DNA of 47,153 nt from NCBI GenBank assembly GCA_902612825.1, contig CACMET010000001.1, positions 99,014 to 146,166 on the forward strand. Reading direction: 5' to 3'. The notes under the pieces are model-generated. The model did not search any database, was not told the DNA's origin, and saw only the letters and a list, made by a program, of their open reading frames with translations. Shown piece by piece: positions 1-47,153 of this stretch; within the stretch, counting starts at the first letter, position 1; every line of letters begins with the position of its first letter. Source of the DNA: an uncultured Alphaproteobacteria bacterium. GTDB taxonomy: Bacteria; Pseudomonadota; Alphaproteobacteria; HIMB59; GCA-002718135. A program made the position numbers and the translations under genes.

Positions 1-762
1 ACAGTAAGTGATCATAATAATAAATTACCACTTCTTGCACCTATGAGTGCTGTAGCTGGCAGAATGTCGATTCAAGCTGGTGCGTATTCACTTGAAAAAC
101 ATAAGGGTGGAAGTGGTTTACTCTTAGGGGGTGCGCCTGGGGTTCAACCCGGAAATGTTTTAATTTTAGGTGGAGGTGTTGTAGGTGAAAATGCAGCAAT
201 AATTGCTACAGGTATGCAAGCAAAAGTTTTCATCGTTGATAAATCAGAAAAAAGATTAGAAGAATTACAAGAAAAATTTGGTGATAAAATAGAACCACTA
301 CACAGTGATAAAATAAATCTAAAAGATTATATTTCTGAATGTGATTTACTAATTGGTGGCGTACTTGTTCCAGGTTCTAATGCTCCTAAGATCATAACTA
401 AGGATATGATCAAAGAGATGAAAAGTGGATCTGTAATTGTTGATGTTGCAATTGATCAAGGCGGTTGTGTTGAAACTAGTAAACCAACAACTCATGCAAA
501 CCCTACATATGTTGTTGATGATGTTGTTCATTATTGTGTTGCAAATATGCCAGGTGGAGTTCCTAGAACTTCCACTCTTGCTTTAAATGCAGTCACTTTG
601 CCATTTATTCAAAACTTAGCTTCTAATGGTTTTAAAGATGCTTTAAAAAATGATAAAAATTTTATGAATGGTTTAAATATTTTTAAAGGGGCCATTACAT
701 ATAAAGCTATTGCTGATGATTTAAATTATGATTATGCTAATCCAGAAACTTTAGTCCACTAG
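1..762 (+). CDS. ald: Alanine dehydrogenase, C-terminal part (5' end outside window)
   Basis: NAD-dependent L-alanine dehydrogenase (L-alanine to pyruvate plus ammonia, cytoplasmic), cut by the window edge. The reading frame is open from base 1, so the Met at base 43 is internal. The Rossmann glycine motif GGGVVGENAA is clear near the middle of the fragment. The segments LIGGVLVPG, VDVAIDQGGC and NMPGGVPRTST are hallmarks of alanine dehydrogenase rather than of transhydrogenase alpha subunits, which share the fold. The stop overlaps by 4 bases the stop of the convergent methyltransferase gene. It probably recycles amino nitrogen or supplies pyruvate; nothing ties it to the sugar genes that follow. 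Confidence 0.93.
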   Translation, partial: TVSDHNNKLPLLAPMSAVAGRMSIQAGAYSLEKHKGGSGLLLGGAPGVQPGNVLILGGGVVGENAAIIATGMQAKVFIVDKSEKRLEELQEKFGDKIEPLHSDKINLKDYISECDLLIGGVLVPGSNAPKIITKDMIKEMKSGSVIVDVAIDQGGCVETSKPTTHANPTYVVDDVVHYCVANMPGGVPRTSTLALNAVTLPFIQNLASNGFKDALKNDKNFMNGLNIFKGAITYKAIADDLNYDYANPETLVH

Positions 763-1808
763 AAACTATTAGAAGCTTCCACCATTATTTTTAATTTTAT
801 TTTTGCTAAATCTTTAGTTAAGTGACCAAGACCGCAATCAGGAGCAACAATTAATTGTTCCTTATCAATAAACTTTAATGCTTCATTTATTCTTGAGACA
901 ATTTCTTCTTTAGTCTCAACTTGAGAGCTTGCTATTTTCACTAAACCAAAAATAACTTTTGTTTGTTTAAAATCTTTTAAAAAATTTAAATCATTATATC
1001 GATGAGCATCTTCTATAGAAACTGTATCTATAATTGATTCATCTAAAGCTTTACTAATTTTACTGTAAGAATCTAAAGGCGCTTTTGGATAATCTACTGC
1101 ATCTAATTTATCAGGATAGCCGCAACAAATATGAGTAATTTTTTCAATATTTTGATTATTAATATCCTTAAAACATCTTTCTAGGTTTTTGATTCCAAAA
1201 TTAAGAGCATTTTCTGGTTTTCTAGCAAACAACGGTTCATCGACTTGAATATATTTACATCCTGCATCAACCAATCTTTTAATTTCTACATTAATAGCAT
1301 CAGCTAAGTCTTCACCCATATGCTCATCTGAATCATAAAATGTATTTGCTATGGTGTCTGTTATAGTCATTGGTCCAGGAATAGTAATTTTTATATCTTT
1401 ATTGGTTAAACTCTGATTTTTTTTCCACTCTTCAACTAAAAAAGATTCTTTTGCTTTAACTTTTGAAGTTATTGTTGGTAACCAGCATTTATAATTCCCT
1501 GTCCTAGCAACTTTTTCTGTGAGATTTGCAAAATCAATTCCTTCTAAATATCTACAATGATAGTGAATATAATTTTCTCTTCTAACTTCACCATCGGTTA
1601 GGATATCAATACCGCATTCTTCCTGATCACTAATTATTTCTTTGGTAGCTTTATTAAATAACTCTTCAACATTATCGCCCATCTTATTTATTTCATCTTC
1701 GTAAAATTTAGTTGGATATTCTGTATCTGTACCACCAGAAGCATTAAACCAATCAGTTATTTTTAAGTAGCTTGGTTTTGGATAGGCGCCTATAACAGTC
1801 GTTAACAT
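759..1808 (-). CDS. Core MetE-type (cobalamin-independent) methionine synthase family protein
   Basis: A zinc-dependent methyltransferase of the UROD/MetE fold, about 349 residues, corresponding only to the C-terminal catalytic half of full-length MetE (about 750 residues). Candidate zinc ligands are visible: HICCGYP in the second half and the late Cys in VAPDCGLGHL. The N-terminal IGAYPKPSYL resembles the start of other core-MetE proteins. An upstream in-frame ATG at 1859 exists, but it would overlap the preceding gene. The ATG at 1808 leaves a 7-base gap after the hydrolase stop and gives the conserved start MLTTVIGAYP, so I chose it. The two leftward genes look like one transcript. Family members are often called methionine synthase II, but short MetE-like proteins can use methyl donors other than polyglutamyl-folate, so the donor is unknown. 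Confidence 0.82.
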   Translation of the reverse strand: MLTTVIGAYPKPSYLKITDWFNASGGTDTEYPTKFYEDEINKMGDNVEELFNKATKEIISDQEECGIDILTDGEVRRENYIHYHCRYLEGIDFANLTEKVARTGNYKCWLPTITSKVKAKESFLVEEWKKNQSLTNKDIKITIPGPMTITDTIANTFYDSDEHMGEDLADAINVEIKRLVDAGCKYIQVDEPLFARKPENALNFGIKNLERCFKDINNQNIEKITHICCGYPDKLDAVDYPKAPLDSYSKISKALDESIIDTVSIEDAHRYNDLNFLKDFKQTKVIFGLVKIASSQVETKEEIVSRINEALKFIDKEQLIVAPDCGLGHLTKDLAKIKLKIMVEASNSF

Positions 1809-1815
1809 ATCTTTA

Positions 1816-3351
1816 TTATTCCATTTTTCTACTAAATGGTCCAGAATTTGTATTAACACCTGAACTGGAAAGTTTAGTGTTTGATAATTGTCGCTCCTGA
1901 TGAATCATGCGGTGACTTAACAATTTTGATACTAGTTCATGTTTTATATCTTGAAATTCTTTTAAGTCTGATAGATCATTTATTTCCTCAGGATCTTTAT
2001 CTAAATCAAATAATAAACATGGCAATGAAGGAAAATGAACATATTTCCATTTATTATTTCTAATGACTGATAGATTACATTGTTCGGGTGCTAATTTTTT
2101 ATCTTTAACAAATGAAGTACTTTCTCTAAAATCATAATCAAAAACAACATATTCTTTATTAGGTGATTTTTCGTATTTATAATTGATATTGTGCATAAGT
2201 GATTGACCATTCCAATCAATGGGGATGTCACCACCAAGCCATTCTAAAATTGTAGGAGCAACATCTACAGATTCTGTTAAATGATTAATTTCTTTTGGAT
2301 TGTTTTGAGGCAGATAAATAAATAATGGAATTCTATAAGAAGAGTCCCACCAACCTAATTTCCCCCATAAATTATTTTCATTTAACATCTCTCCATGATC
2401 ACTTGTAAATATTATCATTGTATTCTCTTCTTGTCCTGATTCTTTCAGAGCATTCAAAATTTTACCAATATTAAAATCAACTTCAGCGCACATAGCAAAA
2501 TAGACACTCATAATATTTTTGATATCTTGATCTTTTAAAAGATCATAATTAATTTCAGAATAATTTTCTTTTAATAAAAATTTTTTACATAACTCTTCAA
2601 GTAGTGGATGTTTTTTTGATAATTCTTTCAGTGAAATATCATTTTTAGATAAGTTAATACTATCTGGATTAAATTTACTAAACCATGGATCTGCAACATG
2701 AAAAGGTGGGTGTGGTTTTAAAAAAGATACATGCATAAAAAATGGATCTTTGACTTTTTTTAAATCGTTAACAACTTTGTCTGCTAAAAATGCGGTGTCC
2801 GAAAATTCAGTTGGAATATAATATGGTTCATAAATATACGCTTGATCATCTTTAGGCTTTCTTCCTTTGTACAAATCTTCTGCTTTATTAATTTCAAAAC
2901 CATTTTGATTAAGATGCTTAGCCCAAGGCTCCGGTTTTCCTCCTGGTAAAACACAACCATCATCAAACCCTTCCATTGGTGATTCATAGGTAAAATTTTT
3001 TTTATCTTTTGGATCCAAGTATCTTGGATCCCAAGAAGTATCAGTGTATCCGTAAAGTCTTGGATTATAATTTAGTTTACGAACTTCTTTAGCGATATTT
3101 GTAAATCTTTTATCAAGAGGAGCACCATTATATACTGAACGATGTATAAATGGATATAAACCTGTAAGCATTGTAGTTCTAGATGGACCACAAGGGACAA
3201 TTCCAGCAAAATGTGATTTAAAAATTACACTTTTTGTTGCAAGTTTGTCTAAGTTTGGTGTTAGAGCATATGGATGATTTAGGAAGCTAAAGCAGTCAAA
3301 ACGCCATTGATCAGCACATATAAAAAGAACAGATTTTTTGGATTTTTCCAT
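1816..3351 (-). CDS. Formylglycine-dependent hydrolase (phosphonate monoester hydrolase / sulfatase family)
   Basis: A 511-residue alkaline-phosphatase-superfamily hydrolase. The type I sulfatase signature CGPSRTTMLTG starts at Cys54, the residue normally oxidised to formylglycine. An N-terminal metal Asp14 lies in ICADQWRFD, and the second metal motif FTSDHGE is at about 315-321. There is no signal peptide, so the enzyme should be cytoplasmic. Several segments (VPCGPSR...LTGLYPF..HR, KPHPPF, YDFRES, WKYVHFPSLPCLLFDLD..P) match what I recall of rhizobial phosphonate monoester hydrolase better than secreted polysaccharide sulfatases. The substrate may therefore be a phosphodiester, phosphonate ester or sulfate ester. 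It is divergent from the transporter operon at 3503 and probably cotranscribed with the MetE-like gene. No formylglycine-generating enzyme is in the window. Confidence 0.85.
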   Translation of the reverse strand: MEKSKKSVLFICADQWRFDCFSFLNHPYALTPNLDKLATKSVIFKSHFAGIVPCGPSRTTMLTGLYPFIHRSVYNGAPLDKRFTNIAKEVRKLNYNPRLYGYTDTSWDPRYLDPKDKKNFTYESPMEGFDDGCVLPGGKPEPWAKHLNQNGFEINKAEDLYKGRKPKDDQAYIYEPYYIPTEFSDTAFLADKVVNDLKKVKDPFFMHVSFLKPHPPFHVADPWFSKFNPDSINLSKNDISLKELSKKHPLLEELCKKFLLKENYSEINYDLLKDQDIKNIMSVYFAMCAEVDFNIGKILNALKESGQEENTMIIFTSDHGEMLNENNLWGKLGWWDSSYRIPLFIYLPQNNPKEINHLTESVDVAPTILEWLGGDIPIDWNGQSLMHNINYKYEKSPNKEYVVFDYDFRESTSFVKDKKLAPEQCNLSVIRNNKWKYVHFPSLPCLLFDLDKDPEEINDLSDLKEFQDIKHELVSKLLSHRMIHQERQLSNTKLSSSGVNTNSGPFSRKME

Positions 3352-3393
3352 ATTTACTAATGTTTATTAAAGTAATTAATTAAGAAGAAATAC

Positions 3394-3415
3394 ACAATTT
3401 TTTTAAAAAAATTGT
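3394..3415. promoter_or_regulatory. Perfect 22-base palindrome in divergent promoter region
   Basis: The 151-base gap between the leftward hydrolase and the rightward transporter operon must hold both promoters. This palindrome has two 11-base arms (ACAA followed by seven T, then the exact complement). It could be a DNA-binding site, a terminator-like hairpin or simply AT-rich symmetry; no regulator gene is adjacent. Confidence 0.4.
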
Positions 3416-3452
3416 AATAAAAATGTCAAATATTTTTGCTAAAAAGTCAAAA

Positions 3453-3466
3453 TTGTTTACAAACAA
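3453..3466. promoter_or_regulatory. Inverted repeat TTGTTT-AC-AAACAA upstream of transporter operon
   Basis: Six-base arms around a two-base spacer lie 37 bases upstream of the substrate-binding-protein start, where an operator or an activator site would be expected. A good ribosome-binding site (AGGAGA, 3491-3496) follows, 6 bases before the ATG at 3503. I could not assign convincing -35 and -10 boxes. Confidence 0.35.
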
Positions 3467-3502
3467 ATTCATACGATAAATTTATCTTATAGGAGAAAAT
3501 AT

Positions 3503-5557
3503 ATGTTAAAAAAAATATTCATAGCGTTAGTATTTTCTTCCGCAACCTTTGTCTGGAGTGGAAGCTCTTTTGCAGGTGGTCATTGCGTAGGTACAACAAT
3601 GAACGATGCTCAGACAGGCGGAAAATATCCTCAGCAATATGAGTTATCAGAATATGAAAGTGCAGCCAGCTGTACTATGAAGTTTTCAGATAATCCTAAT
3701 ATTGCTAGCATTAACGCTACAATACAAGGTAACCCAGGAAGCCTACCTCCAGTCGAGGATAGATTACCTGATGAACCGCTTGTTGTAGTACCATATGAGT
3801 CTATTGGTAAATATGGAAATACAATAAACTTCTTATCGAACGCAACTGAAGCTGGAACTTCTGATATGTTATCTACAAGACACGTAAACTTATTACGTTT
3901 TGCTGATGACTTAACTACAATTGTTCCAAACGTTGCTAAAGATTATGAGTGGAATGATGATTTTACTACTTTAACATTCATGTTACGTAAAGGTCACAAG
4001 TGGTCAAATGGTGAACCTTTTGTAGCAAGAGATGTTGAGTTTTGGTACGAAGACTTGATGATGAATCCAAAGATTCGTGAAAAACCATATCCATATCTTT
4101 TAGTTGGTGGTGAGCCAATGACTGTTGATGTAATTGATGATCAAACAGTTAGATTTAACTTACCATCTCCGTTCCCTGGTTTAACTGCAACTATCGCATG
4201 GTCATATAACCAGTTCTTCATGCCTTCACATTTCCTAGAACAATTCCATCCGGAAATTGATTCAAATGCTGATGCAAATGCTCAGGCATTAGGATTTGCA
4301 GATGGTTATGATGCTTTAGCAGCATATTATGGTAACTCAGGTTGGACTGATACTCCAACTCCTTTACTAGCTAAACCAGATCTAGTTGCTGGATTACCTT
4401 ATGCAGCTTATCCTTCTTTAGAAGCTTACATGACTATTGAAGACACTACTGAAGGTAGAGTCTATGCAGCTAACCCATACTTTTTCCAAGTTGATACAGC
4501 TGGGAATCAATTACCATACATTGATTATCAAAATGAAAGATACATCAATGAAAATGAAATAAGATTGTTAAAACTTGTTAATGGTGAAGTTGATTATAAA
4601 TCACAGTCTGTTCAATTAGAGTCCGCTCCTCAATTACTTGATGGTGCTGAGTCTGGTGGATATCAAGTTCAAATCAATCCAGGTTGTGGTGCTGCATTAT
4701 TTAGTTTTAATGTAACACATCCTGATCCTGAAAAACGTAAAGTCTATGGCGATATTCGTTTCCGTCAAGCAATGTCAATTGCTATGAATAGAGACGAGAT
4801 CAACGAAGTTGCATATTACGGTTTAGGTAAAGTTGAGCAGTTTGTAGGATTTTCTCCTGCACCTGACTTCGTTCCTGAAAGTATAAAAATGCATATGACT
4901 CAATACGATCCAGATGGAGCAAATGCTCTTCTTGATGAAGTAGGATTAAAAGACGTTGATGGTGATGGATTTAGAGAATTACCAAATGGTGATGCTCTAG
5001 CTATTAACATTGACTACGCTACTCAAGGTATTGGTGGTGTTGAAGTTGAACTTGTTGCAAGATACTTCAATGAAGTTGGAGTAAAAACTACTTTTAAAGA
5101 GGTAACTCCAGATGAATATCGTGGTTCGCAAGCTGCTAACCAACTTGACGTTCATGTTTGGGATAAAGGTCAACCATTAGCAATTGTTGCTGGTAACCCA
5201 GAAACATTTAAACCTCCGTTTGGTAACTATTTTAACCATACACAAGGTTTAGATTGGGCAGCATACATTGATAGTAATGGTGACGAAGGTACTGAACCTC
5301 CTCAGTGGGTATATGACTTAAGTGATGGAATTGATAAATTCCAATCTTACGCTCTTGGTACTGCTGAGTCTAATGAGTGGGGTGAAAAAATTGCAACAAT
5401 GTTAACAGAGCAAAGTCTATTGATTGGTACGGTGAAAGCACCTTTCCCAACTTATCATAGAAATGCTTTGAAAAACTTTACGCAGTTTAAAACTACTTCT
5501 TATGAGTATTATAGAACATACCCATACCTAGCTACTCAATGGTGGTTAGACGAGTAA
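3503..5557 (+). CDS. ABC transporter substrate-binding protein, family 5
   Basis: A periplasmic solute receptor of the DppA/OppA-type family (SBP_bac_5), 684 residues. It has a clear signal peptide (MLKKIFIALVFSSATFVW..., likely cleaved near SSFA-GG at residues 24-25). Typical family-5 stretches follow: YEWNDDFTTLTFMLRKGHKWSNGEPF near residue 145, then the INPGCGAALFSFNVTHPDP and IRFRQAMSIAMNRDEIN regions. At this length it belongs with the large family-5 receptors often found in oligosaccharide rather than dipeptide systems. It heads a run containing two permeases and two ATPases, followed by sugar-enzyme genes, so a glycoside or oligosaccharide ligand is more likely than peptides; this is inference from context. 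It has a strong ribosome-binding site and is followed by a hairpin terminator, consistent with higher expression than the downstream genes. Confidence 0.9.
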   Translation: MLKKIFIALVFSSATFVWSGSSFAGGHCVGTTMNDAQTGGKYPQQYELSEYESAASCTMKFSDNPNIASINATIQGNPGSLPPVEDRLPDEPLVVVPYESIGKYGNTINFLSNATEAGTSDMLSTRHVNLLRFADDLTTIVPNVAKDYEWNDDFTTLTFMLRKGHKWSNGEPFVARDVEFWYEDLMMNPKIREKPYPYLLVGGEPMTVDVIDDQTVRFNLPSPFPGLTATIAWSYNQFFMPSHFLEQFHPEIDSNADANAQALGFADGYDALAAYYGNSGWTDTPTPLLAKPDLVAGLPYAAYPSLEAYMTIEDTTEGRVYAANPYFFQVDTAGNQLPYIDYQNERYINENEIRLLKLVNGEVDYKSQSVQLESAPQLLDGAESGGYQVQINPGCGAALFSFNVTHPDPEKRKVYGDIRFRQAMSIAMNRDEINEVAYYGLGKVEQFVGFSPAPDFVPESIKMHMTQYDPDGANALLDEVGLKDVDGDGFRELPNGDALAINIDYATQGIGGVEVELVARYFNEVGVKTTFKEVTPDEYRGSQAANQLDVHVWDKGQPLAIVAGNPETFKPPFGNYFNHTQGLDWAAYIDSNGDEGTEPPQWVYDLSDGIDKFQSYALGTAESNEWGEKIATMLTEQSLLIGTVKAPFPTYHRNALKNFTQFKTTSYEYYRTYPYLATQWWLDE

Positions 5558-5578
5558 TTTAACTCAATAAATAATAAA

Positions 5579-5607
5579 AAAAGCGGCAATTATATATTGC
5601 CGCTTTT
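5579..5607 (+). terminator. Intrinsic terminator / attenuator after binding-protein gene
   Basis: An 11-base-pair perfect stem (AAAAGCGGCAA with its complement) closes a 7-base loop and is followed by a T-rich run. It sits between the receptor gene and its permeases. Partial termination here would give more receptor than membrane components, a known arrangement for ABC importers. Confidence 0.85.
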
Positions 5608-5643
5608 CTTTTTTTAATTATTCTTGTCTCCTAATTATTTTAT

Positions 5644-6657
5644 ATGATTAATTTTATACAATTTACTCTCACAAGAGCAGGACTTGCAATTATAACTTTG
5701 CTTCTTGTATGCTTTATTGTTTTTTCATTAATGGAATTAGTTCCTGGAACTTGTGCTGAAAGATATCTAGCATTTAAAAATACACAAGGATCACAAATAA
5801 CTTATGAAGACATAGAAAAAGAAAAAATTCGTTTAGGTTTAGATAAACCTTTTTTGTATAGATATGGCAAATGGGTTTCTAATATAGTTTTTAATGGAGA
5901 TTTTGGTGACAGTTGTATTTTAAGAATGAATATTAATGAATTATTAAGTGGAAGATTTACTTTATCTCTAACAATATGTTTGGTTGCACTAATATTTTCA
6001 TATTTAATAGCCATACCAGTTGGGATTATATCGGCCACGACAAAATATGCTTCTTTAGATAATACCCTTAAATTTATTAGTTATCTTGGAATAGCTCTGC
6101 CCAACTTTTTAGTAGCACTCTGTATTATGCTTTTTATGACTGTTTATTATGGGGATACAATGACAGGTTTATTCTCTCAAGAATATGAAAACGAACCATG
6201 GTCATCAGCAAAATTATTTGATTTTTTAAGCAGAGCTTGGCTCCCCATTTTTGTTTTAGGTTGGAATGCCACTGCCTTTGCTCTTCAAACAGTTAGAGCA
6301 CTGATGCTAGATGAAAATGATAAACTATATGTAATGGCTGCAAGAGCTAGAGGAATATCTGGAATGAGTTTATTGTGGAGATATCCTGCAAAACATTCTT
6401 TAGGTCCAGTTATCAATTCTATAGGTTTTGACCTTAATCGAATATTTAGTGCATTACCGATTGTGGCCTTAATTTTAATTCTTACCGAAGCTGGTGCATT
6501 ATTGATTGAAGCTTTAGCAAGGTCAAATGATCAGCAATTAGCAGGTGCAATTATTTTTCTTTTAACAGCAACAATTGTTTTTGTTAATTTTATAACGGAT
6601 ATTATTTTAGCTATAATTGATCCAAGAATAAGAAAAGGAGTTATGGGTGGAGGTTAG
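5644..6657 (+). CDS. ABC transporter permease, DppB type
   Basis: First inner-membrane permease of the family-5 importer, 337 residues. It has an N-terminal membrane segment (LTRAGLAIITLLLVCFIVFS), a periplasmic loop rich in charge (about 35-95), and then five further hydrophobic helices. The cytoplasmic coupling region lies around AARARGISGMSLLWRYPAKHSLGPVI (about 230-255), with the usual Ala/Gly pattern that contacts the ATPase. It ends in LAIIDPRIRKG, a common DppB ending. Its 3' end overlaps the next permease by 11 bases, indicating translational coupling. Substrate specificity is not readable from the permease. Confidence 0.9.
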   Translation: MINFIQFTLTRAGLAIITLLLVCFIVFSLMELVPGTCAERYLAFKNTQGSQITYEDIEKEKIRLGLDKPFLYRYGKWVSNIVFNGDFGDSCILRMNINELLSGRFTLSLTICLVALIFSYLIAIPVGIISATTKYASLDNTLKFISYLGIALPNFLVALCIMLFMTVYYGDTMTGLFSQEYENEPWSSAKLFDFLSRAWLPIFVLGWNATAFALQTVRALMLDENDKLYVMAARARGISGMSLLWRYPAKHSLGPVINSIGFDLNRIFSALPIVALILILTEAGALLIEALARSNDQQLAGAIIFLLTATIVFVNFITDIILAIIDPRIRKGVMGGG

Positions 6658-7807
6658 TAATCAAAAAAAAGAGGCTTATTATACTGCAACACAAATGCAG
6701 TTAGTAAGAACACGCTTCTTCGGAAATAGATCAGCTATGATTGCTGGCTCTATTTTATTGTTTATGATTATTTGTAGTCTCTTTGCAGATTTTCTATCCC
6801 CTTATGATCCAACAATTAAAGGAAGAGATAAAGATTATGAAAATGGAGCACCTCAAATTCCAATGTTTTGGGATGATAATGGATTTTCTGCTAGGCCGTT
6901 TTTACACACATTAGAAAAGTATAGAGGAGCAGATACAAATTTCAGATGGGTGTATAAAGTTGATACAGAAAAAAGAAGATACGTTTATTTTTTTGTCGAA
7001 GGTTGGGAATATAAAGTTTTTGATTTTAATATAAATCTTCCAGGTAAAATTTTAGATTTTAAAATTCCAGGTTTTACATTTAATACCCATTTATTTGGCG
7101 TCGAAGAGGGTGGAATTCACATATTTGGAACAGATAAAGCAGGAAAAGATTTATTTAGTAGAACGTTAAGTGCAATTTATATTTCGCTAGCTGTAGGTAC
7201 ACTTGGTGTTTTTATATCATTTGTACTATCGCTAATTATTGGAGGAATTTCAGGTTATTATGGTGGTTGGATTGATAGTGTACTTCAAATGTTTACTGAT
7301 GCAATTCGAACGGTTCCACCAATACCTCTCTTTATGTGTCTTGCTGCTTTTGCACCATTAGAATGGAGTTCTGAATTACGTTTCTTTTTTATATCTTGTT
7401 TACTTGGATTAATTTCATGGCCAACACTTGCTAGAAGAGTAAGAACACATCTACTTAGCGAAAGAAGCCAAGAATATATTCTTGCTGCAAAACTTTGTGG
7501 AGCATCTTCTACTCACATTATTGTAAGACATTTATTACCAAGTTTCACTAGCTACATTATTGTCGATTTAGTCATTAGTTTTCCATATATGTTATTATCT
7601 GAAACGGCTTTAAGTTTTATTGGACTTGGTTTAAGAGAACCCGTAAACTCTTTAGGTGTACTTTTGCAAAATGCAACAAAGGCTGACGTACTTTTAAACT
7701 ATCAATGGTATTTTATACCTGTATTTTTCTTAGTCGTATTAATTTTAACATTTGTTTATGTAGGGGATGGGTTACGTGATGCAGCAGATCCTCATAAGGT
7801 AAAATAA
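6647..7807 (+). CDS. ABC transporter permease, DppC type with extended periplasmic segment
   Basis: Second permease of the importer, 386 residues against about 300 for ordinary DppC. The extra length is a periplasmic segment of about 95 residues (roughly 50-145) between the first membrane helix and FGTDKAGKDLFSR, the conserved DppC entry motif. This long form is typical of family-5 systems linked to oligosaccharides. The EAA-like coupling loop is at AAKLCGASSTHIIVRHLLP. The start is a GTG at 6647, supported by AGGAG at 6636-6640; the next Met (residue 17) lacks such a site and would remove conserved N-terminal residues. The stop is one base from the start of the ATPase gene. Confidence 0.88.
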   Translation: MEVSNQKKEAYYTATQMQLVRTRFFGNRSAMIAGSILLFMIICSLFADFLSPYDPTIKGRDKDYENGAPQIPMFWDDNGFSARPFLHTLEKYRGADTNFRWVYKVDTEKRRYVYFFVEGWEYKVFDFNINLPGKILDFKIPGFTFNTHLFGVEEGGIHIFGTDKAGKDLFSRTLSAIYISLAVGTLGVFISFVLSLIIGGISGYYGGWIDSVLQMFTDAIRTVPPIPLFMCLAAFAPLEWSSELRFFFISCLLGLISWPTLARRVRTHLLSERSQEYILAAKLCGASSTHIIVRHLLPSFTSYIIVDLVISFPYMLLSETALSFIGLGLREPVNSLGVLLQNATKADVLLNYQWYFIPVFFLVVLILTFVYVGDGLRDAADPHKVK

Positions 7808-7808
7808 T

Positions 7809-8798
7809 ATGAGTCATTTATTAGAAGTAAAAAACTTAGATGTAAAATTTGATACTGATGAAGGTAGAATTACAGCAGTTGAAAACATTTCACTTTCTGT
7901 AGATCAAGGTGAAGTACTAGGTATAGTTGGTGAATCTGGATCAGGTAAATCTGTGACAGCTAAATCAATTATGAAATTAAACCCAGGTAACACCTCTTAT
8001 AATGAAGATGCAGAAATAATATTAGATAACGAAAATGTTCTTCAATTTACTTCTAAACAAGACTTAAAAAAAATTAGAGGTGGAAAAGTATCAATGATTT
8101 TTCAAGAGCCTATGGCAAGTTTTGCTCCAGCTATAAAAATTGGTGCGCAAATGGTTGAGCAATTACTAATACATAAAAATATTAATAAAGATGAAGCAAA
8201 ATCTATATCTATAAATATGCTTAAAAGAGTAGGTATTGCAGATGCAGAAAAACGGTTTAATCAATATGCATTTGAATTATCTGGAGGAATGCGTCAAAGA
8301 GCGATGATAGCTATGGCGCTTTCAACTATGCCAAAACTTTTATTGGCAGATGAGCCAACAACTGCCTTAGACGTTACAATTCAAGCTCAGGTAATTAACT
8401 TAATTAAAGATATTATAAAAGAATATCAAATGGGAGTAATATTTATTACTCATGATCTAGGTGTTATTGCCCAGGTAGCTGATCATGTAGCAGTAATGTA
8501 TTTAGGGAGTGTAGTAGAAAAAGGTCCAGTAAATGAGATTCTTAAAAATCCCAAACATCCTTATACAAAAGGTTTATTGCAAGCCTTGCCTGATATAAAT
8601 AACTTAGATGCACCATTATCCCCAATACCTGGAAACATTCCAAGTCCATTAGATAGACCTACAGGCTGTGTGTTTAGAACTAGATGCCCTCATCACAATC
8701 CAGAGGGTAAAGATGGTAAAATTGAAATGAAATTAATTGAAGTTGAACCAGGTCACTGGGTTGATCAGTGTGGAATTAAGTGTGGTCAAAATGGATAA
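7809..8798 (+). CDS. ABC transporter ATPase, DppD/OppD type
   Basis: First of two nucleotide-binding subunits, 329 residues. Walker A is GESGSGKS (about 38-45), the Q-loop region is MIFQEPM, the ABC signature is ELSGGMRQR, Walker B is LLLADEPTTALD, and the switch His is in ITHDLG. The C-terminal oligopeptide-type extension contains GCVFRTRCP and ends ...HWVDQCGIKC, giving four cysteines that could bind an iron-sulfur cluster as reported for some Opp/Dpp ATPases. Its end overlaps the next ATPase by 8 bases. Confidence 0.92.
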   Translation: MSHLLEVKNLDVKFDTDEGRITAVENISLSVDQGEVLGIVGESGSGKSVTAKSIMKLNPGNTSYNEDAEIILDNENVLQFTSKQDLKKIRGGKVSMIFQEPMASFAPAIKIGAQMVEQLLIHKNINKDEAKSISINMLKRVGIADAEKRFNQYAFELSGGMRQRAMIAMALSTMPKLLLADEPTTALDVTIQAQVINLIKDIIKEYQMGVIFITHDLGVIAQVADHVAVMYLGSVVEKGPVNEILKNPKHPYTKGLLQALPDINNLDAPLSPIPGNIPSPLDRPTGCVFRTRCPHHNPEGKDGKIEMKLIEVEPGHWVDQCGIKCGQNG

Positions 8799-9777
8799 TA
8801 ATTTAATTTCAGTAAATAATGTTTCTGTAAATTTTGATTATCAAGAGAATTTTATTTCAAAAAAACAAAAAATACATGCTGTAAACAATATTAATATCAA
8901 AATTCAAAAAGGATCTTTTTTTGGTTTAGTAGGTGAGTCTGGTTCAGGAAAAACTACTCTTGGCAGGGCAATACTTGGAGCTAACAAAATTAGCTCAGGA
9001 AATGTTATTTTTCATGATGATGAAAGAGATTATGATCTAACAAATATGAACAAACAAGATTTAAAAGAATATAGAAAAAAAGCCCAACTAATCTTTCAAG
9101 ATCCTTATGCTGCTTTAAGCCCAAGAATGACAGTTAGAGATATTATAGCAGAACCTTTAGAAGTTATGAAAATAACAAATTCAAGACAAGAGACTGATGA
9201 AAGAGTAAGAGATATAGCAGCTAAATGTAGATTAAATATTGAACATCTTAGAAGGTTTCCTCATGCATTTTCTGGAGGACAAAGGCAAAGGATATCAATT
9301 GCAAGAGCCTTAGTAAGTAATCCAAAATTTATTGTAGCAGATGAAAGTGTTGCTGCTTTAGATGTATCAATACAAGCAGATATATTAAATCTTTTAAAAC
9401 AACTTCAAACTGAACTAAACCTTACTTACTTATTCATAAGTCATGATTTAAGTGTAGTAGCGCATGTATGTGATGTCGTTGCAGTTATGTATTTGGGTCA
9501 TATAGTTGAAATGGGACCCTCTAGACAATTATTTAAGAACCCTAAACATTCTTATACAAAAGCATTATTATCTTCTATTCCATCAATTGATCCAGAAAAA
9601 AGATCTCAAGCTATAGAGCTAAAAGGAGAAATTCCTAGCGCATTAAATCCACCTCCAGGTTGTGTGTTTAGAACTAGATGTCCTAATCCCGGAATAGATT
9701 GCAAAGGTGGAGAAATAAAAATGGGGCTTACTGAAGTTGAACCAGGTCATTGGGTCGATCAGTGTTGTGCTCTATAA
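8791..9777 (+). CDS. ABC transporter ATPase, DppF/OppF type
   Basis: Second nucleotide-binding subunit, 328 residues from the ATG at 8791. A longer frame opens at 8737, but it runs through the conserved end of the previous ATPase in another frame, so I reject that start. Walker A is GESGSGKTT, the signature is FSGGQRQR, Walker B is FIVADESVAALD, and the switch His is in ISHDLS. The first residue after the usual Walker B Glu is Ser rather than Pro (DES instead of DEP), a common DppF variant. The C-terminal domain carries GCVFRTRCP, a Cys in GIDCKGG, and HWVDQCC, the same Cys-rich pattern as its partner. Confidence 0.92.
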   Translation: MDNNLISVNNVSVNFDYQENFISKKQKIHAVNNINIKIQKGSFFGLVGESGSGKTTLGRAILGANKISSGNVIFHDDERDYDLTNMNKQDLKEYRKKAQLIFQDPYAALSPRMTVRDIIAEPLEVMKITNSRQETDERVRDIAAKCRLNIEHLRRFPHAFSGGQRQRISIARALVSNPKFIVADESVAALDVSIQADILNLLKQLQTELNLTYLFISHDLSVVAHVCDVVAVMYLGHIVEMGPSRQLFKNPKHSYTKALLSSIPSIDPEKRSQAIELKGEIPSALNPPPGCVFRTRCPNPGIDCKGGEIKMGLTEVEPGHWVDQCCAL

Positions 9778-9795
9778 GTAGTTTTAATAATCGGA

Positions 9796-10785
9796 ATGAA
9801 AAATATCGCATTTATTGGAACCTCACATATTCATACGCCAAATTTTATTGCTAAGGTAATTTCAAACAATCAAATTAATTGCATTGGTGTTTGGGACAAA
9901 GACAAGAACAGGTCAAAAAGTGATTCTGAAAAACTGCAATGTAAGAATTATGATAACTATATTGATTTATTGAAAGAACCTAATTTAGATGGTGTTATTG
10001 TATGTTCAGAAACTAATTTGCACTATCAATTAGTTAAAAAGATTACTGAGAATAAAAAACACTGTTTTATAGAAAAACCTTTGGGGATAGGAAAAAAAGA
10101 TTCTTTTGAAATGGCAAATCTTATTGAGTCTTCAAATATTATTTTTCAAACTGGATATTTCATGAGAAGCAATCCTGTTTACATAAAACTTAAAGAACTA
10201 ATTACTGCTAATTATTTTGGCGAAATTTCAAGAATTCGACTCGTTAATTGTCACGATGGTATTATGAGGGATATTTTCAAAAACTATCAGTGGATGACAG
10301 ATACCAAAGTTGCTGGAGTTGGAGCTTTTGGTGATTTAGGAACACATGTTTTAGATCTTCTATTGTGGTTTTTTTCTGATGTTGAGTCAGTAAGTGCAAC
10401 CTTTACAAAAGTATATAATCAATATCCAGGTTGTGAAGAGAGTGGAGAAGCATTAATAAAATTTAAAAGTGGGTTGATAGCTAGTATTGCTGCGGGATGG
10501 ATAGATGTAGCGCAGCCTTATACTATTTTTGTAAGTGGAACGAAAGCTCACGCAAGAACAACGAATGAGCAATTAATTATAAACGAATATAAGGAAGGTA
10601 AAAAAATAGAAAGAATAGAAGAAAATTTACCAGAAACATTGCCTCATGCATTTGATTTGTTTCTCAATTCATTAATTGATAACAATACTAAAAACCTAAT
10701 TACTCCTACAGAAGCAGCATTGAGAAGTGGTATAATGGAATCAATTTACCAATCAGAAAAAGAAAAAAAATGGATAAATATCTAA
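9796..10785 (+). CDS. Gfo/Idh/MocA-family oxidoreductase (A)
   Basis: A 329-residue NAD(P)-dependent protein. The N-terminal Rossmann fold starts IAFIGTSHIHTPNF. The family motif EKPLGIG is at about 95-101, with the Lys that contacts substrate and nicotinamide. A second domain carries GDLGTHVLDLLLW with the usual Asp/His pair. The family covers sugar dehydrogenases, inositol dehydrogenases, trans-dihydrodiol dehydrogenases and NAD-dependent glycosidases that use a redox-assisted mechanism (GH4-like chemistry, as in GH109 and GH188). It begins 18 bases after the ATPase gene, so it most likely acts on the transported compound. The exact substrate cannot be read from the sequence. Confidence 0.85.
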   Translation: MKNIAFIGTSHIHTPNFIAKVISNNQINCIGVWDKDKNRSKSDSEKLQCKNYDNYIDLLKEPNLDGVIVCSETNLHYQLVKKITENKKHCFIEKPLGIGKKDSFEMANLIESSNIIFQTGYFMRSNPVYIKLKELITANYFGEISRIRLVNCHDGIMRDIFKNYQWMTDTKVAGVGAFGDLGTHVLDLLLWFFSDVESVSATFTKVYNQYPGCEESGEALIKFKSGLIASIAAGWIDVAQPYTIFVSGTKAHARTTNEQLIINEYKEGKKIERIEENLPETLPHAFDLFLNSLIDNNTKNLITPTEAALRSGIMESIYQSEKEKKWINI

Positions 10786-10801
10786 ATTAAAAAATATAAA
10801 T

Positions 10802-11860
10802 ATGAGTAAAATAAAAGTTGGTATTATTGGCGTTGGGGGTATTGCGAAGTTACATGTACCTGGTTGGCGCATGTCAGAACATGCAGAATTAATAGCAGGT
10901 TCCGATATAAACAAATCAACTCTAGAAGATTGGGGTAATACTAATCAAATAAAAAAATTATATCTTGATCCCTTAGACATGATTAATGATCCAGATATAG
11001 ATGTGATAGATATTTGTGCACCTAATAACTATCATTGCGATTTAGCAATTAAAGCTATGCAAGCTGGCAAAGATGTTTTATGTGAAAAACCCTTAGCTCC
11101 AAATGCTTCACAAATAAAAAAAATGATTGAAGTAAGAGATCAAACGAAAAAAAAATTAATGTGTGCTCAACACTTTAGGTTCAGAAAAGATTCTCAATTA
11201 ATAAAAGATCAATCCAAATCAATTGGTTCGATATATCATGCACGCTCTTGGATGCTTAGAAGAAATTTTTTACCAGTCTCACTTGGTTTTTTAAAAAAAG
11301 AAAATTCAGGAGGAGGGCCTTGTATTGATATAGGGGTGCACGTATTAGATTTAACTCTTTGGTTTATGAACAATCCAGAACCACTTTCTGTGACGGGTGT
11401 GTCAAAAACAGAATTAGCAAAGCAACCAAATTCTTTTAGTTACAATGGAGAGTACGATAAGGAAGCAATGAACGTTGAGGATTTTGCAGCTGCGTTTGTT
11501 AGGTTTAAAAATGGTGCAACCTTGATGCTTGAAGTATCATGGATGCTTCATCATAAACTACCAGAAGATAAAATAGAAGATATGCAAGTATGGTTATACG
11601 GAAGAGAAGCTGGTTTACATTGGCCTAATTGTGAGATTATAAAAAATGATATCAATTCTCAAACTCACATAACTAAAAAAATTGAAGGAAATTCAAAAGA
11701 CACTATTGAACCTCATGCCAAAGAATGTATCGAGTTTGCAGAATTTGTTGCAAACGATCAACCAGTTACTATTCCGGCTGAACACTCTCTACAAGTAATG
11801 AAAATTTTAGATGGAATTTATAAAAGTCAAGAAGTAGGAAAAGAAATTATTTTAGAATAA
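10802..11860 (+). CDS. Gfo/Idh/MocA-family oxidoreductase (B)
   Basis: A 352-residue paralogue of the preceding gene. The Rossmann motif is VGIIGVGGIAKLH, the family Lys motif is CEKPLAPN (about 96-103), and the second domain has GGGPCIDIGVHVLDLTLW with conserved Asp and His. It differs enough from its neighbour that the two are probably not redundant: they may catalyse successive oxidation/reduction steps on one sugar, or one may be an NAD-dependent glycosidase. It is separated by 16 bases from gene A and 13 from the permease downstream, well inside the operon. Confidence 0.86.
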   Translation: MSKIKVGIIGVGGIAKLHVPGWRMSEHAELIAGSDINKSTLEDWGNTNQIKKLYLDPLDMINDPDIDVIDICAPNNYHCDLAIKAMQAGKDVLCEKPLAPNASQIKKMIEVRDQTKKKLMCAQHFRFRKDSQLIKDQSKSIGSIYHARSWMLRRNFLPVSLGFLKKENSGGGPCIDIGVHVLDLTLWFMNNPEPLSVTGVSKTELAKQPNSFSYNGEYDKEAMNVEDFAAAFVRFKNGATLMLEVSWMLHHKLPEDKIEDMQVWLYGREAGLHWPNCEIIKNDINSQTHITKKIEGNSKDTIEPHAKECIEFAEFVANDQPVTIPAEHSLQVMKILDGIYKSQEVGKEIILE

Positions 11861-11873
11861 TAGATTATGATTA

Positions 11874-12773
11874 ATGAAAAATAATTTATTTTTAGCTGTT
11901 ATATTATCACTTTCAGGTTTGTTTTTATTGGATTGTATGGGGATTGCGATAAAGTTTTTACGAAACGAATATCCAGCAGCTCAACTTTCTGTTTTTAGAA
12001 ATTTATTTGGAATGATCCCATGTGTTATTGCTTTATATTTTTCACATGATTGGCATCAAAATGGTAGACAAATAAAAATAACGAAATGGAAGTTAGGACT
12101 ATTTCGAGGGGTATTTGTAGCACTGGCTCAATTGTGTTTGTACACTTCTTATGCCTACCTTCCTTTTGCTTTAGTTGCTACCATGGAATACACAGGACCT
12201 ATGATGGTTACCCTTCTTGCTATTCCTATATTAGGTGAAAAATTTGGTTGGTATAAAATGAGTGCAGTAATTTCTGGTTTTGCAGGTATCGTTTTAATTA
12301 TGCAACCTTGGTCATCAGATTTTAATTATATGTTACTACTTCCTATACTTGCTGCTTTAGGGTATTCATTAGCAAGGGTAACTTCTTTAAGTTTTGAGTA
12401 TCATGTTCCTTCACCACTTATTAACTTATATGGTCAAACAGGGACAATCATAGTTGCATGTATGTTAGTAATGTTTTTTGGTATGTGGGAAAATTTTAAA
12501 AGTATAAATGATTTCTTAGTAGTTTGTGTTATGGGAATTGCAGGAGGATCTGGAACTTTATTATTAATCTACGGTGCTAGAAAAGCAGAACTTAGTAAAA
12601 TTATGCCATTTGATTACATTGAAATATTTTTTGCACTTATTTTAGGTTGGATATTTTTTGCAGAATGGCCAGTTGACCAACTCTTCCCAGGTGCTTTTTT
12701 CATAGTTTTAGGTGGATTAATCATTTATCTTCAACAAAGAAAAAATAATTTTCAAAGATTGAGAAAAATATAA
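11874..12773 (+). CDS. EamA/DMT-family permease
   Basis: An integral inner-membrane protein of 299 residues with about ten hydrophobic helices in two EamA halves (first ending near IVLIMQPW, second from LLPILAALGYSLARV). Members of this family usually move small organic metabolites and often act as exporters. Its place inside a catabolic operon suggests uptake or release of a pathway compound, for example a C2 or C3 organic acid; this is inference. The stop overlaps the next start (TAATG). Confidence 0.85.
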   Translation: MKNNLFLAVILSLSGLFLLDCMGIAIKFLRNEYPAAQLSVFRNLFGMIPCVIALYFSHDWHQNGRQIKITKWKLGLFRGVFVALAQLCLYTSYAYLPFALVATMEYTGPMMVTLLAIPILGEKFGWYKMSAVISGFAGIVLIMQPWSSDFNYMLLLPILAALGYSLARVTSLSFEYHVPSPLINLYGQTGTIIVACMLVMFFGMWENFKSINDFLVVCVMGIAGGSGTLLLIYGARKAELSKIMPFDYIEIFFALILGWIFFAEWPVDQLFPGAFFIVLGGLIIYLQQRKNNFQRLRKI

Positions 12774-13825
12774 TGGAATATAAAATTACCAAACTTCAAA
12801 ATGATAAAGGTTTAGATATTGATATAGTCAATATTATTAATTCAAATAATTACAGTTTTAGCTTTTGTACATATGGTGGCTATATAAGTGAAGTATGTAT
12901 TCCAACTTCCTCTAATGAATCTGAAACAGAGGACGTATTATTAGGTTATGGTAATTTAGATGATTGTCTAGAAGCTCATGGATATTTCAATTCAATTATT
13001 GGAAGAGTTTGTAATAGAATAGGGCAAAGTAAATTTAGTCTTAATGGGGAGGATTATAATTTATATCCTAATACAGCGCCAGATCATCTTCATGGTGGAA
13101 AGGAAGGTTTTAATAAAAAGATTTGGCAAATAGCAGATATTAATAAAAAAAGTGATAGCATAAAAGTAGAGCTCGCTTACTATTCTAATCATTTAGAAGA
13201 AAACTATCCTGGCAACTTAGATTGTAAAACTATTTACGAATTAAATAATAACAACGAAATGTTAATTTCTTTTCATGCTACTACAGATCAAGATACTATT
13301 GTTAATATAACTAATCATAATTATTGGAACTTTCATGGTCATAAAGATAATTACAAAAATATTACAGAACATGTTGTTAAAATATCATCTAATCAAATTT
13401 GTGAAACTGATGAAGGCTCAATACCTACAGGTAAGTTATTAGATGTAGTTAATACAAAATATGATCTAAATAATTCGTTTGAAATTAATAATATTTTTTT
13501 AGACAGTGGTGGGATTGATCACAATTATGTTCTTAAAAATCATTCAATTGATAAATCTATAGCTTCCATCTATAGTAAAATTACTGGCATGGGGGTAGAA
13601 TACTCAACTGATCAACCTGGAATACAATTTTATACTGGTAACATGATGAAGGAGTCATACAACGGAAAACATGATAGAAATTATGGTTTACAATATGGAA
13701 TGTGTTTAGAGACACAAATCTTCCCTGATGCTATTAATCAACCAAATTTTCCATCAACTATATTAAAAAAAGGTGAAAAATATACTTCAAATACTAAAAT
13801 AAAATTAAGAAATGATTTTAAATAA
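12773..13825 (+). CDS. Aldose 1-epimerase (mutarotase)
   Basis: GalM-type mutarotase, 350 residues, cytoplasmic. It interconverts alpha and beta anomers of a free hexose. Family motifs are present in order: GRVCNRI (77-83), DHLHGG with His107, NHNYWNFHG with the catalytic His182, GIDHNYVL, QPGIQFYTGNM, and CLETQIFPDAINQP near the C-terminus with the catalytic Glu. Catalytic residues appear intact. It is coupled by overlap to the EamA permease and lies 47 bases before comD. Sulfoquinovose operons of the yih type carry a mutarotase of this family, which is why I treat it as a possible sulfosugar mutarotase; glucose or galactose remain equally allowed by sequence alone. Confidence 0.9.
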   Translation: MEYKITKLQNDKGLDIDIVNIINSNNYSFSFCTYGGYISEVCIPTSSNESETEDVLLGYGNLDDCLEAHGYFNSIIGRVCNRIGQSKFSLNGEDYNLYPNTAPDHLHGGKEGFNKKIWQIADINKKSDSIKVELAYYSNHLEENYPGNLDCKTIYELNNNNEMLISFHATTDQDTIVNITNHNYWNFHGHKDNYKNITEHVVKISSNQICETDEGSIPTGKLLDVVNTKYDLNNSFEINNIFLDSGGIDHNYVLKNHSIDKSIASIYSKITGMGVEYSTDQPGIQFYTGNMMKESYNGKHDRNYGLQYGMCLETQIFPDAINQPNFPSTILKKGEKYTSNTKIKLRNDFK

Positions 13826-13872
13826 ATTAATTTATTGTTTAATCATTTTATATCTATAGACATCAAAAAAAA

Positions 13873-14373
13873 ATGAAAATCAGTAAAAAAATTATCGATA
13901 ATTTAAAAAAGGGTGGTGTAGATTTTTACTTAAGTGTTCCTTGCAAGTTATTAGCTAACATGATTGATATTCTTGAAAAAGATAATGATGTTTACTATTC
14001 GGCTGTACCACGTGAGGAAGAAGGTATGGGTATCTGTGCTGGAGCTTATTTAGGAAATAAATTCCCTTGTATAATGATGCAGAATACAGGAATAGGAAAT
14101 TCAGTGAATGCAATTGTTTCTTTATTGCAATTATATCAAATGCCTGTTGTTTTTCTAATTAGTTACAGAGGTACACCAGGTGAGCCAGTAGGAGCACAAG
14201 GTGGAATGGCTAAAATAACTGAAGATATTTTACAGACTTTAAGAATACCTATGTTGCATTGTTCTTCAGAAAATGATCTTGAGAAAATTTCAACATTTAG
14301 CAAACATGCTAAAGTTGTGGAGTCACCAGTTGCTATATTATGTGATTTCAATTTAATGAAAGATGATAAATGA
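13873..14373 (+). CDS. comD: Sulfopyruvate decarboxylase, alpha subunit
   Basis: A thiamine-diphosphate enzyme subunit of 166 residues, the same size as archaeal ComD (about 169). ComDE converts 3-sulfopyruvate to sulfoacetaldehyde and CO2. Characteristic segments are SVPCKLLANM (21-30), VPREEEGMGICAGAYLG (45-61, with the Glu that activates thiamine diphosphate), MMQNTGIGNSVNA, and SYRGTPGEPVGAQGG. These agree closely with what I recall of Methanocaldococcus ComD. The gene overlaps comE by 4 bases (ATGA), as expected for subunits of one enzyme. Phosphonopyruvate decarboxylase is homologous, but its two halves are usually fused. No clear Shine-Dalgarno site precedes the start. Confidence 0.88.
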   Translation: MKISKKIIDNLKKGGVDFYLSVPCKLLANMIDILEKDNDVYYSAVPREEEGMGICAGAYLGNKFPCIMMQNTGIGNSVNAIVSLLQLYQMPVVFLISYRGTPGEPVGAQGGMAKITEDILQTLRIPMLHCSSENDLEKISTFSKHAKVVESPVAILCDFNLMKDDK

Positions 14374-14939
14374 ACCGGTTTGACTTATTAAATAAAATAC
14401 AAAATATTCTTAAAGATAACTTAGTTATTTGTAATATAGGTCTTCCATCTCAAGAATTATATAAAATTAACGATCAACCAAACTTTTTTTATATGTTAGG
14501 CAGTATGGGTTTATCCTCTTCTATTGGTTTAGGCTTGTCATTATCTCAAAATAAAAATGTTGTTAGCATAGATGGTGATGGATCTGTTTTAATGAATATG
14601 AATACATTAGCAACAATTGGCAATAGAGCACCATCAAATTATACTTTATTAATAATTGATAATGGATCATATGGATCAACAGGAGATCAAAGGACTTTTA
14701 CTGATGAAAATACTTCTTTAAAAGATGTTGCAATAGGTGCTGGTTGTAAAAATGTAGTTGAATGTTCTGGAGATGAAACAGTAAATGAATTATCAAAAGC
14801 TATTAACGATCAAAATAACTCTTACGTAATTATCTCTAAAATTAATTCTGGGAACGTCAAAATTGATCCAATTCCTCTTAATCCTATAACGATCAGAGAT
14901 AGATTTAGAAAGTTTATGGGTATTGTAAAATACCTATAA
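14370..14939 (+). CDS. comE: Sulfopyruvate decarboxylase, beta subunit
   Basis: Thiamine-diphosphate-binding partner of ComD, 189 residues (archaeal ComE about 188). YMLGSMGLSSSIGLGL (41-56) and IDGDGSVLMNMNTLATIG (67-84) form the cofactor-binding core. The diphosphate motif GDG at 69-71 pairs with the Asp-Asn at 97-98 in IIDNGSYGSTGDQ. The segment NIGLPSQELY near the N-terminus is also typical of ComE. Xsc, which would consume the sulfoacetaldehyde product, is not in the window. In methanogens ComDE serves coenzyme M synthesis; in aerobic marine bacteria it usually serves sulfolactate or dihydroxypropanesulfonate breakdown, and the operon context favours the latter. Confidence 0.9.
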   Translation: MNRFDLLNKIQNILKDNLVICNIGLPSQELYKINDQPNFFYMLGSMGLSSSIGLGLSLSQNKNVVSIDGDGSVLMNMNTLATIGNRAPSNYTLLIIDNGSYGSTGDQRTFTDENTSLKDVAIGAGCKNVVECSGDETVNELSKAINDQNNSYVIISKINSGNVKIDPIPLNPITIRDRFRKFMGIVKYL

Positions 14940-14949
14940 ATAAATACTT

Positions 14950-15858
14950 ATGATCATTTGTGTAGGATCAATATTTTTAGATAATATAAGTAGGATAAAT
15001 CAGTTTCCAAAAAAACCAATTAAAGTTTTATCTAAAGGTATTGATAAAAGGTTAGGCGGTTCAGCAGCAGTATCAGCATTTACTGCTAAAAAATTGGGTT
15101 GTGATACCAAATTTATTGGAAAATTTGGTGATGATGATGCTTCTGTTTTCTTAAAAAATGAATTTAAAAAATTTAAAATTAATATCAATAAATCTATTTC
15201 AATAAAAAAATGTCAATCCTCACAAAGTTTTGTAATTGAAGATATTAATGGTGAAAGATTGCTAGCTGCTTATAATGATCCAAAGTTACTTAATTATAAG
15301 AAAATACCAAATTTAGATTTTAGAAAAAAAGATATTTATGCAGTAGATATGAGGTGGATTAGAATAGCTACTGAAATTGCCAAAAAGACTAAAAAAAATA
15401 ATATTAAATGTGTTGCCGACCTAGATAATTTTAAAAAAACATCAAATATATCAAAAATCGTTAAAAATGCTTCCCATCCTATATTTTCTGAAGAGGGTTT
15501 AAAAATATATAAACCAAATACAAATATGAAGATTGCCCTTTTTGAAATATTTAATGAAACACAAAAATTTGTAGCGGTTACATTAGGTTCCCAAGGCGTT
15601 CTTTGGGTAGATAACAATTCATTGTATCACTGTAAAATTCCAAAAGTTAAAACAGTTGAAACAAATTGTGCAGGAGATGTATTTCATGGAGCTTTCGCAT
15701 CTGCCTTATCTCTAAATAAATCAAATATAGAAAGTATTATTTTTGCATCTGCTGCTGCAACTTTAAAATGTATGCAAAGTGGAGGTATATATTCAATACC
15801 TACAATTAGTTTGGTTAATAAATTTTCAAAAAAAATAAAAATTAGTAAAATTAAATGA
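14950..15858 (+). CDS. PfkB-family sugar kinase, YihV (sulfofructose kinase)-like
   Basis: A 302-residue ribokinase-fold kinase. Segments that track E. coli YihV as I recall it: GGSAA near 36-40, IGKFGDDD (56-63), SSQSFVIED..GER (90-103), VDMRW (132-136), IFSEEGL (178-184), VTLGSQGVLW, and AGDVFHGAFASAL (241-253), ending LKCMQSGG..SIP. The catalytic base is Asp243. The anion-hole motif is CAGD instead of the usual GAGD (Cys240). Arg135 and Lys25 align with YihV residues I remember as contacting the sulfonate (Arg138, Lys27), but the position of YihV Asn109 is Ala107. It could phosphorylate sulfofructose or another ketose; 2-keto-3-deoxygluconate kinase is the main alternative. It overlaps the dehydrogenase gene by 4 bases (ATGA). 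Confidence 0.75.
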   Translation: MIICVGSIFLDNISRINQFPKKPIKVLSKGIDKRLGGSAAVSAFTAKKLGCDTKFIGKFGDDDASVFLKNEFKKFKININKSISIKKCQSSQSFVIEDINGERLLAAYNDPKLLNYKKIPNLDFRKKDIYAVDMRWIRIATEIAKKTKKNNIKCVADLDNFKKTSNISKIVKNASHPIFSEEGLKIYKPNTNMKIALFEIFNETQKFVAVTLGSQGVLWVDNNSLYHCKIPKVKTVETNCAGDVFHGAFASALSLNKSNIESIIFASAAATLKCMQSGGIYSIPTISLVNKFSKKIKISKIK

Positions 15859-16778
15859 TAAATATTTTAATTACTGAATTTATAGATCCGGAAGCATTAA
15901 AAATCTTAAGTAAAGATTTTAATGTGATCTACAAAAAAGATATTTGGGAAAATTCTGATTATTTAAAAAAAGAAATTAATAAATTTGAAGGAATAATTGT
16001 AAGAAATAAAACAAATTTAAATCAATCTATTTTAGAGAAAGCAGAAAATTTAAAGTATATTGGTAGACTGGGTGTAGGTCTAGATAATATTGACACTGAA
16101 TACTGTAAAAAAAATAATATATTTGTTCAACCAGCGACTGGGATGAATGCTGACTCTGTAGCAGAATATGTAATAAGTTCTTCACTTAGCCTATTAAAGA
16201 AAACAAAGCTAATAAATGCAAAAACACAAAGTGGACAATGGCCTAGAACGTCAATTACTACGAACGAGTTAAAGGGAAAAATTTTAGGTCTAATAGGATT
16301 TGGTGATATTGCAAAAAAAGTTTTAAAACTTATAAAAGCTTTTGAAGTTACGACTATTGCATTTGACCCTTTTATAACTTCTCAAGAAATGGAAGAACAT
16401 AATGTTAAAAAAGTAACTTTTGAAAATATTCTTTTTTTAGCTGATATAATTTCTATACATGTACCATTAAATAATGAAACGAAATATTTATTTGATAAAA
16501 AAACATTTCAAAAAATGAATAATAAACCAATTATTATTAATTCTTCTAGAGGAGGAATTATAAATGAAACAGACATACTTGAAGCGTATAAGAACAATTA
16601 TATTTCAGGATTTGCGTTAGATGTTTATGAACATGAACCAGTAAACAAAATATTTTTAAAAAATATTACAAACGATATGAATTGTATTCTATCACCACAT
16701 ATTGCAGGAGTTACAGAAGAATCTAATACAAGAGTAAGTGAGTTTATTATGAATAAAACAAACGAATTTTTTTTCTAA
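15855..16778 (+). CDS. D-isomer-type 2-hydroxyacid dehydrogenase, candidate sulfolactate dehydrogenase
   Basis: NAD(P)-dependent 2-hydroxyacid dehydrogenase of 307 residues with an intact active site: nucleotide motif GLIGFGDIA (145-153), catalytic Arg232 in NSSRGG, Glu261 in YEHEP, His282 in SPHIAG. The N-terminal IIVRNKTNLN and IGRLGVGLDNID resemble the (S)-sulfolactate dehydrogenase branch (SlcC) as I recall it, though phosphoglycerate- and glyoxylate-type enzymes share parts of this pattern. Downstream of comDE the simplest role is 3-sulfolactate to 3-sulfopyruvate, feeding the decarboxylase. It is the last gene of the rightward run and converges on the next gene with 2 bases between stops. 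Its exact substrate is unproven. Confidence 0.72.
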   Translation: MINILITEFIDPEALKILSKDFNVIYKKDIWENSDYLKKEINKFEGIIVRNKTNLNQSILEKAENLKYIGRLGVGLDNIDTEYCKKNNIFVQPATGMNADSVAEYVISSSLSLLKKTKLINAKTQSGQWPRTSITTNELKGKILGLIGFGDIAKKVLKLIKAFEVTTIAFDPFITSQEMEEHNVKKVTFENILFLADIISIHVPLNNETKYLFDKKTFQKMNNKPIIINSSRGGIINETDILEAYKNNYISGFALDVYEHEPVNKIFLKNITNDMNCILSPHIAGVTEESNTRVSEFIMNKTNEFFF

Positions 16779-16780
16779 TT

Positions 16781-17881
16781 TTAAATTTTAAATTCATCCA
16801 TTTTAACAATTCTATTTTCTTTTATAGAAATTTCGGCAGCTTCACCAATAGCAACTGCTTGTAAACCATCATTTAGACTTACAGCAGCTGGTTTAGAATT
16901 TTTAATAGAATTAAGAAATGAAATATGCTCATAATATGTAGAGCCATGATGATTTCCTACTTTTAAAATCTCTTCATCAACCTCCACGAGCTCATTAAGA
17001 GTTTTTCCATTTTCAAAATTTCTTCCTCGATATCCAATCCTTAATTCAGATGAGTTTTTGCCTGAACTAGCTGAAGGTACAGCAGTTTCAATTTTACCGA
17101 TATCTCCAACCGCACATAACTCCTCTTGATTTGTTGAGTTTTCTGCAAACATACAGAGATCAAGCAAAGCTCTAACTCCATTTTGAAAATCAACAATTAC
17201 ATAGGCATTATCAAGAATATCAGGAGTTTTATTGTTATATTTTTCGTTTAAATGATTAACATCTTGATTGCCACTTGCATAAACTTGTTTCGCTTCACTA
17301 TTCACAATTAACCTCATTAGATCAAAAAAATGACAGCATTTTTCAACTAATGTGCCGCCTGTATTTTCCGCAAATCTATTCCAGTTATTCACCTTAACTA
17401 AAAAAGGAAATCGGTGTTCTCTAATTGATAACATTTTTAAATTACCAATTGTTTTATTATGAATTTCATCAATCATTCTTTTTACGGGTGGCATATATCT
17501 ATATTCCATTGCGGTCCAAATTAAACCTGGATAATTTTTAGTCAAATCTCTAAATTCGATACAATCTTTAATTGTTGTACATAACGGCTTTTCTACTAAG
17601 ATATGTTTCTTTGTTTTAATTACATCTTTTAGTACATCTATATGTGTAAAATTAGGAGTAGAGATTATGTACCCATCAACAAGATCAGCTTGTATCATTT
17701 CATTATAGTTTGTAAAACATGGAACTTTTTTATTAAGTAATGATAAAGATTGATTAATTGATTCATCATGTGGATCACTTAAAGCAACAATTTCTGCTTC
17801 ATCAATTATATTAACATTTCTGATATGTTCACGACCCATTGATCCAGCACCTATTATCCCATATTTAAAACTTTTGCTCAT
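16781..17881 (-). CDS. Gfo/Idh/MocA-family oxidoreductase (C)
   Basis: The third Gfo/Idh/MocA protein in the window, 366 residues. The N-terminus KYGIIGAGSMGREHIRN is a classical Rossmann start. The Lys motif is VEKPLCT (about 95-101), and the substrate domain has GGTLVEKCCHFFDLMRLI, where Cys-His replaces the more usual Gly-His. It is translated from an ATG that overlaps the stop of the isomerase-like gene upstream (17878-17881), so the two are a coupled pair. Likely a sugar or cyclitol dehydrogenase or oxidoreductive isomerase; substrate unknown. Confidence 0.85.
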   Translation of the reverse strand: MSKSFKYGIIGAGSMGREHIRNVNIIDEAEIVALSDPHDESINQSLSLLNKKVPCFTNYNEMIQADLVDGYIISTPNFTHIDVLKDVIKTKKHILVEKPLCTTIKDCIEFRDLTKNYPGLIWTAMEYRYMPPVKRMIDEIHNKTIGNLKMLSIREHRFPFLVKVNNWNRFAENTGGTLVEKCCHFFDLMRLIVNSEAKQVYASGNQDVNHLNEKYNNKTPDILDNAYVIVDFQNGVRALLDLCMFAENSTNQEELCAVGDIGKIETAVPSASSGKNSSELRIGYRGRNFENGKTLNELVEVDEEILKVGNHHGSTYYEHISFLNSIKNSKPAAVSLNDGLQAVAIGEAAEISIKENRIVKMDEFKI

Positions 17882-19245
17882 ACTGTGTATGTTGGAATAT
17901 TCATCTGATTACCTAAATTAACTATTTCTTTATAATGATCACCGTAAGTAAAAGCAACGTGATGCTCAAGTCCACCTTTAAACATTTTTTCTATTTTATT
18001 TTTTGTATTTTTGCCAAAACTTACTACACCTGAAGTTCCAGCAAATGAATTTTTCCTATTGATCACTTTTCCTTTAAGTACAAAAAATTTTAATTTGTTT
18101 GCTGATTTTGAAACTCTGAATATTGTTATACCTCCTGGTTTAAAAGCAAAATTATGAAGTAGTGGTTTTTTTCTATTAGAATGTATATCCGCTTTTGCAT
18201 CACCTTTTTTAGACATACTAAGAGGTGCTAACCCACAATGCCAAAAAACAACAGAATTATCTTTTTCATCTATATCGACAATATCCACTAGTAAAGAAGG
18301 TTGATTGTTTAATTGGTTTAGTATGTTGCAACTTATTCCTCCTAAAACGTCTGCTTCGCAAGCACTGCTAATTTTTTTTTCATTCATCATAGCCATAGGA
18401 CCACAAGAAGCACAACCAAATTCTGTAAACATTTCTGGCCAACATCTAACTGCAAATGCTTGAACATCGTGTTTTGTGTGAAGTGTATTTAATCCATGGT
18501 ATATTGAAATACTTTTTTTTAATTCATGTTGATTTAATTTTTTTGAATTCTTCAAATTTTTCTCAATTTTTATTTGTGTTGAATTTAAAACTGACTTTTT
18601 AATTTTTTTAGCTTCTGAGAATAGTTCATTTAATTTTATTTTTTTAATATCAAAATTTAATTTTTTCCTAATTTCTAATAATGAATAATCACATGTATCA
18701 AAACCTTCAGGTCTTTCACCAACAAGTCCAATGTTTTGTTTCTTTATATCTATTTTTTTATAACTTTTTTTTCTAATCTGTTTCCATTCAATTATTTTAT
18801 TGCTATAAATTTTTTTATTAATAAATTTTTTAATTCTTTTTTCTACGTCTTTATGATTATTATATAATATGAATTCAGCATTAATTTTATTTTTAATTAA
18901 TGAGTGCATTCCTAAATTTAATCCACATACTGAATTAAGTCTTAATCTCTTACCAGTTCGTGGCTCTGGAAAGGCAACAATACACAAAGGTTTATTTATC
19001 TTTCTAGCAAAATGTAATAAAAATTTTGCATCTGTGAATGTAGTTTGAAAAATTATAATTTTTTTAAAATTATTATCTTTAAAATATTTAAATGCTTTAT
19101 CTGATAATTCATTATTAGTAATTAAATAATCAATTCCTTTTATTTCAGTAAAAATATTTCGTAGAACTCTTTTACCTTCTAAAAACTTAGACATTGCAAA
19201 AGGCACATCAAAAGTTTCTCGTGCTAATCCTAGGTATCCAATCAT
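17878..19245 (-). CDS. L-fucose/L-arabinose isomerase-like protein
   Basis: A 455-residue protein of the fucose/arabinose isomerase superfamily (COG2407 type), shorter than E. coli FucI (about 590). The C-terminal half carries the diagnostic region: RCWPEMFTEFGCASCG, then SACEADVLGGI with the metal-binding acidic residues, FWHCGLAP, and GLEHHVAFTYGDH near the end. The N-terminal half (Rossmann-like) is more divergent and lysine-rich. Aldose-ketose isomerisation of a free sugar is the expected activity. Candidates are L-fucose (a fucosidase lies 13 kb downstream) or the sugar handled by the neighbouring operons. Together with the coupled oxidoreductase it forms a two-gene leftward unit divergent from the sugar ABC transporter. 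Confidence 0.75.
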   Translation of the reverse strand: MIGYLGLARETFDVPFAMSKFLEGKRVLRNIFTEIKGIDYLITNNELSDKAFKYFKDNNFKKIIIFQTTFTDAKFLLHFARKINKPLCIVAFPEPRTGKRLRLNSVCGLNLGMHSLIKNKINAEFILYNNHKDVEKRIKKFINKKIYSNKIIEWKQIRKKSYKKIDIKKQNIGLVGERPEGFDTCDYSLLEIRKKLNFDIKKIKLNELFSEAKKIKKSVLNSTQIKIEKNLKNSKKLNQHELKKSISIYHGLNTLHTKHDVQAFAVRCWPEMFTEFGCASCGPMAMMNEKKISSACEADVLGGISCNILNQLNNQPSLLVDIVDIDEKDNSVVFWHCGLAPLSMSKKGDAKADIHSNRKKPLLHNFAFKPGGITIFRVSKSANKLKFFVLKGKVINRKNSFAGTSGVVSFGKNTKNKIEKMFKGGLEHHVAFTYGDHYKEIVNLGNQMNIPTYTV

Positions 19246-19357
19246 TATTATTTCAACTATAGTTAATAATTTTCTGACAAACCATGAAAATAAAAAAATT
19301 TAAAGACTAATTATATAAATAATCACTAATTTTCTTATAAATTATATTAATTTTTTT

Positions 19358-19385
19358 TTGAATTCGTATGGGTTCGTGTTATCAA
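19358..19385 (+). promoter_or_regulatory. Possible sigma70-type promoter of sugar ABC operon
   Basis: TTGAAT (19358-19363) and TATCAA (19380-19385) are separated by 16 bases, each matching four of six consensus positions. They lie in the 168-base divergent gap ahead of the binding-protein gene. The GGAGGA ribosome-binding site follows at 19405-19410. In such AT-rich DNA chance matches are common. The rest of the gap shows no feature I can name except two copies of TTCGT (within 19362-19377). Confidence 0.3.
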
Positions 19386-19413
19386 TATTACATTAAATTT
19401 AATTGGAGGAATT

Positions 19414-20664
19414 ATGAAAAGAATATTAGCTATTTTTCTTTTTGTTACTTCAGCTTCATTTACTGTAAATTCAGCAGAATTGAAGTTCATATGTTATCAA
19501 GATATTAATGAATGTGATACTATTGCAGACATGGCTAAGTCATGGGAAGCATCAACTGGTCATACATTAAATATTGAAACAGTTGGATATGAAGTAATAA
19601 GAGAACAACTAGAAAATCAATTAGAATCAGGTGCTGCACCAGATTTGGCTAGAGTAACAAATTTAGGAGGATTAAATAAATTCTATTTAGACCTAAAACC
19701 TTATGTTGATTCTTCATATTGGGAATCAAACTATGGCGCAACACTTCCTTGGTACAGAAAACCTTCAGGTGATGATGGTATTTACGGTTGGCAAACTCAA
19801 TTAACTGTTACAGGACCTTATGTAAACGTTACAATGTTTGAGGATGCAGGTGTAGATATGCCTGAAGAAGGTGCTACATGGGACGATTGGGCTGAAGCCT
19901 TAAGACAAGTAAAATCGGAACTTGGTTTAACAGCAGGTCTTGCACTAGATCGAACTGCACATAGATGGGCTGGACCAGCTTTTTCTTATGGAGCAAAGTT
20001 TCACGAAAATGGAACACCAATTTTAGTTGATGAAGGATTTAGAAAATTTTCTGAGGTATTTGTTGGATGGCATGAAGAAGGATTAATGCCGGCTGAAGGC
20101 TGGCCTGCAGGTGCAGGTACTTCTTACAGAAATGCCGCTCCTTTATTCCTAGATGGAACTGTTGCAATGCATATGTCAGGTTCATGGATGCTAGGAAACT
20201 ATGACACTAACATCACAGATTTTGAGTGGAAGGTAGTACCTATTCCTTGTGGTCCAGGTGGATGTGGAGCAATGCCAGGTGGATCAGGTATAGTTGCATT
20301 TAAATCAACACAACATCCAGAGGCTGCAGCATCATTTATCGATTTTATGTCACAAACTGAAAATGCTGAAAAATTTGCTGCTTCTACAAGTAATATTACT
20401 GCTCACCAAGGGTTACAAAAATCTGGTATAGATTATACAGGTGTTAGTCCTAATGTTGCTGAAGGTCTTGCAATTTTTGCAGCAAATGCAGGAAAAGCGG
20501 CAGATACAACTCCTCAAGCCTATTGGTTCCAAGGTTATAATAAAAACTTTGCAATATATGGGATTGTTCCTGATTATATTACTAAAGCAATTACAGGAGA
20601 GATGACTCTTGATGAAGCTTTAGCAGCAATTGATGCAGATGTAGCTGCAAAAATCGCTGAATAA
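19414..20664 (+). CDS. Sugar ABC transporter substrate-binding protein, family 1
   Basis: A periplasmic carbohydrate receptor of 416 residues. Signal peptide MKRILAIFLFVTSASFTVNS, likely cleaved after NSA (residue 21). MalE/UgpB-type features follow: DIADMAKSWEASTGH-like opening, ESGAAPDLARV, the GWQTQLTV hinge, LFLDGTVAMHMSGSWMLG (about 250-267) and GSGIVAFKSTQHPEAAASFIDFM (about 290-312). Two Cys pairs (Cys26/Cys33 and CGPGGCG) may form disulfides. It heads the rightward operon of two permeases, an ATPase, a GH31 glycosidase and a uronate-isomerase-like enzyme, so the ligand is probably a glycoside that GH31 hydrolyses inside the cell. A hairpin follows the gene. Confidence 0.92.
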   Translation: MKRILAIFLFVTSASFTVNSAELKFICYQDINECDTIADMAKSWEASTGHTLNIETVGYEVIREQLENQLESGAAPDLARVTNLGGLNKFYLDLKPYVDSSYWESNYGATLPWYRKPSGDDGIYGWQTQLTVTGPYVNVTMFEDAGVDMPEEGATWDDWAEALRQVKSELGLTAGLALDRTAHRWAGPAFSYGAKFHENGTPILVDEGFRKFSEVFVGWHEEGLMPAEGWPAGAGTSYRNAAPLFLDGTVAMHMSGSWMLGNYDTNITDFEWKVVPIPCGPGGCGAMPGGSGIVAFKSTQHPEAAASFIDFMSQTENAEKFAASTSNITAHQGLQKSGIDYTGVSPNVAEGLAIFAANAGKAADTTPQAYWFQGYNKNFAIYGIVPDYITKAITGEMTLDEALAAIDADVAAKIAE

Positions 20665-20674
20665 ATTTAAATCC

Positions 20675-20699
20675 TAAGGCCGATTTTAAATCGGCCTTA
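20675..20699 (+). terminator. Hairpin (attenuator) after binding-protein gene
   Basis: A perfect inverted repeat, TAAGGCCGATTT and its complement around a single T, lies 10 bases after the receptor stop and ends 9 bases before the permease start. Only a broken T-run (TTAATTTAATT) follows, so it probably terminates partially or stabilises the receptor mRNA. Confidence 0.75.
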
Positions 20700-20708
20700 A
20701 TTTAATTA

Positions 20709-21764
20709 ATGTCTGAAAATATTTTAAATCTTAATTATTGGTATTTTGTAATATTCATTTATTTATTTATTGGATTTTTACTATCCAAAGGAGTCATTGG
20801 AAGTATTTCTAGACTTATGTCAGTTATTGGATGGCCAATTGAATTAGCACAAAGACTAAGCGGCACAAAAAGTTTACCTTACTTATTTTTATTTCCTAAC
20901 ATATTAATTTTTGGTCTTTTTACTTTTTTACCACTTTTTATGAATTTTGGATTTTCTGTAACCGATGGAGAAAGTATTAACTTTTCTTCAAGAGATTACT
21001 CTGGTTCAGATAATTTATCTAGAATAATTTCAGAAACACAAATTGATACTGGTATTGAAAATATGGAGGATGATAAGTTTAAAGCTTCAATAGCAGATAC
21101 ATTTATATTCGTCTTATTCCAAGTTCCTATAATGATCGTTGTAGCTTTAATTACTGCTGTTGTTCTTAATAGAGAAATAGTAGGAAGGGCGTTTTGGCGA
21201 GCCGTATACTTCTATCCAGTCATGCTTAGTCCAGTCGTAGTAGCTTTCCTTTGGACTTTAATCTTAAAACGACAAGGGCTGTTATCTCAAACTTTAATGG
21301 AATGGAATTGGATTGACCAACCCATTCAATGGTTAACAGATCCTTCATGGACAATGTTTTGGTCAGTATTTATTTATACTTGGGCTCATTTAGGATTTTA
21401 TATGTTAATTTTATTAGCTGGCTTACAATCAATTCCAAAAGATTTATATGAAGCTGCAGAAATGGATGGAACATCAGATCAGAGGGCGTTTTGGAGAATT
21501 ACCCTTCCTCTTTTAATGCCTATTCTTTTAGTTGTAACAGTTTTATCTTTAATAAAAGCTTTTCAAGCTTTTGAAGAATTGTTTGCATTACAAGTCGGAT
21601 GGATTTCATTAGTTTCATATATTTTTGAAACAGCTGGTTTAAGAGGTCAAAAAACAACTTTTGGATTAGGCATTGCTGCCATGGCATCTTTATTAGTAGC
21701 CTTATTGTTAATTCTTTTATCATTACTCCAATTTTATTTAACTAGAAGGCAGGTTAAACTTTGA
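20709..21764 (+). CDS. Sugar ABC transporter permease, MalF type
   Basis: Inner-membrane permease of 351 residues with an extra N-terminal helix (YWYFVIFIYLFIGFLL) ahead of the standard six-helix core that starts near PYLFLFPNILIFGLF. A periplasmic loop (about 85-125) follows the next helix. The EAA coupling loop reads EAAEMDGTSDQRAFWRITLP (about 255-274), which docks on the ATPase. It overlaps the second permease by 4 bases in the arrangement TTGA, where the next gene starts at TTG. Confidence 0.9.
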   Translation: MSENILNLNYWYFVIFIYLFIGFLLSKGVIGSISRLMSVIGWPIELAQRLSGTKSLPYLFLFPNILIFGLFTFLPLFMNFGFSVTDGESINFSSRDYSGSDNLSRIISETQIDTGIENMEDDKFKASIADTFIFVLFQVPIMIVVALITAVVLNREIVGRAFWRAVYFYPVMLSPVVVAFLWTLILKRQGLLSQTLMEWNWIDQPIQWLTDPSWTMFWSVFIYTWAHLGFYMLILLAGLQSIPKDLYEAAEMDGTSDQRAFWRITLPLLMPILLVVTVLSLIKAFQAFEELFALQVGWISLVSYIFETAGLRGQKTTFGLGIAAMASLLVALLLILLSLLQFYLTRRQVKL

Positions 21765-23200
21765 GCGCTGTAATCAAATTTTTTTCGAGAACCCATGGAA
21801 AAAACAAACTTTCTTTTATAGATTGGATTGCTTATCTTTATCTTTTTTTAGGATTTCTAATTATATTCTTACCTGTTTTGTGGTTGTTATTAAATTCTAT
21901 AAAATCTCAATTTTTACTTCAAAAATTAGATACTAATTTATTACCTTTAGATTATGACAGAGTTGTAAGAGCAACAGTTTTTGGACCAAATGGAAAAGAA
22001 ATTTTTATAATTAAAGATCTTCCTGATTGGGTAATATATTGGAATGAGTTGAGAGATGAAGATAAAAAAGAAGTTAACGACCCTAATCTTTTCCTTACAC
22101 AATTTGAAGGCAAAGAATATTATGCTTTAAGAACTCATTTAGGATTAGTTTCTGATCACGCCAAGGAACTAATCAAAGAAAAAAATTTTCCTGAGTGGTT
22201 AATAAAATATCCAAGTATGTTTCCTGATGCCAAAAAAGAATACAATCCTGCAGAATATTTAATAGATTTAAATGATGAGGAAGTTAGACTTTTATCAGAA
22301 TTTCTTGGTTTAAAACCTTATAAGCCTAATGGATTTACCTCTCAAATTTTAATTTCTGCAAAAAATAAAGAAACTAATGAAATTGAGGAATATTCCGTTA
22401 GCAGACTAAATACAAATAAAGATACAGTTAATGCTAGGCTAATTTCAAATCCGCAGGGGGGTATTGTTAAGATTCCTACTGAAGATATTATCGTTAATAA
22501 AAAACTTAGACCTTCTTGGATTAATTATTCTGACCCTTTAACAAACAATGTGAGGGGCATGAATTTTGATGCTATCAAGTGTTTGAATAATTCAGTTTTT
22601 GTTACAATTATTGCAACAATAATCACAGTTCTGATAAATTCAATGGCTGCATTTGCTTTATCAAAATATAAGTTCAATGGACAAATAATTTTCTTTATTA
22701 TAATTCTAGCAACTTTAATGGTTCCAGCTTCAGTTCTGATTGTTGGCATATTTAAAATGGTTTCTGTCACAGGTTTAAATGGAACTTTATGGGGTGTTAT
22801 TATACCCGGGGCTGCAACACCTACCGGTGTATTTATGTTAAGGCAATATATGTTAACTATTCCAGATGAACTACTTGAAGCTGCAAGAATGGACGCTGCT
22901 AGTGAATGGAGTATTTACTGGAGGATTGTTTTCCCACTGGCTTTACCAGCAATCGCAGTTCTTGCAATTTTATCAATTATTTGGAGATGGAATGATTTAA
23001 TTTTACCAATGATAGCAGTATCAACCACAAAAACTGCATATACTATTCAATTATGTCTTCTAGATTTTCAGGGCGAATATGTAGCTCAAGAGCATTACAG
23101 ATTGGCAATGACAGTTGTCAGTCTTATACCAACTACTTTAGTATTTGTTTTTCTACAACGATATATTACTACTGGAATTGCTAACACAGGAATTAAATAA
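21761..23200 (+). CDS. Sugar ABC transporter permease, MalG type with large periplasmic insert
   Basis: Second permease, 479 residues against about 280 for ordinary MalG-type proteins. The first helix (about 18-46) is followed by about 200 hydrophilic residues (47-265), then by the normal core: NNSVFVTIIATIITVLINSMAAFALSKYKF, and the EAA loop EAARMDAASEWSIYWRIVFP. The insert has no Cys and looks like a folded periplasmic domain. The start is TTG at 21761 overlapping the upstream stop; no other start exists before the first helix, so translational coupling must drive it. Confidence 0.88.
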   Translation: MSAVIKFFSRTHGKNKLSFIDWIAYLYLFLGFLIIFLPVLWLLLNSIKSQFLLQKLDTNLLPLDYDRVVRATVFGPNGKEIFIIKDLPDWVIYWNELRDEDKKEVNDPNLFLTQFEGKEYYALRTHLGLVSDHAKELIKEKNFPEWLIKYPSMFPDAKKEYNPAEYLIDLNDEEVRLLSEFLGLKPYKPNGFTSQILISAKNKETNEIEEYSVSRLNTNKDTVNARLISNPQGGIVKIPTEDIIVNKKLRPSWINYSDPLTNNVRGMNFDAIKCLNNSVFVTIIATIITVLINSMAAFALSKYKFNGQIIFFIIILATLMVPASVLIVGIFKMVSVTGLNGTLWGVIIPGAATPTGVFMLRQYMLTIPDELLEAARMDAASEWSIYWRIVFPLALPAIAVLAILSIIWRWNDLILPMIAVSTTKTAYTIQLCLLDFQGEYVAQEHYRLAMTVVSLIPTTLVFVFLQRYITTGIANTGIK

Positions 23201-23202
23201 TC

Positions 23203-24225
23203 ATGGCAACTTTAGAATTGAAAAAAGTAAGAAAAAATTATGGAAACTTGGAAGTAATTCACGGCATTGATTTATTTATTAATAATGGAGAGTTTTGTGT
23301 ATTAGTAGGCCCATCAGGATGTGGCAAATCTACATTATTAAGAATGATTGCTGGATTAGAAAGGATTACAAAGGGTGATATTTTAATCGATGAACAAGTT
23401 GTAAATAATATTTCTGCAGCAAGAAGAGGTTTAGCAATGGTTTTTCAATCTTATGCTTTATATCCTCATATGAGTGTTAGACAAAATTTAGCTTTTGGAC
23501 TGGAAAACTTAAAAATGGAAATAAATGAAATTGATAAGCGTATTTTGGAAGCTGCAAGACTACTTAGAATGGAAGAATATTTACAAAGAAAACCAGGGCA
23601 ATTATCTGGTGGACAAAAACAACGAGTCGCAATTGGTAGAGCAATAGTAAGAGAACCATCAATATACCTATTTGATGAACCACTTTCTAATTTAGATGCT
23701 GAACTTAGAGTTGCAACACGAGTTGAATTAAAAGCATTACATGCAAGGCTAGGAAATACTATGATCTACGTAACTCATGATCAAGTAGAAGCAATGACAA
23801 TGGCTGATAAAATTGTAGTAATGAATGATGGTATTATTGAGCAAGTTGGAGCACCTTTAGAATTATATAACAAACCATCTAATAAGTTTGTAGCAGGTTT
23901 TATTGGGTCACCAAAAATGAATTTTATACAATTTGACTATCTTCCAAATTCTCTAAAAGAAATAGCACCGTCTAACTCAATAAGTCTTGGAATTAGACCT
24001 GAGCATCTATCCATTAAAGACGAAAATTCACTATCACTAAATGTTGAAACAGTTGAGCAATTAGGTTCTGACAGTTTTTTGTATGGATCAACCTTAGGAG
24101 AACAAAAAATTTCAATAAAACTTAATTATCAAACTGATATTCAGGCTAATCAATCAATTAAGGTTGGGTTTAAACTAGATGATGCTCATTGGTTTGATAA
24201 AGATGGTATTGCTCTAACATCTTGA
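23203..24225 (+). CDS. Sugar ABC transporter ATPase, MalK/UgpC type
   Basis: Nucleotide-binding subunit of 340 residues. Walker A GPSGCGKST (about 37-45), Q-loop MVFQSYALYPHM, signature QLSGGQKQR, Walker B IYLFDEPLSNLD, switch His in VTHDQVEAM. The C-terminal regulatory TOBE-type region contains the usual SLGIRPEHLSI. It is the expected size for a sugar-class (CUT1) ATPase. Its stop overlaps the TTG start of the GH31 gene by 4 bases. Confidence 0.93.
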   Translation: MATLELKKVRKNYGNLEVIHGIDLFINNGEFCVLVGPSGCGKSTLLRMIAGLERITKGDILIDEQVVNNISAARRGLAMVFQSYALYPHMSVRQNLAFGLENLKMEINEIDKRILEAARLLRMEEYLQRKPGQLSGGQKQRVAIGRAIVREPSIYLFDEPLSNLDAELRVATRVELKALHARLGNTMIYVTHDQVEAMTMADKIVVMNDGIIEQVGAPLELYNKPSNKFVAGFIGSPKMNFIQFDYLPNSLKEIAPSNSISLGIRPEHLSIKDENSLSLNVETVEQLGSDSFLYGSTLGEQKISIKLNYQTDIQANQSIKVGFKLDDAHWFDKDGIALTS

Positions 24226-26603
24226 AAAAATTTAATAAAATTTTAAGCTGTAAAGTATTAGAAAAAAAAGTCTTATTTAATTTGGAGTATAATTGGGGGT
24301 TTTATATTTCAGTATCAAATGATAATGTTCTCAACTTCGAATTATTTAACAAAAATAACAAAAAAGTTTTACCAAGAATAATTAATGAAAAAAATCATAC
24401 TTATAAAAATACCAATGTCTCAAAATTTAAAAATTATTATGTAATTAAATCACAACTTACAAAAATAAAGGTTGATGATAATCCTTTTCGAATAACAGTT
24501 TATAGAAAAATTAAAAATAAATGGCAAGAAATCTGCTCTGATAGAGAAACAGGTGCTTGGTATTGGAGTGAGGAGAAGAATCAGATAACTCATTATCAAA
24601 ATAGATATTCTTATAATAATATTTATGGTCTTGGAGAAAAAACTGGTAATTTAGAAAAATCGTATAGAAGATATATATTATCTCAAAAAGATACACTGGG
24701 TTATAACGGAGAAAAGAGCGACCCCCTCTATAAATCATTTCCTTGGTTATATATAATTAATAAAAATAATAGAAATTGTGATTATGGACTTTTATATAAT
24801 ACTTTAAGTTATGGTGTTGTTGATTTAGGAAGTGAGCATTCAAATTATCATCATCATTATCGATACGCAAATTTCCAAAATAAAGGAATTCAACTTTTTA
24901 TATTTTTAAATAATAAACAATCTATCATTTCCTCTCTTAATGATTTTATTGGTCCAAGATATTTTCCACCAAAATGGAGTTTAGGTTTTCAATTTTCTTC
25001 TATGGAAATTGCAGACGATGAAAATTCACAAAAGTTATACTTAGAATTTTTAAATAAATGTAAAGAATTAAAAATTCCATTAAGTAGTTTGCACTTTGGT
25101 TCTGGATATACTTTGCATGGTAAGAAAAGATATATGTTTAAATGGAATAAAAAAAAATTTCCTGAACCAAAATTGTTTTTAGATAAAATAAAACATTACG
25201 GTATACACCTAACTGCTAATTTAAAACCAGCAATATTAACTTCACACCCGTTTTATAAAAAAGCAGCAAAAGAGAAAATTTTCATATCAGACAATAATAA
25301 TAAACCTCTTGTAATTCAATTTTGGGATGAAACTGCGAGTTTAATTGATTTTACCAAAAAAACAGGAGCTACTTGGTGGAAAAAATATGTTACAAAATAC
25401 ATATTATCAAATGGTTTTGATACAATTTGGAACGACAACAATGAATATGATCTAGAGGGTAAAGATGCTTATTCATATTATTTAAATAAAAAAGTAAAAA
25501 CAAATTCATTACTTCCGTTACAAGCTATTTTAATGTCTAAAGCCAGCTCTGAAGCTACAAGAGACTATTATCCACGAATAAGAAATCATGGAGTTACCAG
25601 ATCTGGTACATTAGGAATTCAACGTTATGTAGAAACGTGGACAGGCGATAACGACACATCTTGGCATTCATTAAAGTGGAGTGCATCTATAGGTTTAGGT
25701 TTATCCTTGTCTGGAATTGGATTTTTTGGACATGATATAGGTGGATTTACTGGGAGAAAAACTTCTAGAGAATTAATGATACGTTCTCTTCAACTCATGT
25801 TATTCCATCCTCGGTTTCATATGAATTCATGGAAGCCAAATACCAAAAAACAAAACAAAAATAAGAATATACTTAATCTAAATAATACTAATTTACCTTG
25901 GCTATATAATGATACTATTCCAACAGTTATAAAATTAATTCAATTACGATACCAACTTCTACCAATTCTTTATTCAGCAATATGGCGTTTTTATAAAGAA
26001 GGTGAACCAGTAATAAGGCCGTTATTTTTAGATTTTCCAGAGAAAGAACATTTTGAACAAGAAGAAGTTTTTTCTATAAATGAAAGAATAATTGTGGCTC
26101 CAGTTTTAGAAAAAAATCTAAATAATGTAAAAATATACCTTCCTTTTTGTAAAGAAGGTTGGTTTGATTATTTTAATTTAAAATTAATTTCTAATGGTGG
26201 ATGGGTAAATATAAAGGCACCAATTAATAAACTACCCATAATTATCAGAGGTGGTACAATAATACCCAAATTAAAAATAAATTTTTACGAGCCCCATTTA
26301 GCTCCAATAAAAGAAATAGTAATTTTTCCTTCTACAACTGATATTTCTTTTAAACAAAAAAATTTACCAATATTATTTGATGATGGAAAAACAATTGATT
26401 ATGAAATAAAAAAAAATTTGATCTTAACACCCATAATTAAATTTAAAAAAAATAAAATATCATTATTATTTAGTTTAGAAGGAAAAGGTAAAATACAAAA
26501 AGAACAAATATTATTAAAGTATCCAAGCTCCTATAATTTGATTTTAAAAAATTGCTTGAACTACTTTAAAAAAGAATCTTATAACTATAAAATCAATAAA
26601 TAA
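24222..26603 (+). CDS. Glycoside hydrolase family 31 (alpha-glycosidase)
   Basis: A retaining alpha-glycosidase of 793 residues with no signal peptide, so it acts in the cytoplasm on imported substrate. The N-terminal beta domain includes IYGLGEKTGNL (134-144). In the catalytic barrel the nucleophile is Asp405 in IWNDNNEYD and the acid/base is Asp476 in ETWTGDNDTSW, followed by GIGFFGHDIGGFTG. The C-terminal beta domains end in a Lys-rich tail. WNDNNE is the alpha-glucosidase type; the sulfoquinovosidase pattern (ADFGE with GDQ) is absent. The gene starts at TTG within the ATPase stop (TTGA), so it is translationally coupled to the transporter. The uronate-isomerase-like gene begins 5 bases later, suggesting the released sugar or aglycone may be a uronate. 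Confidence 0.9.
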   Translation: MKKFNKILSCKVLEKKVLFNLEYNWGFYISVSNDNVLNFELFNKNNKKVLPRIINEKNHTYKNTNVSKFKNYYVIKSQLTKIKVDDNPFRITVYRKIKNKWQEICSDRETGAWYWSEEKNQITHYQNRYSYNNIYGLGEKTGNLEKSYRRYILSQKDTLGYNGEKSDPLYKSFPWLYIINKNNRNCDYGLLYNTLSYGVVDLGSEHSNYHHHYRYANFQNKGIQLFIFLNNKQSIISSLNDFIGPRYFPPKWSLGFQFSSMEIADDENSQKLYLEFLNKCKELKIPLSSLHFGSGYTLHGKKRYMFKWNKKKFPEPKLFLDKIKHYGIHLTANLKPAILTSHPFYKKAAKEKIFISDNNNKPLVIQFWDETASLIDFTKKTGATWWKKYVTKYILSNGFDTIWNDNNEYDLEGKDAYSYYLNKKVKTNSLLPLQAILMSKASSEATRDYYPRIRNHGVTRSGTLGIQRYVETWTGDNDTSWHSLKWSASIGLGLSLSGIGFFGHDIGGFTGRKTSRELMIRSLQLMLFHPRFHMNSWKPNTKKQNKNKNILNLNNTNLPWLYNDTIPTVIKLIQLRYQLLPILYSAIWRFYKEGEPVIRPLFLDFPEKEHFEQEEVFSINERIIVAPVLEKNLNNVKIYLPFCKEGWFDYFNLKLISNGGWVNIKAPINKLPIIIRGGTIIPKLKINFYEPHLAPIKEIVIFPSTTDISFKQKNLPILFDDGKTIDYEIKKNLILTPIIKFKKNKISLLFSLEGKGKIQKEQILLKYPSSYNLILKNCLNYFKKESYNYKINK

Positions 26604-26608
26604 TTTGT

Positions 26609-27811
26609 ATGAAAAATTTAAAACAAGCTGTATCTAAGATTATCAATGAAACTGAGATTTTTGATATTCATACTCACCTTTTTCCTGCTGAATTTAAAAA
26701 ATATCATCTTTCAGGAATAAGTGAAGTTTTAAACTATCATTATTTAATTGCAGAATTATTTACAACAACAAATATTAATATAAAAAAATTTTACAAATTA
26801 ACAAACGAAGAAAGATCAAATATAATTTGGGAGGAGTTATTTCGAAAAAGAACGCCTATTTCCGAAGCATGTAAGGGGGTATTAACAATTTTATCAGAAT
26901 TATCAATTGATTATATGTCTAAGTCATTTGATGAAATTCAATCTGAATACTGCAAACTTAATTTATCTGATCTGCAAATATTTAAAATTAGTAAAATTTC
27001 TCAAGTTGTAATGACGAACAATCCATTTGATAAATCTGAATGGAAATTATTTAAAAATAAAAATTGGGATACTAATAAATATCTGGCTTCACTTCGATTA
27101 GATGACATTCTAATGAATTTGGAAAAATGTTTAGATATTTGTAAAGAAAATATAGATAGATTTGATGATGAGGGTGATTTAATAATTAAATATCTAGATA
27201 AAGTTTATGAAGAATCTAGGCCAGTTTACACCGCATTATCGTTAAATAATTTACAACTAAAATCTTTTTTAAAAAATAAATTTATTCCAGATATTTTGAA
27301 ATGGCTTGAAAGAAAAAATATCCCATTATCATTATTATTAGGTGTAAGAAGAAAAGTTAATAAAGATTTTTTACTAGCTGGAGATGGTATAGACAAAATT
27401 GATTTATATTATCTTAGTGAAATATGTAATCAATATCCAAATAATAAAATACTTTGTTCATGTTTATCATTAAATGATCAACATGAATTGACTGTATTAG
27501 CAAGAAAACATCAGAACTTAAAAATTTTTGGTTTTTGGTGGTTTATGAATCAACCTAGTTTAATTACACTAATTTTAAATTTAAGAATTGAATTATTAGG
27601 ATTAAATTTTATTCCACAGCACTCTGATGCAAGAGTCACTGACCAATTAATTTACAAATGGATACATTTTAAAACTTTGTTAAGCAATGTCTTATTTAAT
27701 CATTATAATAATATTCAGATAAAAAATTTTAAAATTTCAGAAAATCAAATTAGCGATGACGTATCAAAGCTTTTATATAACAATAGTCAAAATTTTCTAA
27801 ATTTAAGTTAA
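26609..27811 (+). CDS. uxaC: Uronate isomerase-like amidohydrolase-fold enzyme
   Basis: A 400-residue member of the uronate isomerase family (D-glucuronate to D-fructuronate). The metal motif is FDIHTHLFP with His21 and His23 at the start of the barrel. The C-terminal part carries FGFWWFMNQPS and FIPQHSDARVTDQLIYKW, which are family signatures (the Asp after His-Ser is a metal/catalytic position). It is shorter than E. coli UxaC (about 470), so it may belong to a shorter subgroup. Fructuronate reductase and mannonate dehydratase lie just downstream, completing the route to 2-keto-3-deoxygluconate. The stop overlaps that of the convergent SDR gene by 9 bases. Confidence 0.8.
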   Translation: MKNLKQAVSKIINETEIFDIHTHLFPAEFKKYHLSGISEVLNYHYLIAELFTTTNINIKKFYKLTNEERSNIIWEELFRKRTPISEACKGVLTILSELSIDYMSKSFDEIQSEYCKLNLSDLQIFKISKISQVVMTNNPFDKSEWKLFKNKNWDTNKYLASLRLDDILMNLEKCLDICKENIDRFDDEGDLIIKYLDKVYEESRPVYTALSLNNLQLKSFLKNKFIPDILKWLERKNIPLSLLLGVRRKVNKDFLLAGDGIDKIDLYYLSEICNQYPNNKILCSCLSLNDQHELTVLARKHQNLKIFGFWWFMNQPSLITLILNLRIELLGLNFIPQHSDARVTDQLIYKWIHFKTLLSNVLFNHYNNIQIKNFKISENQISDDVSKLLYNNSQNFLNLS

Positions 27812-28555
27812 AATTGGGTCTTTCACTGGAATTATAGGAACACCGCCAGGTGATTGCTCGGTTCCAGAAATTTCAATTGTACTTATGTTACTTCTCCATC
27901 TTACACTTAATGAAAATATAATTGCATCTACTATATCTCTTGGTTCAAGAAGTGTAAAACCAGACATAAATTTTTTTGCTTTATTTTTATTTTTAAAAGC
28001 TGATTTTCCAAAATTTGTTTTGGTTCTTCCTGGACAAATTTCTGAAACTTTTACTCTAGTACCACTAAGCTCTATCCTCAGACTTTGGGCTATTCTATGA
28101 ATTGCTCCTTTTTGCCCCCCATATACTGAACTAATTTGAGGGTATAGCCCAGCAAGGGATCCCATTAAAACTACATGACCTTTTCTTCTTTTTACCATCC
28201 CTGGCACAACTGCTTTAAGAGTATGAAGATAAGACTCGACATTTAATTTCGTTGAAACCTCAATATCTTCTCGTGAAGCTTTTAATATACCTTCTGCACC
28301 TCTTCCAATACCAGCATTACAAATAATGATATCAATTTTTAGTTTACTAAGAATATTATAAATTTCATTTGTATCAAATAGATTCATATGAATAATATTA
28401 AAATTGTGTTTTCTCTTTAATCTTTCTAGTTTTGAAATATCTTTATCAAGTGCATAAATTTTAATATTTTCTTTAAAAAATCTTTTTAATGTCTCTAAAC
28501 CAATTCCGCTTGACGCACCTGTTATTAAAACACTTTTATATATTTTGTTGATCAT
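27803..28555 (-). CDS. Short-chain dehydrogenase/reductase
   Basis: A classical SDR of 250 residues: TGASSGIG (12-19), NAGIG (80-84), catalytic Ser133 in MGSLAG, Tyr145 and Lys149 in SVYGGQK. The sequence resembles the serine/3-hydroxy-acid dehydrogenase (YdfG-like) branch, including ICPGRTKTNF and the conserved PRDIVDAIIFSLS. It is divergent from the fructuronate reductase gene with only 30 bases between the starts. Likely a sugar acid or hydroxyacid dehydrogenase; the exact substrate is open. Confidence 0.88.
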   Translation of the reverse strand: MINKIYKSVLITGASSGIGLETLKRFFKENIKIYALDKDISKLERLKRKHNFNIIHMNLFDTNEIYNILSKLKIDIIICNAGIGRGAEGILKASREDIEVSTKLNVESYLHTLKAVVPGMVKRRKGHVVLMGSLAGLYPQISSVYGGQKGAIHRIAQSLRIELSGTRVKVSEICPGRTKTNFGKSAFKNKNKAKKFMSGFTLLEPRDIVDAIIFSLSVRWRSNISTIEISGTEQSPGGVPIIPVKDPILT

Positions 28556-28585
28556 CTTTTGTTAAAGTATATTTTATTTAATAAT

Positions 28586-30010
28586 ATGCAATTAAGAAAA
28601 AATATAAATAAAAATCTTCTTACAGAACAATCTTTCCCAACTTATGACATAGAAAAAAAACAGAATTGCATATTACACTTTGGAGTTGGAAATTTTCATA
28701 GAGCTCATCAAGCGTTATATATTCATGAACTTTTAGAAAATAATCAAAATATTTCTATTATTGGTGTTAATTTAAGATCAGATGAAACAAAGTTAAAATT
28801 AGTTAAACAAGACTATCTTTACACTTTAGTTAGAATATCAAAAGATTTAAAAGAAATAAAAATTCTTAATCCAATAAAAAAAATATTATTTGGAAGAAAA
28901 GATAAAATAGAGATTAGAAATTTAATTGCATCTAAAGACATTAAATTAATTACCCTGACGGTAACTGAAAAAGGATACCATTTTGATAAAGATAAAAAAT
29001 TAAATTACACAGCAGACATAATAAATGATTTAGAAGATAGAAACCTGAATACGGTTATTGGTCATATCTCTTTTGGCTTAATTCATAGATATAAATTAAA
29101 TAAAGAAAAAATAATTATTTTGAGTTGTGATAATTTATCTGAGAATGGTAACATTCTTAAAAACTTAATATATGAATTTTTGAACAAAATATATCCAGAA
29201 TGTTTAAATTGGTTTCTTTCAAATGTAGAATTTCCTTTATCAATGATTGATGGAATTGTGCCTCATAATAATAAGCACCCAAGGTTTTTTAGTATTCCAT
29301 ATGAAGATAACTCAATAGTTGTCACTGAACCTTATAGAGATTGGTATATACAATCTGATAATGTTGATCTTAGAAGACTTCTAAATAATAAGAAGATAAG
29401 TTTTGTTAATGATGTAAGTTTTTATGAAAATATTAAATTAAAGATTTTAAATGGAGCTCATTCTTCTTTAGCATACATAGGAACTTTATTAGGATACACC
29501 TACGTACATGAGGCAATAGAGGATAAAATTTGTTACAACTTTATATCAAATTTTTTAAACAATGAAGTTCTTTCAATTCTTGAAAAGAATGAAGATTTTG
29601 ATATCTTATCTTACAAAAACGATGTCTTAAGTCGTTTTAAAAACCCATATATTGAGGATAAATTAATTCGTATTGCAATGGACGGATCACTAAAAATTCC
29701 TATAAGATTATTAGATACATACAAATTAAATAAAAATAAAACCCCTTACATAAATGCAATAATCACTTCTTGGATACTTTTCTTAATACATATGATCGAA
29801 AATGAAAAAAACAACTTATCTGATTTTAATAAAAAATTATTAATTAATATTTATGAAAGTGATAAAGAGAATTTTGTTGAAAATCTTTTTAATGATAAAA
29901 ATATTTTCAATTTAAATGATTACCAAAAATCAAGCTTAGTAAATAATATTAATCATAATATTAGGTTAATAAAAAAAATTACATTCAGTAATTTTATAAA
30001 AAATTTCTAA
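28586..30010 (+). CDS. uxuB: Fructuronate reductase (mannitol dehydrogenase family)
   Basis: A polyol-type long-chain dehydrogenase of 474 residues from the ATG at 28586. A TTG at 28559 would add nine residues but lies almost on top of the divergent SDR start. HFGVGNFHRAHQA near residue 31 is the family NAD motif, VPHNNKHPRF and TEPYRDWYI follow, and the catalytic motif KLKILNGAHSSLAY carries the Lys, Asn and His. Context decides the name: with UxaC-like and UxuA genes on either side, D-fructuronate to D-mannonate is the most likely reaction. Mannitol or altronate dehydrogenase cannot be excluded by motif alone. Confidence 0.83.
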   Translation: MQLRKNINKNLLTEQSFPTYDIEKKQNCILHFGVGNFHRAHQALYIHELLENNQNISIIGVNLRSDETKLKLVKQDYLYTLVRISKDLKEIKILNPIKKILFGRKDKIEIRNLIASKDIKLITLTVTEKGYHFDKDKKLNYTADIINDLEDRNLNTVIGHISFGLIHRYKLNKEKIIILSCDNLSENGNILKNLIYEFLNKIYPECLNWFLSNVEFPLSMIDGIVPHNNKHPRFFSIPYEDNSIVVTEPYRDWYIQSDNVDLRRLLNNKKISFVNDVSFYENIKLKILNGAHSSLAYIGTLLGYTYVHEAIEDKICYNFISNFLNNEVLSILEKNEDFDILSYKNDVLSRFKNPYIEDKLIRIAMDGSLKIPIRLLDTYKLNKNKTPYINAIITSWILFLIHMIENEKNNLSDFNKKLLINIYESDKENFVENLFNDKNIFNLNDYQKSSLVNNINHNIRLIKKITFSNFIKNF

Positions 30011-30011
30011 T

Positions 30012-31196
30012 TTACTTTACAGCTTTAATGATACCGCGTAATTCTGAAAGTCCCATTAATCTGCCTATTGCCGTATAACCTGCATTAAAATTTTTTTTAT
30101 TTTGATCATCTAATAATGAATGTCCGTGATCAGGCCTCATTGGAATATCAATTTTTTTCTCTTTACTTCTTCTTTTTTCTTCTTTTAAAATCATTTTAAT
30201 AAGTTTTACAAAATCTACATCGCCATTTAGATGGTTTGATTCATAGAAGCTTTTTTTATCCTTTTCTTTTTTTATATTTCTAAGATGGATAAAATTAACT
30301 CGTTTTTTAAATTTATTAAATATTTTATAAACGTCATTATTAAAATTAGATGCTAAAGAACCTGCACAAAATGTCATACCATTACATGGAGAGTTATAAG
30401 AGTTTAAGATATATTCATAATCTTCCATAGTGGATACAATTCTTGGTACACCAAAAAGTGGAATAGGAGGATCATCGGGATGAATTCCCATTTTAACTTT
30501 ATTTTCTTCTGCAACTGGCATTATTTCCTTTATAAATTCACGTAAATTTTCTTTTATATCTTTATTTTTCATACCTTTATAAGATTTAAGCATTTTTTTA
30601 AATCCGTTTACAGAATATTTAGTTTCTGAAGCCGGCAACCCACCCATAACTGCTATTTTTAAGTTTTTGATATCATTACTATTCATTGATCTAAAAATTT
30701 TTTCTGCATTTTGAATTTGTTTTTTTGTATATCTTTTTTCTAAATCTTTTAGTTTAAGAATATACATTTCGAATATAATTATTTGTAAATAGTTGAATCT
30801 TAATGCCAATCCGTCTGTTGGAAGCTTAAAATCTAGTTGAGTCCTCGTCCAATCGACTATGGGCATAAAATTGTAGCAAATAGTATAAATTTTATTTGAA
30901 GCAATATTAGCTATGGTATCTTTATAATTATTTATTAATTTTTTAAAATTTTTATCTCTTAATTTTATATTATTATGAACAGGAATACTTTCAACAACAT
31001 TCCATTTTAAATTTATTTTATATGAATCATTATATTTATTAATATAATTTATTCTTTTTTTTATATCATTTTTATTCCATTTTTCACCATAAGGAATTTG
31101 ATGCAGAGATGTAACAATATATTCAGCATTTGACTGTCTGATATCTGTTAATTTAACAGGATCATTAGGACCATACCATCTGAATGAATTTTGCAT
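30012..31196 (-). CDS. uxuA: Mannonate dehydratase
   Basis: D-mannonate to 2-keto-3-deoxy-D-gluconate, a metal-dependent TIM barrel of 394 residues, the usual UxuA length. Signatures: FRWYGPNDPVKLTDIRQ at the N-terminus, KWNVVESIPVHNNIK, MGIHPDDPPIPLFGVPRIV with metal His/Asp, CAGSLASNFNNDV, FIHLRN, and the C-terminal MRPDHGHSLLDDQ and GYTAIGRLMGLSELRG. It is encoded opposite to uxuB, with 1 base between the two stops. No KDG aldolase is in the window, and the only possible KDG kinase is the PfkB protein at 14950. Confidence 0.95.
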   Translation of the reverse strand: MQNSFRWYGPNDPVKLTDIRQSNAEYIVTSLHQIPYGEKWNKNDIKKRINYINKYNDSYKINLKWNVVESIPVHNNIKLRDKNFKKLINNYKDTIANIASNKIYTICYNFMPIVDWTRTQLDFKLPTDGLALRFNYLQIIIFEMYILKLKDLEKRYTKKQIQNAEKIFRSMNSNDIKNLKIAVMGGLPASETKYSVNGFKKMLKSYKGMKNKDIKENLREFIKEIMPVAEENKVKMGIHPDDPPIPLFGVPRIVSTMEDYEYILNSYNSPCNGMTFCAGSLASNFNNDVYKIFNKFKKRVNFIHLRNIKKEKDKKSFYESNHLNGDVDFVKLIKMILKEEKRRSKEKKIDIPMRPDHGHSLLDDQNKKNFNAGYTAIGRLMGLSELRGIIKAVK

Positions 31197-31282
31197 TTAA
31201 ATATTTATACCTAACAAAGTTATAAATTAAAATATTTTTTAAATATTGATTTATTTAAGATTATTAAATATTTTAAATATTA

Positions 31283-32281
31283 ATGAAAAAAAGAAAACTG
31301 GGAAATACAGACATAAAATTAACATCTATTGGATTTGGAGGTGCGCCAATTGGCAATTTATTTGAAGAATTAGACGAACCTACTTGTTATGATATTTTAC
31401 AACATTCGTATAAATCAAATATTAATATCTTTGATACTTCACCTTTGTATGGATATGGGCTAAGCGAACATAGAATAGGAAATTTTTTAAAAACTATTGA
31501 TCCAGATAGCTACTATCTTTCAACTAAGGTTGGAAGATATCTTACACCCCAGAGAAACTATTTTAAGAAAGGAAAATTTAAAGGTCATTTAAATTTTATA
31601 CCACATTTTGATTATTCTTATGATGGTGTAATGAGATCATTCGAGCAATCAATTCATCGATTGGCAGTATCTAAAATAGATATTTGTTTAATACATGATG
31701 TAGATAGATACAATTTTGGAACTGAAGTAGATTATTACTTCGAACAAGCAATGAATGGCGCATATAAAGCATTAAATACTCTTAAGGAGCAAAAAGTAAT
31801 TAAAGCAATTGGGGTAGGATTAAACGATGCAGATATATGTGCAAGATTTGCCAACGAAGGTGATTTTGATTGTATGTTACTTGCGGGAAGATATACTTTA
31901 TTGGATCAAACCGCCGTAAATGAATTTTTTCCAATTGCAAAAAAAAATAATATTGGAATAATTTTGGGAGGTGTTTTCAATTCAGGAATATTAGCTAAAG
32001 GTATTGGTGATCACGTAACCTACAGATATGATAAAATACCAATTGATATTAAAGAAAAATATAAAAGAATTTCAAAAATTTGTTTAGAGTATGATGTACC
32101 TGTACCTGCTGCAGCACTTCAGTTTTCATACTCAAATAAATTAATATCTTCTATGATATTAGGTATTGATAGAACGGAGCAGATTCAACAAAACTTTGAA
32201 AATTTAAATTTTTCTATACCAAAAGAATTATGGGATAAACTTATTAAAGAAAAAATTATTGACGAGAGAAGTATGATTTAA
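31283..32281 (+). CDS. Aldo/keto reductase, L-fucose (D-threo-aldose 1-) dehydrogenase type
   Basis: An AKR-fold enzyme of 332 residues. IKLTSIGFGGAPIGNLF and NIFDTSPLYGYGLSEHRIG (catalytic Asp and Tyr) are followed by STKVGRYL (catalytic Lys) and LIHDVDRY (His). The GAPIGN/LSEHRIG pattern and the VKAIGVGLND segment are typical of the pyridoxal/L-fucose/D-threo-aldose dehydrogenase subgroup, which oxidises L-fucose to its lactone with NAD(P). It lies 45 bases before the alpha-L-fucosidase gene, fitting an oxidative L-fucose route, although lactonase, fuconate dehydratase and later enzymes are not visible here. Confidence 0.82.
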   Translation: MKKRKLGNTDIKLTSIGFGGAPIGNLFEELDEPTCYDILQHSYKSNINIFDTSPLYGYGLSEHRIGNFLKTIDPDSYYLSTKVGRYLTPQRNYFKKGKFKGHLNFIPHFDYSYDGVMRSFEQSIHRLAVSKIDICLIHDVDRYNFGTEVDYYFEQAMNGAYKALNTLKEQKVIKAIGVGLNDADICARFANEGDFDCMLLAGRYTLLDQTAVNEFFPIAKKNNIGIILGGVFNSGILAKGIGDHVTYRYDKIPIDIKEKYKRISKICLEYDVPVPAAALQFSYSNKLISSMILGIDRTEQIQQNFENLNFSIPKELWDKLIKEKIIDERSMI

Positions 32282-32326
32282 TGTTTATCAAACAATTTAT
32301 TTTTATTTTTTTAGTTTTATTAAATA

Positions 32327-33787
32327 ATGAATAGTCAAAAATATACCTCTACTTGGGAGTCGATTAAAAATCATCAAATACCTAATTGGTTTAAAAAAGC
32401 TAAATTTGGTATCTATGCACATTGGGGCATTTATTCTGTTCCAGCTGCAGGACCAAATGTTACCTGGTACCCATATTGGATGTATAGAAAACCTAGTCCT
32501 CAATATGAGCATCATTGTAAAGTATACGGCCATCCATCCAAATTTGGATACAAAGATTTTATTCCAATGTTTAAAGCAAGTAATTTTGATCCAGAAGAAT
32601 GGGCTGATCTTTATTATCTTTCAGGAGCTAAATTTGCAGGACCAGTAGCTGAGCATCATGATGGTTTTCCTATGTGGAACTGCTCCGATACTGAATGGTG
32701 TGCATCTAAGATGGGTCCAAAAAGGGATGTTGTTGGGGAATTAGAAAAATCAATACGATCAAAAGGTATGAAATATATGGTTGCAATGCATCATGCAGAG
32801 AATTGGTTTTTCTTCCCACATTGGAATAAAAAATTTGATACTTCAAAAAAACAATTTCAAGAACTTTATGGAGAGTTACACAATACAGAAAATATGCAAA
32901 ACCAAGCAGTATATCCAGAACATTGGGGAAAAAAATATGAAAAGCAAGATAAGCCTAGCAAAGTTTTTCATGATCGTTGGTTAAAACGATTAAAAGAAGT
33001 AGTTGATAATTATAGACCAGATTATGTTTGGTTTGATTTTGGTTTAAGATATATTCATGAAAAATATAGAAAAGATTTTCTCTCTTATTATTATAACAAA
33101 GAAAAAGAATGGAACAAAGAAGTAGTTATCTCTTATAAATGGCATGATCTACCACCAGGGTCAGGGATTTTGGATCTAGAATTAGGAAGAGAATCAGAGT
33201 TAACTCATTATAATTGGATAACTGATACGACTGTTCATGATGGCAGTGCATGGGCATACATGAAAGGATCAAAATATAAATCAATCACAGATCTTGTTCA
33301 TTATTTAATAGATAATGTAAGCAAAAATGGTTTAATGTTATTAAACATTGGACCAAAGTCTGATGGAACAATACCCGAAAAAGATAAAAATATTTTAAAA
33401 GGAATTGGAAAATGGCTAGAGGTGAATGGGAAAGCAATTTTTGATACTCAAACATGGGATCAATATGGTGAAGGTCCAACAAAAATGAATGTTTCTGGAC
33501 CTTTTTCTGATAACAAAGATAAGATAAAGTATACTGCAAAAGATTTTCGATTTACTACAAAAGGAAATAAACTATTTGCAATCTCATTAGGTTGGCCAAA
33601 TAAAAATTTTAAAATTCAAAGTATGGATAAATTATATGAAGGAGAAATTCTTGATGTTAAATTAATTGGAAGTAAAGAGAAAATAGAATGGAAACTTTCT
33701 CATGAAGGTCTACATATCACAAGACCAAATAGAAAACCTTGTGACCATGCGTATTGTTTTGAAATTACTAGAAGAGAGAATTTTTAA
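32327..33787 (+). CDS. Alpha-L-fucosidase, GH29
   Basis: A retaining alpha-L-fucosidase of 486 residues. KFGIYAHWGIYSVPA (26-40), AEHHDGFPMWNC (108-119) and DYVWFDFGL (232-240) are the GH29 signatures; Asp237 is the expected nucleophile. GLMLLNIGPKSDGTIPE follows, and a C-terminal beta domain closes the protein. No signal peptide is present, so fucosides must be imported before hydrolysis; neither transporter is adjacent. It is probably cotranscribed with the aldo/keto reductase upstream. Confidence 0.94.
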   Translation: MNSQKYTSTWESIKNHQIPNWFKKAKFGIYAHWGIYSVPAAGPNVTWYPYWMYRKPSPQYEHHCKVYGHPSKFGYKDFIPMFKASNFDPEEWADLYYLSGAKFAGPVAEHHDGFPMWNCSDTEWCASKMGPKRDVVGELEKSIRSKGMKYMVAMHHAENWFFFPHWNKKFDTSKKQFQELYGELHNTENMQNQAVYPEHWGKKYEKQDKPSKVFHDRWLKRLKEVVDNYRPDYVWFDFGLRYIHEKYRKDFLSYYYNKEKEWNKEVVISYKWHDLPPGSGILDLELGRESELTHYNWITDTTVHDGSAWAYMKGSKYKSITDLVHYLIDNVSKNGLMLLNIGPKSDGTIPEKDKNILKGIGKWLEVNGKAIFDTQTWDQYGEGPTKMNVSGPFSDNKDKIKYTAKDFRFTTKGNKLFAISLGWPNKNFKIQSMDKLYEGEILDVKLIGSKEKIEWKLSHEGLHITRPNRKPCDHAYCFEITRRENF

Positions 33788-33805
33788 TAAAAATCTGTCT
33801 ATAAT

Positions 33806-34744
33806 TTAATTAACCTTTGTCATAGTACAAAGTATTTCAAAGGCAATAGTTGCTCCAACAAGTGATGTCATATTATTTACATCAAATGGCGGTGATACCT
33901 CTACAACATCACCACCTACAAAATTGATTTTGTTAAGTGCTCTTATAATTATTTGTGTCTCTCTCACATTAAATCCTCCAACTTCTGGAGTTCCAGTACC
34001 TGGTGCAAAAGTTGGGTCTATTCCATCAATATCAAATGTAAAGTAAGTATCTGTTGTAGCTAGGACTTCATAAATTTTTTCAATACATTTATTAAATCCC
34101 ATTTCATAATAATCATCTATAGTAATAATAGTTACACCTTGTTCTCTAGCCCAACTCAAATCTTCAGGATCATATAAAGCACCACGAAGACCAAGGATTA
34201 CATATTTTTTTGGATCTATCAGATTTTCTTCTATAGCTCTTCTAAATGGTGTGCCATGAGTATATTTAAATCCTCCAAAATAAGTGTCCCAAGTATCTGA
34301 ATGAGAATCAAACTGAAATAAACCTATTGGTTTTTTTTTAGCTATACCTCTAAGAATTGGTAGGCTAATTAAATGATCACCTCCAATTGATAGTGGTATT
34401 GTTTTGGAATTATAAATATTTGAGTAAAATTTTTCTATTTTATCTAAACTATCACTTAAGTCCGCTGGATTTACCGGACAATCACCAATATCTGCAATAT
34501 TAAATTTATCATAAGGGCTCTTAAGTGAAACAGGGTGATAAAGCCTTACAAGTGAAGAAGCATTTCTAATTTCTCTTGGCCCATGTCTAGCTCCAGGTCT
34601 ATTAGTAGTTCCTCCATCCCATGGTACACCTGCAACACAGTAGTCTAATTTATTTAAATCTTTCACAACAGGTAAACGAAAAAAAGTAGCAACATCAGCA
34701 AAGCGAGGAGTTTCCATACTAGATAGAGGTTTAATTTGAGTCAT
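33806..34744 (-). CDS. Agmatinase / guanidino-acid ureohydrolase
   Basis: Arginase-superfamily dimanganese ureohydrolase, 312 residues. Metal ligands are all visible: His124 in GGDH, Asp146/His148/Asp150 in FDSHSDTW, and Asp238/Asp240 in FDIDGIDP. Hydrolyses a guanidino group to urea. YFGGFKYTHGTPFRRA is a feature I associate with agmatinase/guanidinobutyrase-type proteins rather than arginase, but substrate choice within the group is not readable. Divergent from the peroxiredoxin gene with 48 bases between the starts. Confidence 0.9.
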   Translation of the reverse strand: MTQIKPLSSMETPRFADVATFFRLPVVKDLNKLDYCVAGVPWDGGTTNRPGARHGPREIRNASSLVRLYHPVSLKSPYDKFNIADIGDCPVNPADLSDSLDKIEKFYSNIYNSKTIPLSIGGDHLISLPILRGIAKKKPIGLFQFDSHSDTWDTYFGGFKYTHGTPFRRAIEENLIDPKKYVILGLRGALYDPEDLSWAREQGVTIITIDDYYEMGFNKCIEKIYEVLATTDTYFTFDIDGIDPTFAPGTGTPEVGGFNVRETQIIIRALNKINFVGGDVVEVSPPFDVNNMTSLVGATIAFEILCTMTKVN

Positions 34745-34792
34745 AAAAGTATCTTATGGTATATAGAATTGGATTATACAAGACAAAATAGT

Positions 34793-35335
34793 ATGGATTA
34801 TAGCAAATTTCCTAAACCGCAAAATGATGGAAAAGCTGATCATCTTTTAAATAAGTTTTTGCCGGATATTTCTCTTAAAAATCAACAGGGAAATCTATTA
34901 AAAATAAAAAGATCTGACACTTTTCGTTTAATTCTATATTTTTATCCTATGACAGGTAATCCAAATGAGAGTTTACCTAAAAATTGGAATCAAACACCAG
35001 GAGCCATTGGGTGTACTGTGGAGACCTGTAGTTTTAGAGATAACTATGAAGAATTAATTAAACTAAATGCGCTGCCAATAGGAATATCGACTCAAACAAT
35101 AGATTATATTAAGGAAATGACAGATAGATTAGTAATTCCTTATGATGTTTTAAGTGATTCAGAAAATATTTTGCTCAATTCATTAAAAATGCCACATTTT
35201 GAAATTGAAAACAAAATTTATTTTAAAAGATCAACTCTTATTGTGGAAAAAAATATTGTTAAAAAAGTATTCTACCCTATTTTTCCACCTAACAAACATA
35301 TAAATGAAGTTCTACAATGGCTAAAAGAAAACTAA
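34793..35335 (+). CDS. Peroxiredoxin (Bcp/PrxQ-like)
   Basis: A thiol peroxidase of 180 residues. LILYFYPMTG (46-55) leads to TPGAIGCTVETCSFRDN with peroxidatic Cys74 and a second Cys79, the four-residue spacing of atypical 2-Cys PrxQ enzymes. The insertion NPNESLPKNWNQ before the active site is characteristic of a marine/alphaproteobacterial peroxiredoxin subgroup. The frame is open upstream to an ATG at 34736, but that lies inside the divergent ureohydrolase start; Met at 34793 gives the normal N-terminus. The 3' end overlaps the next gene by 19 bases. Confidence 0.85.
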   Translation: MDYSKFPKPQNDGKADHLLNKFLPDISLKNQQGNLLKIKRSDTFRLILYFYPMTGNPNESLPKNWNQTPGAIGCTVETCSFRDNYEELIKLNALPIGISTQTIDYIKEMTDRLVIPYDVLSDSENILLNSLKMPHFEIENKIYFKRSTLIVEKNIVKKVFYPIFPPNKHINEVLQWLKEN

Positions 35336-35652
35336 CTATTTTTTTATTTTCTGTATTTCTGTTTTTCTCTAACCTTTCAATAGCCAATCCAAATATAGAC
35401 CAATGGCTAGAGTCAGAGAAATCTTATAAAGATCTTATTAATGAAGGATTTGAAGTTAAAAGTTACGCTATAAGTGATATAGAGGTTGGAAATGATTTAA
35501 CAATAATCTTATTTGTTACAGTTCTCCAAAAAGATAAGAAAGTATATGAGTGTCAGGAATATCAAACTATAGATAAAAATGTTGAGACTTTAGATATGAA
35601 CTTAATATGTAAAGAATTAGTTCAACCTTATGAAAGAGGTATAGGAACTTAA
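35317..35652 (+). CDS. Small periplasmic protein of unknown function
   Basis: A 111-residue protein with a clear signal peptide (KRKLTIFLFSVFLFFSNLSIA-NP). The mature part has two Cys (YECQEY and NLICKEL) about 20 residues apart that could form a disulfide. I do not recognise the family. It overlaps the end of the peroxiredoxin gene by 19 bases and its stop overlaps the convergent Nudix stop by 4, so it is probably cotranscribed with the peroxiredoxin. Confidence 0.75.
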   Translation: MAKRKLTIFLFSVFLFFSNLSIANPNIDQWLESEKSYKDLINEGFEVKSYAISDIEVGNDLTIILFVTVLQKDKKVYECQEYQTIDKNVETLDMNLICKELVQPYERGIGT

Positions 35653-36230
35653 GACCGTTCAATATTTAAAAAAAACCATTGTAATGCTATTAGTGTAAGT
35701 CCATTTAAAATTTCTTTTTTATTCATCTTTGTTTTTGCCTCATCAAAACTATAACTTTTAACTAATATATCTTCATTTTCATTCTCTAGGCCCCTTATAA
35801 TTTCTTTATTTGGAGCAATTACCTCGCCTAAAAAAAGATTATAAAAAGATTCGGATGATCCTGGGGCAGGAAAGTAACCTTGTATAGATGAAAGATTGCT
35901 TACTTCACATCCAGTTTCTTCCAAGCATTCTCTTTTTGCAGTATCTTCTGGAGTTTCACCAGGATCAATTATTCCAGCAACTATTTCATCTAGATAATTT
36001 TGATTATCTTTAGAAATTGTCCCTGGTCTGAACTGTTGAATTAAAACAATTTTTTTATTTACAGGGTCATATGGTAAGACTGCAGATACTTGTGCACCAC
36101 CAAATAACTCCCTTTTTATTTCATTACTCCAATCTCCATTATATTTTTTGTATTTAAGAGTAACCTCCTTCATTTTAAAAAAACCGTCGTGAATATTCTT
36201 TTTATCTAAAATTTTAAATTTTGAGCTCAT
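35649..36230 (-). CDS. Nudix hydrolase, ADP-ribose pyrophosphatase type
   Basis: A 193-residue Nudix protein with a full Nudix box: GIIDPGETPEDTAKRECLEE followed by TG (Gly, Glu, Arg-Glu and Glu-Glu positions all correct). Upstream QQFRPGT and downstream PAPGSSESFYNLFLGEV match the NudF/ADP-ribose pyrophosphatase group, where the Pro-Gly-Ser loop confers ADP-ribose specificity. Housekeeping sanitation of ADP-ribose or related nucleotides is the probable role. Confidence 0.9.
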   Translation of the reverse strand: MSSKFKILDKKNIHDGFFKMKEVTLKYKKYNGDWSNEIKRELFGGAQVSAVLPYDPVNKKIVLIQQFRPGTISKDNQNYLDEIVAGIIDPGETPEDTAKRECLEETGCEVSNLSSIQGYFPAPGSSESFYNLFLGEVIAPNKEIIRGLENENEDILVKSYSFDEAKTKMNKKEILNGLTLIALQWFFLNIERS

Positions 36231-36270
36231 AAAAATTGATATATTTTATATTACATATATATTTATAAAT

Positions 36271-36732
36271 ATGGATAAAGCATTATTTGGTGCAGGTTGT
36301 TTCTGGGGTGTAGAAGAAACATTTTGTAAAACTCCAGGTGTAATAAATACATTAGTTGGTTATTCTGGAGGCGATACTATTAACCCTTCTTATGAAAGTG
36401 TTTGCCAAGGAAATACAAATCATACTGAGGTTGTTTTAGTTGAATTTGATAATTCTAAAATATCTTATGAAGATCTTTTGATGGTTTTCTGGAAGTGTCA
36501 TGATCCTACCACTTTAAATAGACAAGGTCCCGACATTGGAACACAATATAGATCAGCGATATATTATTATAACGAAGATCAAAAAAATAAATCTATTCAT
36601 TCTAAAAATGAATATTCTAAAAGTGCTGGATTAAATATTGTTACTGAAATATCAGAAGCTAAGGAATTCTATAAAGCTGAAGAATATCATCAAAAATATA
36701 TCCAAAAGACAGGTTTACACTGCGCTATATAG
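36271..36732 (+). CDS. msrA: Peptide methionine (S)-S-oxide reductase
   Basis: MsrA of 153 residues, cytoplasmic (no signal peptide). The catalytic motif GAGCFWGVEE has Cys10; TLVGYSGG, TNHTEVVLVEFD, FWKCHDPTTLNRQGPDIGTQYRSAIYY and the terminal EEYHQKYI complete the family pattern. A further Cys near the C-terminus (LHCAI) may resolve the disulfide. It repairs S-epimer methionine sulfoxide. Divergent from the Nudix gene with 40 bases between the starts. Confidence 0.96.
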   Translation: MDKALFGAGCFWGVEETFCKTPGVINTLVGYSGGDTINPSYESVCQGNTNHTEVVLVEFDNSKISYEDLLMVFWKCHDPTTLNRQGPDIGTQYRSAIYYYNEDQKNKSIHSKNEYSKSAGLNIVTEISEAKEFYKAEEYHQKYIQKTGLHCAI

Positions 36733-36752
36733 ATTAATTCTTTAGGGAACTG

Positions 36753-36935
36753 ATGTCTGTCGATTTTTATTACGCATTTTTAACAGGCTGGGTAATACTT
36801 TTATTATTTTGGAGTACTATTGTTTTCTTTATATATCTGAGAAAACCTCCTAAATCCAAATTAACTAAAAGTTTTGTAATCAAATCCTATCTGTTTTTTT
36901 TGGCACTATTGTTTATAATTTTATTTTTTCGATAA
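36753..36935 (+). CDS. Small two-helix membrane protein
   Basis: A 60-residue protein with two hydrophobic helices (about 6-28 and 43-58) separated by a basic loop (RKPPKSKLTK), which predicts both termini outside the cytoplasm. It lies 20 bases after msrA with AGGGA before the ATG. I do not recognise it; the hydrophobic pattern and the ribosome-binding site argue that it is real. Confidence 0.55.
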   Translation: MSVDFYYAFLTGWVILLLFWSTIVFFIYLRKPPKSKLTKSFVIKSYLFFLALLFIILFFR

Positions 36936-37089
36936 ACCGATTCGTTTTTCTTATAAATTATGTATCAACATATAGTAGGTCAAAAAGATTAAGATACTAA
37001 CATATTGATAATTAACAACTTTTTTATTTTTAATGTTGAATACTGGTTTTTTCATAAATATAAACTACCTCGAAATTAATAAAATTATT

Positions 37090-37314
37090 ATGTCTATATT
37101 AAAAAACTATTTTAAACAAAACAGTGTGATGCACAGTTTTTCAAGCTGCCAATGGCCAATTGGAGATCCACAAGAGAAAGATTTTCATTTTTGTGAAGCT
37201 GATACCGTTGCTGGGAAGCCTTATTGTCAGAGTCACTGTGATGTTGCGTATATTGACGAAAAAGAGCTTAAAAAAGAAAAAGAAGCTCAAAAAAATCGTC
37301 GCATTGCTGCTTAA
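37090..37314 (+). CDS. GcrA C-terminal domain protein lacking the helix-turn-helix
   Basis: A 74-residue protein whose core CQWPIGDPQEKDFHFCEA and KPYCQSHCDVAYI match the C-terminal Cys/His-rich end of the alphaproteobacterial cell-cycle regulator GcrA. Three Cys and a His are placed as in the family and probably bind zinc. The DNA-binding N-terminus of normal GcrA (about 170 residues in total) is absent, and no remnant is visible upstream. The frame is open to 37033, but the ATG at 37090 gives a better N-terminus. It could be a degenerate gcrA, a stand-alone sigma70-contact module, or an unrelated protein using the same motif. The 155 bases before it hold no gene. Confidence 0.7.
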   Translation: MSILKNYFKQNSVMHSFSSCQWPIGDPQEKDFHFCEADTVAGKPYCQSHCDVAYIDEKELKKEKEAQKNRRIAA

Positions 37315-37400
37315 GTCAATCTCTACAAATTATTTTCTCATCAAATGTTAATAATTTAGAGTTATTGACATAAGAGTCGTTTTTCTTAAAATAAAAAAAC

Positions 37401-38585
37401 ATGTTATTCAGTGTACTGAAAAAACTTAACTTTGACGGAACATTAGAAATCATAGATTCTAATGACAAGACCCATAAATTTGGTAATTCAAACCCCCGCG
37501 TTTGTATAAGACTGAAAAACAAATCTATTGAAAGAAAACTATTTTTAAACCCTAATCTTCATCTAGGTGAAGCATATATGAATGAAGAGTTAGTTGTAGA
37601 AAAAGGCACTATAGAGGATTTTCTTAATTTAATAACTAATTGTTACGATGACTTTATTTCTAACAATAAGTTTTATAAATTTTATGAATATTTATCTTCT
37701 ATTTTCATGCCATTTCAGCAGATTAATCAGCTTGTAAATTCAAAAAAAAATGTAGCACACCACTATGATATAAATGAGGATTTATATAAATTATTTCTTG
37801 ATCAGGATATGCAATATTCTTGCGCATATTTTCACAATCCCAATATGAGTTTGGATCAAGCGCAGAAAGATAAAAAACAACATATAATTAAAAAACTTCA
37901 AATTATAGAAAATATGGATGTTCTTGATATTGGGTGTGGTTGGGGAGGAATGGCAATTGAAATAGCTAAATCTACTGGCGCCAAAGTTAAAGGAATTACA
38001 CTTTCAGAAAATCAATTTAAAACTGCATCTGAAAGAGCACAAAAAGAAGGTTTGAGTGATAAAGTTTCATTTGCACTACAAGATTATAGAAATGAGACTG
38101 AAAAATATGATCGCATAGTATCAGTTGGTATGTTTGAGCATGTTGGTGTTAAATATTTTAAAACTTATTTAAGTAAAGCTAATGATATTCTGAAAGAAAA
38201 TGGTGTTTTTCTTTTGCATACAATTGGTCAAAGAGGCAAACCGACTGCTACAAGTCCTTGGATAAGAAAATACATTTTTCCTGGCGGCTATATTCCATCA
38301 TTATCTGAAGTAATGAATGCAACACAAAAACTTAATCTAAATGTAACAGATGTTGAAGTATTAAGACTACATTATGCTCACACACTTTCCAAATGGTATC
38401 AAAATGTTATCGAAAATAAAGATAAAATTATTAAGATGTTTGATCAGCGTTTTTTTAGAATGTGGGAGTTTTATCTATTGGCAAGTAAGTATTCCTTTGT
38501 AAATATGGGTAATGTTGTTTTTCAAATACAAATTGCAAAGAATATTAACAATTTGCCTCTCACAAGAAATTATATCTACAACTAA
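37401..38585 (+). CDS. cfa: Cyclopropane-fatty-acyl-phospholipid synthase family
   Basis: A SAM-dependent methyltransferase of 394 residues that adds a methylene across unsaturated phospholipid acyl chains at the membrane. The N-terminal lipid-binding region is followed by VAHHYDINEDLYKLFLD and MQYSCAYF, the SAM motif VLDIGCGWGGMAIEIA (about 175-190), GITLSENQ, VSVGMFEHVG and HTIGQRG..TSPWIRKYIFPGGYIPS. All are standard CFA-synthase signatures and the length is normal. The gene stands alone between the GcrA-like gene and the MotA-like gene. Confidence 0.93.
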   Translation: MLFSVLKKLNFDGTLEIIDSNDKTHKFGNSNPRVCIRLKNKSIERKLFLNPNLHLGEAYMNEELVVEKGTIEDFLNLITNCYDDFISNNKFYKFYEYLSSIFMPFQQINQLVNSKKNVAHHYDINEDLYKLFLDQDMQYSCAYFHNPNMSLDQAQKDKKQHIIKKLQIIENMDVLDIGCGWGGMAIEIAKSTGAKVKGITLSENQFKTASERAQKEGLSDKVSFALQDYRNETEKYDRIVSVGMFEHVGVKYFKTYLSKANDILKENGVFLLHTIGQRGKPTATSPWIRKYIFPGGYIPSLSEVMNATQKLNLNVTDVEVLRLHYAHTLSKWYQNVIENKDKIIKMFDQRFFRMWEFYLLASKYSFVNMGNVVFQIQIAKNINNLPLTRNYIYN

Positions 38586-38635
38586 ACAGTTTATATTTAT
38601 TGAATTTCCAAGACAGGTAATATAATCTTTCGTTT

Positions 38636-39661
38636 ATGGCGCTATCTCTTAATAATTATATAATTAGAGCATCAATTTTCTTAGTCGCTGTCTTTGTTAT
38701 TGTCGTTTTATTATACCCAGTTTTACAAAATGCTTTTTTATCAAATATTTTTATTAACATTATAATTTTATTAGCCCTCTTAACTGGAATTGTATTTAAT
38801 TTTTTTCATCTCATTAACTTAAATTACAAATATATATCTTTCTCGAACTTTAATATTACAAATTCAATAGAAGCATTTTCTACTTTAAGGGGACAAGACA
38901 AAAATATTTCTCTTGAATTAAAAAATCTTGACGGAAAATTTTTTTTTAAAAGTTCATCAATAAATAGATTGATAGAGAATTCTGATATGACTTTGATAAG
39001 TATAAGAGAAACTTCACGTTATCTAGTGGGGTTGCTAGTATTTTTAGGACTACTTGGAACTTTCTGGGGACTTCTTAAAACCATTGGATCTGTCGGCAAT
39101 GTTATCAGCGGACTAGGTATAGATGATACAAATGTTGCAGGTTTTTTTAATTCTCTCAAAGATGGATTAAATGCTCCACTTGAAGGAATGAGTATAGCAT
39201 TTAGCAGTTCTTTATTAGGTTTAGCTGGATCTTTAATATTAGGATTACTTGATTTAAATCTTGGACAAGCTCAAAATAAATTTAGTCAATATTTTGAAAA
39301 AATACTTAATAGCAATTCTTCTCCGGATTTTTCTAAAGTAGAAGATAAGCCTACAGGTGAAGCAATTCAAAAAATGTATGACAACTTAGAAAACCTCCTA
39401 AATGCTTTTAAAAAATCATCTGAAAATCAAACTAAAATTTCAAACAATTTAGAGAAGTTTAATGAAATACTTAACAAAATCAATTCTAACTCTTCAAATC
39501 TTGATAAGCAATTATCAAATTTCTTATCTTCACAATTAAACACACAATCTACACTAATCAACCTTACGGAAGCTTTAAGCAAAAATGGAATATTAGAAGC
39601 AAAAAAAGTTAAAGAATATTTTCAGAAAATTGAAAAAGAACTAAAGAAAATTAAAAAATAA
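38636..39661 (+). CDS. MotA/TolQ/ExbB-type proton channel protein
   Basis: A 341-residue inner-membrane protein. Two N-terminal helices (about 10-30 and 36-58) are followed by a cytoplasmic segment, then the MotA/ExbB core helices (YLVGLLVFLGLLGTFWGLL near 128-146 and LEGMSIAFSSSLLGLAGSLILGLL near 180-203). The C-terminal 110 residues are Asn/Ser/Lys-rich and probably coiled coil. It is coupled (2 bases) to an OmpA-type partner, forming a putative proton-driven stator. Similar pairs are common in non-flagellated Alphaproteobacteria. No flagellar, Tol or Ton genes adjoin it. TATAAT at 38621-38626 lies only 10 bases before the ATG, so the mRNA may have almost no leader. Confidence 0.82.
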   Translation: MALSLNNYIIRASIFLVAVFVIVVLLYPVLQNAFLSNIFINIIILLALLTGIVFNFFHLINLNYKYISFSNFNITNSIEAFSTLRGQDKNISLELKNLDGKFFFKSSSINRLIENSDMTLISIRETSRYLVGLLVFLGLLGTFWGLLKTIGSVGNVISGLGIDDTNVAGFFNSLKDGLNAPLEGMSIAFSSSLLGLAGSLILGLLDLNLGQAQNKFSQYFEKILNSNSSPDFSKVEDKPTGEAIQKMYDNLENLLNAFKKSSENQTKISNNLEKFNEILNKINSNSSNLDKQLSNFLSSQLNTQSTLINLTEALSKNGILEAKKVKEYFQKIEKELKKIKK

Positions 39662-39663
39662 TA

Positions 39664-41430
39664 ATGTCTACTAGGTCTTTAAGAAATAGACTTGCTGATA
39701 CAACAAATATTTGGCCTGGTTTTGTCGATGTTCTAGCTACTCTTTTAATAGTAATCATATTTGTGCTAATGGTTTTTACTGTTTCGCAAATATATCTGAG
39801 TGATGCTATATCTGGCCGAGATAAAGCGCTTCAAGATTTAAGAACACAAATAAATGAATTATCTAAAATACTTGTTATTGAAACTAAAGATAAAGAAGAA
39901 GCTCTTTCAACTCTTTCTGAAACTAAAAAAAAACTTGAAGATACAGAATTAAATTTACAAAGTGAGCAATTGTTAAGTGAGCAATTACAAACTGATGTTG
40001 CAAAAAAACGATCAGAAATATTTGTTCAGGAGCAAAATATAATAGCTTTATCCGAGCAAATTAGTAGTCTTTTAAAAGAACTGAGAATAGTTGCAAATGC
40101 ATTAGAAACTTATGAAGGACAAGAAATTACTTTACTTGAAACCGAGGGGCTCGGAGAACGAATTAATAAAGCACTTGCAACAAGAATTGATCAACTAAAA
40201 ATACTAAATCAAGAATTAGATAATGCTAATTTTAAACTACTTGAAAGTGAAAAATCTCTCAAATCTACAATAGCAGAATTAAATGAGAAGAATGAAAATT
40301 TAATGGCCATTAACGAAAGTCTGGGTTTAGAGGAAGGAGGAATTGAAGAGCAGTTACTTGCAATTAAAAATAAAAATGAAAATCTTCTAAGCTTAAATGA
40401 TGAATTAGAAAAGACTAACATTGAACTATCATTGAGAGATGAAGAACTACAAAGTCAAATATCTCAATATCAAGAACTTATGAATGATCTTTTAGAGATT
40501 AATGATAGTCTAGGTTTAAAAGATGCATCACTTAATGAACAACTTGATGCAATTAGGTTTAAAAATGAGGAATTAGCAAGATTAAATAAAGATTTAATTC
40601 AGAAAGATAGCACAATTTTTAATTTGCGAGGAAAAATATCTGAACTAAATGATGTTCTTTCTTTGTCAGAAGATAAACAAAAACAACAACTAGAAAAACT
40701 TGAGTTACTTCAAAGTCAAATTGTTTCATTAGAACAAGAAAATCAAACACAAAAAGAAACATCACTTGAAGAAATTAAAAATATGGAAATACAAGCTTCA
40801 AAAACATTAGAACAGGTAGAAATTCTTTCTAATCAAATTGATACCTTGCAAAAAGAAATAGCTTTACTTAATGATGCTTTAGAAGCTAGTGAAAGCCAGG
40901 CTTTGATTAAAGATTTAGAAATAGAGGTGCTAGGTGAAAAGTTAAACAAAGCCCTTACATCCAAAGTATTTGAGCTCCAAAAATATAGATCTGAGTTTTT
41001 CGGTAAATTACAATCTATTTTAGGTGATAGAAAAGACATTAAAATTGTAGGAGATAGATTTATTTTTGAATCAGAGCTATTATTTGATTCTGCTTCAGCA
41101 GATTTACAACTATCTGGCAAAGAAAAGTTAAGTGAAATTGGCCTTACTTTAAAAGAGACTACTAATGATATTCCTTCAGATATTGACTGGATAATCATGG
41201 TAGAAGGACACACTGACAAAAAACCCATACAAACAATTAAATATCCTTCTAACTGGGAATTATCTTCAGCTAGAGCTAATACAGTTTTAAAACTTCTTCT
41301 TGATCTTGGTTTTCCACCAAATAGATTAGCATCGGCAGGATATGGAGAGTTTTACCCTATCACTGAAGGAGAAACCGATAGTGATCTGCAGCAAAATAGA
41401 AGGATTGAATTGAAACTCACTTCTCGCTAA
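39664..41430 (+). CDS. MotB/OmpA-type peptidoglycan-binding protein with long coiled coil
   Basis: A 588-residue partner of the MotA-like protein. One N-terminal helix, NIWPGFVDVLATLLIVIIFVLMVF (15-38), has the Asp (Asp22) expected to carry protons in MotB/ExbD-like subunits. Residues about 50-440 are a nearly continuous heptad-rich coiled coil containing internal repeats. The C-terminal OmpA domain (about 463-588) has the peptidoglycan-binding motifs ELLFDSASADL, VEGHTDKKP, NWELSSARA and QQNRRIELKL. It should span the periplasm and anchor the channel to peptidoglycan; the coil is long enough to reach far beyond an ordinary MotB linker. Confidence 0.85.
   Translation: MSTRSLRNRLADTTNIWPGFVDVLATLLIVIIFVLMVFTVSQIYLSDAISGRDKALQDLRTQINELSKILVIETKDKEEALSTLSETKKKLEDTELNLQSEQLLSEQLQTDVAKKRSEIFVQEQNIIALSEQISSLLKELRIVANALETYEGQEITLLETEGLGERINKALATRIDQLKILNQELDNANFKLLESEKSLKSTIAELNEKNENLMAINESLGLEEGGIEEQLLAIKNKNENLLSLNDELEKTNIELSLRDEELQSQISQYQELMNDLLEINDSLGLKDASLNEQLDAIRFKNEELARLNKDLIQKDSTIFNLRGKISELNDVLSLSEDKQKQQLEKLELLQSQIVSLEQENQTQKETSLEEIKNMEIQASKTLEQVEILSNQIDTLQKEIALLNDALEASESQALIKDLEIEVLGEKLNKALTSKVFELQKYRSEFFGKLQSILGDRKDIKIVGDRFIFESELLFDSASADLQLSGKEKLSEIGLTLKETTNDIPSDIDWIIMVEGHTDKKPIQTIKYPSNWELSSARANTVLKLLLDLGFPPNRLASAGYGEFYPITEGETDSDLQQNRRIELKLTSR
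40300..40593 (+). repeat. Internal coiled-coil repeats within the MotB-like protein
   Basis: Two protein-level copies about 63 residues apart: residues 213-248 (LMAINESLGLEEGGIEEQLL...) and 275-310 (LLEINDSLGLKDASLNEQLD...), sharing the pattern IN-x-SLGL-x6-EQL-x-AI-x2-KNE-x-L-x2-LN. A second pair, GLGERINKALATRIDQL (162-178) and VLGEKLNKALTSKVFEL (422-438), brackets them. Confidence 0.75.
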
Positions 41431-41471
41431 TTTGCCTTAAATTTAACATAAACTGATCATAAAAAATCGAT

Positions 41472-41975
41472 ATGAGATTTTTAATTTTATTTGTATTTAG
41501 TTTGTTTAGCTCTTACTCTGTATTTGCTGCTTGTAGTGACCAACCAGCAAATGAGGTTGATTGGACTAATTGTAATTTTGTAGAAAATCTAGATCTATCT
41601 GGTACCGGCTTGGCAAACTCTCAAATGTCAGGAGTTAATTTATCTTTATCTAATTTCGAAAAATCTCAGCTTAATAATTCAAATTTATCTATTGGTAATT
41701 TTATCTTCTCAAATTTTAGCAATTCGAATTTATATGCTTCAAATTTACAAGGAGCAAATTGCAATAATGCTAATTTTGACAATGCAAATCTTGCTAAAGT
41801 AAACTTCGAAGGGTCTAATCTTTTTGGAGCTACTTTTAAAGGAGCAAATTTGTATGAGGCAAACCTACTTGGTGCTAATATATCTGGTGCAATTTTTGAT
41901 GAAGCAAATTTGTCAAATGCAGTTTGGGTAGATGGTAAAAAATGTGCTCTTGGTTCTATAGGCAGTTGCCAATAA
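41472..41975 (+). CDS. Secreted pentapeptide-repeat protein
   Basis: A 167-residue protein with signal peptide MRFLILFVFSLFSSYSVFA followed by about twenty A(N/D)LXX-type pentapeptides from residue 41 to 150 (for example SNLYA SNLQG ANCNN ANFDN ANL). These should fold into a right-handed quadrilateral beta-helix in the periplasm. Cys residues flank the solenoid at both ends (ACSDQ, NCNF, KKCALGSIGSC) and may be cross-linked. The function of such secreted repeat proteins is generally unknown. The 3' end overlaps the start of the small lipoprotein. Confidence 0.88.
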   Translation: MRFLILFVFSLFSSYSVFAACSDQPANEVDWTNCNFVENLDLSGTGLANSQMSGVNLSLSNFEKSQLNNSNLSIGNFIFSNFSNSNLYASNLQGANCNNANFDNANLAKVNFEGSNLFGATFKGANLYEANLLGANISGAIFDEANLSNAVWVDGKKCALGSIGSCQ

Positions 41976-42103
41976 TTTTTTTGTTTTTTTTTATTTATAG
42001 TTGCAAAATATCAACTGTATCTGAAATACAAAAAAATGATGATAATAGTGCTAATTTTAAGATCTCAGGAAGTAAAGAAACTGGTATTCAAATAAATAAC
42101 TAA
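41942..42103 (+). CDS. Small putative lipoprotein
   Basis: A 53-residue frame read directly from the sequence. It starts MCSWFYRQLPIIFLFFFIYS, then Cys21, then a hydrophilic tail ending TGIQINN. A hydrophobic stretch ending IYSC is a plausible lipobox, so this may be a lipoprotein with a 33-residue mature part. The ATG at 41942 overlaps the pentapeptide gene by 34 bases; a TTG at 41966 (overlap 10) would give a more usual lipoprotein signal. It fills a gap that would otherwise be 170 bases. Confidence 0.5.
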   Translation: MCSWFYRQLPIIFLFFFIYSCKISTVSEIQKNDDNSANFKISGSKETGIQINN

Positions 42104-42149
42104 AATATTAATTTACTTTTATTAAATTTAATGATTTGACCTTTTGATA

Positions 42150-43052
42150 ATGAGTCAAAATTCTTATCTATATGCTTTTTGTGTAGTTTTTCTCGCTGGA
42201 ATTTTTTGGAGTTTTGGAGCGTTGACAGTTAGATATATGGTCGATGGTCATCATTATGTTTTTCAATATTTATTTTATAGAGGTTTAACAATTTCAATTA
42301 TTCTTCTTATATATTTATTTTTTCGTGAAGGTTTTGCTTTTTATAAAAATTTTCTCAAAATAGGAATACCATCTATACTTGGAGGTTTGTTTCTAGCAAC
42401 AGCTTTTACTGGGTTCATTTTTTCTATTACTATGACTACGGCTGCAGTAACATTATTTATGTTAGCAGCCATGCCTTTTATTGCAGCCATTGTTGGTTAT
42501 TTTGTTCTTGGCGAAATACTTAAAAGATCAACATTAATTGCAATGGTAGTAGCATTTATAGGTGTTTGTGTGATGATTATAAATGACAGTATTTCCGGTA
42601 CTGCTTTAGGTGCAATAATAGGATTTATTTCTGCAACTGGTTTTGCCTTATACACTGTAACAATAAGATGGAAACCTGAAACACCAAAATTCACAACAGT
42701 TGTTTTAGCTGGACTATTTTGCACTATATTTGCATTCTTTGTCTTAGGCTTCTCTTTTGAACCTTTTGTACTGATGCCTGAAATAAATAGTTATTTGAGT
42801 ATACTTCATGGAATAATTGTTGCATCCGGTTTAATACTTTACAGTCTTGGAGCAAAATACTTACCCTCAGCTGAGCTAGCACTTTTATCGTTAATGGAAG
42901 TTGTTGGAGGAGTTCTGTGGGTCTGGCTTCCTATTTTTGGAATTAATGAAGTACCAAGTACAACTGTAATAATTGGAGGTTTTATAATAACTTTAGCTGT
43001 AGTTTATTATGGTTTTGCGACTAGGCAGACTGATATCAATATTAAAACTTAA
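42150..43052 (+). CDS. EamA/DMT-family permease
   Basis: A ten-helix inner-membrane permease of 300 residues, the second EamA protein of the window and not closely similar to the one at 11874. The two EamA halves are visible ([15 protein letters not shown] to GVCVMIIND, then [17 protein letters not shown] to the C-terminus). The sequence YTVTIRW and [15 protein letters not shown] is typical of the metabolite/drug exporter group. The ATG at 42150 is preferred to a TTG at 42144. No neighbour indicates the substrate. Its stop overlaps the convergent hemA stop by 4 bases. Confidence 0.87.
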
Positions 43053-44284
43053 ATATTTGCTGTAACTTTATTAATATTTTTCCTCGGCAAATTATTTTTA
43101 GACCAAACTATATCAAGAGCCTTAATCATATTTTCAATATGCTCTTTTCTATGTTTAGGAGTAACAGTTATTCTTAGTCTTTCTAAGCCTTTTGGTACAG
43201 TCGGGTAAAAAATTGGTTGTGCATAAATACCATGATCATCAATTAAATCTTTAGACACTTTTTTGCATAAAAAAGGATCATTAATTAATACTGCTACAAT
43301 ATGAGAATTTGTATCCAAATAAGGGATTGCTAAGGAATCTAAATTTTCTCTTATTAAAGCTGCATTTTCTTTTATTCTTATTCTCAGTTGTTCTGCCAGA
43401 GAAACAATATCTATTGCTTTAGCAGCTCCTGCAGCAATTGATGGACAGATTGAAGTTGTAAAAATAAAACCTGGAGAGAAACTTCTAATATAATCAATTA
43501 TTTCTGAACTAGCTGCAATATAACCTCCCATTTGACCATATGCTTTTGCTAAAGTTCCATTAATAATATCTATTTTATCTTCAACTCCCATTTCTACTGC
43601 AATACCTTTACCTTCTTTACCGTAAAGTCCAACTGAATGAACTTCATCCAGATATGTCATACAGTTATATTTTTTTGCTAACTCTACAATTTTAACTATA
43701 GGCGATCTTATACCCTCCATAGAGTATAAACTTTCAAAAACGATTAACTTAGGATTATCTACATTTGACTCTTTTAGTAACTGTTCTAAATGATCAATGT
43801 CATTGTGTTTAAATATATGACACTTAGCACCACTATTCTTAATACCTTGTATTAAAGAAGCGTGATTTAATTCATCAGAAAATATCTCAATATCTTTAAT
43901 TTTTTTTCCTAAAGTCCATAAAGTAGATTGGTTTGCTGTATAAGCAGAAGCAAAAACTAATGCCGCCTCTTTATTATGAACATTTGCCAGTTTTTTTTCA
44001 AGTTCAGTATGATAGGTTGATGTACCAGAAATATTTCTTGTTCCACCTGAACCAGATCCATATTCAAGTAGTGTTTTTACAATTTCATTTACTACCTCTG
44101 GGTGCTGACTCATGTTCAGATAGTCATTAGAACACCAAACCTCGACTTCTCTTTCTTTATTTTTGAAACTTTCATCTGCATTTGGAAAACTTTTTATAGG
44201 TCTGTCTATGTTTCTAAAGTCCCTATAAAGACCTTGATCTTTTAAATTTTTTAATTCAGATTCAAAGAAATTTTTATATTGCAT
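43049..44284 (-). CDS. hemA: 5-aminolevulinate synthase
   Basis: The first step of C4-route heme synthesis (glycine plus succinyl-CoA), PLP-dependent, 411 residues. [13 protein letters not shown] (50-62), [13 protein letters not shown] (76-88), [24 protein letters not shown] (211-222, PLP Asp213 and His216) and the PLP Lys247 in [15 protein letters not shown] identify ALAS rather than KBL or BioF. The residue before the Lys pair is Ala where Gly is more usual (GTLAKAYG for GTLGKAFG). This route is a marker for Alphaproteobacteria. It lies downstream of the cytochrome b561 gene on the same strand, near hemC and hemE. Confidence 0.96.
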
Positions 44285-44339
44285 TTTTATTAGATATCTT
44301 ACCCAATCTTTAATTGTAAGTGTTTAATTGAATGAATTG

Positions 44340-44918
44340 TCACACCTTATTTCTACTAAAAGACATTCTCCTCCAGACACCATATTTATCTTTAATTATA
44401 AATCGATGATACAACGCTGCTGCAATATGAAGTGAAAAAAGAGCTGTTAGTATAAGTGCTGAGTAGTAGTGTATAGCTAGGGCTTGAGGGTATAGAAAAA
44501 AGTTCTCTTCGATTAAAGGTGGTATTTTAATTAATCCCAAGAGATGAACATCTTCTCCTCCAAGCCATGTCATAAAGGTACCTTGAATAGGAATAAGAAT
44601 AACTAAACCATAAAGTACAAAATGGACTAAATTCGAGACCAATTTATGAAATAAAGGAATATTTTCATATTTAGGATGAGTATTAAATATGTATTTCCAC
44701 ATTAATCTGAGTACAACTAAACTAAAGACTAAGGTACCAAAAAATTTATGAGTAATAATAAAACCCATTTTAAGAGGAGAAAATTCCATATTATGAAGGC
44801 TAATCCCTGTTGCAACTTGCCAAAAAAGAAGAAGTGCTAATGACCAATGAAAAAGTTTTGCAACTAAGCCCCAAGAAGATTTTGTACCTTTAAATTCAAT
44901 CATTACCAATTTTATCAT
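44340..44918 (-). CDS. cybB: Cytochrome b561
   Basis: A four-helix di-heme b-type cytochrome of 192 residues in the inner membrane. Heme-ligand His candidates are in LFHWSLALLLFW, ITHKFFG, AIHYYSALI and LHIAAALYHRF, matching the bacterial CybB pattern. GLVILIPIQGTFMTWLGGEDVHLLGL is a further family segment. It moves electrons, probably from quinol or superoxide. Met6 (44903) is an equally good start. Next to hemA on the same strand, it may be transcribed with it. Confidence 0.88.
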   Translation of the reverse strand: MIKLVMIEFKGTKSSWGLVAKLFHWSLALLLFWQVATGISLHNMEFSPLKMGFIITHKFFGTLVFSLVVLRLMWKYIFNTHPKYENIPLFHKLVSNLVHFVLYGLVILIPIQGTFMTWLGGEDVHLLGLIKIPPLIEENFFLYPQALAIHYYSALILTALFSLHIAAALYHRFIIKDKYGVWRRMSFSRNKV

Positions 44919-44945
44919 ATAGTGCTATTTAAAATAATATAATCC

Positions 44946-46454
44946 ATGAAAATTAGAGTTTTATCGAGAAAAAGTGATTTGGCAATAATTCAAGCACGTG
45001 AATTTTCCGATTCTTTGCAATCAAAACATCCTTTTGTAGAAATAGAATTTTTAACAAGAAGTACTTCAGGAGATAAAGATCTAAAAACACCTCTTTCTGA
45101 AATGCCAACAGAAGGTGTTTTTACGAATGATTTAAGAGATGAATTAATAAATAACAAATGTGATTTAATTGTCCATTCTTGGAAGGATCTTCCAATTGAA
45201 GTTGGTGATAAAACTAAAATAGCTGCAACATTAAAACGAGCCGACAAAAGAGATATATTATTCTTAAAAAAAAATAAAAAAATGGATAATAAGAAAATTA
45301 CCATTCTTTGTTCATCACCAAGAAGACAATATAATTTAAAAAATTTTATTGAAAATTATCTTCCACATAAGTTTGATGAAGTTTGCTTTGAAAATATTAG
45401 AGGTAACATACCCACTAGATTTAAAAAATTTTTGGAAAATCCTGACAGTGATGGTTTTATTGTTGCTAAAGCAGCAATTGATAGATTACTTTTGAATAAT
45501 TATTCTGAATTCAATGAATTAAAAATAACTCTAAAAAAATTTATTAACGAATGTCTATGGTCTGTTTTACCATTGTCTATAAACCCTTGTTCTCCTGGAC
45601 AAGGAGCTCTAGCGATTGAAACAAGAATTAAAGATAATAGACTTAACAAAATTTTAAATGATATTAATTTTTCCAAAGATTATTCGAATGTTATTCAAGA
45701 AAGAAATATTTTAAAAAATTATGGAGGGGGATGTCACCAAAAAATAGGAGTATCTTACATCTCACATAAATTAGGATTAGTTGTATCTAAAAGAGGTGAA
45801 GATGAAAACGGCAATCATTTTGAGAGCTGGGATTTTATTGATCCAAAAGATATAAGTTTTTCAAGTAATACAGCATCTGAAATTTATCCTGAAAATTTAA
45901 AAAATTATAAAATATTTTCTAGAAAACAATTAAATAAAAATGTCGATGATATAAATAATTTACAAAATAAATGTATTTATGTTTCACGAATTAGCTCAAT
46001 CCCAGATAGGTCAAAAATCCAATCAAATAATGTTATTTGGACTAGTGGTTTAAGAACATGGAAAAATTTATCTGAAAGAGGTATTTGGGTTAATGGAACT
46101 TCAGATGGTTTGGGTGAGGATTTTGATAAAGATATTAATTCACTTACAAATAATCCTTGGGTTAAGTTAACCCATTCTCAATCTCCTGAAAGTTCGATAA
46201 AAAATAAAATTGAAACGTATCAATTGGAGTCTATCGATTTTGAAATAGATATAGAAAAGAAAAAGTACTTTTATTGGATGAGCAGTTCAGCTTTTAAGGT
46301 GAGTATCGATAAATATCCTAAAATTATAGAAAAATATCATTTTTGTGGCCCAGGAAATACTTACAATGAGATTAGTAAAATATTAGGTAATGATAAAAAT
46401 CTTTTTGTTGAGCTATCTTATGATAGTTGGAAGAAAAAATTACTAAAAGCCTAA
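44946..46454 (+). CDS. hemC: Hydroxymethylbilane synthase with HemD-like C-terminal extension
   Basis: Porphobilinogen deaminase, 502 residues against about 310 normally. Residues 1 to about 285 are HemC: VLSRKSDLAIIQA (5-17), HSWKDLPIE with catalytic Asp81, SSPRRQYNL, NIRGNIPTR, CSPGQGALAIE, and GGGCHQKIG with the Cys that carries the dipyrromethane cofactor. The remaining about 200 residues include IWTSGLRTWKNL, IWVNGTSDGLGEDF, and FYWMSSSAFKVS..YHFCGPGNTYNEI, which resemble parts of uroporphyrinogen-III synthase (HemD). If so, this is a bifunctional HemC-HemD protein. It is 2 bases ahead of hemE and divergent from cybB. The HemC part is certain, the HemD part is a weak match by eye. Confidence 0.88.
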   Translation: MKIRVLSRKSDLAIIQAREFSDSLQSKHPFVEIEFLTRSTSGDKDLKTPLSEMPTEGVFTNDLRDELINNKCDLIVHSWKDLPIEVGDKTKIAATLKRADKRDILFLKKNKKMDNKKITILCSSPRRQYNLKNFIENYLPHKFDEVCFENIRGNIPTRFKKFLENPDSDGFIVAKAAIDRLLLNNYSEFNELKITLKKFINECLWSVLPLSINPCSPGQGALAIETRIKDNRLNKILNDINFSKDYSNVIQERNILKNYGGGCHQKIGVSYISHKLGLVVSKRGEDENGNHFESWDFIDPKDISFSSNTASEIYPENLKNYKIFSRKQLNKNVDDINNLQNKCIYVSRISSIPDRSKIQSNNVIWTSGLRTWKNLSERGIWVNGTSDGLGEDFDKDINSLTNNPWVKLTHSQSPESSIKNKIETYQLESIDFEIDIEKKKYFYWMSSSAFKVSIDKYPKIIEKYHFCGPGNTYNEISKILGNDKNLFVELSYDSWKKKLLKA

Positions 46455-46456
46455 AA

Positions 46457-47153
46457 ATGACAAATATTTTATTCGAAAATGCTCTCAAAAGAAATATTCA
46501 AAAAACACCACCCATTTGGTTCATGAGACAGGCTGGAAGGTACCATTCGCATTATCGCAAGCTCAAAGAAAAATATACTTTTGAAGAACTTTGTAAAACT
46601 CCGGATCTAGCCGCAGAAGTCGCTTTTGGTCCAATACAAGAGTTTGATTACGATATTGCAATTTTATTCAGTGATATTTTATTTATCTTGGAGGGACTTG
46701 GATTAGAATTAAAGTTTGACCCAGGACCGAAATTTAATTCTTATATAAATTCAGAAAACATTAATGATTATAGTAATATTGATCGTGGGATCGAGCATAT
46801 GCAATTTCAATTTGAAGCTATAAAAATAACAAAAGAGAAATTGCCAAATAATAAAAGTTTAATTGGATTTGTTGGTGGACCTTGGACATTATCAAAATAT
46901 GCATTTGGAAATAATAACTCTGATTTAATCGACACTAAAATGAATTTAAAATTTATTTCAAAAATTCTTTTACCCCTTCTAAAGAAAAATATTCAATTAC
47001 AATTAGATGCAGGTGTTGAACTTGTCATGATTTTTGATAGCTCTTTGTATGATTTAGATAAAATAAATTTTTATGAAATTTATTCAAAATTTTTGGAAGA
47101 GATTGCAATTTCTTTTCCAAATAAACTTGGCTATTATTCAAGAGGTAAGAGTT
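46457..47153 (+). CDS. hemE: Uroporphyrinogen decarboxylase (3' end outside window)
   Basis: The frame opens at ATG 46457 and runs off the window end without a stop, giving about 232 of some 340 residues. TPPIWFMRQAGRYHSHYRKLKE near the N-terminus contains the substrate-binding Arg residues, FSDILFILEGLGLEL holds the catalytic Asp, and IGFVGGPWTLSKYAFG is another HemE signature. It decarboxylates uroporphyrinogen III to coproporphyrinogen III. Two bases after the hemC-type gene, it should be cotranscribed, placing three heme enzymes with cytochrome b561 in one block. Confidence 0.96.
   Translation, partial: MTNILFENALKRNIQKTPPIWFMRQAGRYHSHYRKLKEKYTFEELCKTPDLAAEVAFGPIQEFDYDIAILFSDILFILEGLGLELKFDPGPKFNSYINSENINDYSNIDRGIEHMQFQFEAIKITKEKLPNNKSLIGFVGGPWTLSKYAFGNNNSDLIDTKMNLKFISKILLPLLKKNIQLQLDAGVELVMIFDSSLYDLDKINFYEIYSKFLEEIAISFPNKLGYYSRGKS

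Follow-up and report, generated by a model that had tools for sequence, protein, structure and literature searches.

Sulfoquinovose (SQ), a sulfur-containing sugar of plants and algae, is produced at about 10 billion tons a year (excerpt of PMC8873060; PMC10755693), and degraders that cleave its carbon-carbon bonds mostly leave C3 or C2 sulfonates for other organisms, with a few "extended" exceptions (PMC9594981, a 2022 review). The locus described here lies in a 47,153-nucleotide stretch of DNA (the window) from an uncultured alphaproteobacterium; "the genus" below is the window's own genus within the order HIMB59/AEGEAN-169 (102 genomes, 66 of them kinase-bearing). With the sulfo-EMP pathway of the E. 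coli yih cluster and Arthrobacter AK01 it shares a YihV-group sulfofructose (SF) kinase and the isomerase-kinase-aldolase logic, and its GH188 enzyme is of the SqgA type, as in Arthrobacter. It differs in having a FucI-type isomerase for YihS and a ComDE/Xsc branch, with a product that is probably not merely excreted; no YihT-like aldolase was seen in the clade to which the window belongs. The sulfo-EMP2 and hybrid clusters (SqvD/SqiK/SqiA), among which mixing of isozymes has been reported (PMC9594981), share the FucI-type isomerase of the SqvD family, but here the kinase is of the YihV type and the cluster contains no class II SqiA.

Two kinds of described system join sulfosugar cleavage to desulfonation. 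Extended sulfoglycolysis with SuyAB, reported in Thermotogae and Chloroflexi (PMC9594981) and in a cluster of the actinobacterium IMCC26103 (PMC11465081), combines a similar upper cassette with desulfonation in one genome, with SuyAB in the place taken here by ComDE and Xsc; the upper cassettes of IMCC26103 and of Thioglobus-type and Marinicaulis loci identified in this analysis likewise comprise isomerase, kinase, dehydrogenase and SQase. The tandem sulfofucolytic-sulfolactate sulfolyase pathway of Paracoccus wurundjeri, as presented in portions of PMC12421959, also joins sugar cleavage to desulfonation in one bacterium, a combination that the 2025 discussion there calls unusual. Unlike the window, it is ED-type, acts on sulfofucose and uses SlcC/ComC/SuyAB; in neither system, as far as those portions of PMC12421959 go, is the sulfolactaldehyde (SLA) dehydrogenase pinned down. 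Sulfolactate degradation in Roseovarius nubinhibens (excerpt of PMC6278857) and by Chromohalobacter SlcC follows the same series from sulfolactate through sulfopyruvate and sulfoacetaldehyde to acetyl phosphate and sulfite, but there external sulfolactate feeds the route, whereas here it adjoins a sulfosugar cassette. The words "sulfopyruvate" and "Xsc" are absent from the review PMC9594981, and we found no description of a ComDE and Xsc ending for SQ degraders in the literature searched.

Our analysis suggests that the locus probably serves an extended sulfo-EMP pathway for complete SQ use within one cell. From protein families and gene order, which are read from the sequence, we infer every reaction, substrate and flux of the following route. 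The ABC importer (19414-24225) would take up SQ or SQ-glycerol, and GH188 would release the free sugar from its glycoside. The FucI-type isomerase would then convert SQ to sulfofructose, and the YihV-type kinase would form sulfofructose-1-phosphate. An aldolase (LacD/class I in sister lineages; none found in the window's clade) would yield DHAP and sulfolactaldehyde, which a GabD-type dehydrogenase would oxidize to (S)-sulfolactate. Sulfopyruvate would next be formed by the dehydrogenase of the cassette; ComDE would turn it into sulfoacetaldehyde, which Xsc would convert to acetyl phosphate and sulfite.

Gene content and order

The galM-type gene, comD, comE, the PfkB kinase and the D-2-hydroxyacid dehydrogenase are five ORFs on the plus strand (12773-16778) with 4-nt overlaps at comD/comE and at kinase/dehydrogenase and 10 nt between comE and the kinase (Table 1). 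These coordinates bear out the initial annotation, which had described five adjacent genes on one strand with two ATGA-type overlaps. Its core idea of a sulfosugar locus is partly supported: of the checks it proposed, the kinase grouping and the search for Xsc came out in its favor. It overlooked the adjoining GH188, isomerase and importer genes, which provide the best sulfosugar evidence.

Table 1. Features of the locus, in window coordinates
Feature	Position	Strand	Evidence
EamA-family transporter, possible exporter	11874..12773	+	PF00892, 80.3 bits
galM-type aldose 1-epimerase (candidate sugar mutarotase)	12773..13825	+	PF01263, 236 bits
comD, sulfopyruvate decarboxylase alpha	13873..14373	+	TIGR03845, 161.3 bits (cut-off 147.95)
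comE, sulfopyruvate decarboxylase beta	14370..14939	+	TIGR03846, 222.1 bits (cut-off 221.5; marginal)
Candidate sulfofructose kinase (YihV-type PfkB)	14950..15858	+	PDB 7AG6, 144 bits; profile, 190 bits; tree with YihV
D-2-hydroxyacid dehydrogenase, candidate SlcC-type (S)-sulfolactate dehydrogenase	15855..16778	+	PF02826/PF00389
GH188 NAD+-dependent sulfoquinovosidase (SqgA type)	16781..17881	-	8QC3/8QC2, 370/364 bits
Sulfoquinovose isomerase-type protein (SftI/SqvD, FucI-like)	17878..19245	-	NF048012, 290 bits (below cut-off of 700)
Sugar ABC transporter solute-binding protein (candidate sulfoquinovose/glycoside importer)	19414..20664	+	78-83% identity, Thioglobus-type loci
ABC permease A	20709..21764	+	77-83% in complete Thioglobus-type copies
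ABC permease B	21761..23200	+	73-79% in Thioglobus-type loci
ABC ATPase (MalK type)	23203..24225	+	PF00005 and TOBE; 72-77% in Thioglobus-type loci

We read 20 kb around the kinase at 20 genus loci, hand-picked for spread among the other 65 kinase-bearing genomes. The galM-comD-comE-kinase-dehydrogenase run facing GH188 and the isomerase was kept in 19 of them, and the twentieth (L050) has the same order as far as its contig goes, which ends inside comD. Because the order is conserved across 20 further kinase-bearing genus loci, the five-gene arrangement is not chance.

Several neighbours were set aside. A downstream GH31 gene (24222-26603) was rejected as a sulfoquinovosidase: it scores 81 bits with YihQ against 188 for its best match and occurs, in the 20-kb stretches read, at just 5 of the 20 loci, the window's close kin. 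The Gfo/Idh pair at 9796-11860 is missing from 10 of the 19 kinase loci readable at that site (L050 ends before it) and was rejected as a pathway part. The EamA-family gene is found in genus genomes both with and without the sulfosugar cassette. A scan for promoters and terminators was uninformative (53 promoter-like sites against 54.9 expected, and 0 terminators).

Predicted sulfosugar uptake, isomerization and phosphorylation

The GH188 protein matches 8QC3 and 8QC2 over its full length, followed by 8ZN9 at 309 bits and then a match at 103. The eight binding and catalytic residues listed in PMC10755693 that could be placed are all conserved in the alignment (sulfonate-binding Arg166, Leu170 and Lys172, together with Tyr136, Glu189, His193, His321 and Lys107), with numbering that uses an offset of 13 derived by hand; Glu163 of that paper falls one position off, and the neighbouring Glu is conserved. 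The isomerase has a sole NCBIfam match, NF048012, at 290.4 bits over its full length, so it counts as related to SftI but falls short of an equivalog assignment, and a profile search of the PDB returned no relative (lone chance match, E 0.91). In Thioglobus-type loci (n=13, L124 included) the same cassette is flanked by an importer with 72-83% identity to that of the window.

The best solved relative of the kinase is the sulfofructose kinase 7AG6, with the runner-up at 96 bits, and the profile scores are 190 against 124 bits; identity to YihV is 34%. In the tree, YihV falls in a 12-row group with the window kinase (support 97/95), nested in 21 rows of SQ-locus kinases (support 93/97). The outgroups (KdgK, PfkB and the IolC of the window's genome) sit on long branches, and composition is unusual in several rows, that of the window among them. 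The kinase stands apart from E. coli KDG kinase and ribokinase, in agreement with the YihV-like assignment made initially, and is a candidate sulfofructose kinase of the YihV group.

The same chemistry could act on another sulfosugar or glycoside, such as sulfofucose or an algal sulfoglycoside. The distance of the isomerase from SftI (290 of 700 bits), the 34% identity of the kinase to YihV and the tandem breakdown of sulfofucose known in Paracoccus (portions of PMC12421959) would fit such a substrate, but GH188 is a family of SQ glycosidases whose eight SQ-contact and catalytic residues are conserved here, and the sulfofucose route described in those portions is ED-type and has no sugar kinase. 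We consider a substrate other than SQ quite improbable.

The mutarotase resembles GalM of E. coli (28%, 167 bits) more than YihR (22%, 38 bits). For the dehydrogenase, Pfam models indicate the D-2-hydroxyacid dehydrogenase family; it matched no SlcC model and reaches no NCBIfam cut-off (top model phosphoglycerate dehydrogenase, 252 of 454 bits). Of 120 near-identical relatives listed, a single one (97% identical) has a name, assigned automatically: (S)-sulfolactate dehydrogenase. A 37%-identical relative in Marinicaulis L177 adjoins ComC- and SuyAB-like genes.

The proposed desulfonation branch

Both ComDE subunits pass their sulfopyruvate decarboxylase cut-offs, beta marginally. Phosphonopyruvate decarboxylase was ruled out as an identity, with ComD and ComE at 99 and 134 bits, far under that model's cut-off of 312.5. 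Xsc, sought elsewhere in the genome, is present on the window's own contig, 20.5 kb upstream (C1:76749-78476; 956 bits against a TIGR03457 cut-off of 676.4); no match over cut-off occurred in 14 control genomes. In the interval from xsc to the window, genes of Tpa-like, alanine-dehydrogenase-like and Pta-like type were recognized by eye. A non-sulfosugar reading, in which a cassette for a neutral sugar adjoins a TPP decarboxylase acting on phosphonopyruvate or another substrate, could appeal to the breadth of the PfkB, D-2-hydroxyacid dehydrogenase and FucI-like families and to a hexuronate-type gene set downstream. It is hardly credible against GH188, the YihV grouping, the ComD/ComE and phosphonopyruvate decarboxylase scores, the presence of Xsc and the SuyB-like partners of similar loci elsewhere.

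ComE occurs in 66/66 kinase-bearing genus genomes (53-96% complete), a figure that is not independent co-occurrence because cassette and ComE are chromosomally linked; the ComE set (n=81) comprises matches of at least 209 bits, 32 of them just under the curated cut-off. comDE is also present in 15 genus genomes that lack the kinase, where it is followed, directly or almost so, by genes that lie far further downstream in the window. This indicates that the cassette with kinase and dehydrogenase sits in a variable slot next to an older comDE. The single operon proposed at the outset needs correcting on this point: the cassette (14950-19245) and the importer would occupy the slot directly downstream of the older comDE, and thus join an SQ module to a sulfonate branch also found by itself in the genus. 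Xsc does not follow the kinase in its distribution (54/66 kinase-bearing and 29/36 kinase-free genus genomes; Fisher p = 1). ComDE and Xsc accordingly have other uses, and since both also occur without the kinase, the adjacency of comDE and cassette may be chance siting.

These distributions would also suit an ordinary sulfo-EMP pathway with excretion, in which sulfolactate leaves the cell, perhaps through EamA, while ComDE and Xsc act on different substrates (taurine, or phytoplankton-derived sulfolactate or DHPS), the two gene sets being neighbours only by accident at an island site. The genes between xsc and the window point the same way, as do sulfolactate excretion by Arthrobacter (excerpt of PMC8873060) and a DHPS-sulfolactate-sulfopyruvate route proposed for SAR11 and others (excerpt of PMC11131964). 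However, the cassette's own dehydrogenase, the expected maker of the ComDE substrate, lies one gene downstream of comE and is kept in 20/20 loci, and a SuyB-like protein is found in 15/20 other genomes with a like locus. We regard excretion as unlikely and favor the extended pathway.

Candidates for the aldolase and for sulfolactaldehyde oxidation

The central idea of a path from sulfosugar to sulfoacetaldehyde is thus strengthened by the kinase and Xsc and weakened by the aldolase: a search for one, suggested in the initial annotation, found no dedicated SFP aldolase in the window's clade and, at a threshold of 1e-10, nothing matching LacD in the window's own genome (78.9% complete). A close LacD occurs in 8/102 genus genomes, 7 of them kinase-bearing and none from the window's clade; it was not found in G078, whose named counterpart is given as 98.8% complete (PMC10734472). 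Some members of the clade carry just a ~30% LacD match in another locus, and this second LacD was rejected, since the copies in L089 and L092 sit with DhaK/DhaL-like and isomerase genes that are not sulfosugar genes. Class II FBA is present in the own genome; a short class II aldolase there was set aside, as by eye it adjoins iolC/iolB-like genes.

A GabD-type protein is found in 82/102 genus genomes. The own genome gives no match at 1e-100 and has two contig-end fragments, 58% and 53% identical to E. coli GabD. The type is a candidate for sulfolactaldehyde oxidation; a GabD-2 of marine bacteria has been named sulfolactaldehyde dehydrogenase (excerpt of PMC11131964).

In its most specific form, our model is that a single cell of HIMB59/AEGEAN-169, one of the dominant bacterial groups of the surface ocean, would carry an SQ glycoside all the way to sulfite and central carbon, with a sulfo-EMP cassette wired into ComDE/Xsc in place of the SuyAB ending that accompanies this cassette elsewhere and, in the main clade, a housekeeping aldolase doing the cleavage for want of a dedicated one. 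We give this version an even chance. If the extended pathway is correct, an abundant streamlined group of the surface ocean would be a one-cell sink for SQ sulfur, one that might escape surveys based on SuyAB, SMO or GH31.

Putative desulfonation endings in other genomes

Using as query the "SuyB-like" protein of Marinicaulis L177, a label from our own reading and not from a curated model, we found no SuyB-grade match in 102 genus genomes: 74 have matches of only 27-32%, mostly in frames of ~500 aa, and in the own genome the only match is at 29%, within a frame of 501 aa. SuyAB was rejected for the genus on these matches of only ~30%. Among 20 non-genus genomes with an isomerase locus, SuyB-like proteins occur in 15 (one is the query's own genome, the others match at 65-89%) and ComE in 0. 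Because a SuyB-like protein accompanies the locus in 15/20 of these genomes, full sulfosugar use looks like a common pattern for such loci. The distribution supports two complementary desulfonation endings, ComE in the genus and SuyB-like elsewhere, a natural experiment in which a similar upper cassette is joined to two different endings. The 20 genomes were picked from 30 non-genus loci, leaving out L124, L165, L173, L179, L182, L183, L186, L188, L189 and L192. L169, a MAG titled only Proteobacteria that carries kinase and ComDE together, was also left out of the non-genus set; its kinase groups with genus members in the tree.

The locus and its enzymes

The genes that the initial annotation had grouped into a five-gene candidate sulfosugar/sulfolactate operon are all present as described; comD overlaps comE by 4 nt, and the kinase gene overlaps the dehydrogenase gene by the same length. 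The sulfosugar locus is real and coherent, and its chemistry, which we infer from sequence throughout, would lead from sulfoquinovose through sulfofructose, its 1-phosphate, sulfolactaldehyde, sulfolactate and sulfopyruvate to sulfoacetaldehyde (ComDE), and then to acetyl phosphate and sulfite (Xsc).

Genes of the sulfosugar locus, with positions in the window
Feature	Position	Arrangement
galM	12773-13825	
comD	13873-14373	
comE	14370-14939	
Kinase gene	14950-15858	
Dehydrogenase gene	15855-16778	
GH188 gene	16781-17881	strand opposite to dehydrogenase gene, converging on it
Isomerase-type gene	17878-19245	strand opposite to dehydrogenase gene; 4-nt overlap with GH188 gene
Sugar ABC transporter	19414-24225	after isomerase gene

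The GH188 product matches the solved NAD+-dependent sulfoquinovosidases 8QC3 (370 bits) and 8QC2 (364 bits). A further chain, 8ZN9, scores 309 bits, after which the next Gfo/Idh protein falls to 103 bits. In alignment it keeps eight contact or catalytic residues of ArSqgA given in the excerpted text of PMC10755693; a ninth, Glu163, is one place off in our numbering, and the adjacent Glu is conserved. The isomerase has a single NCBIfam match, to sulfoquinovose isomerase (NF048012), over its full length at 290 bits against a cut-off of 700. ComD and ComE both score above the cut-offs of the curated models for sulfopyruvate decarboxylase, with a margin of 0.6 bits for ComE. We rejected a phosphonopyruvate decarboxylase identity for the pair, as its score lies far under the cut-off.

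The best solved relative of the kinase is the sulfofructose kinase 7AG6, whether the search starts from one sequence (144 bits against 96 for the runner-up) or from a seven-row profile (190 bits against 124). In a 25-row tree the kinase groups with YihV, as had been proposed, in a 12-row group (support 97/95), and stands apart from E. coli KdgK, RbsK and PfkB and from the genome's own IolC-like kinase; the KdgK, PfkB and IolC branches are long, and 12 rows, the window's included, were flagged for unusual composition. The YihV-containing group is nested among 21 kinases from such sulfosugar loci (93/97). In alignment, Lys25 and Arg135 correspond to Lys27 and Arg138 of YihV, which we take to be sulfonate contacts; at the place of Asn109, a third presumed contact, the window kinase has Ala. 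We treat these correspondences as leads only.

Xsc, not seen in the window by the initial annotation, is encoded 20.5 kb ahead of it (C1:76749-78476 on the same contig, where the window spans C1:99014-146166; 956 bits, cut-off 676). By eye, the intervening sequence contains Tpa-like, alanine-dehydrogenase-like and Pta-like genes, and Xsc therefore probably serves taurine as well.

Comparison with described pathways

The desulfonation ending of this locus was not found for sulfoglycolysis in the open-licence PMC literature searched, where no paper's text joined sulfoquinovose, sulfofructose kinase and sulfopyruvate decarboxylase. Section 11 of PMC9594981 covers extended sulfoglycolysis with SuyAB or HpfGD. 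In the available text of PMC9594981 and of PMC12890257 neither "sulfopyruvate" nor "Xsc" occurs, and in that of PMC13372026 neither "sulfopyruvate" nor "AEGEAN". Routes of the ComDE-Xsc type are known for sulfolactate in Roseovarius (PMC6278857) and as one fate of DHPS (PMC12330013, legend; PMC11489063), but the passages available do not place them within one organism's sulfoquinovose pathway. The nearest published relative in the text available is an actinobacterial GH188 cluster with fucose isomerase, SF kinase, a "phosphoglycerate dehydrogenase" and SuyAB (PMC11465081).

The host group is of wide importance. Named contigs near-identical to the window's come from uncultured Alphaproteobacteria (AG- isolates). 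PMC10734472, in the sections available, takes AG-891-K05 as the reference for a species of family GCA002718135 (order HIMB59, also called AEGEAN-169) and counts the order among the groups that dominate the upper epipelagic ocean. A relative, AG-337-I02, is placed by NCBI under Pelagibacteraceae. The kinase (E <= 1e-20) occurs in 66 of the order's 162 genomes, all within the window's genus (n=102).

The middle steps

For a sulfolactaldehyde dehydrogenase, also not seen in the window, there is a candidate: the host assembly (1.36 Mb, 78.9% complete) carries a GabD-type gene in two fragments at contig ends, which share 58% and 53% identity with E. coli GabD. GabD-type dehydrogenases (E <= 1e-100) occur in 82/102 genus genomes, and in a Marinicaulis locus (L177) one adjoins the kinase (SSADH model 685 bits, cut-off 646). 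A marine GabD-2 has been named sulfolactaldehyde dehydrogenase in the consulted part of PMC11131964.

The C6-cleaving aldolase was sought across the genome and not found: no LacD-type protein was detected at 1e-10 there or in a second genus genome, G078 (96% complete by our computation; 98.8% for its named counterpart in the excerpt of PMC10734472). Such an aldolase, 26% identical to YihT (85 bits), sits next to the isomerase in four of the five genus loci that diverge most among those read. The same holds for 10/13 Thioglobus-type loci; of the remaining three, one breaks off at this point. Close copies occur in 8/102 genus genomes, seven with the kinase; 12 more have a match of about 30% alone. 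The obvious candidate stand-in would be a class II FBA, mostly 352-376 aa, found in many genus genomes and in the host at C17:20197-21165. Some kinase-bearing genomes have no match to this family or the short form alone, gaps that may reflect genome incompleteness.

A cassette in a variable slot

ComE is present in all 66 kinase-bearing genus genomes and in 15 that lack the kinase. What comes after comDE in these 15 is uxuA, an AKR gene or agmatinase (window position 33806), all genes of the window's downstream part, which argues that comDE is independent of the cassette and that the cassette occupies a variable slot; galM is missing or replaced in two (L213, L212), and one contig (L205) ends at comE. 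comDE and xsc have roles apart from the cassette.

Twenty kinase-bearing loci, selected for spread among the other 65, share one arrangement, in which galM-comD-comE-kinase-dehydrogenase faces GH188-isomerase, except that one contig (L050) stops inside comD. Median identity to the window in nine main-clade loci drops stepwise, from 96% (comD) and 94% (comE) through 78% (kinase) and 71% (dehydrogenase) to 62% (GH188), 57% (isomerase) and, where matched, 36% (binding protein). The window GH188 is 66-69% identical to Thioglobus-type copies versus 61-64% to those of the genus's main clade, and the importer is 72-83% identical to Thioglobus-type importers where these are complete, versus 36-62%, or no close match, in the main clade. 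These identities suggest that the import half was exchanged with a Thioglobus-like source.

Thioglobus/SUP05-type bacteria are usually discussed as sulfur oxidisers; their genomes (L123-L131, L164, L166, L181) carry the sulfosugar cassette and importer. Among 11 searched, seven have a SuyB-like protein and eight Xsc.

A probable second ending and the dehydrogenase

Of 30 loci inspected outside the genus, 20 were taken forward to genome searches; 19 of them also hold the kinase. Fifteen of these 20 genomes encode a SuyB-like protein (one the Marinicaulis query's own, the rest 65-89% identical), ten encode Xsc and none has ComE at E <= 1e-30. In the 102 genus genomes a query with the Marinicaulis SuyB-like protein finds only 27-32% matches, in 74, mostly to frames of about 500 aa that appear to be altronate-dehydratase-type proteins. 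The Marinicaulis block comprises a dehydrogenase relative (37%), an exporter-like gene, a ComC-like gene (NF040650, 198/500 bits) and two galactarate-dehydratase matches below cut-off, whose 414- and 95-aa products we read, from their sizes and gene company, as putative SuyB and SuyA. It resembles the SlcC/ComC/SuyAB set reported in Paracoccus (PMC12421959, text in part). Mainly because of this company, we regard the window dehydrogenase as a candidate sulfolactate dehydrogenase; the automatic name (S)-sulfolactate dehydrogenase on one among 120 listed relatives is weak evidence. Its score reaches the cut-off of no NCBIfam model; phosphoglycerate dehydrogenase comes nearest, with 252 of 454 bits.

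Neighbouring genes

From comE to the agmatinase gene (14950-33805), downstream content differs strongly among the genomes read, with several transporter types and, in L054, an FGE-sulfatase-like protein. The window carries there a second sugar gene set (24222-33787): GH31, an unannotated 400-aa protein, an SDR, a uronate/mannitol-type dehydrogenase, UxuA mannonate dehydratase, an AKR and a GH29 fucosidase. The 400-aa protein has a DIHTHLF motif close to its N-terminal start and is, we presume, uronate-isomerase-like. Upstream of galM-comDE, MarineAlpha5_Bin5 (G002, L066:2936-7482) has a Pot-like ABC transporter where others have Opp-EamA. At 759-3351, a short MetE-like protein and a PehA-like phosphoric/sulfuric ester hydrolase (408/900 bits) adjoin the Opp transporter.

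Elsewhere in the host genome, apart from ComDE, phosphonoacetaldehyde-dehydrogenase-like and phosphonoacetate-hydrolase-like genes were seen by eye (L109:422-3102). Two relatives have a separate locus (L089:2417-11336, L092:3745-13821) with a FucI-like isomerase, DhaL/DhaK-like genes, a second LacD aldolase and a beta-hydroxyacid dehydrogenase, by eye a possible sugar or polyol pathway. In L006 (5053-8198 and 15334-16407), several neighbouring proteins of 324-365 aa, at least two with a WHP...GPAGIGT-like stretch, adjoin a MetE-like protein and a sugar ABC transporter.
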